Below are positions 1 to 64,000 of a stretch of DNA of 64,000 nt, one piece after another. The notes below the pieces were generated by a model. The model did not search any database, was not told where the DNA came from, and saw only the letters and a list, made by a program, of their open reading frames with translations. A program made the position numbers and the translations under genes. The stretch lies in assembly GCA_963555705.1 (NCBI GenBank), contig OY743170.1, positions 33,493,362-33,557,361 of the forward strand, read 5' to 3'. The DNA is from Ligustrum vulgare. Taxonomy: Eukaryota; Streptophyta; Magnoliopsida; Lamiales; Oleaceae. How positions within the stretch are numbered: the stretch's first letter is position 1; every line of letters starts with the position of its first letter.

Positions 1-59
1 GGCATGCATAGGAACCACATCACACATAACATCATCCACATAGCTACCAATAGAAAAAC

Positions 60-1484
60 TCACCAACACCTCCTATTCACCTTAATTTCTCCACTATCAT
101 TTAACCATTGAAGCATATAAGGCTTATGATGTTTTAACAAGGGTAATCCTAATTTTTCAACAAGTGTAGTACTAGCAACATTAGTACAACTACCACCATC
201 AATAATCATACTACATACCTTGTTATTAATGCGACACCGTGTATGGAATATGTTCACCCATTGTTGTTCCAAGTCATCCATGTTGATTTGAGAACTAAGA
301 GCTCGCCTTGCCACTAATAACTCGCCATACTCCCCGGATAACACATCCTCATCATTATATACTTCCTCCAACGCCGGCATATCGCTATAATCCTCTTCTT
401 CACTATCACTCTCACTCTCCATGGTTCCATCCTTTCGCACAAGTATTACTCGCCTATTAGGACATTGAGATGCCACATGTCCTCTTCCCAAACATTTGAA
501 GCATTAAATTTCTCTACTCCTAGATGGTTGAGGTTCCACCTTAGGTGCAAGTTTGCTAGCATGCTCCTCCTTCCCTTTTGGTGCCTCAAACTTCCCTTTA
601 GAAACAGCTCCATCTCCTTTGTTTTTCCACTTCGGCTTCCAAGAAGAATTAGAACCCGACAGATACCTTGTCATCCCTTTTTTCTTCAATTGCTTCTCCA
701 CCTTTATAGCCATGTATAACATATCTTCCATCTCCAAATAATGTTGTAGTTCAACCACATTAGCTATATCCGTATTCAACCCATTCAAAAATCGAGTCAT
801 AGTAGCCTCTCTATCCTCATCTACATTAGCTCTAATCATCAACATCTCCATCCCCTTATGATAATCCTCCACACTCTTAGATCCTTGGTATAGACTTTAT
901 AATTTTTGATGAAGCTCCCGATGGTAATGACTAGGAACGAACCTCTTTCTCATGATAGCTTTTAATTCATCCCAAGTATTAACGGCCCTCTCGCGATTCC
1001 TCCTCCTAGAAGTTACCAATTGATCCCACCAAGTAATGACGTAATAGGAGAATTCAAGTACAGCTACCTTAACCTTTTTCTCTTCCGAATAAGTGTAGCA
1101 ATTGAAAATCAACTCCATCTTCTTTTCCCACTCCAAGTATGCTTCCGGATCACTCTTACCTTTGAATGATGGAATTGTCATTTTAATGTTGCTCATACTA
1201 CCATCCATTCTATCCCCAACAAGATCTCTATCCCTCCTTCCATGCCTAACTCCTCTATCCACAATTGCTCCATCGTCAAAATCACTATCTTCTTCATTCT
1301 CATTAACTCCCTCTACTCTACGACCTCGCTCACCTTTCCTACGGGCATTAGGCACTTCCCAAGGTTGTTCAAGTCTTTCTAACCTGCCTAACACATCCCC
1401 AAACAACCGCTCAAACCGTTGTACCATCTCATCCGTCATGTTGGCTCGATTGTTATTTTTTGTAGTAGAAGATTGTTCAGACAT
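60..1484 (-). pseudogene. gag and protease start of element A1 (pseudogene)
   Basis: Translation from 1484 gives a gypsy Gag: an N-terminal acidic/basic region, a Retrotrans_gag core (around 1130-900) and a long basic linker. The zinc knuckle (CFKCLGRGHVASQC) lies near 460-505, and the protease begins with the IIDGGSCTN motif near 190-215. Three defects are visible against A2: TAA at 897-899 where A2 has CAA, TAA at 504-506 where A2 has CAA, and a one-base deletion of a G near 69-75 that ends the frame at 60. All pieces before the deletion lie in one frame. Gag packages element RNA; protease cleaves the polyprotein. The continuation into pol lies outside the window. Confidence 0.9.
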
Positions 1485-1803
1485 CCTATACTAAGTAAAT
1501 TTTATGCCTCACGTGTTTTTTTTTTCACTCGTGTATCACTCAATTTGGCTTTTACCCTCTATTGATCTCACCTCTCTCGCATTTTTCTACTCAATGACTT
1601 TCACCCCAATTGCTTCAAAGAACGAATCCGAACTCAAACAAGTTTAAACTCCAATGACTTAAACCGAGTATGAGTGAGAATTTATTAACTTGTTGGAAAA
1701 CTCGAAGAAGATCTTGAGAGAATGAAATTTAACTCTATAAAGGACTTGAAACTTTTATGGGAAGGAAGATTGATTCAAGAAGGTAATTCTTGAAATCAAA
1801 TAA

Positions 1804-1846
<43 letters not shown>

Positions 1847-2070
1847 AAATTTTCGGTTTTTAATTTTTTTTTTTTTGAAAATTCAACTAAGAGAATAACG
1901 AAACAAACGAAACTTTATTTGAATACCAAACGAATGAAATAACGACTTCTGAATTTTTTTTGTGACACTTTTTGGATTAAATACTCAAGAACTTGAAGAA
2001 CACGAAGAAGAAGATTAAGAAAACTCAAGAAAACAAAACAAAGATATAACCTTGATTTTTGGAACCTAAG

Positions 2071-2081
2071 TTCTGATACCA
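2071..2081 (-). other. Primer binding site of element A1
   Basis: On the minus strand TGGTATCAGAA follows the LTR end by two bases. This matches the 3' end of initiator tRNA-Met apart from the last base. Confidence 0.75.
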
Positions 2082-2083
2082 AA

Positions 2084-2948
2084 TTATGCAAACCACGTAA
2101 CAATTGTAGCTACGCAACCCACAAAATATTGAATCGACCCAAGAACGCCAAAGAACCACGATTTATGGATCCAATTAAAATTAATTGAACCAAGCAACCA
2201 ATACAATCACAGAGATATATTGACCTCTTGATCACAAACAATATTAATTCTCACCGAGATTTGAACAAATAAGATTAACTCGCAAGTTCGAATTGTATTC
2301 AATGAAGAATAGAGTTTGAAAGCATATTTGCCTTACAATAATGTCAATAATAGTCTAACTAGTAATGAAAATTACATCCCTATAAATAGGGTCAAAATCT
2401 GGCTTTAGGAGCTCTAATTTAAGTAGAAAAGAAATTGCTCAAATATGCAAAGAAACAAAAATAACAGAAAATAAGGATTTTATGTGTTTTGATAGTTACG
2501 GCCATAACTACTTCCTTTACGGCCGTAACTGGGTTACTGATTCACACTTATGGGCGTGACACCATGACTTACGGCCGTAAGTCCAAAATTTCCAAAACCC
2601 AGTTTTTGAGCGGTGACTTCATTACGGCCGTAATTTCCAATTCCTCGCATTTTCAATTTCAGCAGTGGACTCGTTACGGCCGTAAGAAATATATGTTACG
2701 GCCGTAACTCTGAAACTTCACAACTTCCTTCGACGGCTTGAATGAGGTTGATTCACTCATCGTCTTGGCTAGGTCCCAACATAGAACTTGTTTCTTTTGA
2801 TGACACGAACATTATTTTGGCCATTATTTCTTGTACTAGCTCGTCTATCGCTTCGTTGGCCCTCCTCGTTTGCAATCGAGTCATCGGTCCTCCTTTGATC
2901 ATCAAGGGATCTTTGCGCAGGCTTGTACTCGTGATCTGGATCACATCA
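2084..2948 (-). repeat. LTR of element A1 (865 bp)
   Basis: On the minus strand it starts TGATGTGATCCAG and ends TTTGCATAA, matching both LTRs of A2 (end TTTGCATCA). It holds about six copies of the palindrome TTACGGCCGTAA or one-base variants (2500-2710). Its first 200 bases stay open in the frame that encodes the pol C-terminus in A2 (63 codons from 2944). A 272-bp piece (2677-2948) recurs at 11135-11406. Confidence 0.85.
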
Positions 2949-3050
2949 ATATCTTACTCACTGAGCAAGTGTATGCTCATCTAAAGTTATCTAACTTTTC
3001 AGGTAACTATTGATATAAGATGGATTGACGGGAATCTTCAGATAGCTTGA
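2949..3050 (+). repeat. Fragment of an older gypsy LTR, first copy
   Basis: About 100 bp identical to 11407-11508, where it abuts element B. Its continuation after B is 19805-20012, which ends in a CGGGGCGTAACA LTR terminus followed by a decayed primer site. The last five bases, CTTGA, match B's target duplication. Confidence 0.6.
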
Positions 3051-3207
3051 TGATAAGTGTATTTTATACACTTATTTCTATCCTAAAAGTATGATTTTAT
3101 ATGTTTGTTTTAGAATATTTGCTATTTATTTTGTGTTATTTGTTATATTTCAGAAATAATCTCAAAGTCGAGAAAACAAAGGAATTGAAGCTAAAATTGA
3201 GCAATTG
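3051..3207 (+). repeat. First 157 bp of LTR B (truncated copy)
   Basis: Starts TGATAAGTGTATTTTATACA and matches 11509-11665 over its full length, then breaks off abruptly into LTR C at 3208. Because it follows the same CTTGA flank as the complete element B, it is a duplicate of that insertion site rather than an independent insertion. Confidence 0.85.
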
Positions 3208-6200
3208 CGATCCAGAATTTTTATGCAATAAATAATTATTTTAATATTTAGAAAATCGTGTCGCTACTATTTCATTTATTATTTTGAAGTTAACGCCGCG
3301 ACGGATTCGTCTAGCCAAGTCAAGAAATATCGAATTTGTTCGATTTTAAATTAAAATCTGAATTTCTAAAATTATATTATTTTAATTATTTATTTAAAGT
3401 ATTATTTTCAAAATCATTTTTCAGTCCAAAATATATCAGTTTTAAATACTTTTCTTGATCGAAGTTAGTCCAATATTTATCAAAATTGTATCATGAACCC
3501 ACATATTTTTCTTCCTTCTTTATTACTCTTTCCACCTCAATATACCATAATCAAAGCATCTTCATCATATCATTACACCTAACAAAGAACACCACTACCA
3601 ATTAATCAAAGCTATCACAATTCAATCCTACCCCATGTGTATACTAAACATAATGATGAATTACCCATATTCCACCCTTTTCATACCTAACTATTCATCA
3701 TTTTTCCTAAATTTATACGTTCTCCATCTCCTCACAATACACACAACAAACTACCAGTCCACTGCCCCAAAATCACTATCACACAACTCAGAGAAATCAA
3801 TTCACAGCTCAATTCATAAAGCCATGGTTCCGCAGCCACTGCCACAAATAAACCACCATCTCCAAATCCAAACCGTCACACCACCACTGTTCCATCGCCA
3901 ATCATCATCATCAATTCTGTTTCCATCTCCAGTCACCAATTCAACCACTGCAGTCACTCGAAAACCACCACCGGAAATCATCACCACCCAATTCTCCTGC
4001 AACTCCATCACCCAAACCAACATTCGCCTGAACCAAACCAACTGCAAGCACAGTCCTACCATCACTGCCGAATCTTAATCTCATCACGCCACCAACCTCC
4101 ATCAGCACCGGCATCATCTCCACACCCAAACCACAACCTCCACCACCATCGCACACGGACACAACCGTCATCAATACAAACCACTACTACCCAATCCCAA
4201 AGTAAAACCCAAAAACTGAGAGGAATCAAAGCCCAGAACCTTACCTTGATTCGACCTAGCTCTGGCCTGATTTTCACCGGTTGTACCGCCGATTCTCCGC
4301 AGCCCAAAACTGCCACTTTTTGCCTCGGCTCAACCATCAATCTTGCACCCAAATTTCACAATAACCTAGTCTACAACACCCCTGCCACTCGCCGCACCTT
4401 ACGCCGGCGATTTCGTCTGCGAAACCGCCGGTCAGACACCATAGTTCACGAAGCCGCCAGCGTCGCTCTCTCCGATCTCTCTCTTGACTAGTTGAAATGG
4501 AAAGAGAGAGAGAGAAAAATATTTTAAATATATTTTGAGTTTCAGAAATTGCAACTTTAGTCCCTGAAGTTTCTAAGTCTTTCAAATCAGCCCTGATTGT
4601 TTTAAAACCTATCAATTCAGTCCTTAAGTTTTTTTAAATGATTTTAATCAGCCCTTTCATTTTCAAAATCTGATCACTTCAGTCCCTGCTGATTTACTTT
4701 TAAGCTCAAATTTCAAAAGTATTCATTTGAATCCCTCAACTATCAAAAGTATCTACTTTAGTCTCTCAACTTTCAAAAGTATTCATTTTAATCCCTGAAC
4801 TTTCAAAAGTATTCATTTTAGTCCCTCAACTTTCAAAACATCAATTTTAGTCCTCAAAATTATAATTTATCATTTTGAACTATATATTCGATAGACTAAA
4901 TTGACTTATTGGCTAAGATGAAGCGTACGGAGAATTTAAAGAAATTGAAGTCATTCCCGCTCAACTTTGCACTCGTCGGATTTGAGGTAGACTCGCACTT
5001 ATTAATTGATTTAAATTATGATTTCATATAAATGTCATGTGACTTGTGAAAGTCAATTTTTAAGAAAAACAAGTATGTTTTTATGAAAGGTAAATATACC
5101 TTATGTTTTTATGAAAAGTAAGTATACCCTATGTTTTTACGATAATGTTTTATATGTTTTGGATCATTGCTATGCACATAAGAATTCTTACCACCTAAGT
5201 TCGGTAGAATTCTGTGTCTCCATAAGTTTATGAGGATTTACCACCTAAGTTCGGTAAAATTCCTGTCTTTCCATATGTTTATGAGGATTTACCACCTAAG
5301 TTCGGTAAAATTCCTGTCGCGTATGTTTATGAGGATTTCGATCCTATCTTATGTTATGATGGAAATGATCCCTATGAATTTCATGAATTATGTTTTGGTA
5401 TACTTACTGTTATTATGATCTTACTGTTATTATGACTTACTACATAAGAATTCTTACCACCTAAGTTCGGTAAAATTCTTATGTTTATGAGGATTTCGAT
5501 ATTATCCTATGTTATGATGAAAACTTACTGTTATTATGATTTTACTGCATAAGAATTCTTGCCACCTAAGTTCGGTAAAGTTCTTGTGTCTATTTATGTT
5601 TATGAGGATTTCAATCCTATCTTATGTTATGCTTTCAAAAGAAATTATGCTTGGCATAATTAAAATGTTTTTATAAGTATATAGTTTTCAAAGAGCTATT
5701 TTCAAAGAGCCTATGATTTGCAAAATATGTCCCGTGCTGTAATGCACAATATGAGTTTTATCAAGAGCAGTTTTATAAAGAAGCTCTATCAATGCCCGTT
5801 TTATAAAGAGCCGGGATTTATGTGTTTAATCATCTTATAAATTAAATTAATTTGCGATGAGTCTACTGAGTATTTCCCCCATGAAATACTCACCCTACTT
5901 TTTAACAGTTTTGCAGATTTCGGAGACGGTGGCGAGCGATGAATGATGGTGGCAATAATCGTTGAACGGTTGAAAGTTTGACGTTAATGATTTCCGTATT
6001 TTCCAAATAATCGAATAATTTAGAGAAGTTCATTTATTTGAGAAATTATGATATTGGCAATTTCTTTACAATATTAATGGTTCGATTTACTATTTCAAAT
6101 GGTTTCATAAATGTTTTCAATTTTAGCGGCCATTACAGTTTATTTAATGTTGCCAAAAATGAATTTCAATTATTTCTTCCGCAAAAATATTATTCGAAAA

Positions 6201-6255
6201 AATTTAGACAGAAAATGACGTAGTGAATCGGGTATACGGAACTCGGGGCGCTACA
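3208..6255 (+). repeat. 5'-truncated gypsy LTR C, first copy
   Basis: Ends in GGAACTCGGGGCGCTACA and is followed by a tRNA-Met primer site at 6259. This supports a plus-strand 5' LTR. A full LTR of this type should open with the complementary TGTAGCGCCCCG; that is absent at 3208, so the start is lost. From 4410 on it is matched by 9289-11134 with equal length (1,846 bp) and only one difference found by eye (5128 C, 10007 T). Several short ORFs at 3635-4615 lie in the LTR and show no protein family. Confidence 0.75.
5180..5600 (+). repeat. Interspersed short repeats inside LTR C
   Basis: Five copies of CCACCTAAGTTCGGTA with flanking AATTC and TTATGAGGATTT, at about 5190, 5240, 5291, 5457 and 5561. 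Spacings are unequal (about 50, 50, 165 and 105 bp). The same five recur in the second LTR copy at 10069-10460. Confidence 0.85.
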
Positions 6256-7140
6256 AGTTGGTATCAGAGCTAGTCTGCGTTTCTGTAGACTGGTAAAATT
6301 TTCAAAAAGAATTTTCAAGAAATATTTTCCATTTTAAGATTTTTATTGATGAAGATTGCCACTGCCATCATTCGTTCCACCAACTCCGAGGTAAAGAAGT
6401 TTATGATGTTTAAAGTTATTTCAGTATTTCGAATACTCATTTTATTGATTTATGAGAAAGAATGAAGAGTATTTCGGATACTTATGATTTATGAGAAATA
6501 AGAATGTATTTCTTCGAAAATATTGATGTTGTTATGCTTTGTCATAACTTATATGCTTTAATGTATGATTATGAGAAATTTTTTAAGAAAGAAAACGAGT
6601 GTTGAGCATAATGGGAACAATATGATTTTATTGAAAATTAAGTAATGGATATTATGTTGAGTAAATGAATTATGCCTCTATGTTGAAGAGAAATTTATTA
6701 TGAAGTTTGGCTTTGTGAATAAATTTTGGGAATATGATTTATGGCATATATTTATAAGTATGAGTAACTTTTGAGCCAATTAAGGTATGGAAGGAAGTGA
6801 TATTGTGATATTGAAAAATATGATTTGAAATTGTTATGTTGAGGAATTATGAATTGAATTATGAGATATTTTGATGATATTGAAGTGTTGGAATCATTTT
6901 CAATATTTTTAGATCGTTGTGATCAAATGTGGAGTTATTTATTATTGTGAGTTATGAAGTATGCTTATGGTTTGGATAAGTCCAAATTACAAGGGAGACT
7001 CTATCCAGAATTTTATCATTTGGAATTAAGAGCATAATATGATAAGCATCCACTAAAGGAATTAAGGTTAGACATGCAAGATCATTTACATCACAAACGA
7101 GATTTAGTAGATGATAGCAGAGATTTTATTATTTTCTCAT
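6256..7140 (+). mobile_element. Leader of element C, no coding capacity seen
   Basis: AT-rich and without a convincing ORF. It includes AAGTCCAAATTACAAGGGAG (about 6979), a motif similar to one at 61760 in the Ulp1-type locus and typical of gypsy leaders. The expected gag-pol never follows: the segment runs into the antisense LOG cassette. Confidence 0.55.
6259..6270 (+). other. Primer binding site of element C
   Basis: TGGTATCAGAGC, a perfect match to the 3' end of initiator tRNA-Met, three bases after the LTR end. Confidence 0.8.
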
Positions 7141-7230
7141 AAGGAGAACACACAAGAGTCACACTGGAAAGGAATACATGAAACACACGAAAGCATAAGA
7201 GAAAAACATGGAAAGATCCTCAGAATGAGA

Positions 7231-7457
7231 GATGTGTTTCCGGAGTAGCCGTATCCTACCACCTCTGATCTTTTGAGGAAATAAAGAAACCTTCAAAGAG
7301 GTGTGTTTCGAGAGTAAGAATACTCCGTAATCTACCACCTGGAATCTTTGAAGTACACACAAGATTTAAACATTAAGGAAATCCTAGTAAATGGAGGGGT
7401 GTCTCGAGAGTGAGAATACTCCGTACTCTACCCCCACCTATTCTAAGATTCAAAGAG
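7231..7457 (-). repeat. Three degenerate ~80-bp repeats just 3' of the LOG gene
   Basis: On the minus strand the core GGTGG..GTAGA.TACGGAGTATTCT.ACTCTCGA.ACAC recurs three times (about 7393-7440, 7298-7345, 7231-7270, in order of decreasing similarity). The unit contains CTCGAGA-like inverted symmetry. The repeats start immediately after the LOG stop codon. Function unknown. Confidence 0.6.
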
Positions 7458-8103
7458 TTAAGTTTACATTAACCGGACTCCATTTTCGCTTGATTCCCCT
7501 TCCTTGCGACCAATCTATCTTAACTCCTGCTGGATCTTGTATTGAGATATATGACTGCAGCTTATCCAGTAGTTCATCAATAGTAGGAGCAGAAATAAGA
7601 AGCCTTCTGGAAAATGGAGAGATGAATCCCTGTTCCACAGCATAATCAAGAAAGGTTAACAAACCATCAAAGAAATTGTTAACATTCAGAAGCCCAATAG
7701 GCTTAGTATGGAGATCTAGTTGAGCCCACGAGGTAATGTTAAAGATTTCTTCTAAGGTACCAAAACCTCCGGGCAGGGCTATAAAGGCATCAGAACCATA
7801 TAGCATACAAGTTATGCGTTCATGGATGGATAAGGTTTGAACTTCATGCCCTCGTGTTTTGCCTGCAACATCTACCAAAGGGACAGGTATGACACCGATT
7901 ACTTTTGATTTCTCTGCAAGAGCAGATTGGGAAACACAACCCATTAGACCACTGCTACCACCCCCATATACAAGAGTGATACCTTTTTCCCCCAGTTTCT
8001 TTCCAAGATCTACAGCCGCTTCTAGATAACCGAAGCCTTTCCCTACTTTTGATCCACAAAATACACAAATAGTTTTGATCTGTCGAAGTTTTGGTGCTTC
8101 CAT
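7450..8103 (-). CDS. LOG-family cytokinin riboside 5'-monophosphate phosphoribohydrolase, single uninterrupted ORF
   Basis: The 217-residue ORF has the lysine-decarboxylase-like Rossmann fold of plant LOG enzymes: a glycine loop GGGSSGLMG at residues 47-55, HERITCM at 94-100 and the signature PGGFGTLEE at 111-119. The family's catalytic Arg (R96) and Glu (E119) are present. LOG enzymes release active cytokinin base from its nucleoside monophosphate in the cytosol. The ORF has no stop or frameshift and ends in VNVNLTL. Most plant LOG genes have several introns; this one has none, which suggests a retrocopy or captured cDNA. It lies antisense inside element C. A CTTTAAATAG TATA-like box lies about 75 bp upstream. 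Whether it is expressed cannot be seen. Confidence 0.88.
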   Translation of the reverse strand: MEAPKLRQIKTICVFCGSKVGKGFGYLEAAVDLGKKLGEKGITLVYGGGSSGLMGCVSQSALAEKSKVIGVIPVPLVDVAGKTRGHEVQTLSIHERITCMLYGSDAFIALPGGFGTLEEIFNITSWAQLDLHTKPIGLLNVNNFFDGLLTFLDYAVEQGFISPFSRRLLISAPTIDELLDKLQSYISIQDPAGVKIDWSQGRGIKRKWSPVNVNLTL

Positions 8104-8167
8104 CTTTGATAGTAAAGAAAGGAAAACTTACGAAGAAGATGTGATTTTGGGATGCCTGAACTATGAA

Positions 8168-8182
8168 ATATGTTTGGCTATT
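8168..8182 (-). promoter_or_regulatory. TATA-like element upstream of the LOG ORF
   Basis: On the minus strand GGCTTTAAATAGCC stands about 70-80 bp before the LOG ATG, with a purine-rich leader between. The neighbouring gene has a similar CTTTTAAATAG box, so both genes may share promoter ancestry. No transcription data. Confidence 0.45.
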
Positions 8183-8403
8183 TAAAGCCGGAAAAATTTA
8201 CTGTTTTTGATTGATTCTGAAAAAGTAAAGATTTACTTTTGACAAAATCAGCCCACTTTTGAATATTTTTATCGTATCGAGGCTGTCACCTTTCGGTGAT
8301 TTAATATTTTATTTCCAGCTTTATCAAACCTCGAGAAAAGGAAAATATATTTTATTTTCAAAACGCGTGAAAGAAAGCAGCAAAATATTTTAAAAGATTT
8401 ACC

Positions 8404-8970
8404 TTATATCATTGCTGAACTGCCAGAAGCCTCATTTTGTAAAACAGACTGGCAAACAGGATCTTTCGATATTATATTTTGGAGACTATAACGATTTTTG
8501 TCCTCGTTAAACTGAGCGTATAAGGAGAGAAGTTCACGTTGTACATAACCACTTGGGTGCGTCTCAAGAGTCAGTCGAATATCATCCAAAGACTCCTTAC
8601 TCAGTCCACCCTTTATGAATTCGATTTTATCATCCCGATTAGTAGAAGAATATCCTACTGATTTGCAACGAGTATTACAGTTCCAACGAGCACATTTGTA
8701 GCAACCACCCAGTCTTTTTGCTCTTCGTTTCTTTGCAAACGTGCTTTTGCCTAAACCAGGCATGTGCTTTGGAAATGTTGATGGTAATTCACCAGATAGT
8801 CGAACCTTTGCTTCTATCAACCAGCGAACATCTTCTGGAACATCATGAGCCATTAGCAACCTCAATCTTTCGAGCCTTATTTTATAGATCTTTCTCAGAT
8901 CATTCATAGGAAGACTGGAATAATATTTGCGAATGTTAGAAAGGATGATATCCATTGTTTGATGATTCAA
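8404..8970 (-). CDS. Putative endogenised betaflexivirus-like cysteine-rich nucleic-acid-binding protein
   Basis: A 188-residue intact ORF. After an N-terminal region of about 70 residues without recognised family come an arginine/lysine stretch KKRRAKR (80-86) and four cysteines at 90, 93, 98 and 102. The order basic patch then small zinc-finger-like cysteine cluster, and the residues around it, resemble the small nucleic-acid-binding proteins encoded at the 3' end of Betaflexiviridae (vitivirus, carlavirus and relatives). Those are shorter, roughly 90-140 residues. Met6 is an alternative start. It is co-oriented with the LOG gene 300 bp downstream and lies antisense in element C. A host zinc-finger protein is the main alternative. 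Viral ancestry is inferred from motif layout only. Confidence 0.5.
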   Translation of the reverse strand: MNHQTMDIILSNIRKYYSSLPMNDLRKIYKIRLERLRLLMAHDVPEDVRWLIEAKVRLSGELPSTFPKHMPGLGKSTFAKKRRAKRLGGCYKCARWNCNTRCKSVGYSSTNRDDKIEFIKGGLSKESLDDIRLTLETHPSGYVQRELLSLYAQFNEDKNRYSLQNIISKDPVCQSVLQNEASGSSAMI

Positions 8971-8982
8971 CCTCTTCCCAGC

Positions 8983-8998
8983 ATGAACTATTTAAAAG
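8983..8998 (-). promoter_or_regulatory. TATA-like element upstream of the cysteine-rich ORF
   Basis: On the minus strand CGCTTTTAAATAGTTC lies about 15-25 bp before the first ATG. That is short for a TATA-to-ATG distance, so the true start may be Met6 or the box may be fortuitous. Confidence 0.35.
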
Positions 8999-9288
8999 CG
9001 CAAAGGATCTGAGTGAATCCGCGTGATGTTGTGACCAGCAAGAAAGCGCAGGATTATTTTAATGAAAAGAGGAGACAAGAAGTAATGCGCTGTTAAATTT
9101 TATCGATAAAGGAGATTTGATTGGAGATTTGGAATATTTTCTTGGATTATGGGTACTGATATTTTGTTTTAATAATGATAATCTTGGTATAGTGTGATGA
9201 TACGTGGAAAGTAAAATGAGTACCGTATTGAATCAGAATTCATACGTATATACAAGTGAAAGAAATACTTTGCAGGAAATATGGTGAC

Positions 9289-11134
9289 ATTTCGTCTGCG
9301 AAACCGCCGGTCAGACACCATAGTTCACGAAGCCGCCAGCGTCGCTCTCTCCGATCTCTCTCTTGACTAGTTGAAATGGAAAGAGAGAGAGAGAAAAATA
9401 TTTTAAATATATTTTGAGTTTCAGAAATTGCAACTTTAGTCCCTGAAGTTTCTAAGTCTTTCAAATCAGCCCTGATTGTTTTAAAACCTATCAATTCAGT
9501 CCTTAAGTTTTTTTAAATGATTTTAATCAGCCCTTTCATTTTCAAAATCTGATCACTTCAGTCCCTGCTGATTTACTTTTAAGCTCAAATTTCAAAAGTA
9601 TTCATTTGAATCCCTCAACTATCAAAAGTATCTACTTTAGTCTCTCAACTTTCAAAAGTATTCATTTTAATCCCTGAACTTTCAAAAGTATTCATTTTAG
9701 TCCCTCAACTTTCAAAACATCAATTTTAGTCCTCAAAATTATAATTTATCATTTTGAACTATATATTCGATAGACTAAATTGACTTATTGGCTAAGATGA
9801 AGCGTACGGAGAATTTAAAGAAATTGAAGTCATTCCCGCTCAACTTTGCACTCGTCGGATTTGAGGTAGACTCGCACTTATTAATTGATTTAAATTATGA
9901 TTTCATATAAATGTCATGTGACTTGTGAAAGTCAATTTTTAAGAAAAACAAGTATGTTTTTATGAAAGGTAAATATACCTTATGTTTTTATGAAAAGTAA
10001 GTATACTCTATGTTTTTACGATAATGTTTTATATGTTTTGGATCATTGCTATGCACATAAGAATTCTTACCACCTAAGTTCGGTAGAATTCTGTGTCTCC
10101 ATAAGTTTATGAGGATTTACCACCTAAGTTCGGTAAAATTCCTGTCTTTCCATATGTTTATGAGGATTTACCACCTAAGTTCGGTAAAATTCCTGTCGCG
10201 TATGTTTATGAGGATTTCGATCCTATCTTATGTTATGATGGAAATGATCCCTATGAATTTCATGAATTATGTTTTGGTATACTTACTGTTATTATGATCT
10301 TACTGTTATTATGACTTACTACATAAGAATTCTTACCACCTAAGTTCGGTAAAATTCTTATGTTTATGAGGATTTCGATATTATCCTATGTTATGATGAA
10401 AACTTACTGTTATTATGATTTTACTGCATAAGAATTCTTGCCACCTAAGTTCGGTAAAGTTCTTGTGTCTATTTATGTTTATGAGGATTTCAATCCTATC
10501 TTATGTTATGCTTTCAAAAGAAATTATGCTTGGCATAATTAAAATGTTTTTATAAGTATATAGTTTTCAAAGAGCTATTTTCAAAGAGCCTATGATTTGC
10601 AAAATATGTCCCGTGCTGTAATGCACAATATGAGTTTTATCAAGAGCAGTTTTATAAAGAAGCTCTATCAATGCCCGTTTTATAAAGAGCCGGGATTTAT
10701 GTGTTTAATCATCTTATAAATTAAATTAATTTGCGATGAGTCTACTGAGTATTTCCCCCATGAAATACTCACCCTACTTTTTAACAGTTTTGCAGATTTC
10801 GGAGACGGTGGCGAGCGATGAATGATGGTGGCAATAATCGTTGAACGGTTGAAAGTTTGACGTTAATGATTTCCGTATTTTCCAAATAATCGAATAATTT
10901 AGAGAAGTTCATTTATTTGAGAAATTATGATATTGGCAATTTCTTTACAATATTAATGGTTCGATTTACTATTTCAAATGGTTTCATAAATGTTTTCAAT
11001 TTTAGCGGCCATTACAGTTTATTTAATGTTGCCAAAAATGAATTTCAATTATTTCTTCCGCAAAAATATTATTCGAAAAAATTTAGACAGAAAATGACGT
11101 AGTGAATCGGGTATACGGAACTCGGGGCGCTACA
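9289..11134 (+). repeat. LTR C, second copy, more heavily 5'-truncated
   Basis: Matches 4410-6255 without length change and ends in the same GGGGCGCTACA terminus. It joins the LOG cassette at 9288/9289 and resumes LTR A sequence (CGGCCGTAAG) at 11135. As the downstream LTR of element C it lacks the region corresponding to 3208-4409. Confidence 0.85.
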
Positions 11135-11406
11135 CGGCCGTAAGAAATATATGTTACGGCCGTAACTCTGAAACTTCACAACTTCCTTCGACGGCTTGAA
11201 TGAGGTTGATTCACTCGTCGTCTTGGCTAGGTCCCAACATAGAACTTGTTTCTTTTGATGACACGAACATTATTTTGGCCATTATTTCTTGTACTAGCTC
11301 GTCTATCGCTTCGTTGGCCCTCCTCGTTTGCAATCGAGTCATCGGTCCTCCTTTGATCATCAAGGGATCTTTGCGCAGGCTTGTACTCGTGATCTGGATC
11401 ACATCA
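11135..11406 (-). repeat. Second copy of the LTR A terminal piece
   Basis: Corresponds to 2677-2948 at a constant offset of 8458; one difference seen (2759 A, 11217 G). It includes the 63-codon LTR-encoded tail of family A pol on the minus strand (11211-11402). Confidence 0.85.
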
Positions 11407-11508
11407 ATATCTTACTCACTGAGCAAGTGTATGCTCATCTAAAGTTATCTAACTTTTCAGGTAACTATTGATATAAGATGGATTGACGGGAATCTTCAGA
11501 TAGCTTGA
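11407..11508 (+). repeat. Older gypsy LTR, left part, interrupted by element B
   Basis: Contains the CTCACTGAGCAAGTGTATGC block typical of large plant gypsy LTRs. It ends in CTTGA, the left copy of B's target duplication. The rest resumes at 19805. Confidence 0.6.
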
Positions 11509-12911
11509 TGATAAGTGTATTTTATACACTTATTTCTATCCTAAAAGTATGATTTTATATGTTTGTTTTAGAATATTTGCTATTTATTTTGTGTTATTTG
11601 TTATATTTCAGAAATAATCTCAAAGTCGAGAAAACAAAGGAATTGAAGCTAAAATTGAGCAATTGGATGTAAAACGGGTCAAAGTGAGCAAATCAAGAAT
11701 TGATGCAGCCAATCAAATAGTTAATTTGAAGAAGAAATCGAATTTGGAAGAAATCAGAAGTTCAGGGGCCAAATTGCAATAATCAGAAGTTGGAGGACCA
11801 GCTATGAAATTAAAAGTCAGGGACTAACTTGCACAGCCGGAAGAAAGATGAAGTCGCGATCGCTGGTTACACACCAAGCGATCGCGAGATGGTGGTAATT
11901 TATAACCCGAGAGTTATAAGGTCTTCCACGCGATCGCCGGCATTATGCCTGCGCGATCGCGCGCTTGTCGACTGGGCCGCAGATCAGATTTTTCTCGCGA
12001 TTTTTGACAGGCTTTGGGCTTTTTGACCTAGGTTTTCTCCAAAACCTATATATACCAGACCTAAGGCACGAAATTAGGGTTCCCAATTCATTGAAGAGAG
12101 GCCAAAACGCTGTCGAAGTGTCGAGGGATCCATGCCACGCCAAGAACACAATTGAAGAACGAAGATCAAGGGCATGAATAGGGTGACATCTATCCATTCC
12201 TTTTGTGATTTCTATTCAATTATGTATCTAGGCTAGATTTTCAATGTTAGAATTGTGATGAAGCAATTATTTTCGGATGTTATGTATTGATTATCATTTA
12301 ATTTCATAATTCATGGGTTTGAGCAATTGATTTATACTTTTTTTTATCATGCAATTACTTGATCACTACTTGTATGAATTTAGGTTGTGATTTCTTAAGT
12401 TCGAAAGATTGAGATTTCATTAGACTTGTATCAATTGCCACAAAGTCCGATAGGGGATAGAAATATACCCCTATGCTTTGTGTTATCTGCTATAGTATTC
12501 ACTAAATTTGTAATGCTTTTCTATACATTTAGATTCGTCATAGAAATATAGTCGGGTTGTGTATAGAAATAGATGTTGATTCTTGTCCGAAAGGGAGTCT
12601 TGACAATATTAGGAATATAGATTTTCAAAACCTCATGAATTATTGTTAGATGTTTAAATTAATGCATAATTAATGGAATCAATGTGGATTCTCAATTCTA
12701 GCATGTTTTTGTCATATTTTCTCTAAATCAAATTTCCTCGTTCTTTCTATTTTAATTTTCAAAATCAAAATTCTCAAACTCAAACAACTTTCTTGTTCCA
12801 GTTAAGGTAGTAGTCTAAAATATGATTTAAAAAAATCCCTGTGGGAACGATATTCGGACTTAAAATCCACTTTATTACTTTCGCGACCCGTGCACTTGCG
12901 GAGCGTCGTCA
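11509..12911 (+). repeat. 5' LTR of element B (1403 bp)
   Basis: TGATAAGTG to GAGCGTCGTCA. It contains four GCGATCGC palindromes or near-copies at 11857-11960 and a TATATATACC box at about 12049-12058, a likely promoter. Compared with the 3' LTR it has 16 extra bases near 11735-11755. Confidence 0.9.
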
Positions 12912-12913
12912 AG

Positions 12914-12932
12914 TTTTTGGCGCCGTTGCCGG
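12914..12932 (+). other. Primer binding site of element B
   Basis: TTTTTGGCGCCGTTGCCGG lies just after the LTR. The core TGGCGCCGTTGCC is the tRNA-Arg-type primer site described for Tat/Ogre-like elements. Confidence 0.75.
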
Positions 12933-13082
12933 GGATTGTTCTTTAAATTTATTTTTAGATTAATTTCACTAATTCGGACTTTTACTTGTTTTATTTTATT
13001 CTATTTTATTTATTTTTATCTTAGGATTTTTATTTTTAATTTTAGTTTAGTCACTAGTTTCTCAAATTTCTTGTAGTTGTAT

Positions 13083-14795
13083 ATGCTACGTTCGAAAAAC
13101 GGGGATCTTTTTGAAGCTGACTCGGAAATAGAACGTACATTACATCGTAGATTAAGAGAGGTTAGAGAACTAGATAAATCAAAAACCCAAAAAAATCAAA
13201 TGGCGAACAACAATAATCTTCTCCCCCCTGCTGATCTAATAAATGAAGATGACATGTTGGTTGGTGACTTCATGACACCTCAGGTGGTTCAAAGTCAATC
13301 CAGCATAGTCTATCCACCATTTGGGCAGGCAAACTTCCAATTGAAAACCAATGTCATCAGCATGTTCCAAAACGGACATCAATTTCATGGGAGACCTGAT
13401 GAAAACCCGCACACACATGTTTCTAAATTTTTAGACATGTGCCAACACTTTCAATATCAGGGCGTATCTGATGATGCTATCAGACTTAGGTTATTCCCTT
13501 ACACTCTAAGAGATAGAGCTGTTGAGTGGTTGGATTCTCGCCCAGCTGCGAGTATAACCACTTGGAACGACTTGATCCAAAAGTTTTGCACCAAATTCAT
13601 GCCTCCAGCTAAGGTTGCCAAACTGAGATATGACATCACCATGTTTCAGCAACAAGATGCTGAATCCTTTGATGATGCATGGAACAGATTTAAGGGCATG
13701 CTGAGGAAGTGTCCAAACCATGGGATCAAACGAGGTGATCAAGTGAAGTGCTTCTATGAAGGACTACTTCCACATTTTAAAAACATGGTTGATTCCTCAT
13801 CAAATGGTGCGTTAAGCACAAAGAGCATCGGGCAGGCATTGGAGCTCTTCGAGAGGATAGCAAATACAAATGCCATGTGGGGATCAGACAGGGTTGTTCC
13901 AAAGAAGGCATCAGGAGTCTATGAAGTGGATGCTTACACTGCCATATCAGCAAAAATAGACTCTTTGGCTGCGAAAGTGGAGAGCATAGCACTGGTGAGT
14001 CATTCATCAAAAAGTGCTAAAATGACTTGTGAAGAGTGTGGTGCAAACCACGCCACTATAGATTGCCCTATTCTGGCTTGTCCATTGGAGCAAGTTGACT
14101 ATTTACAAGGAGGTCAACGCCAGAATAATCCATACTCAAATACCTACAATCCAGGATGGCGCAATCATCCTAAATTTTCTTGGAAAGATCACTCTAATGG
14201 ACACATTGCGCCTAATTTCAACACTGAAGAGAGAAAGCCTGCATTGGAAGAAATGCTTGGGAAGTTTGTGGAAAGGACAGAACAGTTCATGTCTAGAACA
14301 GATCAGTTTATGAGAAAAACTGAAACCACAATTCAAAATCAACAGGCTTCAATCAAAAATCTGGAGACTTAAGTGGGACAGATAGCACAGTTGATCACAG
14401 CTAGAGCTCCGGGTACATTACCTGCAAATACTGAGGTAAACCCAAAAGAACAACTAATGGCTATAAGTGTAGTGCAACATGAGATAAATGCTATCACTAC
14501 GCGTAGTGGTGTGCAACTTCCTGAGATTCATGCTAAAAAGCCAGCTGGAGTTCCTGAAAAAGTTGTGGAGAATGTTGAGAAGATGGATGAAAAGGAAGAT
14601 GACCATGAGGTGAAATCAAAAATTAAGCCTCACGAGTCTCCTATTCCATTTCCACAAAGGCTGAAGAAAACAAGAGAGGATAAGCAGTTTAATAAATTTG
14701 TGAATATGCTTAGAAAACTGCACATAAATATTCCTTTCTTGGAAGCCATCACACAGATCCCAAGTTACGCCAAGCTGCTAAAAAAGAATGTCTAG
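13083..14795 (+). pseudogene. Gag of element B, interrupted by one stop
   Basis: The first ATG of the frame is at 13083. The Retrotrans_gag core spans about 13370-13850, followed by a CEECGANHATIDC-like zinc-binding cluster near 14029-14068. The C-terminal linker is repetitive and polar (FVERTEQFMSRTDQF). A TAA at 14370-14372 interrupts a frame that continues cleanly to 14795, so it is a single nonsense change, probably from CAA. After that the frame is lost near 14780-14795 and protease follows in another frame. Gag would form virus-like particles for the element RNA. Confidence 0.9.
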
Positions 14796-15405
14796 CAAGA
14801 AAAAGCTTGAAGAACTTGAGGAGGTCACTTTGAATGAAGAATGCAGCACAATCCTGCAAAACAAGCTGCCACCTAAGCTCAAAGACCCAGGGAGCTTTTC
14901 AATACCTTGCATTATAGGTGATTTAAAATTCAACAAGGTCCTATGTGACCTAGGTGCAAGTATAAATATGATACCCCTGTCTTTATACAAGAAATTAGGA
15001 CTGGGTGAACCAAAGGAAAGCAATATCAGATTGCAACTGGCTGACCGATCAATCTGTCACCCATATGGAGTTGTGGAGGATGTATTGGTGAAAGTTCACA
15101 AATTCATATTCCCAGCGGACTTTATCATCTTAGATATGGAGGAAGATGAAAATTTGCCTTTGATACTTGGTCGGCCATTCCTAGCCACTGCACGAGCATT
15201 AATTGATGTAGAAAAAGGAGATGTAGTGCTGCGGGCTGAAAATCAAGAAGTGACTTTCACAATGATGCAATTTGATGTCCATGAACCAGAACTAGAAAAT
15301 TGCTCCAGGATAGATATCGAGTTGGAATTGGCATACTGGGAGAGGTATGAATACAAGGTAAGGGCAGATGATGAGGCTACACCATCTAATCTAAAGCCAC
15401 CTTGA
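14788..15405 (+). CDS. Aspartic protease of element B
   Basis: 205 residues in frame +1 relative to gag. It contains the retropepsin motif CDLGASINMIPLSL near 14943-14985 and a second-half LILGRPFLAT near 15163-15192, the usual two landmarks of the Athila/Tat protease. The ORF closes with TGA at 15403-15405, before any reverse transcriptase. The switch from gag (near 14790) looks like an indel rather than a programmed shift, since normal relatives are continuous here. Likely non-functional alone. Confidence 0.85.
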   Translation: MSSKKKLEELEEVTLNEECSTILQNKLPPKLKDPGSFSIPCIIGDLKFNKVLCDLGASINMIPLSLYKKLGLGEPKESNIRLQLADRSICHPYGVVEDVLVKVHKFIFPADFIILDMEEDENLPLILGRPFLATARALIDVEKGDVVLRAENQEVTFTMMQFDVHEPELENCSRIDIELELAYWERYEYKVRADDEATPSNLKPP

Positions 15406-18400
15406 GAGTTTGTCAAAAAGTCTAGCTCTAGACTATAAATGAAGCGCTTGTTGGGAGGCAACCCAACTCTTTCATACATTTGCTTTAGTTATTTTGTTTG
15501 TTGCTTTTGAGCTATTTTATTGCTTAATTGTTGTTTAGTTGCTTGACAGTGCATTTTAGGAGAACTAGTATATTTAGAATGCATGCATTGAGTTGTTATG
15601 TGCTTTAAATAATTCTAGTATTCTATTTTGCACGTTTTTGCACTTTTAGTTTCCATTGCATTATTATTTGTTTTGTCATTTTTCATTACAATCTTCCACT
15701 TGAGAATCTAGCTTAGGACATGTGCATATAGTTTAGAAGTTGGTTGCATGCATTTGGATGTGTTTAGGGGTCGAAAACGGAGTCCAAAATCGAAAAATGA
15801 AAAAATTTCAGGACATTGCCTTTTATACCGTGCGGTCGCACGGTTCAATTCTGGACAGTTTCAGCAGATTCATTTATATGTTGGATTCTCTCATTTTAAC
15901 CACTTTCAAACCCGTTTTACCTCTCCCAAATCATCCCACATTGAGTCCCCAATTAGTCCCCATTACTTGCACATCATTTTAACTCAAAGTCATGCCTTAC
16001 ATTGCATTCAAAACATTAAAAGGTATGAGCTTTTCCACACATTTACACAAAATCTTGCATAATTTGATGTTCTTCATATTTTTATGTGATTGGTGAATTG
16101 TGGATAGTTGATGATGGGTTTGGGCTAGGATTTGAGATATTGAATTGTGATTTGTAGGTGAAAATTTTTTTTTGGGTAAATTAAAGTCTCCAACTCTATG
16201 TTCTCCATTGATTTCTTCATGTGCCTACAAGGTGTTTGAATAAATGTCACAATGAATGTTTTGTTGAGTTTTTGAAATTCTTTTTGGATGATCACCTTCA
16301 TTACATATTATACATCATTTGTGCATCGTTCAATCCATGTTTACACAGATTTAAGGCATAGAACTCAACATGAACATCTTTGCACTACAAAGCACTTCAT
16401 TGCAATGCCATTGCAAGGCATCACAGCACCACTGCACCTGTTTTCAGCTTTACTGCACCTACTTTGTCACATTTTTTCATGACCCAAATGAACGTCAAAC
16501 TTGCTGAATTTTTGATATGCTGTAGACCAAGTTATGTTCTTTCATATGCCTGGGACGTGTCTCGGGAAATTTTCACTTTTTCGAGGCGATGTCAAGGGTT
16601 GAAAATCAGTGGTCGACCACTTTTCAAAAATTTCAATTTTTTTTCTAAGTCCTAGTTTGGGTGTGTTGTGTTTATTTTCTTTAGTTCCTATGCGATAATT
16701 ATGCTTCTAATGACCATTAATGTTTATTTGCAAGGAACACATCATCATGGAAAAATTCACGCCAAACATGGAAAAGGAAGTAAGGGATCATTTCATCCAA
16801 CAAAACATTCAAGTCAAAGCTTAAAAAATGGGAACACCAACTCTCCAAACCCGGGAAGTACATTAACCCTCTTTGTTATTTTTTTGTTTATTTTCTTTAT
16901 TTATTTTGAATACATTGAGGACAATGTATGATTCTAGTTTGGGGGTGGAAATCTCATTCATGTACTTCATATACAGATTCATTCGATTTTGGGTAGAAAA
17001 TTAAAAAAAAATGAAAAATGTGAAAAAAATCATAAAAAGTGAGAAATTTGAAAAATTTTGTTGACTTATTTATTGCTTATGACATGATTTGAATTGATTT
17101 TTGTGCTTTAGTTAGAAAATTGGACAACATGCAAACTAAATTTTTCTTAACATTCATCCATGTGAGACTTTAATCAAGCTTGAGCACATAGCCAATTTCA
17201 AATAATGACTTGTGTAGGGAGATGCTTGATACTTGTGGAGTAAACTTGTGCACTTTGAACATAGAACTGACTGTAAAATCCCAAACCTTAAGAAAATTAG
17301 ATCCCAACCTGAAATATAGAACCAAACTGCTCAAGAAGCAGTTTGGGGGTGGGAAGGTTAGATTGAGTGTGCATTGGTAGATTGAGGATTTGAACTTTTT
17401 AATTTTACATTTTTAGTGTAAGGGGTTTCAATCAACGGGTATAAACCATAATAACCAGCAAAAAAAAAAAAAAAACAGAAAAATGCTGAAGGTCTTATTC
17501 TACTCTTCAAATGCCTTTTTGACTCGAGCAAGTAAGTCTGAGGGGTTCTTTGAACCTGGTACCCTAAAGCCAACTGGTTTGGGAGCTGCCGACCTAAAGC
17601 TCGCTACAGGGGTCAACTAGAAAGCAAGTACGGAGAGTGGACTTACACATAAGACGTTAAAACATCTTTAACTTTTCTGTTTATGCCTTTATGACTCGGG
17701 TAATTAAGTCTGAGGGGTTCTCTGAACCTGGTACCCTAAGCTCAACTGAGTTGGGAGCTGCCGACCTAAAGCTTATTACAGGGGTCATATAGAAAGCAAG
17801 TATGAAAAGTATTGTACAAAGATGGTAAAAGACAAGGACATTAAAAGAAAAAGTCGTCCATATGAAGAAAAAAAAAAAGGAATAAAATGGTATAAGCTTT
17901 GTTGATTGAAATTCCTAACACTTTGTTAATTATTCCTGGTCTGTCGTGCATACTTGTCTAGTCCTAACTGCCTTGTGTGGAAAAATGCAATGTATACATG
18001 TTTAGAAACCACCTCAATAGGAAAGACCTCGGGATATGAGAGAAAAGCAGTAAGGTTGTGATCATCCATGAGAGGGTAAGGAAAATCAAAAGAAAATCAT
18101 TGTTGACCACACGGGATTCGGGCTTACTCTTGCATAAGAAGTCACACATTGTCAAGTTTATTTTTGCATAAGTTTGCATCTGATTTTGGCTATTCACACA
18201 CACACAATGAAGTTGAGTATATGATGAATAAAAATATTTTATGTTGTTCATATTTCTTTGTCTAAAGTGAATCGTCAATTTGGATTATTGAATCGCATGG
18301 TAAATAAGTTGACAAAAGCAAAAACATAATTTTTATTTAAGTTGCCGTTTTACATTTATAGTTTAGTTTTATTTCGTTCGAGGACGAACAATAGTTCTAG

Positions 18401-18411
18401 TTTGGGGGTGT
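15406..18411 (+). mobile_element. Non-coding 3' half of element B
   Basis: No RT, RNase H, integrase or other recognisable ORF in six frames. It holds the GGGAGGCAACCCA block (15455) common after pol in Athila/Tat-like elements. Other landmarks are a CGTGCGGTCGCACGG palindrome (15828), two tandem ~110-190 bp repeats with AAGTCTGAGGGGTTC and GGGAGCTGCCGACCTAAAGC (about 17505-17620 and 17685-17800), and a GAGGACGAACAATAG motif just before the PPT. Confidence 0.75.
18400..18411 (+). other. Polypurine tract of element B
   Basis: GTTTGGGGGTGT directly before the 3' LTR. A near-identical TAGTTTGGGGGTG occurs internally near 16934 and another near 17340. Confidence 0.7.
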
Positions 18412-19799
18412 TGATAAGTGTATTTTATACACTTATTTCTATCCTAAAAGTATGATTTTATATGTTTGTTTTAGAATATTTGCTATTTATTTTGTGTTAT
18501 TTGTTATATTTCAGAAATAATCTCAAAGTCGAGAAAACAAAGGAATTGAAGCTAAAATTGAGCAATTGGATGTAAAACGGGTCAAAGTGAGCAAATCAAG
18601 AATTGATGCAGCCAATCAAATAGTTAATTTGAAGAAGAAATCAGAAGTTCAGGGGCCAAATTGCAATAATCAGAAGTTGGAGGACCAGCTGTGAAATTAA
18701 AAGTCAGGGACTAACTTGCACAGCCGGAAGAAAGATGAAGTCGCGATCGCTGGTTACACACCAAGCGATCGCGAGATGGTGGTAATTTATAACCCGAGAG
18801 TTATAAGGTCTTCCACGCGATCGCCGGCATTATGCCTGCGCGATCGCGCGCTTGTCCGACTGGGCCGCAGATCAGATTTTTCTCGCGATTTTTGACAGGC
18901 TTTGGGCTTTTTGACCTAGGTTTTCTCCAAAACCTATATATACCAGACCTAAGGCACGAAACTAGGGTTCCCAATTCATTGAAGAGAGGCCAAAATGCTG
19001 TCGAAGTGTCGAGGGATCCATGCCACGCCAAGAACACAATTGAAGAACGAAGATCAAGGGCATGAATAGGGTGACATCTATCCATTCCGTTTGTGATTTC
19101 TATTCAATTATGTATCTAGGCTAGATTTTCAATGTTAGAATTGTGATGAAGCAATTATTTTCGAATTTTATGTATTGATTATCATTTAATTTCATAATTC
19201 ATGGGTTTGAGCAATTGATTTATACTTTTTTTTATCATGCAATTACTTGATCACTAGTTGTATGAATTTAGGTTGTGATTTCTTAAGTTCGAAAGATTGA
19301 GATTTCATTAGACTTGTATCAATTGCCACAAAGTCCGATAGGGGATAGAAATATACCCCTATACTTTGTGTTATCTGCTATAGTATTCACTAAATTTGTA
19401 ATGCTTTTCTATACATTTAGATTCGTCATAGAAATATAGTCGGGTTGTATATAGAAATAGATGTTGATTCTTGTCCGAAAGGGAGTCTTGACAATATTAG
19501 GAATATAGATTTTCAAAACCTCATGAATTATTATTAGATGTTTAAATTAATGCATAATTAATGGAATAAATGTGGATTCTCAATTCTAGCATGTTTTTGT
19601 CATATTTTATCTAAATCAAATTTCCTCGTTCTTTCTATTTTAATTTTCAAAATCAAAATTCTCAAACTCAAACAACTTTCTTGTTCCGGTTAAGGTAGTA
19701 GTCTAAAATATGATTTAAAACAATCCCTGTGGGAACGATATTCGGACTTAAAATCTACTTTATTAGTTGCGCGACCCGTGCACTTGCGGAGCGTCGTCA
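18412..19799 (+). repeat. 3' LTR of element B (1388 bp)
   Basis: Same termini as the 5' LTR; shorter by 16 bp and longer by one base near 18855. Substitutions are mostly transitions. Confidence 0.9.
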
Positions 19800-19804
19800 C
19801 TTGA

Positions 19805-20012
19805 CAGAAAGTGCTGAGCTAAGTGACGACATGTGAGTTGTGAACTTGCCACCAAATAAGAACTTTTATGTTTAAACTGCCACACTTTTATTGCACTCGA
19901 GATCTTTATAGAAATGTTTTAAAATTAATATCGTTACCTATTAAATAAATGAATTTTATTTTAAGTAGAGAGATTTTAAATGAAAAAGTCTTGAAAAATT
20001 CGGGGCGTAACA
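19805..20012 (+). repeat. Older gypsy LTR, right part
   Basis: Continues the LTR interrupted by element B and ends in CGGGGCGTAACA. A decayed primer site (TGGTATCATAGC, 20015-20026) follows. After about 20080 nothing of the internal element is recognisable. Confidence 0.6.
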
Positions 20013-20026
20013 AGTGGTATCATAGC

Positions 20027-23000
20027 ATTATTCTGGAAAAAGTTTGAAAATTTTGGGACGTCACATCAACAATACCAGTTGTCAGTAACTACGACGAATT
20101 AACCAGCTCCAATTGTGAAGAATATTCTTCAGGTGGAGAAATCCCCAATTCCCAGCAATTTTGAAGATTCAGTAAATCTTGGGAGAGTTGCAACTTTTTA
20201 CATTTGACCTAATATATCTCTATATTAAACATAATATAAATGTGATTAATTTATATTTGTTAATAATAATGTACATTAAATTAAATAGGATTATATTAGA
20301 AAACTTAAAATTATCTATACTTTCAAGAAGGAAAGAGACATAATTTGGGATGAATAAATAAGGAATACGTGTCTATTTTCTGTGACGGAGGGAGTATTAT
20401 ATATTAAAATACCTAATTCAATATAAGTAATGAAAAAGAGAAGAGGTTTATGATATTAACAACTAAAAGTAAACCTTTTATCTAAACATAAACCATCTAT
20501 ACTATTTTTCTTTTTTAAATTATAATTTTTAAACTATATATTTTCATTTCCTTATTCATAAATATGCTTTTTCATACTTTTCAATTGGAAGATTTCATTA
20601 AGAAAAAATAAAAAAATAAAAAATCTTTATATATTGATATAAACTAAAAATGTCATTTAAAGTAAAATAATACTAACAATTACTTATGTATTGTAGATTA
20701 GGATTTCAATGTCATTAAGTTGTTTCAAAAACTGTAAATTATGTTGCTATCCATCTTGTCGATGCTCTAATTTAGTGGAGATGAGAAAAAAAAATTAATA
20801 ATAAAGTATTTGTTGCAATGAATACTTGGCTGTAAAAGTGAATTATATTATTCTAGTTCTAAATTATTATCATAGTTCACGATCACATTCACATGCATCA
20901 AAAGATCATAACACAAAAGTTTTTTTTTCCTTTTTTTTTTTAAATAAAAAAAAAAAAAAAATAGGTGGGGCACCACACCTGCTGTCGCTGAACAAAATAA
21001 CTAAAGCCTCACTTTATTATTTAAAATTGTGATTAATTATTTGTACTTAAGCTCATTTGAGTAAACAAAACATATCAATTAAAATTGTGGTAATTTTATA
21101 GTGGTAAAATAATTAGCCATGATTTATAGTGTGTTTAATCAACTTGTTTATAAACTATTTTGAACATGCTCAATTTATAGATAATTTATTGCAATTAGAA
21201 AAATATATTATCACCACAAAATCTATTTAACACACCACATTATATTACCACCACTTATAAAATATCATTTTTATAAATACACCACAATACAAATATAAAT
21301 ATACCCATTATTTAAATTTAAAACAAAAAAAATGATAAAAATGGTACACCACAATCTCCAAATCAATAATAGTGGCTGCATCATCACATTGAAAAGCTAA
21401 ATAATAGGTCCAAATAAGCAATTGGAAAACAGTAAATTATTTAATTAAAGAATCAAAACTGATTATTTTACGGTTGAATGTGATTTCACAACAGATGAAT
21501 AATTTTTTTTGTTCAACTGAGAATTTTGCATACGAATTACATGTAAATATGTTTCTACATCTTTTGCGGTGGTATCAAAAAATTTCGATACCAATTCAAA
21601 GTTTAATTGAAAATTAAATAGAACTGAATAATCAAAATTGCGGGATGACATCGAAAGCATATGAAATCTATAATTAAAAAAAAAAAGTGATTATTTGCCC
21701 TAAAAAATAGTTATGCAAACAATAAAAATCTTTCACTAATTTGAACTTCAATTTATATTGATGACCGCGAGACATTATTTGATAAATCATATGGAATTAT
21801 TGTACCAACATCCATTCAAATTAACTTGGTATTAAAAAAAAAAAAAGAATAAAAGAACAAGATAAATGAGAAACATAAATATAAAGAAGAAAATAAAATA
21901 AAATTATTTGAAAGATTGTGGTGTACATAAAAATAATGAGAGAAAAATAAAAGGATATTCTTATAATTTTATTTGTCTATTTTAGTCAATAAAGATAACA
22001 CTTAAATTTGTGGTGTAGAAAATAAGTTTTATAGTGGCAATATAACCATCCATTACAATTATCTTTCATCAAGCTCTGACCATTAAATTTTTATAAATAG
22101 GTGGAGGTGATATACGAATCAAATAAATTATTGAATGGTTTTATAATATTTAATTATATTATGTCTCTGTTTGGTAATTTTTTTTTTTTTTTTTTTTTTT
22201 AAAACAAAGAATGTGATGTTTTCAGTTATAATATGTAGTTGAATTTTGATTTTGAATAATGTGTGTAATTAAAAAGTGATTTAAGAAATATTTTGTTTAT
22301 AAATTTATTTATATAAATAGAAGCTAAGACGTGCATAAATCCTTAGTTGTCAAATTTATTTACATATGAATCAAATTCTAAGAAATATTTTTATGTATAT
22401 ATTCTATGAATTTCAATTCGCCGCGGAAGCTATTGCAGGAGAAGTTCGAATCCGTTCTGTTGGACATTGATTGGACACTGCTTTTGCGTGGGACAAGTGC
22501 TCACGGGTCTGAATATATTTGTCTGTACCATATTGGTTACTTCTTGTCTCTGTACATAAATAACCTAAAAGCTTATGGTAATTTATTTAATCGAAAATTT
22601 CAAAGACTTCCAAAGATTTTGAAGGATTTAAGAAGTTTAAGAGTAAGATCATTTGAGACTTTTTAAGAGTCCTTAAAAGTCCGATGTATTTAATTAAAAC
22701 TTTTTAGAAGTTTTTAAAAATTACGTGATATTCAAAATATCAGTGACTTTTAAAGAATTATATTAGTCTCTAAAGTACTTACTTTTAAGCAGATGATACA
22801 AAAAAAAAAAAAAAGTTTTAATAATTGTCTCTCATTAATTCCAAGATTTTGGAAGACTATGGAAAAAAATTAATTTATATTTTCTATTTTTATAATATTC
22901 TCTTGCTTCATCTTTTTCAACGAATCTCATTTTCTCTTCTACTGATTTTATTTGTTCTCTTTTCCTTCTCATCTCTATTTTATTGTTTCTCTTCAATCTC

Positions 23001-25140
23001 ACAAAATAAATAAATAAGAAGTAAAAGATTAGTGATAACTAAAAATTCTTAAGACATTTTTTCTTTTTCGACATTCAATTTTTTTATGTTTTATTTTTGG
23101 TAGAAAAATCAATTTTTAATAAAAATAATATTTATTGTTATTTTTAATATATTGATAAGTTAATTAATATTTGGAAGTCTTTATTTATTAATAATACTAA
23201 ACATGAAGATATTTTTTGTAAAAATATACTTGAAATATTATATAAATCTATTGATGTGATTCCTTTTAGGAATTGAGACTAAAACGTGGAATAATATATT
23301 AATAACGCAAGAAAGATCTACATTCAGGAAATAAAATAACGAGAATGATGAAAAAAGAAAGATTTAGACGATAGGACTTTGACTCGATCTTGATGCCGCA
23401 AGAACTGACGATGCGAAAGAAAGATCTGAGGTTTACGAATGTCACAAGGGATGTCTAATTCCTTAATGAGTTTTGGGTTGAAAACAAAGATTTCATTAAC
23501 TATTTGATAAGTTCAATGAGTTGTTTTTTAAAAATAAGAAAATGAATCCTCTTTTTTCTTAGAGAGTAAAAACACTCAAAAAATTATCAATTCATTCCAA
23601 AATTGTGTTACGATGCATAAAAAAATGTTTAAGAAAAGGAAAACGCCATTACCCTAGTCGGAATAGGCTCTTAATTACGAATTAAATAAATAAAACAAAA
23701 TTAAGTAAAAATCACTCGAATTCTGGTCCAGAAGAACAGTGCGATCACGTGGTTATATCTCGTGCGATAGCGTGGAAGGCCGGTTTAGTCTCGGGTTCCT
23801 TTTTTATGGTACCGCGCGACCTCCTCTCCTTGCATTGCGCTCGTGACTTCTCGTTTGGCTCCCTCTTCTACTCCTTGAAGTGATTTGATCTAATTTGATT
23901 CTTGATTCGAGCCCAACATGAAACTTGCTCATTTTTTCATGTAGATTGTTGTTGTATTGCATTTACATATATATATATATATATGTTGAATCATTTTTTT
24001 TATTCTTTTTAAAATATTTTCAATATGTTGAACGGCAATGAAGATGTGAGAATTCTATTTGAATGAATGTCTTCAAAAGTCTTATGAATTCTACAAAAGT
24101 GTATAAAAGTTTTAAATGTAAGTTCATAAAGTCTACCAAAGACTTTCACCAATTTCATACAATTTTATGAAAGTCCACGAAATTCACAAAAACCCTCACT
24201 TATTTATTTATTTTTTTTTTTAAAAAAAATGTCTATAAAAATCTTAATTGAATACACGCTCTTAAAAAGTTGAATTAAGCTAGAGGAACCAAAAAAGTGG
24301 ACCGAAAAGTGCACCGAATTGATGTAGGCCGTAGATTCTGAGGTGGATGTAATAGGCGAGTATTTAGATCGGGGCCAAGCTTGGAGGTGTGTAACTTTCG
24401 GTACACTGTTCATTTCCTATAGCACGATTGATAAAAGTTTTACATACTGGTAAATTTGTATAAATTATAATAAGGAAAAAAAAAAGTACTAGATTAATTT
24501 TGATGTAACATTATTATTTTAAAGAGTAAATAGAAATATTATATTATACAAGCATGTCAATATATAACCCTCTAGACAATGAGAGCAACATTTTTGCATA
24601 GTGTAGACGTTAACAATATGTACATTATATTATGAATCATACTATTTGAACACACAAGATGTCACCCTGTGTGCCACTCTCCTCATATGAGGCATGAGAT
24701 CGCTAATTAATACGTGAGGTCCCACACATCCCATGTGAAGGAGGTGACACATAGGGTAGTAAACTTGGGTGTTAAAATAACATTATTCTATATTATATAA
24801 CACTACTAGATGGTAGGTATGAAATTTCTTTTTTAAATATTATTCATTCATTAGCGTTTAATTCAGAATTGCAACGTTTATAAATAGGTTGAAAAGGAAG
24901 GTAAGGCAAGTAAAGGTGCTTGAGTTTGCCTTTCCTTTGCTTTCCAAAGTAAAGTTTAAAAAGTACTTTAGGTGCACAGCCAAGTAACAGCAAGATGGAC
25001 CCACATATGCATGCTATTATTATTGTTAATTAATATTATTCCCTGATTGATAGTCATTATTTAGCAAAAAACAATGTTTTATATATATATATATATACAG
25101 ACACATATATATCTAAATCTAAACTAAATAAAAAGAGTAG
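20027..25140. other. AT-rich intergenic DNA, no gene seen
   Basis: Short ORFs only, none with a recognisable domain. Contents: a Stowaway-like end ACGGAGGGAGTA at 20384-20395; a foldback with GTGGTAATTTTATAGTGGTA near 21090 and its inverted partner near 21235-21260; homopolymer runs at 20920-20962 and 22180-22200. A possible LTR-retroelement fragment with GC-rich motifs (GTGCGATCACG) covers about 23250-23950, a (TA)n run lies at 23969-23984, and a candidate MITE with matching GTCACC/GGTGACA ends lies at 24630-24790. Confidence 0.6.
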
Positions 25141-25146
25141 AAGTCT

Positions 25147-25381
25147 TTGAACGGTGCAAAATTTCGACCAAAACGACGTAGTATTGGCCAACTAGAAACG
25201 ACGTCGTTTTCTACGGATTGTGGGTCTTCATTTCTTCTTCTCTCATTTCTCCTCACACAAAACCTAGCAGTCGACTCCCCTTCTGCCTCTTTTCCTTTCC
25301 CGCTGCATCCGCTTCATCCTCCGCTGTCGCCCGTGCTTCAATGGTTCTCCGATTCGTGCTCCTACCCTCTTCCCCATGGTG
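25147..25381 (+). other. Possible first exon of a spliced transcript (function unknown)
   Basis: Less AT-rich than its surroundings. It begins near AAACGACGTCGTTTT, a motif often seen upstream of plant genes, and is rich in CT tracts like a 5' leader. A good donor (CATG|GTGAGTTTT) is at 25377-25382 and an acceptor (TTTTGCAG|TTGAATTTGG) at about 25637. The 88-residue ORF through it resembles no family. Exon-like, less AT-rich pieces recur at 34940-35300, beyond element A2. A lncRNA or relic 5' end is most likely. Confidence 0.3.
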
Positions 25382-28300
25382 AGTTTTATATACTGTTAAC
25401 ACTCAGATTTTAGGATTTTCTTTTGATTTTCCAAAAATGATTCCCTTTGACTATATTTCTCTGCCGTGCACCGGTCCCTCAGCCGAAGAAATCATCAAGA
25501 AAAGTAAAGCTTTTTCTTAGCCCCTCAATCTTCCATTTTACGATAACTCAGTAAGTTATCTATTTTTATTTTGGGTTTGAGTAGTTTATTGTTTTTGAAG
25601 AGTGTTGTGACCAAGAATCTATTTTTGTGTTTTGCAGTTGAATTTGGTTGATGGGAAGATGGAGTCTTTGTTTATAAAAGGGTAGGAGATATCTGTTTAC
25701 TGGGATATGAGGGAAGTTTATTTTTTCTAGCTTCAAGGAGGTATGTTGTTATCGTATTTCAATCTTATTATGACAAGTTGAAGAAATTCATCAATTACAG
25801 ATTTGTTAATGGAAAAGAATATAATCGTTTTGTTTGTATTAATTTAATTTACAAACTACGAATTAGTTGCCCCTAATTAGATTTGAAATGTTATTAATTT
25901 GTTTTAATTTCTAATCATGGTAATACTGTTTGGTTTATAAACTGATTTATTTATTATTTTGAGATAAAAAGTAGTAGTTGAAAATTGAAGAGAGAAAATG
26001 TGTATGGTTAAAAGTGGTTTGAAAAAATTGTTTTGTTTATAAACCTATTTATAAACTAGTTTATTTTGTTTACCAAATAATAACTAATTCTTGATTAATC
26101 GATCTATGAATTTGTTGGTTTAGTTAAAATTTGAATGAGCGTTTCTATTTCTTGATCCACTTGTGGACTTCCATTTGTTGTTTGTACATATAGGGCCTCA
26201 ATAGATATTCAAATTTGATGTTTATCAGAATTTTTCACGTGCATTTGATTTTTGTGTGATCATTTGTGTAAGCACCTTTATGTGATTATGCAAGCTTTTT
26301 CATATTTTTTTCTTTTGGAAAAAGTCACTAACTTAGATGGAAAATATTGTATTATATTTCGGGAATTTAGTTTAGAAATTTTATGTTGCCAAGTTTTTCT
26401 ATATTGGGACTGGATTTCCTGTGGGTTTAATTTAATTCTGATTAGCATTATTTTGCATATGTTGTTCTACATTAGATCAAATGAAAAGAATGCATGTACA
26501 TCCTTTCATAAAGTCTATGACCTTACTCCTAAATTATTACACTATAAAGTGAAAAAAAAAGGCTTTTGTTAATCACACCCTGCATCTGCTATTAGGTTTC
26601 CAGTCTTTCCTATATTTTATTTTTCTCATCTTTTACATGCAAAGCTTCTAAATGCATTACCTGAAAAGTGATGCCCTAGAGGATGGTGGTTATTCATCTG
26701 ACCATGGAGAAAAGGTAATCATTAGGAAGGAAACAACATAGGTAATGCAAAATGCAGCTTTAAACACCTACCATGTTTATTTCACTGTTAACTTTGGTTA
26801 TTCCCCTTGCATTATTTTAAGACTGGTTTCGGATTAATTCCCTATAAAGTTAGCCATGGTTTATTTACACTAGATGCTCAATCTAACATATGTCTGAATG
26901 TGAGTAAGATGTGGTTCTTAAAAGTTGAAAATCCATTTTACAAATGAAATTTTCAGATACAAACTTCTACTTCCAATGGATACCTTACAGGTGGTGGATT
27001 TTAGTTTAGTATTTCTAGCAACACGATCTTTTCCAAATTTCTTGAAAGATTACACACATTATTGAGTTTCTCCTCCTAAATCAAGAAGCTATTTCATAAA
27101 TCCTGAGCCTATCCAAATGGTTTCTTTGTTGATTAGTTGCATGACAAATTCATGTTAAACATCCCTCATTTCAAGGAAAAAAAACAGTGTTGAAATCACA
27201 AGGGAGCTGGCTCTCGAAATGTTTTCTGATATTCAATTGAAGGTCAACTACCAAGGTCCCATGAATTTGAACTTGAAGTTAAATGTTCCTTTGAAATGCT
27301 TCTTGATTGTTGTCATTAATCTGTTCATTACTTTGCGTATAGATCTTTGACAATAATATTTACTCTGTTTGTTAAAAGTTATGTTTAAAAACATGTTTCT
27401 TTATATTTTTGAGGTATAATATATTGTTAAAAAGTGGAGAGAAAAGTTTATATGGTTAAAAAGTGGTTTGGAGAATTGTGTTGTTTGACAACCATACTTT
27501 ATAATAAAAAATACTACTTTTTTCTACAGTAATCAATCTCAACCATCCAAAAAAGTCAAGCCACAATTCTTTACTTTTCAACCACTTTTTATCCATACAA
27601 TTTCCCAAAATTACTATTCAAAATTCTTTTTTTCAAAAAGTATGGCAATCAAACAAGGGCTTAATGTGATTAACATGTTGGAGAATTTAAATGATGCCCT
27701 ACTAAAGCCAAAGCCCAAATGGTGTACCATCATATTAGAATGCTGACCTTGAGGTTTGATCTCACAGGAAATTATTCAGTCAACCAAAAAATGGGGTACC
27801 CACAGGCTACAATATGCATGTCTACTAAGTTATGCAAAAACAAACAAATAAAATGGTTACTTTTAAGTGAATCAAAGAAATCTCAATGTATGATATAAGG
27901 GGAGAAATATGCCTTAATCTGGCTAAATATTTAGAGGTTTTCCATGAAAGGAACCTCAAAATTTTAGTATATAGAAGGTTATGTTTTAAAAGATTTTTAT
28001 TGCTCTTTACTTGATTCATCATTTTGTAAATGCAATTTTTCTCACTTAGTTATTGAATTATCTCATCTCTACATTTAAGAATTTGGTGGATGGGATTAAT
28101 GATAACTTGTGCTCGCTAAATGAAAGGTAAGCAGCGAAATTAGGTTAATCATTCCAAAAAGAGTGACGATTTCTTTGATTTTGCAGACTATTGTCCTTAA
28201 TTGATGTTCTAGATGTGTTTTTGGTGAAGATTGTTAACCCTATTCCGTTGGCTATCAACAATGTTTTTTATTGTAGAACATTAATGCATAATGTTAGTGT

Positions 28301-28382
28301 AGGACTTCTATGTTTTTATAGTTATCGGCTATTTTGAGCTTCTTGTAGATGTTCCTCATGGTTTTGAATTTGATATTTGATC
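25382..28382. other. Intergenic or intronic DNA with MITE-like repeats
   Basis: No coding sequence recognised. Two related terminal-inverted repeats are visible: about 25928-26095 (ends GTTTGGTTTATAAACT and AGTTTATTTTGTTTACCAAA) and about 27360-27665. Both share GTATGGTTAAAA(A)GTGGTTTG internally and look like hAT or Mutator MITEs. Confidence 0.45.
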
Positions 28383-28387
28383 CATTG

Positions 28388-29192
28388 TGATGTGATCCAG
28401 ACCACGGATACAAGCTCGCACAAAGATCCGTTGAAGATCCGAGGAGCGCCGATGACTCAATTGCAGACAAAGAGGGCCAAGGAAGCAATGGACAAATTAG
28501 TTCAAGAAACAATGGCCAAAACAATGTCCGTGTCATCGAAAGATGCAAGTTCCATGTTGGGACTGAGCCAAAACGACGAGTGGATCAACCTCATTCAAAC
28601 CGACGAAGAAAATTGCAATTTTTCAAAATTCACGGCCGTAACATATGGGAGCTCACGGCCGTAACATTGCCTCGGATCAAAAACAAGATTTTCAGAAATT
28701 TGGCTTACGGCCGTAAAAATAGTATCACGACCGTAATGTTGGAACAGAAAGGGATTTACGGCCGTAAAGTGAAGGTTCACGACCGTAAATAATTATACGT
28801 GTGAATTTATGAATTTTATTTATTTCCTTATTTTTTGGTATTTGTTTCCTAGTTTAATTAAAACACTTAACCTAGTTTTGACCCTATTTATAGGGATGTA
28901 ATTTTCATTATTCTTAGACAACTTTGATATTAATATTGAGAGGCAAATTGCTTTCACAATCCTTATTCTTCATTGAATAAAATCCGAACTTGCGAGTTTA
29001 ATTCTTGTTTGTTCAAATCTTGGGTGAGATTTATTTTCATTGTGATCAAGAGGTCAACATATCAATTGATTGTGTTGGTTGTTTGGTTCAATTAATTTGA
29101 ATCAATCTCTAAATCGTGATTCTTTGACGTTCTTGGGACGATTCCAATAATTTGTGGGTTGCGTAGCTACAATTATTACGTGGTTTGCATCA
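28388..29192 (+). repeat. 5' LTR of element A2 (805 bp)
   Basis: Contains six TTACGGCCGTAA-type palindromes at 28633-28790, a CCTATTTATAGGG box at 28882-28894 (likely TATA) and the LTR-embedded pol tail (open to 28664). Confidence 0.9.
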
Positions 29193-29194
29193 TC

Positions 29195-29205
29195 TGGTAT
29201 CAGAG
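29195..29205 (+). other. Primer binding site of element A2
   Basis: TGGTATCAGAG two bases after the LTR end; complementary to initiator tRNA-Met. Confidence 0.8.
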
Positions 29206-29763
29206 TTTAGGCTCCAAAAATCAAGGTTATATCTTTTGTTTTCTTGAGTCGTTCTTTAATTTTGTTCTTCGTGTTCTTCCAGTTCTTGAGTCTTTAATCC
29301 AAAAAGTGTCCAAAAAAAATTCAATAGTCGTTATTTCCTTCGTTTGTTACCCAAATTAAATTTCGTTTGTTTCGTCTTTCTCGTAGTTGAATTTTCGAGA
29401 AATCTGAAAAAAAAAATAAAAAATTCCAAGCTCCAGAAAAAAAATAGCTGTTATTTGATTTCAAGAAATATATTCTTGACTCAGTCCTAGTTTCCATAAA
29501 AAGTGTCAAGTTCTATATAGAGTCAAATTCAATTCTCTAAAGGTCTTCTTTGAGTTTTCCAACAATTCATTACTATTCACTCATATTTGATTTGAATCAA
29601 TCGGGTTTAAACTTGCTTGAGTTCAGATTCGTTCCTTAAAGCAATTGGGGTGAAAGCCATTGAGTGGAAAAAGGCAGAGAGGTGAGATCAATAGAGGGTA
29701 AAAGCCAAACTTGAGTGATACACGAGTGAAATACACGTGAGGCATATAATATTTAGTTTTAGG

Positions 29764-32700
29764 ATGTCTGAACAATCTTCTACTACAAAAAACAACGATC
29801 GAGCCAACATGACGGAAGAGATGGTACAACGGGTTGAGCGGTTGTTTGGGGATGTGTTAGGTAGGTTAGAAAGGCTTGAGCAATCTCGAGAAGTGCCTAA
29901 TGCCCGTAGGCAAGGTGGGCAAGGTCGTAGAATAGAGGGGATCGATGAGAATAAGAAGGTAGTGATCTTGACGATAGAGCAATTTTGGATAGAGTGGTTA
30001 GGCATGAGAGAAGGGATAGAGATCTTGGTGGCGATAGAATGGATGGTAGTATGAGCAACATCAAAATGACAATTCCGTCATTCAAGGGAAGGAGTGATCC
30101 GGAAGCATACCTAGAATGGAAAAAGAAGATGGAATTAATTTTCAATTGCTACACTTATTCGGAAGAGAAAAAGGTTAAGGTAGCTGTACTCGAATTCTCC
30201 GATTACGCTATTACTTGGTGGGATCAATTGGTGACTTCTAGGAGGAAGAATCGCGAGAGACTCGTTAGTACTTGGGATGAATTAAAAGCTATCATGAGAA
30301 AGATGTTCGTTCCTAGTCATTACCATCGGGAGCTTCATCAAAAGTTACAAAGTCTGTACCAAGGATCAAAGAGTGTGGAGGATTATCATAAGGAGATGGA
30401 GATGTTGATGATTAGAGCTAATGTAGACGAGGATAGGGAGGCTACGATGACTCGATTTTTGAATGGGTTGAATAGGGATATAGCTAATATGGTTGAACTG
30501 CAACATTATTTGGAGATGGAGGATATGTTGCATATGGCTATAAAGGTGGAGAAACAAATAAAGAAAAAGGGAACAGCAAGGTATCAATCTGGTTCTAATT
30601 CTTCTTGGAAGCCGAAGTGGGATAGTAAAGGAGATGAGACTGTTTCTAAAGGAAAGTTTGAAGCACCAAAAGGGAAGTTTGAGGCACCAAAAGGGAAGGA
30701 GGAACAAGCTAGTAAATTCGTACCTAAAGGGGAACCTCAACCATCTAGGAGTAGAGACATTCAATGCTTCAAATGTTTAGGGAGAGGACATGTGGCATCT
30801 CAATGTCCTAATAGGCGAGTGATACTTGTGAGGAAGGATAGAGCCATGGAGAGTGATAGTGAGGAAGAGGATTATAGAGATATGCCGGCGTTGGAGGAAG
30901 TATGCGATGATGAGGATGTGTTATCCGGGGAGCATGGCGAATTATTAGTGGCAAGGCGAGCTCTTAGTGCCCAAATCAACACGGATGATTTGGAACAACA
31001 ACGGGAGAACATATTCCATACACGATGTCGTATTAATAACAAGGTATGTAGTATGATTATTGATGGTGGTAGGTGCACTAACGTCGCTAGTACTATACTT
31101 GTTGAAAAATTAGGATTACCTTTGTTAAAACATCCTAAACCTTATAGGCTTCAATGGTTAAATGATAGTGGAGAAATTAAGGTGAATAGGAGGGTGTTGG
31201 TGAATTTTTCTATTGGTAGCTATGTGGATGAAGTTATGTGCGATGTGGTACCTATGCATGCCGGGCACATTTTGTTGGGTAGGCCTTGGCAATATGATAG
31301 GAAGGTCACGCATGATGGGTATAAAAATAGGTATAGCTTTACCAAAGGGGGGAAAAACCATTACACTTGCACCATTGACGCCGTCACAAGTGTATGAAGA
31401 TCAAATAAAACTGAAAAATGATGAAGAAAAAAGAGTAAGGGAAAATGATAGAAAGAGAGTTGAGGCCACGACCTCAGAAAAAGGAGAGGAAAAGAGAGTT
31501 GGAGCCACGACTCCAGAAAAAGGAGAGGCGAGAGAAAAAATGAGTGTTGGGGTACATACCTCAGAAAAAAGAGAGGGAGCGAAGAGTGCCAGAAAAGAAA
31601 GAAAAATGAGTTTCTACGCAAAAAGGAGTGAAGTCAATAAAGCATTTATGGAAAAACGACCAATGGTCCTTTTTTTGTACAAGAAATCATTCCTTGCATT
31701 TGATGAAACTAACAAATCCCTCCCTAGTTTGGCTATTTCTTTATTGCGGGAATTTGACGATATATTTCCCGATGACATACCTAGTGGGTTACCACCCATT
31801 CGAGGTATTGAACATCAAATTGATTTTGTACCTGGAGCAGTCATTCCGAACCGCCCCGCTTATCGAAGTAACCCCGAGGAGACGAAGGAGCTCCAAGGGC
31901 AAGTGGAGGACTTGATGAGCAAAGGGTATATAAGGGAAAGTATGAGTTCATGTGTCGTCCCCGTGTTACTTGTGCCCAAAAAGGACTGGACTTGGAGAAT
32001 GTGTGTCGATTGTAGGGCCATCAACAACATAACGGTAAAGTATCGTCATCCTATTCCTAGGTTAGATGATATGTTGGATGAATTGCATGGCTCTAGCATA
32101 TTTAGTAAAATTGACCTTAAGAGTGGTTATCATCAAATTCGAATGAAAGAAGGAGATGAGTGGAAAACTGCTTTTAAAACTAAGTATGGTCTGTATGAAT
32201 GGTTAGTAATGCCTTTTGGACTTACTAATGCACCTAGCACATTTATGCGTTTAATGAATCATGTTTTACGTGCCTTTATCGATAAATTCGTTGTAGTTTA
32301 CTTCGATGATATCTTGATATATAGTAAAACTTTGAATGAGCATGTGGAGCATGTTAGGTGTGTGCTTGTGGTTTTAAGACAAGAGCAACTTTTTGCTAAT
32401 TTTAAAAAGTGTGATTTTTGCATGGAAAAGGTTGTGTTTCTTGGCTATGTGGTTAGTGCTAAAGGAATAGAAGTAGATGAAGAAAAAATCAAAGCTATCA
32501 AACAATGTCCAACACCTAAAAGTATAACTGAGATTAGGAGTTTTCATGGCTTGGCTAGTTTTTATAGGTGCTTTGTTAAAAATTTTAGCATGATTGCCGC
32601 ACCACTCACAAAAATTGTCAAAAAAAGTGTAGGTTTTAAAGGGGGTAGAACAGGAGCATGCATTTGAGACTATTAAAAATATGTTGTGTGAAGCACCGGT

Positions 32701-34642
32701 TTTATCACTTCCTAACTCTGACAAGGCTTTTGAGATTGAATGTGATGCCTCAGGGCTAGGCATTGGAGCTGTTTTAATGCAGGATCAAAGGCCAATCGCC
32801 TATTTTAGTGAAAAACTAAAAGGGGCTGCACTTAATTACCCCACATATGATAAGGAGTTATACTCACTTGTGCGCGCTTTGGAGACATGGCAACATTACT
32901 TGTGGCCACGGGAGTTCCTGATACACACTGATCATGAATCCTTGAAGCATTTGAGGGGTCAAGCTAAGCTGAGTAAGAGACATGCAAGGTGGGTAGAATT
33001 CATCGAAATATTTTCCTATGTCATCCGATACAAATAAGGTAAGGAAAATGTGGTGGCAGATGCATTGTCTCGAAGGTATGTTCTTTTAAATTCTTTAAAT
33101 TCTAAATTACTTGGATTTGAATACATTAAGGACATGTATGTTAGTGATCCGGACTTTTCTAGTATTTATGATTCATGTGGTAAAGGGGCTGTGGATAAAT
33201 TCTTTAAACATGATGATTATTTATTCCGAGAAAATAAATTGTGTGTCCCTAGGTGTTCAATGAGGGAGTTACTTGTGAGAGAGGCCCATAGTGGAGGTCT
33301 AATGGGTCATTTTGGAATTAAAAAGACCATCGAAATCCTAAGTGAACATTTCTATTGGCCTAAGATGAAAATTGATGTGGTTCGGGTTTGTAGTAGATGC
33401 ATTACTTGCAAGAAGGAAAAATCTAGGATTAAACCTCATGGATTATATATGCCTTTACCCGTACCTAGTGAACCTTGGGTCGATATCTCTATAGATTTTG
33501 TTTTGGGATTACCTAGGACTAAGAAGGAAAGAGATTCAATTTTTGTGGTAGTAGATCGCTTTAGTAAAATGGCACATTTCATACCATGCCACAAAACTGA
33601 TGATGCTACTAACATAGCTGAAATTTTCTTTCGGGAAGTCGTACGCTTACATGGGGTTCCTAAAAGTATTGTCTCGGATAGGGATGTTAAGTTCCTTAGT
33701 CATTTTTGGAGGGTCTTGTGGAACAAATTAGGTACAAAACTACTTTTCTCTACAACTTGTCACCCACAGACCGATGGACAAACCGAGGTAGTAAATAGGA
33801 CAATGATTCAATTGTTGCGCACGATAATCAATAAAAATCTGAAAAATTGGGAAGAGTGTTTACCATTTATTGAATTTGCATATAATAGGGCTATACATTC
33901 TACTACTTCTTATTCACCATTTGAAATTGTTATGGTTTTAATCCGCTAACACTATTGGATTTAATTCCTTTACCTGTGAATGAACGTAGTAGTTTAGATG
34001 GAAAGAAAAAGGCTGAGATGGTTAAAGCACTCCACGACAAGGTGAGGTTGGCGATTGAAAAGAAAAATGAACATTATGCTTCGCAGGCTAACAAAGGAAG
34101 AAAAGGCGTCATATTTGAACCCGGTGATTGGGTTTGGGTACATTTGAGAAAGGAGCGGTTTCCATAACAACGCAAGTCAAAGTTACAACCGCGAGGAGAT
34201 GGTCCATTCCAAGTGATTGAAAGGATCAACAACAATGCCTATAAATAAGATCTTCCTGGTGAGTATAATGTTTCGGCTTCATTTAATGTTTCTGATCTAT
34301 CTCTGTTTGATGCAGGTATAGATTCGAGGTCGAATCCTTTCGAAGAGGGAGGGGATGATGTGATCCAGACCACGGATACAAGCCCGCACAAAGATCCGTT
34401 GAAGATCCGAGGAGGGCCGATGACTCGATTGCAAAAAAAGAGGGCCAAGGAAGCAATGGACAAATTAGTTCAAGAAACAATGGCCAAAACAATGTTCGTG
34501 TCATCGAAAGATGCAAGTTTCACGGCCGTAAATAATTATACGCGTGAATTTATGAATTTTATTTATTTCCTTATTTTTTGGTATTTGTTTCCTAGTTTAA
34601 TTAAAACACTTAACCTAGTTTTGACCCTATTTATAGGGATGT
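29764..34642 (+). pseudogene. gag-pol polyprotein of element A2 (pseudogene)
   Basis: Domains in order: Gag core about 30090-30560; zinc knuckle CFKCLGRGHVASQC 30768-30809; protease IIDGGRCTN near 31056, ending ILLGRPW 31268; RT about 31890-32460 with YFDDILIYS at 32300-32326; RNase H 32735-33030 ([13 protein letters not shown]); integrase zinc finger and core 33280-33930 with conserved DFV...D...E residues; then a C-terminal tail GPMTRLQKKRAKEA inside the LTR (about 34418-34460). Defects: frameshifts near 29955, 31350 (G/A run), 32640 and 33928, TAA at 33035-33037, 34165-34167 and 34246-34248. The Ser of the usual protease GGSCTN is Arg here. No complete protein can be made. Confidence 0.93.
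34341..34355 (+). other. Polypurine tract of element A2
   Basis: CGAAGAGGGAGGGGA immediately before the 3' LTR; it is also translated as part of the pol tail. Confidence 0.8.
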
Positions 34643-34935
34643 AATTTTCATTATTCTTAGACAACTTTGATATTAATATTGAGAGGCAAATTGCTTTCAC
34701 AATCTTTATTCTTCATTGAATAAAATCCGAACTTGCGAGTTTAATTCTTGTTTGTTCAAATCTTGGGTGAGATTTATTTTCATTGTGATCAAGAGGTCAA
34801 CATATCAATTGATTGTGTTGGTTGTTTGGTTCAATTAATTTGAATCAATCTCTAAATCGTGATTCTTTGGCGTTCTTGGGACGATTCCAATAATTTGTGG
34901 GTTGTGTAGCTACAATTGCTACCTGGTTTGCATCA
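34356..34935 (+). repeat. 3' LTR of element A2 with 225-bp internal deletion
   Basis: Aligned to the 5' LTR it jumps from AGATGCAAGTT directly to CACGGCCGTAAATAATTA, removing five of the six palindromes. Breakpoints lie in short similar sequence (TTcCA/TTCA), consistent with slippage or recombination between palindromes. Confidence 0.88.
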
Positions 34936-34940
34936 CATTG

Positions 34941-35746
34941 TTACATATATTGTTCCATTTTTCCCTTTTCAATATGTAGAGGTACTTACAATTTATTCAT
35001 ACGACGAGTGTTTGTGCAATCGTATAAAAGCTTAACAGAGTGTAATTGATCGATTTTGTGGTGTTTTTACTGGTTGTAGTTGGAATAGAATGGCAAAGGA
35101 AATGGAAGGAAGGAGCATGGGTTAAGCTTTCAGATATTATTTGGTTTCAACTCCTCAGATTACATGCAGTGTTGCTTGGTTGAATGATTCGGCATTAATA
35201 TTACATTACACTTTGGTGTGGTATTATGCTATGGACTCTAACACTCGCATCTCGTTTGCATTTTCAAGCCACGGAATGAAGTAGGTAACTTGAGTAGATG
35301 TCCAATTAGCCCTTGCTGATGACAAAATATTTGACTCTTTTAAAACACACGTGCATTCCAATGTCAAGCTGGATGAAAAATGGATGCTTCAACCGCTATT
35401 AAATACATTATTATATATAATTCACGTGCAACGCACATCCATAGACTAATATGGTTAAAATGTAGGAAAGATTTTCAGTTCACGTACAAAATATTTTATT
35501 GTGTAAATGTGATTAAAAATGAGTACGTAAAAAAAGGTTTTCAAATAATGGCTTCCAAATATGGGTGTATTATTATTATTATCGTACTTGGTTCCTTATA
35601 GAATCAAGTGATGAGATTGCTGCCAGTTAGCTACCAATTAGACATAATTTGTGAAATCCAATTTTGATTTTAAAAATTCTAATTAGGCTGATTAGATAGT
35701 CATCTCATCATTTGGTTCCATACCCGATTCCATGAAATTTTCGTTG

Positions 35747-35790
<44 letters not shown>

Positions 35791-35991
35791 AGAAGTTGAT
35801 TTTACAAAGATGCCACTCCAATAGAAAATGTGCACAAAAGTTGTCCAAAAATGTCTTATTTTAGGGTTAAAATGTTTACTTTATCCTCCAATTCACGTAT
35901 TTAAAGTGCAATGATGAAGTAATTAATGCTTCATATGATGTATATCTTATCCTAGAAAAAAACATCTATACATATATCATCATCATCATCA
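34941..35991. other. Intergenic or transcript-relic DNA
   Basis: The first 350 bp are less AT-rich than the rest but encode nothing recognised. A Helitron-like hairpin (GTGCGTTGCAC on the minus strand) is at about 35414-35424. A (TTA)n microsatellite spans about 35750-35789 and a (CAT)n run about 35977-35992. Confidence 0.5.
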
Positions 35992-37835
35992 TCTATATCT
36001 ACACATATATAATAATAGCATAACCGTCACTATTTTACGCACATAGTTTTCCATCCATTTTCACGTGTCATTTTAGGAAATTTCTTAATTTTATCAATTT
36101 ATTTAATACATGAATTAGGAGAATTCAATTAATGCATGTAGTAAATAATTTATGAATTTGTAAAAAAGAAAATATTCATAAAAAGTCAAACTATAGATTA
36201 TTTTTATTCTTTTCATAATTATTGCATTATTTTGAAGTCGAAAAATATACAAATATGAGTGTCAAATTCAAGATCTCAACGAGAAGTTTAATACTCCATC
36301 TGTTCCAATTATATAGGATTGTTTGACTTTTCACATAAATTAAGAAAACATATTTAATGTCATTGAAAAAGTAATTTTTGTAAATAAAATTTCTAACTTA
36401 CCCTTATTTAATATCAAAACTATTATATTGGAGTCATAAATAGATGTACATTGGTAAATAAACAAAACAAATACTTCTCAAAAAAGAAACAAGTCTATAT
36501 AATTGGGACAAACGAAAAAGAAAAGGAAGCCTATATAATTGGGACGAGGGAGTACAAGCTAACAAACGAGAGCAAACTCTAAACATGTCATTTGTAAAAT
36601 CATCTTAAATACTAAAGGTAAAAGTTTTTCTTATATTTTTTTACTTTTTCCAATATCCAATCTTTTTAATTTATCTTATTTAAGTCCTAAAATGATGCCT
36701 ATCATTTCTTACCTAAATTCAATTTGACCTAAATGATTAATTTTGAATCTTTTTCTTATCAAATTGAAATAAATAATTGATATTCGGTCTTTCTAAATAA
36801 ATTTAATTAAATCATTTAATTTTTTACAACTTTATGTTCCGATAAATTTATTGGTTTCAATTTGTAAAATAAAAGGCGTTAGCAAAATCATTATATCTAA
36901 AAATAGAATATACTCTACAGGTTTATTTAAGCAAAATCATTATATCTAAAAATAGAATATAGTCACAGGTTTATTTAACATGCATAAAAATAGTATGTGT
37001 AATTGTGAAAAATGAGTTTGAAAGAATGCGTGGTTGAGAATGAACATTGAAAAAAATTATTTTTGAAGAATTAGTTTTATACGAATAAGCGATAAAGTCT
37101 TATATCATGTGAGTTAAGCCTCCATTTTAAGATTTAATGTATAGGTGATATTTTTATTTTTATTTTGTATATAAAATTAATTATATTTGTAATATTTATT
37201 CAATAAATTTAATTAAAATTTGTGTTTCATATTATTTATTTGTTACATTCATTTAAATATAAGACTACATATTAATTTGTCATGTTTAAGTTTAACAAAT
37301 TGAAGCATTTAATTTTGAGCATTTTTTGTTTTAAAATGTTTGGTAATTTTTTATCGTAATGTATTTGCTTTTTTTACATGTAATGTAATTGAATATTTGT
37401 TGAATATATTTAAATATCAATTATTGCATTACGATAGTTAGTATAAATTCTTATAGTACTATTCGGGGAATCGATGAATTAATTCCGTAAATGTCTATTA
37501 ACCTTTTTATTTCATTTTACGAGTTGAAAATTTTAATATTTCAACTTTTAGAAATCAAATAATCGTAAGCTCGACTTTAGTCATCAAATCAAAATTATAA
37601 AATATAAAATAAGTCACATGTCGATATCTTATTTAGTCTAAATAGACTAAGAAAACTAGATAATGAATAATTAGTTGTTAAAAGAAATATGTATGTTTTA
37701 ATTTTATGTTTTATTTTTTTGGGTATTTTTTATTATATATGAATGCACAATTTATGTCGAACATTATATTTTTACAACATATTCAATAAATATTTGTCAA
37801 TTATATCTTCCGTACAACATTAGTGCGATTACTAG
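35992..37835 (+). mobile_element. Candidate non-autonomous Helitron, copy 1 (carries a MITE)
   Basis: Begins TCTATATCTACACATATA after an A and ends GTGCGATTACTAG before a T, the A|TC...CTAG|T pattern of Helitrons. The second copy (37850-39200) matches it throughout apart from the MITE. No Rep/helicase is encoded. The 3' hairpin is decayed here but intact in copy 2. Confidence 0.5.
36294..36552. mobile_element. Stowaway-like (Tc1/mariner) MITE, 259 bp, TA target duplication
   Basis: Inverted ends CTCCATCTGTTCCAATTAT and ATAATTGGGACGAGGGAG, flanked by TA on each side. The paralogous stretch at 38101-38125 reads GAAGTTTAATACAAG with a single TA and no insert: a direct related empty site. Non-coding. 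Confidence 0.85.
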
Positions 37836-37849
37836 TTATTGTTATCATA

Positions 37850-39200
37850 GGATAACCGTCACCATTTTACGCACACATGTTCCCGCCAATTTTAACTTGT
37901 CATTTTAGGAAATTTCTTAATTTTAATACATCAATAGGAGAGTTCAATTAATGTATATAATAAATGATTTATGAATTTTTTAAAAAAAGAAAATATCTAT
38001 AAAAAGTCAAACTTTAAATTATTTTTATTCTTTTGATAATTATTGTATTATTTTAAAATCAAAAAAAATTGAAATATGAGTGTCAAATCCAAGATCTCAA
38101 CGAGAAGTTTAATACAAGTTAACAAATGAGAGCAAACTCTAAACATATAATTTGTAAAACTGTCTTAAATCATTTAAGTCCTAAAATGATAACTATCATT
38201 TATTACTTAAATTCAATTTGACCTAAATGATTAATTTCGAATATTTTTCTTATCAAATTGAAAGAAATAATATCCAATCTTTCTAAATAAATTCAATTAA
38301 ATCTTTTAATTTTATACAACTTTAGGTTCCGATAAACTCATTTGTTCAATTTATAATTTGTGCATGTTAAAAATGAGTTTTAAAGAAAGTGTGGTTGAGA
38401 ATGAATATTGAGAAATTATTTTTGAAGCATCACCATTTATAAATTGAGATGTATAGATGATTTTTTTTTTTTTTTTTGTGTATATAAAGTGAATTATATT
38501 TGTAATATTAATTCAATAAAATTTAATTAAAATTTGTATTTCATATTATCTATTTGTTACATTCATTTAAATATAGAATTACATATAAGTTTTTCACGTT
38601 TAAGTTTAACAAATTACAACATTTAATTTAAGTGTGAGCAATTTTTTATTTTTTAAAATGTTTGATAAATTTTGATCGTAATGTATTTGCTTTTTACATG
38701 TAATGAAATGAAATATTTTTTTAATACGTTTAAATATCAATTATTGCATTAAGATAGTTAGTACAAATTCTTATAGCGCTATTCGGGAAGCTGATAAATT
38801 AATTTCGTAAATGTCTATTAGCCTTTTGATTTTATTTTACGATTTGAAAATTGTAAAAATTTCAACTTTTGATTTCATTTTACAATTTGAAAATTGTAAA
38901 AATTTCAACTTTTATAAATTAAATAACCATAAGCTCGACTTCAATCATCAAATCAAAATTGTAAAGTATAAAATAAGTCACATGTCCATATCTTACTTCG
39001 CTTAAATAGACTAAGAAAACTAGAAAAAAACAATTAGCTGTTAAAAAAAATATGTAAGTCTCAATTTTATGCTTTACTTTTCTGAGTACTTTTCATTACA
39101 TATGAATGCACAATTTATATCGGGCATTGTATTTTTACAACTTATTCAATAAATAATTATCAATTATATCTTTCGTGCATTGCACGGGTGCGATTACTAG
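37850..39200 (+). mobile_element. Candidate non-autonomous Helitron, copy 2
   Basis: Paralogue of 36019-37835. The 3' end has a perfect short hairpin CGTGC-ATT-GCACG about 11 bases before the terminal CTAG, then T, as in plant Helitrons. Its own 5' TC end is not clear. An internal 50-bp duplication lies at 38820-38910 (CAATTTGAAAATTGTAAAAA). Confidence 0.55.
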
Positions 39201-40885
39201 TATGAATAATGATGTTACACAATGGATAAAAAAATTATGAAAAACCAAATTTTAAACATAAACTAAACATTTCAATTGAAGAAATAAGGAGAGTTCTGAG
39301 ATTTGAAACCATGTTTGTGCAGTGGGTTAGAGTTGAATGATGATTGTATCGTGAAATGGGAAGTTGAACTAGAATCTTGTGAGATCTCTTTTGTTAGTAT
39401 GTTGTTTGTACGAGATGTTACCTCCAACATTATTCAGGATGGTAATAGATGTATAACAAACAATTAATGTTATAAATACTGAAACCAGTAGTACTATATT
39501 AGAAATGATGAGGTGGAAATGGTGGTGGAAACAAGATGATAAAATGTACAGTAATATAATTTTACAAAATTTATTGTAAAAAATTTAATTAAAAACATTA
39601 AGATAAGGATTAAAAAAATGATTTAAAAGTAAATATTGTTCAAATTCAAAAGTTAATCTGGACTTTGTATATTGTTCCTGAATGTATCAAATTGGAATCT
39701 TTCAACAGGTGCAGTAACGAATTGTGAAAGAAAAGTAATGAGATTGAACGGGTGCGATTACTAGTATGAATAATGATGTTACACAATGGATAAAAAAATT
39801 ATACAAAATCAAATTTTAAAAATAAACTAAATATTTCAATTGAAGAAATAAGGAGAGTTCTGAGATTTGAAAACACAAATCATGTTTGTGCGGTGGGTTA
39901 GAGTTGAAATGACGATTGTATCGTGAAATGGGAAATTGAACTAAAATCTTGTGAGATCTCTTTTGTTAGTATATTGTTTGTACGAGATGTTAGTACCTAA
40001 TTCAGGATGGTAATAGATGTATAACAAACAAAAATGTTATAAATACTGAAACCAGTAGTACCATATTACAAATGATGAGGTGGAAATGGGGGTGGAAACA
40101 AGATGATAAAATGTACGGTAATATAATTTTACAAAATTTATTGTAAAAAATTTAATTAAAAATATTAAGATAAGGATTAAAAAAAATGATTTAAAAGTAA
40201 ATATTGTTCAAATTCAAAAGTTAATCTGGACTTTGTATATTGTTCCTGAATGTATCAAATTGGAATCTTTCAACAGGTGCAGTAACGAATTGTGAAAGAA
40301 AAGTAATGAGATTGAACAGGTGCGATTACTAGTATGAATAATGATGTTACACAATGGATAAAAAAATTATACAAAACCAAATTTTAAAAATAAACTAAAT
40401 ATTTCAATTGAAGAAATAAGGAGAGTTCTGAGATTTGAAAACACAAATCATGTTTGTGCGGTGGGTTAGAGTTGAAATGACGATTGTATCGTGAAATGGG
40501 AAATTGAACTAAAATCTTGTGAGATCTCTTTTGTTAGTATATTGTTTGTACGAGATGTTAGTACCTAATTCAGGATGGTAATAGATGTATAACAAACAAA
40601 AATGTTATAAATACTGAAACCAGTAGTACCATATTACAAATGATGAGGTGGAAATGGGGGTGGAAACAAGATGATAAAATGTACGGTAATATAATTTTAC
40701 AAAATTTATTGTAAAAAATTTAATTAAAAATATTAAGATAAGGATTAAAAAAAATGATTTAAAAGTAAATATTGTTCAAATTCAAATGTTAATCTGGATT
40801 TTGGATATTGTTCCTGAATGTATCACATTGGAATCTTTCAACAGATGTAGTAATGAATTGTGAAAGAAAAGTCATGAGATCGACC
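39201..40885 (+). repeat. Three tandem ~565-bp repeats with Helitron-like junctions
   Basis: Units start at 39201, 39765 and 40333, each opening TATGAATAATGATGTTACAC. Units 1 and 2 end GGTGCGATTACTAG; the third ends without it near 40885. Units 2 and 3 are nearly identical; unit 1 is more diverged. No ORF. Confidence 0.85.
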
Positions 40886-41383
40886 TTAAATTAATTTGTA
40901 ACACTTCGTTAAACAGATTCATATATGCTAACTCAGCTCATATTTTCTGCCAATGTTTTTTGTTACATTTTTGCAGAATATAATTGTTTTTTTTTTTTCT
41001 TATTATAAATAGCTATAAACTAATTATTTTCAAACAAATTTGAAGTGTGGAGTGTGGACCCCTGTTATTTCTAACAGTGTTAAATGTAAACACGATAAAC
41101 AAAGTTAGCTGAACAAAAATGTGACTAAATCTCTTGGTGCTAGAAGTGGAATTTCGTGGATAGAGTTATATGACGAGATTTATTGTCTATGGCACAACCT
41201 CGAGCCAGTTGTATCTATAGAGATACGCACAATGCTATCAAAAATTGGAAACAAAACTATGCATGCCCACTCACGGCTGTGGTTAGTTAGCATCTAATAT
41301 TGTCACTTTTCACTCTTCTGAAAGTTCTGAACTGAAGCCTAATTTATTTTTTATGTCCCAGAGAGTTGAACAAAGATGTTATC
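40886..41383. other. 3' flank of the nucleotidyltransferase gene
   Basis: No coding sequence. On the minus strand AATAAATTAG about 45 bases after the stop codon and CAATAAATC about 195 bases after it are candidate poly(A) signals. Confidence 0.45.
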
Positions 41384-43969
41384 TCACCTTTCTTTTTTGG
41401 GCGCTGCTCTTGAATCCTGTGCTTCCTGTGAGAATCCCAAAGAAAGAGAGGGGTCTTCTGCCAGGTCCCCAAAAGTTCCAAATTGAATTTTATATGAACT
41501 TGAGAAAACATTTGCATGATTATCATCACCAACAGAACGAGGAGATAGGGAGCGTGCTTGAGATCTTCTTCCTCGGATTCTGCTTTGTGCGCGCATGACT
41601 TCACGAGTGGAAGCATTTGATCCACGTGAAGTGGGAGTTAACTCATTCCTACGATTCTGCAAGGCATCAATAGCACCTTAAGAACATGGATTGTGGAGTA
41701 CTGAATGGTATTAAATTAGAAAAAGAAGATAAAATCTCATCCATCATAATGTCAACTTCCATTACCGACCAATAATTTCCATTGAGTATAGATCGCAGCT
41801 AATTTATGAAACATAAACCAAATGACGAAAGAGCACAAGACATTCCAAGTTAATAGAGATAGTGTACTGTGTACCATATCAAGGAAGCCAGTGTTTCTTC
41901 GAGGACTTTGTATCATCCCTTCAGAACCAAAAGTGGAAGCAGGTAAGGTTAAATCAGCAGCAGGATCGGACAATGGCGTAGATAAAGCGAACTCCTGACA
42001 TTGCTGAGCATATTGCAAACACTTAATGTGACTGTCATAATCCCCAGTGAGCTCCGCCAGTGCAAAATCTCCATGCCTCCATCCAAGAATATTTCTGAAG
42101 AATCCACTGACCTCATCAGCAACTTTATCTCTTGGTCGCGAAAGAACTTGACCAAGCTTCTTGGCCCCATATTTGAAAGCACTACGTATTCGATAGAAGT
42201 TACCTATATGAATGAAGTGAAGGACATTAGCTTAAATGAAAGAATATGAGCACTTCCCTATATAAAAGAATCAAAACTTGTTCCATTATAACAGATCTGA
42301 ATATTGCTGAAACTATGAATAATGGCAATAGCTTGTGATACCTGCAGTGTTCTATGGTTCCTTGATTGCATGACATTTGACATGCTATAATAGCTAGAGA
42401 CTTGACAATGTATTAATTAAATGAAGGAATATCCTAGAATTTACTCCTAGCTAAAAGAAGAGATAGTAGAAGTGTATTTTCAGTAAGAATGAACTTCACT
42501 TCGAAAATTTCAGCTTTCACAAGGGCAAATAAGGAGTTACCATGAACAAAATTAACATTATATGCTACCATATGAAAGAGAGGTTGTCAAGGTGCTTGAC
42601 TTTGACAACTCCTATTTTTAAAAAGAAGTTTTTTCAAGTTTAATATTCAAACGTATAGGGCAAACTGTGAACTATTAGTAAAAATTTCTGCAGAGTTCAC
42701 ACTTATCAACTCGAGAACGAAAAGTAGGAAGGTTGACACTATCTGAACAGGACTATGATTCGAGCCAAAGCACCCAATAGAAGCCTAAAGGAAAAAATGA
42801 TTTGTACATATGTATTTGTCCAGATTGGATTACCTATGTGTGTTGGCAATTTTATGGTTGTTGATTTTTAAGGTGATGTGATGGGTAAAATGATAGATTT
42901 TTGCCATGTGTACTATCTGGACACCAAGCGGTAAAGTGCTATGTACAAATAGCACGGTTCGAAGCCTAAATACCCTGTCAAGGTTGGACTTATCATCCAG
43001 AAGACAGGAAAAAGTTTTCCTCAAAGTACCTCCATTTATTGCTCGAATTAACATTTTTTTGATTCATTGATAAAACTGAAATGACATAAAACTAATAACC
43101 ATCTATCTATTTCTCATAGGACCTCCCTGAAAACTAAAAAATGTGGGACAGGTTATTTCTGCCAAATAATGCACATCACCAATGCATGAAAAATCTTTAC
43201 AAAATTGAAAAACACCTCTGTTAACACTGTGCCCAAGGTTATTGTTTTCCTTCAATGGGTCAATTATATTAAGATGCTTTATCGGAAATGCTTTTGGTTT
43301 TGTCTCAAGGCTCTGAGATGAATTTGAGAACAATTCTTTACAGTTTTTCAAAAACTCTTCACTAAGCATACGATTCTTCTGTCCACTTTCTGGCATCTCA
43401 GCTGCAAAGAAATCAGGAAAGTGAAGGCTATAATTAATTGAAAAAATAATAACATAACAGAGACTCATAGAGAGAACAGAAGAAAAGAAAACATTAAAAA
43501 CAAGTGGAAGGGGGAATGAGATTGTGTCACTGTCAAAGAAAGACACACAGACAACAAAATGATGATGAAATCAAATTAACTATAGGCATTGCTTACCAAC
43601 TATATCAGGAAGTGATGATATACAGACAGGCCCTTGCAAACTGATGCAATAAGTGTCCCAATCAAATTGGCCAAAGTATGTCAAAAATCCATAGAGTACC
43701 TACAAACATGCAAAGGATATAATGAATTGACTTAGTGCATGCAATTCTATATAGTTGTGTGTCAATTTTCCATGGTCAAATCATGCAAACTGTTGAATCA
43801 CTTCTTCTAAAAGTTTAAGCTATCCAAGAGGAGGGACTTCAACATGCGCCAGTCGGATTCATTTTGCTATTGAAGGCTAATATGAACAATTTCCATAAAG
43901 GGTGATTTTGAAATTTGGACCCACCACCTTTATCTACTTTGATACGATGTAGAACCACCACCACCCTCC

Positions 43970-44025
<56 letters not shown>

Positions 44026-47000
44026 TTAAGCTATTAAACAGGGGTAAAGTTATTTATTTGCATTTTCTGCCCAACACAAAAATTACAATAAAGTAAAGTC
44101 ATGCATGCAATTGTACAAAATTCAGATTCAATATTGCATATCATAGGTAGTTTACCTCTAAAGGGCTATTTAAGGATGAATGGAACAGATGGAATATATA
44201 GAGTACGAGAGTTTCCAATGCATATGTAGAAATTAAACCATGGTCTGCTCCAAGAATACGGCTCTCGTAGTAACACCAAGCTTTTAACAGAATAATGCTA
44301 TGTTTGAAGAGATGATTTTTCCCAACGAGGCAATCGACCTGCATTTAGAAACGAATTCTAGCATTCTGTAAGTGAAGGAAAGCAAGACATGCAACTTTAA
44401 AAAAGTAATAATAATAAAAATCATAAAATAACTTGAAAAATCTTAAGGAGTGCAAAAGTGTTTTAAAATATTGGGCTACTTAGGTTGAATTACTGATAAC
44501 TTAAATGCATGCATTTAGTTTTCCTATAACCTTTTATCAATCATTCACTCTGTCATGTCAAATCTTCATTTGAAAATATTAAAGCAGGAGAAAATTCGTA
44601 AGCAAAATATATATTCAGGGTAATAGATTGCCAAGGTATCAATTCCAATATAACCAGCCAAATTATGAAGTTCAAAAGGGACTCCACATTCCTCGCTACC
44701 ATAAGTTTGGAAGGGTGATCATTGAGTAATGAATTTCAAGAAAAAAGAAATAATAAATAAAGTGATGAACTTTTTCATTGTTGAAGGAGCCGCATACCAA
44801 AGGATAAGAGCCAAAATTTGTTTGCCTAAGTATTGCTGGTTCAGCTGTGTCAGCTTATTTTAGCTTTTTGGAGCAAATATATGATAATATAAAGTGAAAA
44901 CAAAGGAAACAAAAGAAAGTCTCATAAAAGGCATCCAAGCCCCTCATGGAATAAATTTTTACATATTCTTTTATATATTTTAAACTAATAGGACACATTA
45001 ATTTCTACCTGCTCAAGGAAACAAAGTGCATGAAGTCCACCGAACTGGTTGAAGGATATATCTATTGAGATACCCTCGATAAAGCATTTCACAATTTCAA
45101 CCTGTCATTAAAAAGCACTGATAATATCAGTTCAGAACCTCACAAAACTGTCACCAATGTCTATAATGCATCTAAGACCACATAATCTTTAACTAAGCCA
45201 AATTGATAATAATCAAGGGATGCAGCAGTTTCTTACTAGCAGCTTGAAACGTGCAATGTTGTGACATTCCCCACACAGATTAAGGATAAGTTACAGAATC
45301 TTTAAGATTTCAACTATTCTGTCAATCGAGAGTAGTAGAGATGGAACACTTCAGCTTTGTGCAATAAACGCATCAAAAATAAGAAAACTGAAGAAAAATA
45401 AGTTGAAGTGTGCAGTTGAATCCTATGTAACCATACGAAGCAACAACATCATAGACATAAAGTTCTAACTCTTTTTTTTTTTTTTTTGGGTAACGGTTGA
45501 TGATTTCAAATTGAAGATGACAAAAGCTGCTAAATGAAGCATCTTCAGCAAGGCAAAAAGGTGCATAATACAGAAAACCAAAATGTGACTTAAATAATCA
45601 AAAGGAATATATAATTCAGCTGTTGAAAGAAACCAAGACACTAGTAGGATGACAGTAATATATATGTTTGGCACATGATTTAATATCTGAATCAAGAGTA
45701 CCTCAGCATCGATTAATTCAGTATCCTTAACTTCATACTCAGCATTTTCACTTTGCTCTTCCCTCCTTAGAAGAGCAAGAACTTCATGGGCCAAAGATCC
45801 CTCAATGTTAGGACTTCGAAAGGTGGTCAAGTCAATATCTCCATGAGGTAAGTACGTCTTGAGTGGCACTGACCCATAGGGGAATACCTATGACACGTGA
45901 ATGCCAAAGTTAGCAATACTAAGCCATAAAACACTTCAATAAGTACAAGCAGGGATGAAATTACATGTATTAGCATAACCATCAAGATTCTTGCGAGCCC
46001 CAATATTTTTGCAAACATTCAAAATCAGAACCAACATATTGGTTAGCATGAATATATCAACAAAAGTCCTTTTTGGAACTATATAAGGTGATTCAAAATA
46101 ATATATGTGAACCTTATCTTATTTTATTTAGTGGAAAGTACTCCCAATATCGGCAGAATCTTATCTAACTCATACGGAAACCAAAATGATTTTAACGTGG
46201 AAATATGAAAAATAAATGTAACAATATACTAAAAATATTTAAAATAAATGTAATTAAAAGAAGAAAAATACTCTCAAGCCCAATGTTTTCAAAACCACAA
46301 GCACATGCCTTAAGGGGGAATCTCATGCAAGGCATTCATTAGGAGTCTCAACACATATATGCTAATGTGGACGGCACATTGCGCTCCTTCAACTTTCCCT
46401 CGCCCTTTAATGATTGTGTTTACATGTCTTGACCTAGTCATTTTCATACTCCAAAATGTTACGTGCACAAAAGTGGAAAACGTGGATTAAGCTGAAGTGG
46501 GTATAACGTGGATGGAGTCTAGATAATTTAGTTTGTTTGTGACTTGTTTTAGGGGATAAGTATGTTACTTATTTCTTATTATTTTCCCATTATATAGGCT
46601 AATGCAGTTAGTGGTGTATCACATTGAAGGCTATAAATGCCAACATATGGAATGAATTTATGCAGATTATTAATGAAAAAAGCAAACATCCATCTTTTTT
46701 CCTCTAATTCTTCTATTTCCAGAATCGAAACAGATTCATCTCCATTTTCTCTTCTTCTACAAAATTCCCCCGTATCAATTGGTATCAGAGCTGGTACGAG
46801 ACTATGGACATTCACGCCGATATAGATGTTGAATTTCGATTCGAAGTTTACACAATCTTAGGACGACATGATTCTAATCTTGAACAGATTCATGCTACCC
46901 TACAAACAGTACTAGCCAAGCTCACATCTCTTCGTATCTCACAAGCCTCACCCGTTATTAATGTCAAGACCAATCTCATCATACCCGATGAAAAATGCAA

Positions 47001-48288
47001 TGAATTTGATGATTGTAGTACTTATGATGATCCTCCAATTTTTGACAAGGAAACCGTGAATACTTATCATGGTCCTCCTATCTTTGACAAGAAACCCGAG
47101 ATCATAATTTTTAGCAAGTGTCCCCAAAAATTTGAGACACTAACTAAAATTCAATAGTCAATCGAGACTCCATTACATGGAATTGTTATCTACAAGCCAA
47201 TCTGGAACAACATTTTATCAATGTCTCATGCTTCAAATGAATTTTTTGTAGGAGATGAAGCAAATTTCAAAGTTGATGTGCTAAATTTTTGTGGTACTCT
47301 CTTGACCAAACTAATTCAGAATTAGCTTGGTATAACGAGACTATGAAAGAAAATTATCATGTTATCACGTTATCAAAATTACTTTGAGCGTGGTAAAATA
47401 TTCTTGCGGACAAGAATCTTTAAGGGGTGAGGAATGTTACGTGCACAAAAGTGGAAAACGTGGATTAAGCTGAAGTGGGCATAATGTGGATGGAGTCTAG
47501 ATAATTTAGTTTGTTTGTGACTTGTTTTAGTGGATAAGTACATTACTTATTTCTTATTATTTTCCATTATATAGGCTAATGCAGTTAGTGGTGTATCACA
47601 TTGAAGGCTATAAATTCCCTCAACGGATGGAATGAATTTATGCAGATTATTAATGAAAAAAGCAAACATCCATCTTCTTTCCTCTAATTCTTCTATTTCC
47701 AGAATCGAAACAGATTCATCTCCATTTTCTCTTCTTCTACAAAATTCCCCCGTATCACAGATTCACAAAACATTTTAACGGTTTCTTGAATTCTTTTAAA
47801 TGTAGTCAAACATAAAGAATGAAAACAGCATTCATACAAGCCCTAGCCTTCTATTATCTGCAGTCGGGAACAAATAATCAGAGACCTGCAACATGTGAAT
47901 CTACTATTCTCTGTCTAAAAAGGGCCTAATTAATAGAACGTAGTACAATCAATGATGCATGATAATACAACACCTCAAAAACAATGTAATTTCTCAAGAA
48001 CATATACCAACTTAGAAGAACTATATTCACCTTACTATCAAGGATTCTGTTGAAGAGTCTACGAACGTAATCAATGACTTCTTTCCGCTTCTTCTCGGAA
48101 TCGAGTGTTGGATGTACACAATTCACCACTTTCTGAACAGCTACCTCTGCCACGGCCCAACACTCCGTATTTATCGCCACCGGATCATGGGGAAGGTTCC
48201 GGGAAAAACTATATCCAGAAACCATGCTACCGTCCTCCGCCAAATCGCCGACATTTTGATCCACCGCCTCAGAATCACTCGTACTCAT
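41384..48288 (-). CDS. PAP/OAS1-fold nucleotidyltransferase-like protein (eight exons, ~545 aa)
   Basis: Exons read by splice sites and frame: 48031-48288, 45702-45887, 45009-45101, 44156-44338, 43597-43699, 43216-43401, 41868-42203 and 41384-41676 (1638 bp, in phase). Exon 2 carries the polymerase-beta-type nucleotidyltransferase motif GSVPLKTYLPHGDIDLT, with Asp103 and Asp105 as likely metal ligands. Exons 3-6 give the PAP/OAS1 substrate-binding region (AWCYYESRILGADHGLISTYALE, FPIKHLNIIDPL). The C-terminus is basic and Ser/Arg-rich. Plant members of this family are uncharacterised; RNA nucleotidyl transfer is inferred from fold. The length fits the shorter plant members (500-600 residues). 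Exon 7 has two possible donors (41868 or 41875); only 41868 keeps frame. The last exon ends AAAG|GTGAGATAA, which could also be a donor, so the 3' end is the least certain part. Confidence 0.85.
43973..44023. repeat. (AG)n microsatellite in intron 4
   Basis: About 50 bp of uninterrupted AG. Confidence 0.95.
46457..47757 (+). mobile_element. TRIM-like short LTR element in intron 1 of the nucleotidyltransferase gene
   Basis: LTRs of 321 bp (46457-46777) and 323 bp (47435-47757) start TGTTACGTGCAC and end CCCCCGTATCA. The primer site TTGGTATCAGAGC is at 46778-46790 and a purine tract AAGGGGTGAGGAA at 47422-47434. The internal region is only 657 bp. It lies antisense to the host gene. No clear five-base target duplication is seen (left flank CAAAA, right CAGAT). 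Confidence 0.85.
46804..47157 (+). CDS. Short Gag-N-terminus-like ORF in the TRIM-like element
   Basis: 117 residues starting 14 bases after the primer site. The first half (LEQIHATLQTVLAKLTSLR) looks like the short coiled coil that opens plant retrotransposon Gag. The second half repeats PPIFDK twice. No zinc knuckle, protease or RT. It may be a remnant of a larger parent rather than a functional gene. Confidence 0.4.
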   Translation: MDIHADIDVEFRFEVYTILGRHDSNLEQIHATLQTVLAKLTSLRISQASPVINVKTNLIIPDEKCNEFDDCSTYDDPPIFDKETVNTYHGPPIFDKKPEIIIFSKCPQKFETLTKIQ

Positions 48289-48540
48289 ATTTTTTACTTA
48301 TCTATTATTATTCTTTGAGTAAAAGATCAAGCACCAAAATTAGAAGACCCGTGTATATGGAGTTCACTATTTTCTACACAACTCGATGGTTCCTTGATCT
48401 TAACAGAAATGGAGAAAATTCAAGAAACCAAAAGGAGGGTTTAAAATTTGGGAGTTATTACAATTTTGATGGTTGGGTTTTATTTATTATTATTTCTTTA
48501 AAACTCTCTTCCTTCTTTTACCCGCCTAACTAACAGAACA

Positions 48541-48605
48541 CAAACTGCACAGCGCACACCACCCTCTCTCTTACTCTCTCCCTCCCATCGCCCTCCATCC
48601 GAGGG
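48541..48605 (-). promoter_or_regulatory. GA-rich tract upstream of the nucleotidyltransferase gene
   Basis: On the minus strand GGGAGGGAGAGAGTAAGAGA and neighbours lie 250-310 bp upstream of the ATG. GA/CT tracts near plant start sites are common in broadly expressed genes. No clear TATA box. Confidence 0.35.
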
Positions 48606-48771
48606 TTATTTGAGGAATTAGTGGCTAGATCCTTCGATTCATTTTTCAAAGGGGTTTTTAGTTAAATAGGTTTGGTATGTAATAAGTTTAGTAAAATAGA
48701 TCCCTCAGTTGAAATGTCAAAATTATCCTTAATGAAAAGGACTGTTTAATTTGTAGGGTATATCCCCAAAC

Positions 48772-49182
48772 TTAGTCAGGTTGATTTAATTCAGTATTTC
48801 TGGTTATATTTATATTTTTTAATCTTTTAAGTTCTTCTAAAAATGTTCTATATTGTAATAATTTTTCAAATGTTTTAGGATGATCATTTTTATTTATATA
48901 TCCTAACATTATTCCTTCTGATACTTCTTCTTCTATATCTTCGTATTCTTCTATAATTTTATGAACCGTATTTATATTTTTTGCTGTTTCAACAGAATTA
49001 AATTCTATTCTATTTAGGATTGCATAGTCAATATCTTTGTATATTTCTTTTAGTTTAGTTTGTCCAACAGAATGTATATTTTTAGACTTTTCAACAATAG
49101 TCGATAAAAATGAAATTTCTTTATCATTTAAATATAGTTTATATTCACAGTTATTAGATGTTGATGTTTGTAAAGTATTCAT
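48772..49182 (-). CDS. Pararetrovirus-linked ORF e (136 aa, unknown)
   Basis: The last ORF of the viral block. Charged, helical, no known motif; ends about 10 bases before a TTTGGGGATATACCC stretch where viral sequence seems to stop. Starts three bases after the ORF d stop. Confidence 0.5.
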   Translation of the reverse strand: MNTLQTSTSNNCEYKLYLNDKEISFLSTIVEKSKNIHSVGQTKLKEIYKDIDYAILNRIEFNSVETAKNINTVHKIIEEYEDIEEEVSEGIMLGYINKNDHPKTFEKLLQYRTFLEELKRLKNINITRNTELNQPD

Positions 49183-49185
49183 AGA

Positions 49186-49407
49186 TTATTGGGTTGGTAA
49201 ATTATTATATAAAATTTTCTGGTATAATTCCATTCTTTGGTCTAGTAACATACAATAATCTGCAATATATTGTTCGTATTTTTCTAAAAGTTTATTGTAT
49301 TCTTCAGAAGATATATTTTCATTTTTCATTTGATGTTTAATATCTTCCATTTTATCTCTTAATTTTTCTAAAAGATTATCTAGTCCTTCTATTGTATACA
49401 CTGGCAT
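49186..49407 (-). CDS. Pararetrovirus-linked ORF d (73 aa), paralogue of ORF c
   Basis: MPVYTIEGLDNLLEKLRDKM at the start, then a helical region ending in QRMELYQKIL. Tandem duplication with ORF c is evident from shared YTIEGLDNLL and the later SSE-Y--LLE---QYI-D spacing. Confidence 0.55.
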   Translation of the reverse strand: MPVYTIEGLDNLLEKLRDKMEDIKHQMKNENISSEEYNKLLEKYEQYIADYCMLLDQRMELYQKILYNNLPTQ

Positions 49408-49413
49408 TTAGGT

Positions 49414-49626
49414 TTAGACTGTATTTGTTACTATTTTATTTTCTAAATCTATTTTAAGTTGTAATATATCAGAACAATCTATAATGTATTGATCATGATT
49501 TTCTAAAAGTATATAATATTGTTCAGATGATTCATCCATATCTATTAATTGAGATATAATGTTATCTATTTTTTCCGTTATCCTATCTAACAAATTGTCT
49601 AATCCTTCAATAGTATATCCAGGCAT
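49414..49626 (-). CDS. Pararetrovirus-linked ORF c (~70 aa), paralogue of ORF d
   Basis: Starting at the internal Met (MPGYTIEGLDNLLDR) it aligns over its whole length with the next ORF. A longer start at 49674 adds 16 hydrophobic residues but would overlap ORF b and is absent from the paralogue, so the shorter start is preferred. A small coiled-coil protein. Confidence 0.5.
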   Translation of the reverse strand: MPGYTIEGLDNLLDRITEKIDNIISQLIDMDESSEQYYILLENHDQYIIDCSDILQLKIDLENKIVTNTV

Positions 49627-49648
49627 TATAAATACAAAGATAAATAAT

Positions 49649-50083
49649 TTATAAAATTTCAAGTAATTTTTCAAACTCTATCAATGTTTGAGAATTGATA
49701 ATTTCTATATCAGCCATAATATCTATGCTTGGTTCAAATGGTATATTATATTTTGAAATACTTTTCTTTCTCTTTTCTAATTTATCAATTATATCTTGAA
49801 TATTTTGTACCATTATAGATCTTACAGTACCTCTAGCAAAGTTTTCTATCAAATTTTCTTTAAAACTTTTTAATATCTCTTGTGATGCATATAGTTGCTC
49901 TTGGTATCCTATTTTATCAATTTCATTTTCATATTCAATACCTTTTTTACTTTTGATATGCTTTTGAACTTTATATGGACCTCTTTTAGTTCTGGGTTTT
50001 TTCATGATATAATTACTATTATTCATGATATTAAGATTTTCAAAAACTGGTAAAGAAAGATTCATCCCTTCCATCACTGTCAT
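49649..50083 (-). CDS. Pararetrovirus-linked ORF b (144 aa, unknown)
   Basis: A basic patch near the N-terminus (KKPRTKRGPYKVQKHIKSKK, about residues 28-47) is a possible nuclear or nucleic-acid-binding signal. A helical remainder follows. No family recognised. Confidence 0.5.
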   Translation of the reverse strand: MTVMEGMNLSLPVFENLNIMNNSNYIMKKPRTKRGPYKVQKHIKSKKGIEYENEIDKIGYQEQLYASQEILKSFKENLIENFARGTVRSIMVQNIQDIIDKLEKRKKSISKYNIPFEPSIDIMADIEIINSQTLIEFEKLLEIL

Positions 50084-50393
50084 AATCTATTACAGGGTCA
50101 TAATCATTATCACTGCTAAACACATATCCTAAATATAATTCATTATTTATTTCAGTATTATCACTATCAAGCCAAAAATAAATAATTGATTTTGTAATTT
50201 CTAATCCTAATATTCTTTTTAATGTTGGAAAGATAACTAACAAACATGGCATATACACATGATATAACTTTTTTATTTCATTATTAGGTCTGGTAAACTT
50301 TTCATACATGAATAAAGGTTCAATTATGCTATGGTGTTCATCATTGTAAGGACTGTTTTGATAATTAAATTTAATAATCCTGAATTCTGTCAT
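50040..50393 (-). CDS. Pararetrovirus-linked ORF a (117 aa, unknown)
   Basis: The first ORF after the leader. It starts MTEFRIIKF, similar to the MTEFPEIKF start of ORF 3 at 57554, but the rest differs. The C-terminus is acidic (SSDNDYDPVIDYDSDGRDE). Overlaps ORF b by 44 bases. Confidence 0.5.
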   Translation of the reverse strand: MTEFRIIKFNYQNSPYNDEHHSIIEPLFMYEKFTRPNNEIKKLYHVYMPCLLVIFPTLKRILGLEITKSIIYFWLDSDNTEINNELYLGYVFSSDNDYDPVIDYDSDGRDESFFTSF

Positions 50394-51127
50394 GTTAAAA
50401 AACTCTTCTTCCTCCTAATTCCGTAAAGATAGATATATTAAGAATACTAACCTCTTTTCCTGTTCTTAGTACCTTTGTATTTTCCTTCTATTGTTAGTGA
50501 CCTTCAGGCTTATAGGTTTCTACTCCACACCCTTCAATGGCTTCCTGCCTTCACGGGTTATTAGTTGAACCTGGTTGCCTTCACTGTATAACGTTTTAGA
50601 TGGAAAATATTTTAGGACAGAGTGTAGGGAGTTTTCTTAATAATATATCTTCTTCTTGGAAACAGGATTTAGAAGACAAGAATTTAGAAACTCATCATAA
50701 TTTGATAAGTAGATTGAGATTTTATTGATAATATGAAGATTGAAACAAGATTGATAAGAGAATTTTTCAAAGACAGAAGATTTTTGGCTTTCTCACAAAC
50801 TGAGTGCTCAAGTGAGTTCTGCCTTTCAACTAGTCCGGAGGCCTCTATTTATAATACTACATTGGACACAATTACATCATTGCTTACATCATTGTCCTAA
50901 CAATTTTACAACTTTTTTCACCTAAGGACACACCTGTCCCTCTATTATTTATTACATCACATGACCCTTACATTATAGGGACACTTATCCTTCTCTTTTT
51001 TGGTCTTGGTATGGCCCCTACATTATTCTGCATTGTTGAATTAAAGTAGATCTATTGAATATCTTCCACTTGTCCATCAATTTATTGGCATGTGAAACAG
51101 ATCCATCAAGTAGCTTCCACCTGTCCA
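50394..51127 (-). promoter_or_regulatory. Pararetroviral intergenic region: promoter, poly(A) signal and leader
   Basis: On the minus strand: several TGATGTAA elements (about 50870-50960) resembling as-1/TGACG-type activator sites, a TATAAATAG box at 50845-50853 and AATAAA at 50721-50726. A leader of about 300 bases with short upstream ATGs then reaches the next ORF at 50393. TATA to AATAAA is about 125 bases, right for the terminal redundancy of a pregenomic RNA. Confidence 0.75.
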
Positions 51128-52078
51128 TCAATTCCTTTGGCATGTGGGGCAGTTCCTGGCTATGCACTTGAATTTTTTCTCATACAAATTTTTGGCAATG
51201 TTGTAGAGAACTTTGATTCCCAACACCCTTCGGGATCTAAACCATGATCTTGTAATGTTTGGTACTGGCTTGGTATTTTTTCCAACTTCAATTTGAAAAT
51301 TTCGAGCAACATACCCAATTGTGATAATATGCTCAGCAGGATAATATATCCTTCCATCAATTTCAGGACTGATTGAATAAAATTTTAAATATATGGATCT
51401 TCCTTGAGCAAACTTTGAAATTTCTCCTTTTAGTAAATCATCAAATTTTTCGATTTCTTTTAGATCTTTTCCTGGATAGATAAGATCCAAGAATCCATAA
51501 TCAGCTGCCATTTTTGTCATGACGGGGTCTCCTCCCTGGGTAACGATCAATCGTGGGTATACATGGTCTCCAGACGAAATGTAATAGCAATCACATTCTT
51601 GAAGTTCATATATAACTTCTACAGTGGTTTTATATTCGTTTTCTTTTGGTAAAAAAGGGGAATCATCTTCTTCTTCAGGACGAATTCTGACTACCCTTGT
51701 ATGTTCATCTTTGGCATTGATTGTGATTTTTCGAGGACTGGCTTCATTTATAACAACCTTTTTGGGACTTGGTTCATCTCTTTTAATTATTGGTCCACCA
51801 CAGCTTCCAGAAGATGTACCTGTTTGTATTTTTGGTATAACCTGTTTGGTAATCAACGATTCAAACTGAGATTCAATCTCAATTATGTTATCGCTCAATT
51901 CTTTAGTATAATTGTGATGAAATGTTGAGATTTCCATCAATTTCTTGAAACTTCCTTGGAGAGTTTCTGCAAGTTGTTCAATTCCAAGCTTTATATCTTC
52001 AGCTTCCTCCATGAGGAAGTTCATTCGCTTTTTGGCATCTATTAGGGATCTTTTGATATTATCTATCTGCAAATTCAA
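51128..52078 (-). CDS. Pararetrovirus 316-aa ORF in the transactivator position
   Basis: Uninterrupted. A coiled-coil start (SLIDAKKRMNFLMEEAEDIK) leads to a Ser/Pro/Glu-rich middle, then a folded-looking domain (YYISSGDHVYPRLIVTQGGD to ITIGYVARNFQIEV). It ends in a Cys cluster, C-IARNC-PTC. In cavemo- and solendoviruses the ORF after Pol encodes the inclusion-body translational transactivator. I cannot see the hallmark core of that protein, so the call is by position. The terminal CxxxxCxxC could bind zinc. Confidence 0.5.
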   Translation of the reverse strand: MNLQIDNIKRSLIDAKKRMNFLMEEAEDIKLGIEQLAETLQGSFKKLMEISTFHHNYTKELSDNIIEIESQFESLITKQVIPKIQTGTSSGSCGGPIIKRDEPSPKKVVINEASPRKITINAKDEHTRVVRIRPEEEDDSPFLPKENEYKTTVEVIYELQECDCYYISSGDHVYPRLIVTQGGDPVMTKMAADYGFLDLIYPGKDLKEIEKFDDLLKGEISKFAQGRSIYLKFYSISPEIDGRIYYPAEHIITIGYVARNFQIEVGKNTKPVPNITRSWFRSRRVLGIKVLYNIAKNLYEKKFKCIARNCPTCQRN

Positions 52079-53963
52079 TATTCCTGCTTAAAAAGTCCGC
52101 AAGATAATTATTAACACCTTTAATATAAACTATATTAAAATTATAAAATGCCAAATAGGCTTGCCATCTATGGAGCCTTCTATATTGAGGTTCTGGTGGT
52201 AATTTATTTTTTACTAAACCTGCAACTTGAGAATTATCAGTTTCAACAATGAATTTCTTAGATAATAAAAACAATGAAAACTTCTTTATTCCTCTGATGA
52301 TTGCTAACAGTTCTTTCTCATGAGTGGTATAATTTATTTCTGCTTGATTAAATGTTCCACTTGAATATCTACAAATTTCATTAAGATCTGTTTTTAATAT
52401 TGCTGCCCAATACTTATCCGAGGCATCAGTATTAACTATCAGATTATCTTTTTCATCTGGTAATCTTAATTTTGGCAAATTTTTACATTCTTCTTTTAGT
52501 GATTTGACAATTTCTGTATGTTCATCACTCCATCCTTTGGTATTTGTTTTCCTGAGTAAAACTTGAATTTTATGTCTCTTTTTTGATAGATTTTCAATAA
52601 ATCCTTCTGTATAATTTAAACATCCTAAAATTTTTTGTATTTGTTCTTTTGATTCTAATTTGTTTGGAAAAATTTCTATCTTTTTAGATATATGGGTTTG
52701 TAATTTTATCCCTCTTTTATCTATTGATAATCCAAGAAAATCAATTTCTTGTTTTTCTATTATAGCTTTATTTTTTGAAAGAACAATTCCTTCTTTTTTG
52801 CATTCATTTATAAATTTAATTAAATGGTTTCTATGTTCTTCTCTATTATTAGAACATATTAATATATCATCTACATAGACAATTAAGAATTCATTGAATT
52901 TTCTAAATATGTTATCCATTCTTCTTTGATATATTTGTGGTGCATTTTTTAAAACAAATGGCATAACCATCCATTCATACTTACCTTGAGGTGTACTAAA
53001 TGCTGTATATTGAATACTATCTTCTTCCATTTTTACTTGCCAAAATCCTGATTTGCAATTAAATTTAGAATAATATTGTTTTCCTTTTACAAGATTTATT
53101 AGTACCTCTTTATTGGGTAAAAAGTATCCGTCAAATTTAGTATATTTGTTTAATTCTTTATAATTTATCACCATTCTAGCTTTTCCTCTTTTTTGTTCAG
53201 AATGTTTCATGACCATAAATGCTGGACTACTATGGGGTCCATTACTAGGTCTGATTAATTTTTGATTAAGTAATTCTTTTATCTGAGTTTTAAACTCTTG
53301 TGTATCTTGTATGGTATACATCATTGGTCTAACTCTTATAATAACATTTTCTGTTAATTCTATTTTAGCTTTTGGATGATGTGGTTTCCAAAATAATAAT
53401 GAATTTTCTCCACAAATTTTTTCTAGTTGATCAATGATTTTTTCCATATTTATTTGTATGTTTGTTTTTAAGGCTTTTTTATACATTATTCTTTTATTTT
53501 TTATTTCATTTTGTATAATTGGTTTTTTCTCCCATTTATCACCACGCTGTGTTGGCTGAACTCTGTAAGGTCTAAATTCTCGTGGTATTTTTAGTAAATG
53601 TGCACAAGGTGTTTGTAACATTACCATGTAATTATTTTGTTTATAATATTGAAATTGTTGTATAAAGTCATTTCCTAGTAATATATCACATTCTAATTTG
53701 TTATAATTATATACTTTATTTATAACTATTTGTTTACTCCCAAGTATTATATCAATTTTATCAGCACTATTAATTATATGAGTACTTTCTCCTGTTACTC
53801 CTGTAATTTTTATTTTTCCATTAGTATTCCATGATTTTATTAAGAAGCTTTTGAATATTGTTATATCACTTCCCGTGTCAATTAATGCACATGTTGTTAT
53901 ATTTGTTTCAACAATTGTAACTTGTATATAAACGGCTTATGGAAAACTTATTTGGTTATTCAT
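52059..53963 (-). pseudogene. Pararetrovirus Pol: second retropepsin, reverse transcriptase, RNase H
   Basis: ATG at 53963 follows the previous stop directly. Retropepsin IDTGSDITIF is near 53860-53890 and ILLGNDF near 53670-53695. RT runs about 53330-52750 with YVDDILICS at about 52857-52883, and RNase H has NTDASDKYWAA near 52420 and FIVETDNSQVA near 52240. An in-frame TAA at 53937-53939, nine codons after the ATG, breaks the frame; the rest is open to 52059. No integrase. The frame overlaps the following ORF by 20 bases. Reverse transcription of pregenomic RNA is the family role. Confidence 0.88.
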
Positions 53964-55289
53964 TTATTCAGCCTTTCTACATAGTATAGTTTGACCATTA
54001 TGAGTTATATATAATCCTTCACGTTTTATACTATAATCTTCTAGTCCATCTAGAAAGCTCATACCTAATAATACATGAGGGTTTGCCATACTACTATCTA
54101 CATGACATGGCACTAAGAGATTTATTCCTCCTATTTTTATTGGTACTTTTACTTCAAGTTCAGTCATATGTATTTGTCCATCAAAATTTATATATCTATA
54201 TGGATTGGTTCTATGAGATATTAGTCATTTATTTCTATTTGAAGCTATATGACATTCACTAGCTCCTGTGTCAATTAATATATTTGATCCTTTTATATGT
54301 TCTATTCCATTAAAATATTCACCTTCTATTTTCATATTTCCAGCATTTCTATTAAGTTTTATTTCTTTTATATTACTAGTTTCTCCTAATTGTTTTCTAT
54401 TAGGTAAACTTGCTGATCTCCTAATTAATCTACCATCTTCAAATGTTATGTTATTATTAGGGTATTCTTCTTCTCGTAACTCAATGATTTCTGGTTTATT
54501 TTTTGTTATAGTAAGTTCATAATTTCTTGGAACTAAACTTATTTGTTTATCTGGTTCTACAACTTTACCAAAATCTTTACATTCTTTATGAATTTCAATA
54601 TATGGTTTTTTAGAATAAATGTTTCCATAATTAGAATTAGTAAATGTGTATAATGCTCTGTATTCTATAGTCATAATTTTATCTCCTGGTTCCATTATGT
54701 CATCCTTATGTAATTTGAAATGTAGTCCTAAAACTTCATTAAAGTTTCTATCTTTTAACGATATACAATATTTTGGATAACATGTAAATATTAGCTTCTT
54801 ATATGCTAGATTTCCTTCCACTGTTCCTAAATGACTATCTTTTAAATTTATAATTCTTCCATCATGTAAACTTACAGTCAAAGGCGAATCTAATCCTTCT
54901 CTAAACAGGGATTTAAACATTATTTGGATACCTGCTAAGTAAACATATTGAATCTTTTCACTTTGTTTTCTATTAATCTTTGTTAATAATTCTGCAACTG
55001 TATTTTTTGTTAAAAGATTTAATTTGTGTGTTCCTTGAGTGGTTCTAACATCTATTGCTCTTTCAATTTTATGATATTCATTTATTGCTACTTTTTCTCT
55101 TTTCCATATTCTGTCTAATATTTCTCATTTTCCTATTTTCAAATCTAAAGATAATTTTTGTATTTTTCTGAACTTATTATTATCAAAAGTTACTTTTAAT
55201 CCATAACCTTCTATTCCTTCATATTCTTGCTTATCTATGTTCTTATTTGTTTCTATTTCTTCTATTTCTTTATTCTGATTCTGATTCAT
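53964..55289 (-). pseudogene. Pararetrovirus movement protein fused to a first retropepsin, with two in-frame TGA
   Basis: One frame from ATG 55289 to TAA 53964-53966. The 30K-superfamily movement protein core (LGTVEGNLAYKKLIFTCYPK, then EPGDKIMTIEYRALY) spans about 55050-54640. Such proteins line plasmodesmata for virus transport. After a charged linker comes a retropepsin: IDTGASECH at about 54240-54265 and VLLGMSFLDG near 54060-54090. TGA codons at 55125-55127 and 54225-54227 interrupt it; the second falls inside the protease. A protease at the end of the movement protein frame, separate from Pol, is unusual. Confidence 0.82.
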
Positions 55290-56634
55290 TGCTTTCTGAA
55301 TCTGTTTCGCTTATATAGACTTCTTGATCATAGTATTTTTCAATATCTGATATTTCACTTAGTTCACTTTCTATTTCTAGATATTCATTTTGTAATATTT
55401 TAACTTTCTTTTTGTTACAATCAGGGCTTATATGTCCTATTTCTCCACAATTCCAACATTTGCATTGGCTTTTATCTTTCTTATAAGTTTTATTTTTCTG
55501 TTTTTTATTTGGATTATATCTTCTTTTGTAATATCTCCTCTTAGGTTTTATATATCTTTTTTTGAAGTTTCTGAATTTTTTAAATTTTCTATTTTTAAAT
55601 TTTCTTTTATTATTATATTTTCTTCTTTCAGGGTTACATCCCCATTGGGTAGGTTTTTCCATATCTTCACAACATATTCTAGTTAATTTTCCTGATTTCT
55701 TTAATAATTGTCTTTGTTGACATATATATGCTAATCTTTCAAATAAGAATTTTATCCTTGATCCTAGTGTTCTAGGTGTTCCAGGGTTATCTCTAATAAA
55801 TTTTTCAAATTCTATTTTAAAGTATATTCCCCATGAACCTGGTAATTTATTGTAATACATATCTCTATATACTTCTTGGTTTTCATTACTATAGAATTGG
55901 ACATAATAGTATTCTTTAAATTCACAAGTATATTCTTTAATTTTACACATATCACATATTGTTAAATTTATTAATCTTACTCTTGCATTATCTTTTTCTC
56001 TTATTGATTCTGCTTCAGAATTACTTATCCAATTTTCTCCTAAAAATTCATCCGCAATATAATCTACTATCTTTTCTATTCCTTTTCTATCTGATTTTAT
56101 TAGTTCTGTCTGTACATTTCTTCTTATTAATGCTTTTGTATCACTACTTATTCCTTCCCACCAATTTCTAACATGTCCTTCAAAAGATGCTATTAAAAAA
56201 CTTATCATTCTATCAGTATTTTCCCATGTATCATCTTTATTGTATAAAAAGAATAGTATCATTGAATCTGCCCAAGTTAATAAGGCTTTTTTAGTATCTA
56301 TTTTACAATCAAGATCCAATTTTGTTCCTCCATGATTAATAGGTTTATCATAATTATTATTTGGTTCAAATCTATCTTTATATTTATTTCCTCTAGGTGG
56401 TTGTCTATCTCTGATTCTATCATAATATTGTCGGTGTGGTTTGTTATATAAGGGTGCATAACTTTCATCTGGATCTGGTAATTCTTGTTTAGAAGTTCCT
56501 ATAGGAGCAGGGTTAGGTGCTCCTCCAGTATTCATTAAAACTTGGTATTCATTAAAGTTTTCTATACTTAACTGGTCAAAATTTTCTATAAGCAAATCTA
56601 ATTCTTCATTCATTTTTGTTTTGTTCTTCTTCAA
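55270..56634 (-). CDS. Pararetrovirus coat protein
   Basis: 454 residues, uninterrupted. An acidic N-terminus is followed by a core with WADSMILFF...GHVRNWW (capsid region similar to Gag). Then come a very basic Lys/Arg/Tyr tract (about residues 330-388), a CCHC zinc knuckle CWNCGEIGHISPDC (about 393-406) and an acidic Ser/Glu C-terminus. This is the standard plan of caulimovirid coat proteins, which package viral DNA. The ATG of the movement-protein ORF lies 20 bases inside its 3' end. Confidence 0.88.
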   Translation of the reverse strand: MKKNKTKMNEELDLLIENFDQLSIENFNEYQVLMNTGGAPNPAPIGTSKQELPDPDESYAPLYNKPHRQYYDRIRDRQPPRGNKYKDRFEPNNNYDKPINHGGTKLDLDCKIDTKKALLTWADSMILFFLYNKDDTWENTDRMISFLIASFEGHVRNWWEGISSDTKALIRRNVQTELIKSDRKGIEKIVDYIADEFLGENWISNSEAESIREKDNARVRLINLTICDMCKIKEYTCEFKEYYYVQFYSNENQEVYRDMYYNKLPGSWGIYFKIEFEKFIRDNPGTPRTLGSRIKFLFERLAYICQQRQLLKKSGKLTRICCEDMEKPTQWGCNPERRKYNNKRKFKNRKFKKFRNFKKRYIKPKRRYYKRRYNPNKKQKNKTYKKDKSQCKCWNCGEIGHISPDCNKKKVKILQNEYLEIESELSEISDIEKYYDQEVYISETDSESNESESE

Positions 56635-56983
56635 TTTTTTCTTCAGCTTTTAATTTTCCTAAAGTTTTTTCTATAGATTTTTGTAATTCTAATTCTTCCT
56701 CTAATATTTTTGGTAATATATTTCTTCTAAATTCATCATCCATACTTCCTGCTTCTATTATAATTTTTTCCTGTTCGAAATGCTTCTTTCCTATTCTAAG
56801 TATTTCTTTTTCTATGAGTTTTTTGTCTATTTTCTTATCTTTGCTTTTATTATTTTCTTTGAATTCTCTAATCTCTAGTTTTAGTATATTTATATCATTT
56901 CTTACTTCTTTTAATTCATTTTTTACTTCTTGTACATCATTTATTAATGTTTTTAAATCTTCAATATATTCACTTATCGACAT
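56606..56983 (-). CDS. Pararetrovirus small ORF 4 (125 aa), coiled coil
   Basis: Opens with a long coil (YIEDLKTLINDVQEVKNELK), followed by a charged Lys/Glu-rich tail. Position just before the coat protein and the coil suggest a virion-associated/DNA-binding protein. Starts two bases after the ORF 3 stop and overlaps the coat ORF by 29 bases. Confidence 0.6.
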   Translation of the reverse strand: MSISEYIEDLKTLINDVQEVKNELKEVRNDINILKLEIREFKENNKSKDKKIDKKLIEKEILRIGKKHFEQEKIIIEAGSMDDEFRRNILPKILEEELELQKSIEKTLGKLKAEEKIEEEQNKNE

Positions 56984-56984
56984 T

Positions 56985-57554
56985 TTATACTCTTGGTTTT
57001 TGAGTTTTTTCTACCTTAAATAGTCTGTCATACATATCATCTATTTTTATTTCTAACTTTTTGATTCTTTCTTCTATTGATATGATTTTTTCGTTTTCAT
57101 TCTTTCTTATTTTCTCATTTAATTTATCTATTTTTTCTATAATTATTCCAATTTTATCTTGATTAATTAATTCTCCTGATTTTCTTTGGAATTCTTTTAA
57201 GATTTCTTCATCTATATTTTTAACTTCTCCTATCATTTCTTTTAATTCTTTGAATTGTATTGTTAGTTTATTTTGAATGTTTTGTAATTTTTCTTTGATA
57301 TTCATATCATGTATATTTAATTGTTGTAATTCTTCAACGGCTAATTTATCTTGTAAATTTATGTTTTTATATGTTTGCCATAAAAAAGCACTTATCCAAT
57401 TTAATTGCATGTTAAGAAATCCGTCAGATTCTCCCCATGAGCTTAATGGTTGAAACATTGTTGTATTAGTTCCTTTTATTTGGTAAGATCCTACTGGTAG
57501 ATTAATATTTTCTATTATTTGTTTTTCAAATTTTATTTCTGGAAATTCTGTCAT
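56985..57554 (-). CDS. Pararetrovirus small ORF 3 (189 aa), coiled coil
   Basis: The N-terminal 60 residues contain conserved-looking aromatic and Gly residues (SSWGESDGFLNMQLNWISAF). That layout is reminiscent of the small first ORF product of badna/tungrovirus-like genomes. The C-terminal two thirds form heptad-rich coiled coil (EKLQNIQNKLTIQFKELKEM and on). It may correspond to a virion-associated protein; assignment is by position and coil only. Confidence 0.6.
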   Translation of the reverse strand: MTEFPEIKFEKQIIENINLPVGSYQIKGTNTTMFQPLSSWGESDGFLNMQLNWISAFLWQTYKNINLQDKLAVEELQQLNIHDMNIKEKLQNIQNKLTIQFKELKEMIGEVKNIDEEILKEFQRKSGELINQDKIGIIIEKIDKLNEKIRKNENEKIISIEERIKKLEIKIDDMYDRLFKVEKTQKPRV

Positions 57555-57979
57555 TAAATTTTTCCTTTGATATGCTCGACTTCTAATCTTAATTCTGTAT
57601 CATATTTTACTTCTTTACATATCATTATATTATATTCACAAAATTCTTCAATTGATCTTAACATAATTTTTCTTTGTTGTGCTCTATAACTTTTATTGTA
57701 ATATTTTATTTCTCCAGTTATATCATATTTTTTCATACTGATTTTTTCTTTGTTATTTATAATCATAAGTATATTAGGTAATTGTTTTAGAATTATATTA
57801 AAGTATTTTCTTTTACTTTCTAATGATTTTAGTCTTAGAAATCCTTTTCTTTTTATATTTCTTTCTTCTATCATTTGGTCTAATAGATTTCCTCTTTGTT
57901 CTATTATGGAATCTAATTTTTCATTTGTTTTTATATCTAGATATTTGATTAATAAGGGTTCTCCTCTATGATAATCCAT
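57554..57979 (-). CDS. Pararetrovirus small ORF 2 (141 aa, unknown)
   Basis: Basic, helical protein with two LRLK/RK-rich stretches and no recognised domain. Its TAA overlaps the ATG of ORF 3 (TAATG), a coupling suited to reinitiation. Uninterrupted. Confidence 0.6.
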   Translation of the reverse strand: MDYHRGEPLLIKYLDIKTNEKLDSIIEQRGNLLDQMIEERNIKRKGFLRLKSLESKRKYFNIILKQLPNILMIINNKEKISMKKYDITGEIKYYNKSYRAQQRKIMLRSIEEFCEYNIMICKEVKYDTELRLEVEHIKGKI

Positions 57980-58250
57980 TCCTATAATTTTTGTATAATT
58001 CTTCTAGTATATCTTTGTGGATTAAATCTAATATTTCGTTTATGATAAAATCTTCTTTTATTATATCGAAATTTATTAGATCATATATTTCTCTTCTTAT
58101 ATCTTTATCTAAATTTCTTAAAGTATTCAAGATTTCTATTTTATAATTATTGGGTATTGTTAGTGTATGCATAATTATAAATCTTGATGTATATATTATA
58201 TATTTATTTTTATTTTTTGTCGTATAATATTTATCTTTTAGATCTGCCAT
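57966..58250 (-). CDS. Pararetrovirus small ORF 1 (94 aa, unknown)
   Basis: The first ORF after the primer site; its start codon overlaps the site. Lys/Ile/Tyr-rich with predicted helices (EILNTLRNLDKDIRREIYDL) and no known motif. Its last 14 bases overlap ORF 2. Uninterrupted. Confidence 0.6.
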   Translation of the reverse strand: MADLKDKYYTTKNKNKYIIYTSRFIIMHTLTIPNNYKIEILNTLRNLDKDIRREIYDLINFDIIKEDFIINEILDLIHKDILEELYKNYRNGLS

Positions 58251-58265
58251 ATGGCTCTGATACCA
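58247..58265 (-). other. Viral primer binding site
   Basis: Minus strand TGGTATCAGAGCCATATGG. The first 12 bases match initiator tRNA-Met, as in Caulimoviridae, and the ATG of the first ORF lies within it (58250). This marks the conventional genome origin. Confidence 0.8.
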
Positions 58266-60141
58266 AAGTGAGGGTGCTACTATGAGCGAACAAGAATCAT
58301 ATAAAAATCATTTAAAATTATGTAAACAAAATTTTCTAAGGACTTGAATGAAATCTTTCCATACTTTAAAGGTTTGTGTTGCAAATTCTAAATATAAGGG
58401 TATTTTTGTAAGATTAAGGAGTCAAAGTCTATTTTTACAATATTATTGTTTCAAAGTCTATTTTACTAAATATTATAGTTATTGGATCTATTTACAATTA
58501 TTTCCCTTTTTCAAAATAACCTTTGACTCATCTGTAAGTTTAAAAAAAAATGAAATTGATTTATTATTGACAAAGTCTAAAATATTCTTATAAGTATTCA
58601 AAAGAGTCCGGCTTCCTCACCATTTCTAGAGTTCGGGTCCGACGAAAAACAAAGTCTCCTCACCATATTCTAGAGGGTCGTCCAAAAAGAAGAAGAACTT
58701 CACTCCGGGTTGTTCAAGATTCAAACTTTATACAATGTTAGATTACATTTTTAGCTTTGATTCCTATATTTATAACTTGAAGTTTGAAATTTTTCTTATG
58801 TAAATCGAGTTTGGGTTCATAGAAGCATTTTTCTTGATCCGCCATTGTTGGAACTTGTGAAGAAGATGAAGTAATGATCCGGCCAGACCATTTCCGTTTT
58901 CAAAATAGGCCCGGGCGGACTTTTTTGAAATTAGTCCGATCAGACCATTTTTGCGGTCAGACCATTTTTGAAATTGATCCGTTCGGACTGTTCTGACTAC
59001 ATTTTTTTTACATTATAAATAAATTTTAAAATTCTAAATAATTATTTTATTCTTAATATTATTTATCATTTATTACAAAAATAATTTCATTACTAAATAT
59101 AATTAGAATTAACAAATGGCTAACTATGATTTCATAATTGTAACAAAAATTTAATAATTTCACAATGTTGAAAAATGTAATTATAATGTCATAATTTGTT
59201 AATAATAATTACAAATAAGATATGTAATTACAATTTCATAATTTCTTAATAAAAAAGAATTAATAATTTCATAATAATTAGAAGTAATGTATGTAATTAT
59301 AATTTCATAATGCAAATAAGAAATTTATTAATAATATCAAAATAAATGTAATTATAATAATTAAATAATGTTGATAAAAAAATTATTAATATTTTTCATA
59401 ATAATTAGAAATAATAAATATGGACTATAATTTCATAAATGTAAAAATATATATAATAGTTTCATAACATTAATAATTATAATTACACAACTTTAATAAA
59501 AAAAATAATACAATAATAATTAATATTGTTTATATATAAACAATAATAATAAAAATAATAATAATAAAGTTTTTGACGACATCTTTTTTTACATTATAAA
59601 TAAATTATAAAATTCTAAATAATTTTTTTATTCTTAATATTATTTATCATTTATTACAAAAATAATTTCATTACTAAATATAATTAGAATTAACAAATGG
59701 CTAACTATGATTTCATAATTTTCACAAAAATTTAATAATTTCACAATGTTGGAAATGTAATTATAATGTCATAATTTGTTAATAATAATTACAAATAAGA
59801 TATGTAATTACAATTTCATAATTTCTTAATAAAAATGAATTAATAATTTCACAATAATTAGAAATAAGATATGTAATTATAATTTCATAATGAAAATAAG
59901 AAATTTATTAATAATATCAAAATAAGTATAATTATAATAATTAAATATTGTTGATAAAAAATTATTAATATTTTTCATAATAATTAGAAATAATAAATAT
60001 GAACTATAATTTCATAAATGTAAAAATATATATAATAGTTTCATAACAATTATAATTATAATTACACAACTTTAATAAAAAAAAAATACAATAATAATTA
60101 ATAATGTTTATATATAAACCATAATAATAAAAAATAATAAC

Positions 60142-60201
<60 letters not shown>

Positions 60202-60326
60202 GTTTTTCTTGTAATGTTTAATTTTCCTACTTGTTCATTTACGTGCGGTAGTCTACAATGTAGAATAGTTAAATATTGCGGCATACTTTTTTGAACTTTG
60301 ATTTCAACATTTGAAATTATTGCAGG
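58266..60326. repeat. AT-rich spacer with a ~580-bp tandem duplication and (AAT)n
   Basis: 58266-58590: AT-rich, no gene. 58870-59000: several GGTCAGACCATTTTTG-type motifs. 59006-59573 and 59588-60115 are two copies of one AT-rich unit beginning ACATTATAAATAAATT. A microsatellite (AAT)n follows at about 60121-60200. No ORF of note. Confidence 0.75.
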
Positions 60327-61409
60327 ATGGAGTATGCGGTTGGTCTTGAACTGAGAGGGCTTCCAGCTAAAGTTTCCCAGTACAGGGAATGTGACTTCGA
60401 CGCAGTTTCTAAAGACTCTTGAAGAGTATCATCAAGATATCTTGAAGCGATCATTCCTATGGCGATTCAAAGAATTGGCCACGATGCAGTTTGCACCTCG
60501 GATTATAGATTCTCTGGTACTTCGAATTCTGAAGCCAGTAGACGGTGGTGTATATAGTTTTTGCTTCGGGGATGACAAGATAGTCACATTCTCGACATTT
60601 GAGTTTTCCCTCATTACGGGATTAAAGTGTGATGGCCAAACGGACCCAACGCCCGAATTACTCTCAAAATCGAGGCTTCATCTGAAATACTTCGAAGAAC
60701 AAAGGACCATTTACAGGGGGAGCTCTGGAATACTTTAAAGACTTGTCCCGATATGTTGGACAAATTGAAATTATGCATGGTTTATATTCTGGAGAGCTTC
60801 GTGAAGGGCAAGCAAGCAAAGAATGGTATCGACTTATATGGTTTGGAACTTGTTGATGATATTAAAGCCTTCAACAACTATCCATGGGGGTCTAAAATTT
60901 ATGTCGATACCGTTAACATATTTAATAAAACTCATTCGATGCCCAAGGCGAAGAAGGGCCCCCGGAAGTATGATGCGTACGACTTCCCTTTTGCTCCACA
61001 GGTAATAATTTTAAAATTTTCATTTTGAATTATTTTATTATGTTTTTCATCGTCATAATAATTGTAAGTTTCACAGATATGGGCTTATAAGGTTATTCCC
61101 GCCTTAGGTGACAGGTGGGCAGTTAAGACGGGGATGCTATTTCCTCGGATGTTAAATTGGAGAGCAACGGAGGCGCCAAATTCTAGGCAGCTTTCGGCTA
61201 TCCTCGATGATCCTGAGGTGAGCGTTTAGAAATTATTATTAATGTAATATAATATTTGACACATGATTTATAAATTGTTTGAATGTTAATATATTAGCTC
61301 GAAGTCCTTCATGCGTTGACGGCTTCGACCGTAGAGGAGGAGCAGGACTACATGTGTGGACTAGTATGTAATGTAATTTTAGATTGTTATTTACCTTTTG
61401 GGTTAAATA

Positions 61410-62005
61410 ATTAATCTTCACTTTTGTTATATCTAGGATCAACGCAGTCCAATACGAGACATGCCCCCGCCGCTCATGAGATCTCATTCACCGGGGGCAT
61501 CTCGCGGACCTTTACGCTCCTCTACTCCCCCGGTATGTTCATGGATTCAATAAGCTATAATATTTTACTGGGGGTTAGTTTATTTCCTATTATATTATTT
61601 TGATTTTATAATTTGAATTTGATATATTTTTGAGTTGAGAATTATTTTTGGAGTAGTCGGTGATATGGGAGCATTATTGAGTTGTGGTTGGTGTTTTGAA
61701 TTGTCGTGGTTGAGTGGTTGAATGTTTTTGCTTTATTATGACATTTTGATGTCCCTTTATAGGGTGGCTAAGTCCAATTTTAAGGGGAGACTCTGTCGAA
61801 AATTTTGTAGAATCTTAAATAAACAATATTCGACATTTAATTTCCACTTTTGTTATATCAAGGATCAACGCAGTCCAGTACGAGACATGTCCCCGCCGCT
61901 CATGAGATCTCATTCACCGGGGGCATCTCGCGGACCTTTACGCTCCCCCACTCCCCCGGTATGTTATTGGATTCGGTTTTCAATAAACTATAGTATTTTA
62001 ATGAT
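61410..62005 (+). repeat. Duplicated exon in the DUF1985/Ulp1 locus
   Basis: 61436-61530 and 61862-61956 encode the same Arg/Ser/Pro-rich peptide (MRSHSPGASRGPLRS) with acceptor and donor sites on each side. The spacer of ~330 bp contains GGCTAAGTCCAATTTTAAGG, like the element C leader, suggesting retroelement-derived sequence between the copies. Confidence 0.75.
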
Positions 62006-62119
62006 CACATTAACATGTTATAATATTTGAGTTAAATAATCAATTGTCATTTTTGTTTTCAGCTCCCAGTACCTCACATTAATGATTTGTTTGAGCGTCT
62101 GGTGGGGTCATTCGTGATG

Positions 62120-62250
62120 AGATGCATGCCCTTAGGGATGAGCTCCGAGGTAAGGTCGACGCCCTCGAAGTGAAGGTCGATGCCCTCAGAGGTAAGGTCG
62201 ATGCCCTCGGAGGTAAGGTCGACGCCCTTAGGGATGAGCTCCGAGGTGGG
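62120..62250 (+). repeat. Coding heptad repeat (KVDAL)n
   Basis: Imperfect 21-24 bp units translate as LRGKVDALEVKVDALRGKVD, a perfect short coiled coil. Part of the linker of the Ulp1-type gene. Confidence 0.8.
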
Positions 62251-62344
62251 CATGGAGTATCAGATATGATTCCAGAGCTTGATGATATGATAGCTCGGAT
62301 GACGGAGCAAGATTTTACAGGGTGCTGACTTGGGTCGCTGGGGA

Positions 62345-62600
62345 TGTGACTGAGGGGGTACCTCGGGTGGAGGAGGAGGTGCCCTGGGGGGCGGAGGAGG
62401 AGGTGCCTCGGGAAACGGAGGAGGAGGGGCTTCGGGAGGCGGAGGAGGTGGTGCCTCGGGGGGCGGAGGAGGAGGTGCCTCGGGTGGAGGAGGAGGGGCC
62501 TCGGGAGGCGTAGGAGGAGGTGCCTCGGGTGGAGGAGGAAGTGCCTCGAGAGGGGGGAGGTGCATCGGGAGGCGGAGGAGGAGGAGGTGCCTCAGGTTTC
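62345..62600 (+). repeat. G-rich minisatellite (GGAGGAGGTGCCTCGGG family)
   Basis: About nine degenerate ~27-bp units. On the plus strand they encode Glu/Val/Pro-Arg repeats (EEEVPRVEEEVP) with a stop near 62513. The Pro-rich reading on the minus strand is a by-product. The G-runs may form quadruplexes. Confidence 0.85.
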
Positions 62601-63977
62601 GGAGGTACCAGAGGATGAGTCGACTAAGCGGCTGACGGAGATAGTCGAGAAGAGGGGACGGAAACGTACTGTCGAGGTGAAGGAGCAGATTATAAGTAAG
62701 AGGACAAGACAACCCTCACAGCATGTTCTTTCTCCCTTCACGGCCGAGGCGAAGAAGAGGACATTCGTGGACGGAACTTATGTCAACTTATTCCGCGAAG
62801 TCGATCCGGGGAAGCAAAAGGTGTTCAATATGTGGTACTTTCAACTTAAGTCGAAGTAAGTTTGTTATGATTTTGTTTATTTATTTCTTAACTGTTAAAA
62901 TGATTATATATGAATCTCTAATTATTTATTCATTCAGGTTTCTCTTCGCTATTGGGAAGACAACAATATCGGATGCCAAAGATTGGTTCGCAATAGTCCT
63001 CAGAAGTGAAGCTTGGCTTGCCGACGATGTGAGTGCATAATCGTAATTATGTGAACTCACTATATTATTTTTTGATTAAATAATATTTAATTCGCTTATA
63101 TTTTATGTTGTAGCATGTTGATCTTGCGATGGAGTTGCTGCGCGATCGGGCTAGTAGGTACCCGAAATCTTTCGACTTTCCCGGGCGAGTGATCTTGTGT
63201 TGCGGCTTTAAAAACAGTTTCGACATTGAGTACTCGATGTTCGAAAACAACCCTGCCTCGTACGTGTTTCCGATTACATGTTGGACTACGTGGTAGGGGC
63301 AGAGCCCATGTGTGGCCAGTCGTAGACAGGTTGTACACACATCTATATTCCGGTGATCGCGAACTCACACATCATTGTTGTTGAGGTCGTGTTCGACGAA
63401 TCGGAAATGTATGTGTACGAATCCGAACATGGTTGTTTCACAAAGACCCAGCTCCAAGAAACTCTGATGCCCTTGGCATTCATTGTTCCTCTAATGGCTA
63501 AGCGTGCTAGAATTCATGTCGATGATGTACTAGTCATTGAGAGGATCAAGGGGATTTCCAAACAAGGTGTCATGTAAATTTTCTTATACTCGTATTCTAA
63601 TATTTAATTAAATTCTTAACTATATTCATTTATTTCACTAAAGTTTTTTTTTTTAACTTACAGTGGAGATTACGGGATTTTTGTAATAAAATATATTGAG
63701 TTCTTGAGTATCGGACGAGATGTCAAGATGATCAATCAAGAACATATACAGAAGTGGAGGATAAAGTTGGCTACTGATTTATTTACCTACAATTGTGATC
63801 CATAAGATTTAGAAATGTAAAAATATAGTTTTTATATGTCATTGTGTATATATATTTATTTTTCAATTTCTTTATTATTGTCAATTTCTTTATTATAGTT
63901 TTTATTTGTCAATTTCTTTAGTTGAATAAATTGCCTCACAAGTATAGATAACAATATATTTTTTGGAACAAAAAAAT

Positions 63978-64000
63978 AGCATATATATATATATATATAA
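63978..64000. repeat. (AT)n microsatellite at the window end
   Basis: ATATATATATATATATATA to the last base; continues beyond the window. Confidence 0.9.

Follow-up and report, generated by a model that had tools for sequence, protein, structure and literature searches.

A viral-type cysteine-rich protein gene and a LOG-type gene form a recurrent, probably accessory pair among the extra open reading frames of plant gypsy-type retrotransposons

Introduction

Small-RNA silencing restrains plant retrotransposons, but what the extra open reading frames (ORFs) in them do is an open question. A locus of Ligustrum vulgare (Oleaceae) brings this question into focus, as two intact ORFs, one for a LOG-type cytokinin-activation enzyme and one for a cysteine-rich protein (CRP) of viral type, lie there between the long terminal repeats (LTRs) of a retroelement, hereafter element C. 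Did this element newly capture a host gene and a viral gene, as proposed in a first-pass annotation of the sequence, or does it carry a pair of genes that belongs to plant retroelements more widely? The stretch analysed, referred to below as the window, comprises 64,000 nt of the forward strand of contig OY743170.1 (positions 33,493,362-33,557,361, assembly GCA_963555705.1), and all positions given are relative to it.

Steinbauerova and colleagues are said to have found two Athila-like elements with similarity to LOGL4. A YgdH/LOG domain has since been described in gypsy LTR elements of two Citrus species and, in unfiltered data, of Populus trichocarpa, in agreement with Steinbauerova et al. 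2011 (PMC9289625), and the presence of a LOG gene in a gypsy element, one part of the combination that the first-pass annotation held to be new, was thus already on record. Antisense additional ORFs are known from the elements Grande, RIRE2 and Retand (PMC11963269, PMC7264820), and Tekay and Athila elements possess extra ORFs bearing nuclear localization signals (NLS), about which a role in silencing has been the subject of speculation (PMC11728184). The CRPs of plant viruses have been described as silencing suppressors endowed with an NLS and a zinc finger, one of which induces hyperplasia (PMC12172455).

Results

Element C and the elements around it

The window is plant DNA in which retroelements are nested in one another. 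Element C is inserted into the left LTR of an Athila-type neighbour, whose LTRs (approximately 11506-12911 and 18409-19799) are 97.5% alike, whose gag gene lies at 13077-14372 and whose left LTR is followed by the primer-binding site (PBS) TGGCGCCGTTGCC. Elsewhere in the window, a gypsy-type element (28388-34935) contains gag-like, reverse transcriptase and integrase-like ORFs, of which the reverse transcriptase was confirmed by Pfam, and an inverted relative of it, 83% alike, occupies the left edge (1-2948). A run of long ORFs on the minus strand (48700-58000) has the appearance of an endogenous pararetrovirus: a reverse transcriptase/RNase H is encoded at 52059-53936 and PF22909, a coat domain of caulimoviruses, at 55270-56649.

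Element C itself is delimited by repeats on the plus strand. The portion of the left LTR common to both copies (4410-6255) ends in ...GCGCTACA, and the right LTR (9289-11134), recognized by repeat comparison, is truncated at its 5′ end; as inferred from the TG...CA ends, the left LTR probably has a first 1.2 kb (3206-4409) that begins with TGCGATCC and is missing from the right copy. The left LTR is followed by a PBS-like sequence, TGGTATCAGAGC (6259-6270, plus strand), which we take to be of the initiator tRNA-Met type. Near-identical LTRs, with one mismatch in 1,846 bp, and a PBS after the 5′ LTR identify element C as an LTR retrotransposon. If sites change at some 1e-8 substitutions a year each, the single difference corresponds to an age of tens of thousands of years. 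Because the element is so young, the intactness of its ORFs amid mutated neighbours, which had seemed telling, is by itself no evidence of selection.

No short target-site duplication was found at element C; instead of the expected 4-6 bp, its flanks consist of a 532-bp duplicated target stretch (2676-3207 and 11134-11665, plus strand, by repeat comparison) with one mismatch. Nor was a polypurine tract (PPT) found adjoining the 3′ LTR, the closest purine run stopping some 210 bp short of the right LTR. Besides CRP and LOG, the interior of about 3 kb contains no ORF of at least 120 residues and gave no match to the pol region of a second CRP-bearing retroelement, contig L001, described below; no gag-pol was seen. 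Because about 1.2 kb of the likely left LTR has no counterpart in the right LTR, a gag-pol may once have lain between the cassette and the 3′ LTR and have been deleted since. Inspection by eye revealed, 3′ of LOG (7160-7440, minus strand), an imperfect repeat of about 45 nt (AGGTGG...TACGG...) in three copies, each perhaps a short hairpin. The copies showed no excess folding energy, with z values of 0.03 and -0.29 for the two strands; Rfam matched the cassette twice, each time under the curated score and once (E 2.1) over part of these repeats, and the motif TACGGNNTACTCCG, tried for a likeness of L001 to the repeats, is absent from the window.

Two intact genes on the minus strand

The ORFs, their co-orientation on the minus strand between the LTRs and the identity of their products proved to be as first described, with the CRP gene preceding the LOG gene. 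The LOG gene (7450-8103), delineated by its ORF, Pfam, a PDB profile and diagnostic residues, is intronless and codes for a LOG-type cytokinin riboside 5′-monophosphate phosphoribohydrolase of 217 aa, which matches PF03641 (Lysine_decarbox) above the Pfam cut-off (E 1.3e-33) and the Arabidopsis At2g37210 structure 2a33 (E 1.6e-57), presumably that of LOG3. It retains R96, E119 and the PGGxGTxxE motif, the sequence marks of LOG phosphoribohydrolases, and falls within the wider subfamily TIGR00730 (163 bits, cut-off 96); with the NCBIfam equivalog for bacterial and archaeal LOG, a model that serves bacterial and archaeal annotation, it reached 109 of the 300 bits required. Judged from its sequence, the protein is probably a cytokinin-activating enzyme. 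It ends in a tail (7453-7503, minus strand) of basic residues followed by VNVNLTL, a loose form of the strict LxLxL of its relatives, and residues 201-217 are disordered in the structure model (pLDDT <50).

The CRP gene (8404-8955, minus strand), supported by its ORF, Pfam and relatives, codes for 183 aa when read from its ATG; the ORF of 188 aa in the ORF list begins at a TTG upstream. The protein exceeds the Pfam cut-offs for both PF05515 (Viral_NABP, E 4.1e-7) and PF01623 (Carla_C4, E 5.1e-6), and combines the zinc-finger motif CYKCARWNCNTRC (residues 85-97, 8665-8703) with the basic, NLS-like motif KKRRAKRL (residues 75-82, 8710-8733). As had been reported, a similar box precedes each gene: TTTAAATAG was found by motif search at 8178-8186, 75-83 nt before the ATG of LOG, and at 8988-8996, 33-41 nt before that of CRP. 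These are its two occurrences in the 64 kb, both on the minus strand, where 3.3 are expected by chance, and their placement is notable but post hoc. As evidence of transcription the boxes are weak, because that of CRP is so near the ATG that almost no leader is left.

A flexivirus-type protein in a plant retroelement

The CRP search returned 352 relatives at E 0.001, the best 120 of which were examined; the named sources among these are six eudicot species or hybrids of five genera (Orobanche, Striga, Populus, Xanthoceras, and Acer). Viral_NABP was matched at E 0.01 by 29 and Carla_C4 by 28 of 30 members scanned out of 121, and pattern counts over all 121 gave a KKRRAK-like basic block in 112 and a CxxC...C...C finger in 108. 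It is thus to viral nucleic-acid-binding protein (NABP) families, not to an ordinary host zinc-finger family, that CRP and its relatives belong, as had been suspected, and at the level of sequence CRP is homologous to the zinc-finger, NLS-bearing NABP and RNA-silencing suppressor of flexiviruses. A structure model with 99 of the 121 CRPs as input was weak (pLDDT 70.2, pTM 0.36); with it, a Foldseek search of BFVD gave 26 viral matches, none at E 0.001, and the top four (E 0.26-2.0) bear the annotation RNA silencing suppressor or nucleic acid binding protein and come from Grapevine Kizil Sapak virus, Fig latent virus 1, red clover vein mosaic virus and sweet potato chlorotic fleck virus. A PDB profile search with CRP yielded just two matches (E 0.36 and 0.92). 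Scans of viral contigs with CRP, with P0123, a close relative of the LOG protein, and with the CRP alignment revealed no relative, and none of 13 loci from a DNA pattern scan encodes CRP or LOG by tblastn. The genomic seat of this CRP is a plant retroelement, not a flexivirus genome.

One further CRP locus could be placed. L001 is a contig of 3,330 bp labelled as part of a Nomurabacteria MAG, which we take for plant contamination of that MAG. It contains the terminal part of a retrotransposon pol, integrase included (PF00665, E 2.3e-16). About 200 bp behind the integrase and in sense lies a CRP gene whose product is 67% identical to the window CRP over residues 1-171 and scores above the Viral_NABP cut-off and slightly below that of Carla_C4 (20.4 vs 20.9 bits). 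From its position behind the integrase, CRP is an env-position extra gene of another retroelement; this element is presumably Athila-like, an assignment for which we rely on integrase features and a PPT-like run. Antisense placement as a typical feature is not supported, for among the loci placed it was seen in element C only. Five LOG queries (tblastn) found no match in L001, which extends 983 bp past CRP.

Two details of this contig were noted by eye. The segment 1640-1800 is pyrimidine-rich and ends in TGCAG about 140 nt before the ATG of CRP, like the 3′ splice site of a spliced env-type message. At 2345-2420, the CRP frame continues after its stop as RAFKPLLDVKLEEDVSHNHNYL, near to the C-terminal extension WRSFKPFLDVKPKEDVSHNHNYNLSLSL of P0091, which hints that the sequence past the stop is conserved.

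Selection was examined on CRP. Between the window and L001 copies (NG86, 181 codons), dN is 0.285 and dS 1.365, the latter near saturation, and the resulting dN/dS of 0.21 fits purifying selection since the two copies parted.

A group of LOG proteins with an added tail

The LOG search returned 7,230 matches, the best 120 of which were examined. Reevesia pubescens accounts for 38 of these, and a count by eye gave 16 chromosome labels among them, a spread as for a mobile family. In a quick tree, for which no root was inferred, 44 of the 121 LOGs of window type were separated from 17 host LOGs (16 of 120, and 1ydh) by a single branch (length 0.91, SH-aLRT 100); the clustering of the 44 is partly a matter of choice, because they were picked from matches to the window LOG. 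At midpoint rooting, two members of the window-type group, P0214 and P0239, both devoid of LxLxL, fall on the host side. Linkage, copy number and the literature suggest that this group lies in retroelements, as a group and not member by member.

What sets the group apart is its C-terminus. The strict LxLxL occurs in 92 of the 121 window-type LOGs and the loose form in 101, vs none of the 120 host LOGs, and a run of at least two K/R within the last 20 residues is present in 109/121 vs 6/120. Tails of LxLxL type resemble EAR motifs, which recruit TOPLESS. Of 119 window-type LOGs, a set without the double-domain proteins P0124 and P0125, 102 have the full complement of the chosen catalytic residues; the canonical LOGs of host plants are conserved. 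There is, in short, a probably retroelement-associated LOG group with an added basic and LxLxL-type tail.

Recurrence of the pair

The two-gene block, which the first-pass annotation had recommended seeking elsewhere, does recur. Among the best 120 of the 352 CRP matches, three Orobanche gene models (P0019, P0020, and P0024) fuse CRP and LOG domains; R96 and a motif glycine are lost in P0020 and P0024, R96 lies outside the coverage in P0019, and the tail is kept in P0019 and P0024. When 63 CRP and 39 LOG contigs of at least 1,250 bp, drawn from the best 120 matches of each search, were compared by size (the remaining matches being shorter, chromosome-sized or without a contig), five sizes coincided to the base pair (8723, 4511, 2128, 1558, and 1514), vs 0.68 expected (jitter P 0.0006); the named sources differ in the 1514 pair. 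Populus, Xanthoceras and Orobanche gave matches in both searches, and Reevesia pubescens gave none among the best 120 of the 352 CRP matches.

Since the CRP-LOG pair occurs in other plants, it is unlikely that element C captured the two genes afresh from a host and a virus. The pair is a real, recurrent accessory gene pair among the extra ORFs of gypsy-type elements.

Discussion

The reading that we favour, with a probability of roughly 0.55, is that plant gypsy-type retrotransposons carry CRP and LOG as an accessory module, found here in a young element without gag-pol, and that the two genes serve the element both against silencing and in cells that divide. This reading is supported by the homology of both proteins, the recurrence of the pair, the purifying selection on CRP, the retention of the catalytic residues and the conserved tail, which is disordered in the model. 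The module would work as follows. Each gene would be transcribed from its own promoter, for which the TTTAAATAG boxes are candidates; CRP would enter the nucleus and, as viral CRPs do, dampen the small-RNA silencing of the element or alter transcription; LOG would free active cytokinin and so favour dividing cells, through which new copies could reach the germ line, and its tail may also recruit corepressors of the TOPLESS type. Taken together, these activities would benefit the element.

A possible account of the locus, to which we give appreciably less than even odds, is that element C took CRP-LOG from the 3′ region of another element, by template switching or nested insertion, and has no use for it. 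The PBS of element C differs from that of the neighbouring Athila-type element, the cassette is antisense, the right LTR is truncated, and the young age would account for the intact ORFs. This account is nonetheless confined to the present copy, and it must be set against the conservation of both proteins in relatives and the purifying selection on CRP.

The position of the L001 gene after the integrase, which is env-like, raises the question of whether CRP is instead a structural or packaging factor, that is, an env-position nucleic-acid-binding helper and not a silencing suppressor, with LOG a separate accessory gene that is sometimes its neighbour. A rod-shaped virus has a CRP that associates with its virions (PMC11213338), and LOG and CRP were not always seen together; the pair nevertheless recurs, and basic block plus zinc finger is the plan of the viral suppressors, so that we consider this explanation unlikely.

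Still less probable is that LOG is chiefly a scaffold in the nucleus, to which its tail would draw corepressors, enzyme activity being secondary. The tail is missing from host LOGs and disordered in the model, and two Orobanche copies keep it, one of them with catalytic residues lost; these copies are gene models only, however, one catalytically altered model is without the tail, and the chosen catalytic residues are complete in most of the group. That the two are ordinary or domesticated host genes lying by chance between LTRs is very hard to believe, for although LOG genes exist in host plants, where the canonical ones are conserved, the present group is distant from the 17 host LOGs sampled, CRP stands behind an integrase in L001 and one species harbours many dispersed relatives.

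If CRP and LOG are such an accessory module, it can be compared with several known systems. The elements described in PMC9289625 likewise combine a LOG-type domain with a gypsy-type element, and Populus is also among the LOG matches obtained here; the available part of that report mentions neither a viral-type CRP partner nor the tail, and the cassette described here differs in being antisense in an element without gag-pol (PMC9289625). Grande, RIRE2 and Retand share antisense ORFs within a gypsy-type element and nucleic-acid-binding candidates (PMC11963269, PMC7264820), whereas those of Retand, located between pol and 3′ LTR, code for TRP28 and a small number of other domains, CRP and LOG not being among those named in the text available (PMC11963269, PMC7264820). 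With the CRP/NABP of flexiviruses (carlavirus, allexivirus, mandarivirus), the retroelement CRP has in common the zinc finger, the basic NLS-like motif and both Pfam families, and it differs in that both ends of the protein are conserved in a form of their own and in being borne by a retroelement (PMC12172455). VANDAL elements encode additional proteins that counter silencing, which would make them a parallel if CRP acts as we suggest, although VANDAL is a DNA transposon and is set beside CRP by description (PMC11728184).

Earlier surveys differ in what they could have detected. A survey of extra ORFs was limited to those of at least 250 codons (PMC6317226) and should therefore miss CRP and LOG, with their 183 and 217 aa; a consensus survey by CDD domains names LOG/YgdH, and viral NABP does not figure in its section on it (PMC9289625). 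LOG, YgdH and cytokinin are absent from the accessible portion of a 2026 review of gene capture (PMC13317346). Our literature search, which included few subscription papers, found neither a CRP in a retroelement nor the CRP-LOG pair nor the tail on record.

A wider proposal, which we offer tentatively and at less than even odds, is that many eudicot retrotransposons carry a virus-style effector module that selection has kept, in which a silencing suppressor of flexivirus type is joined by a cytokinin-activating enzyme that works in the nucleus and recruits corepressors by its tail. The element would then behave like a pathogen inside the cell, disarming silencing and driving host cells to divide, and the module would have been founded by gene flow between an RNA virus and a retrotransposon, in either direction. 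A betaflexivirus replicase in cucumber has been described as one plus-strand case (PMC3136472). CRP, of a known viral suppressor type, and LOG, with its unusual tail, are testable candidates for anti-silencing and for the control of the host cell. If this reading is true, retrotransposons may bear virus-style tools for the manipulation of their host.
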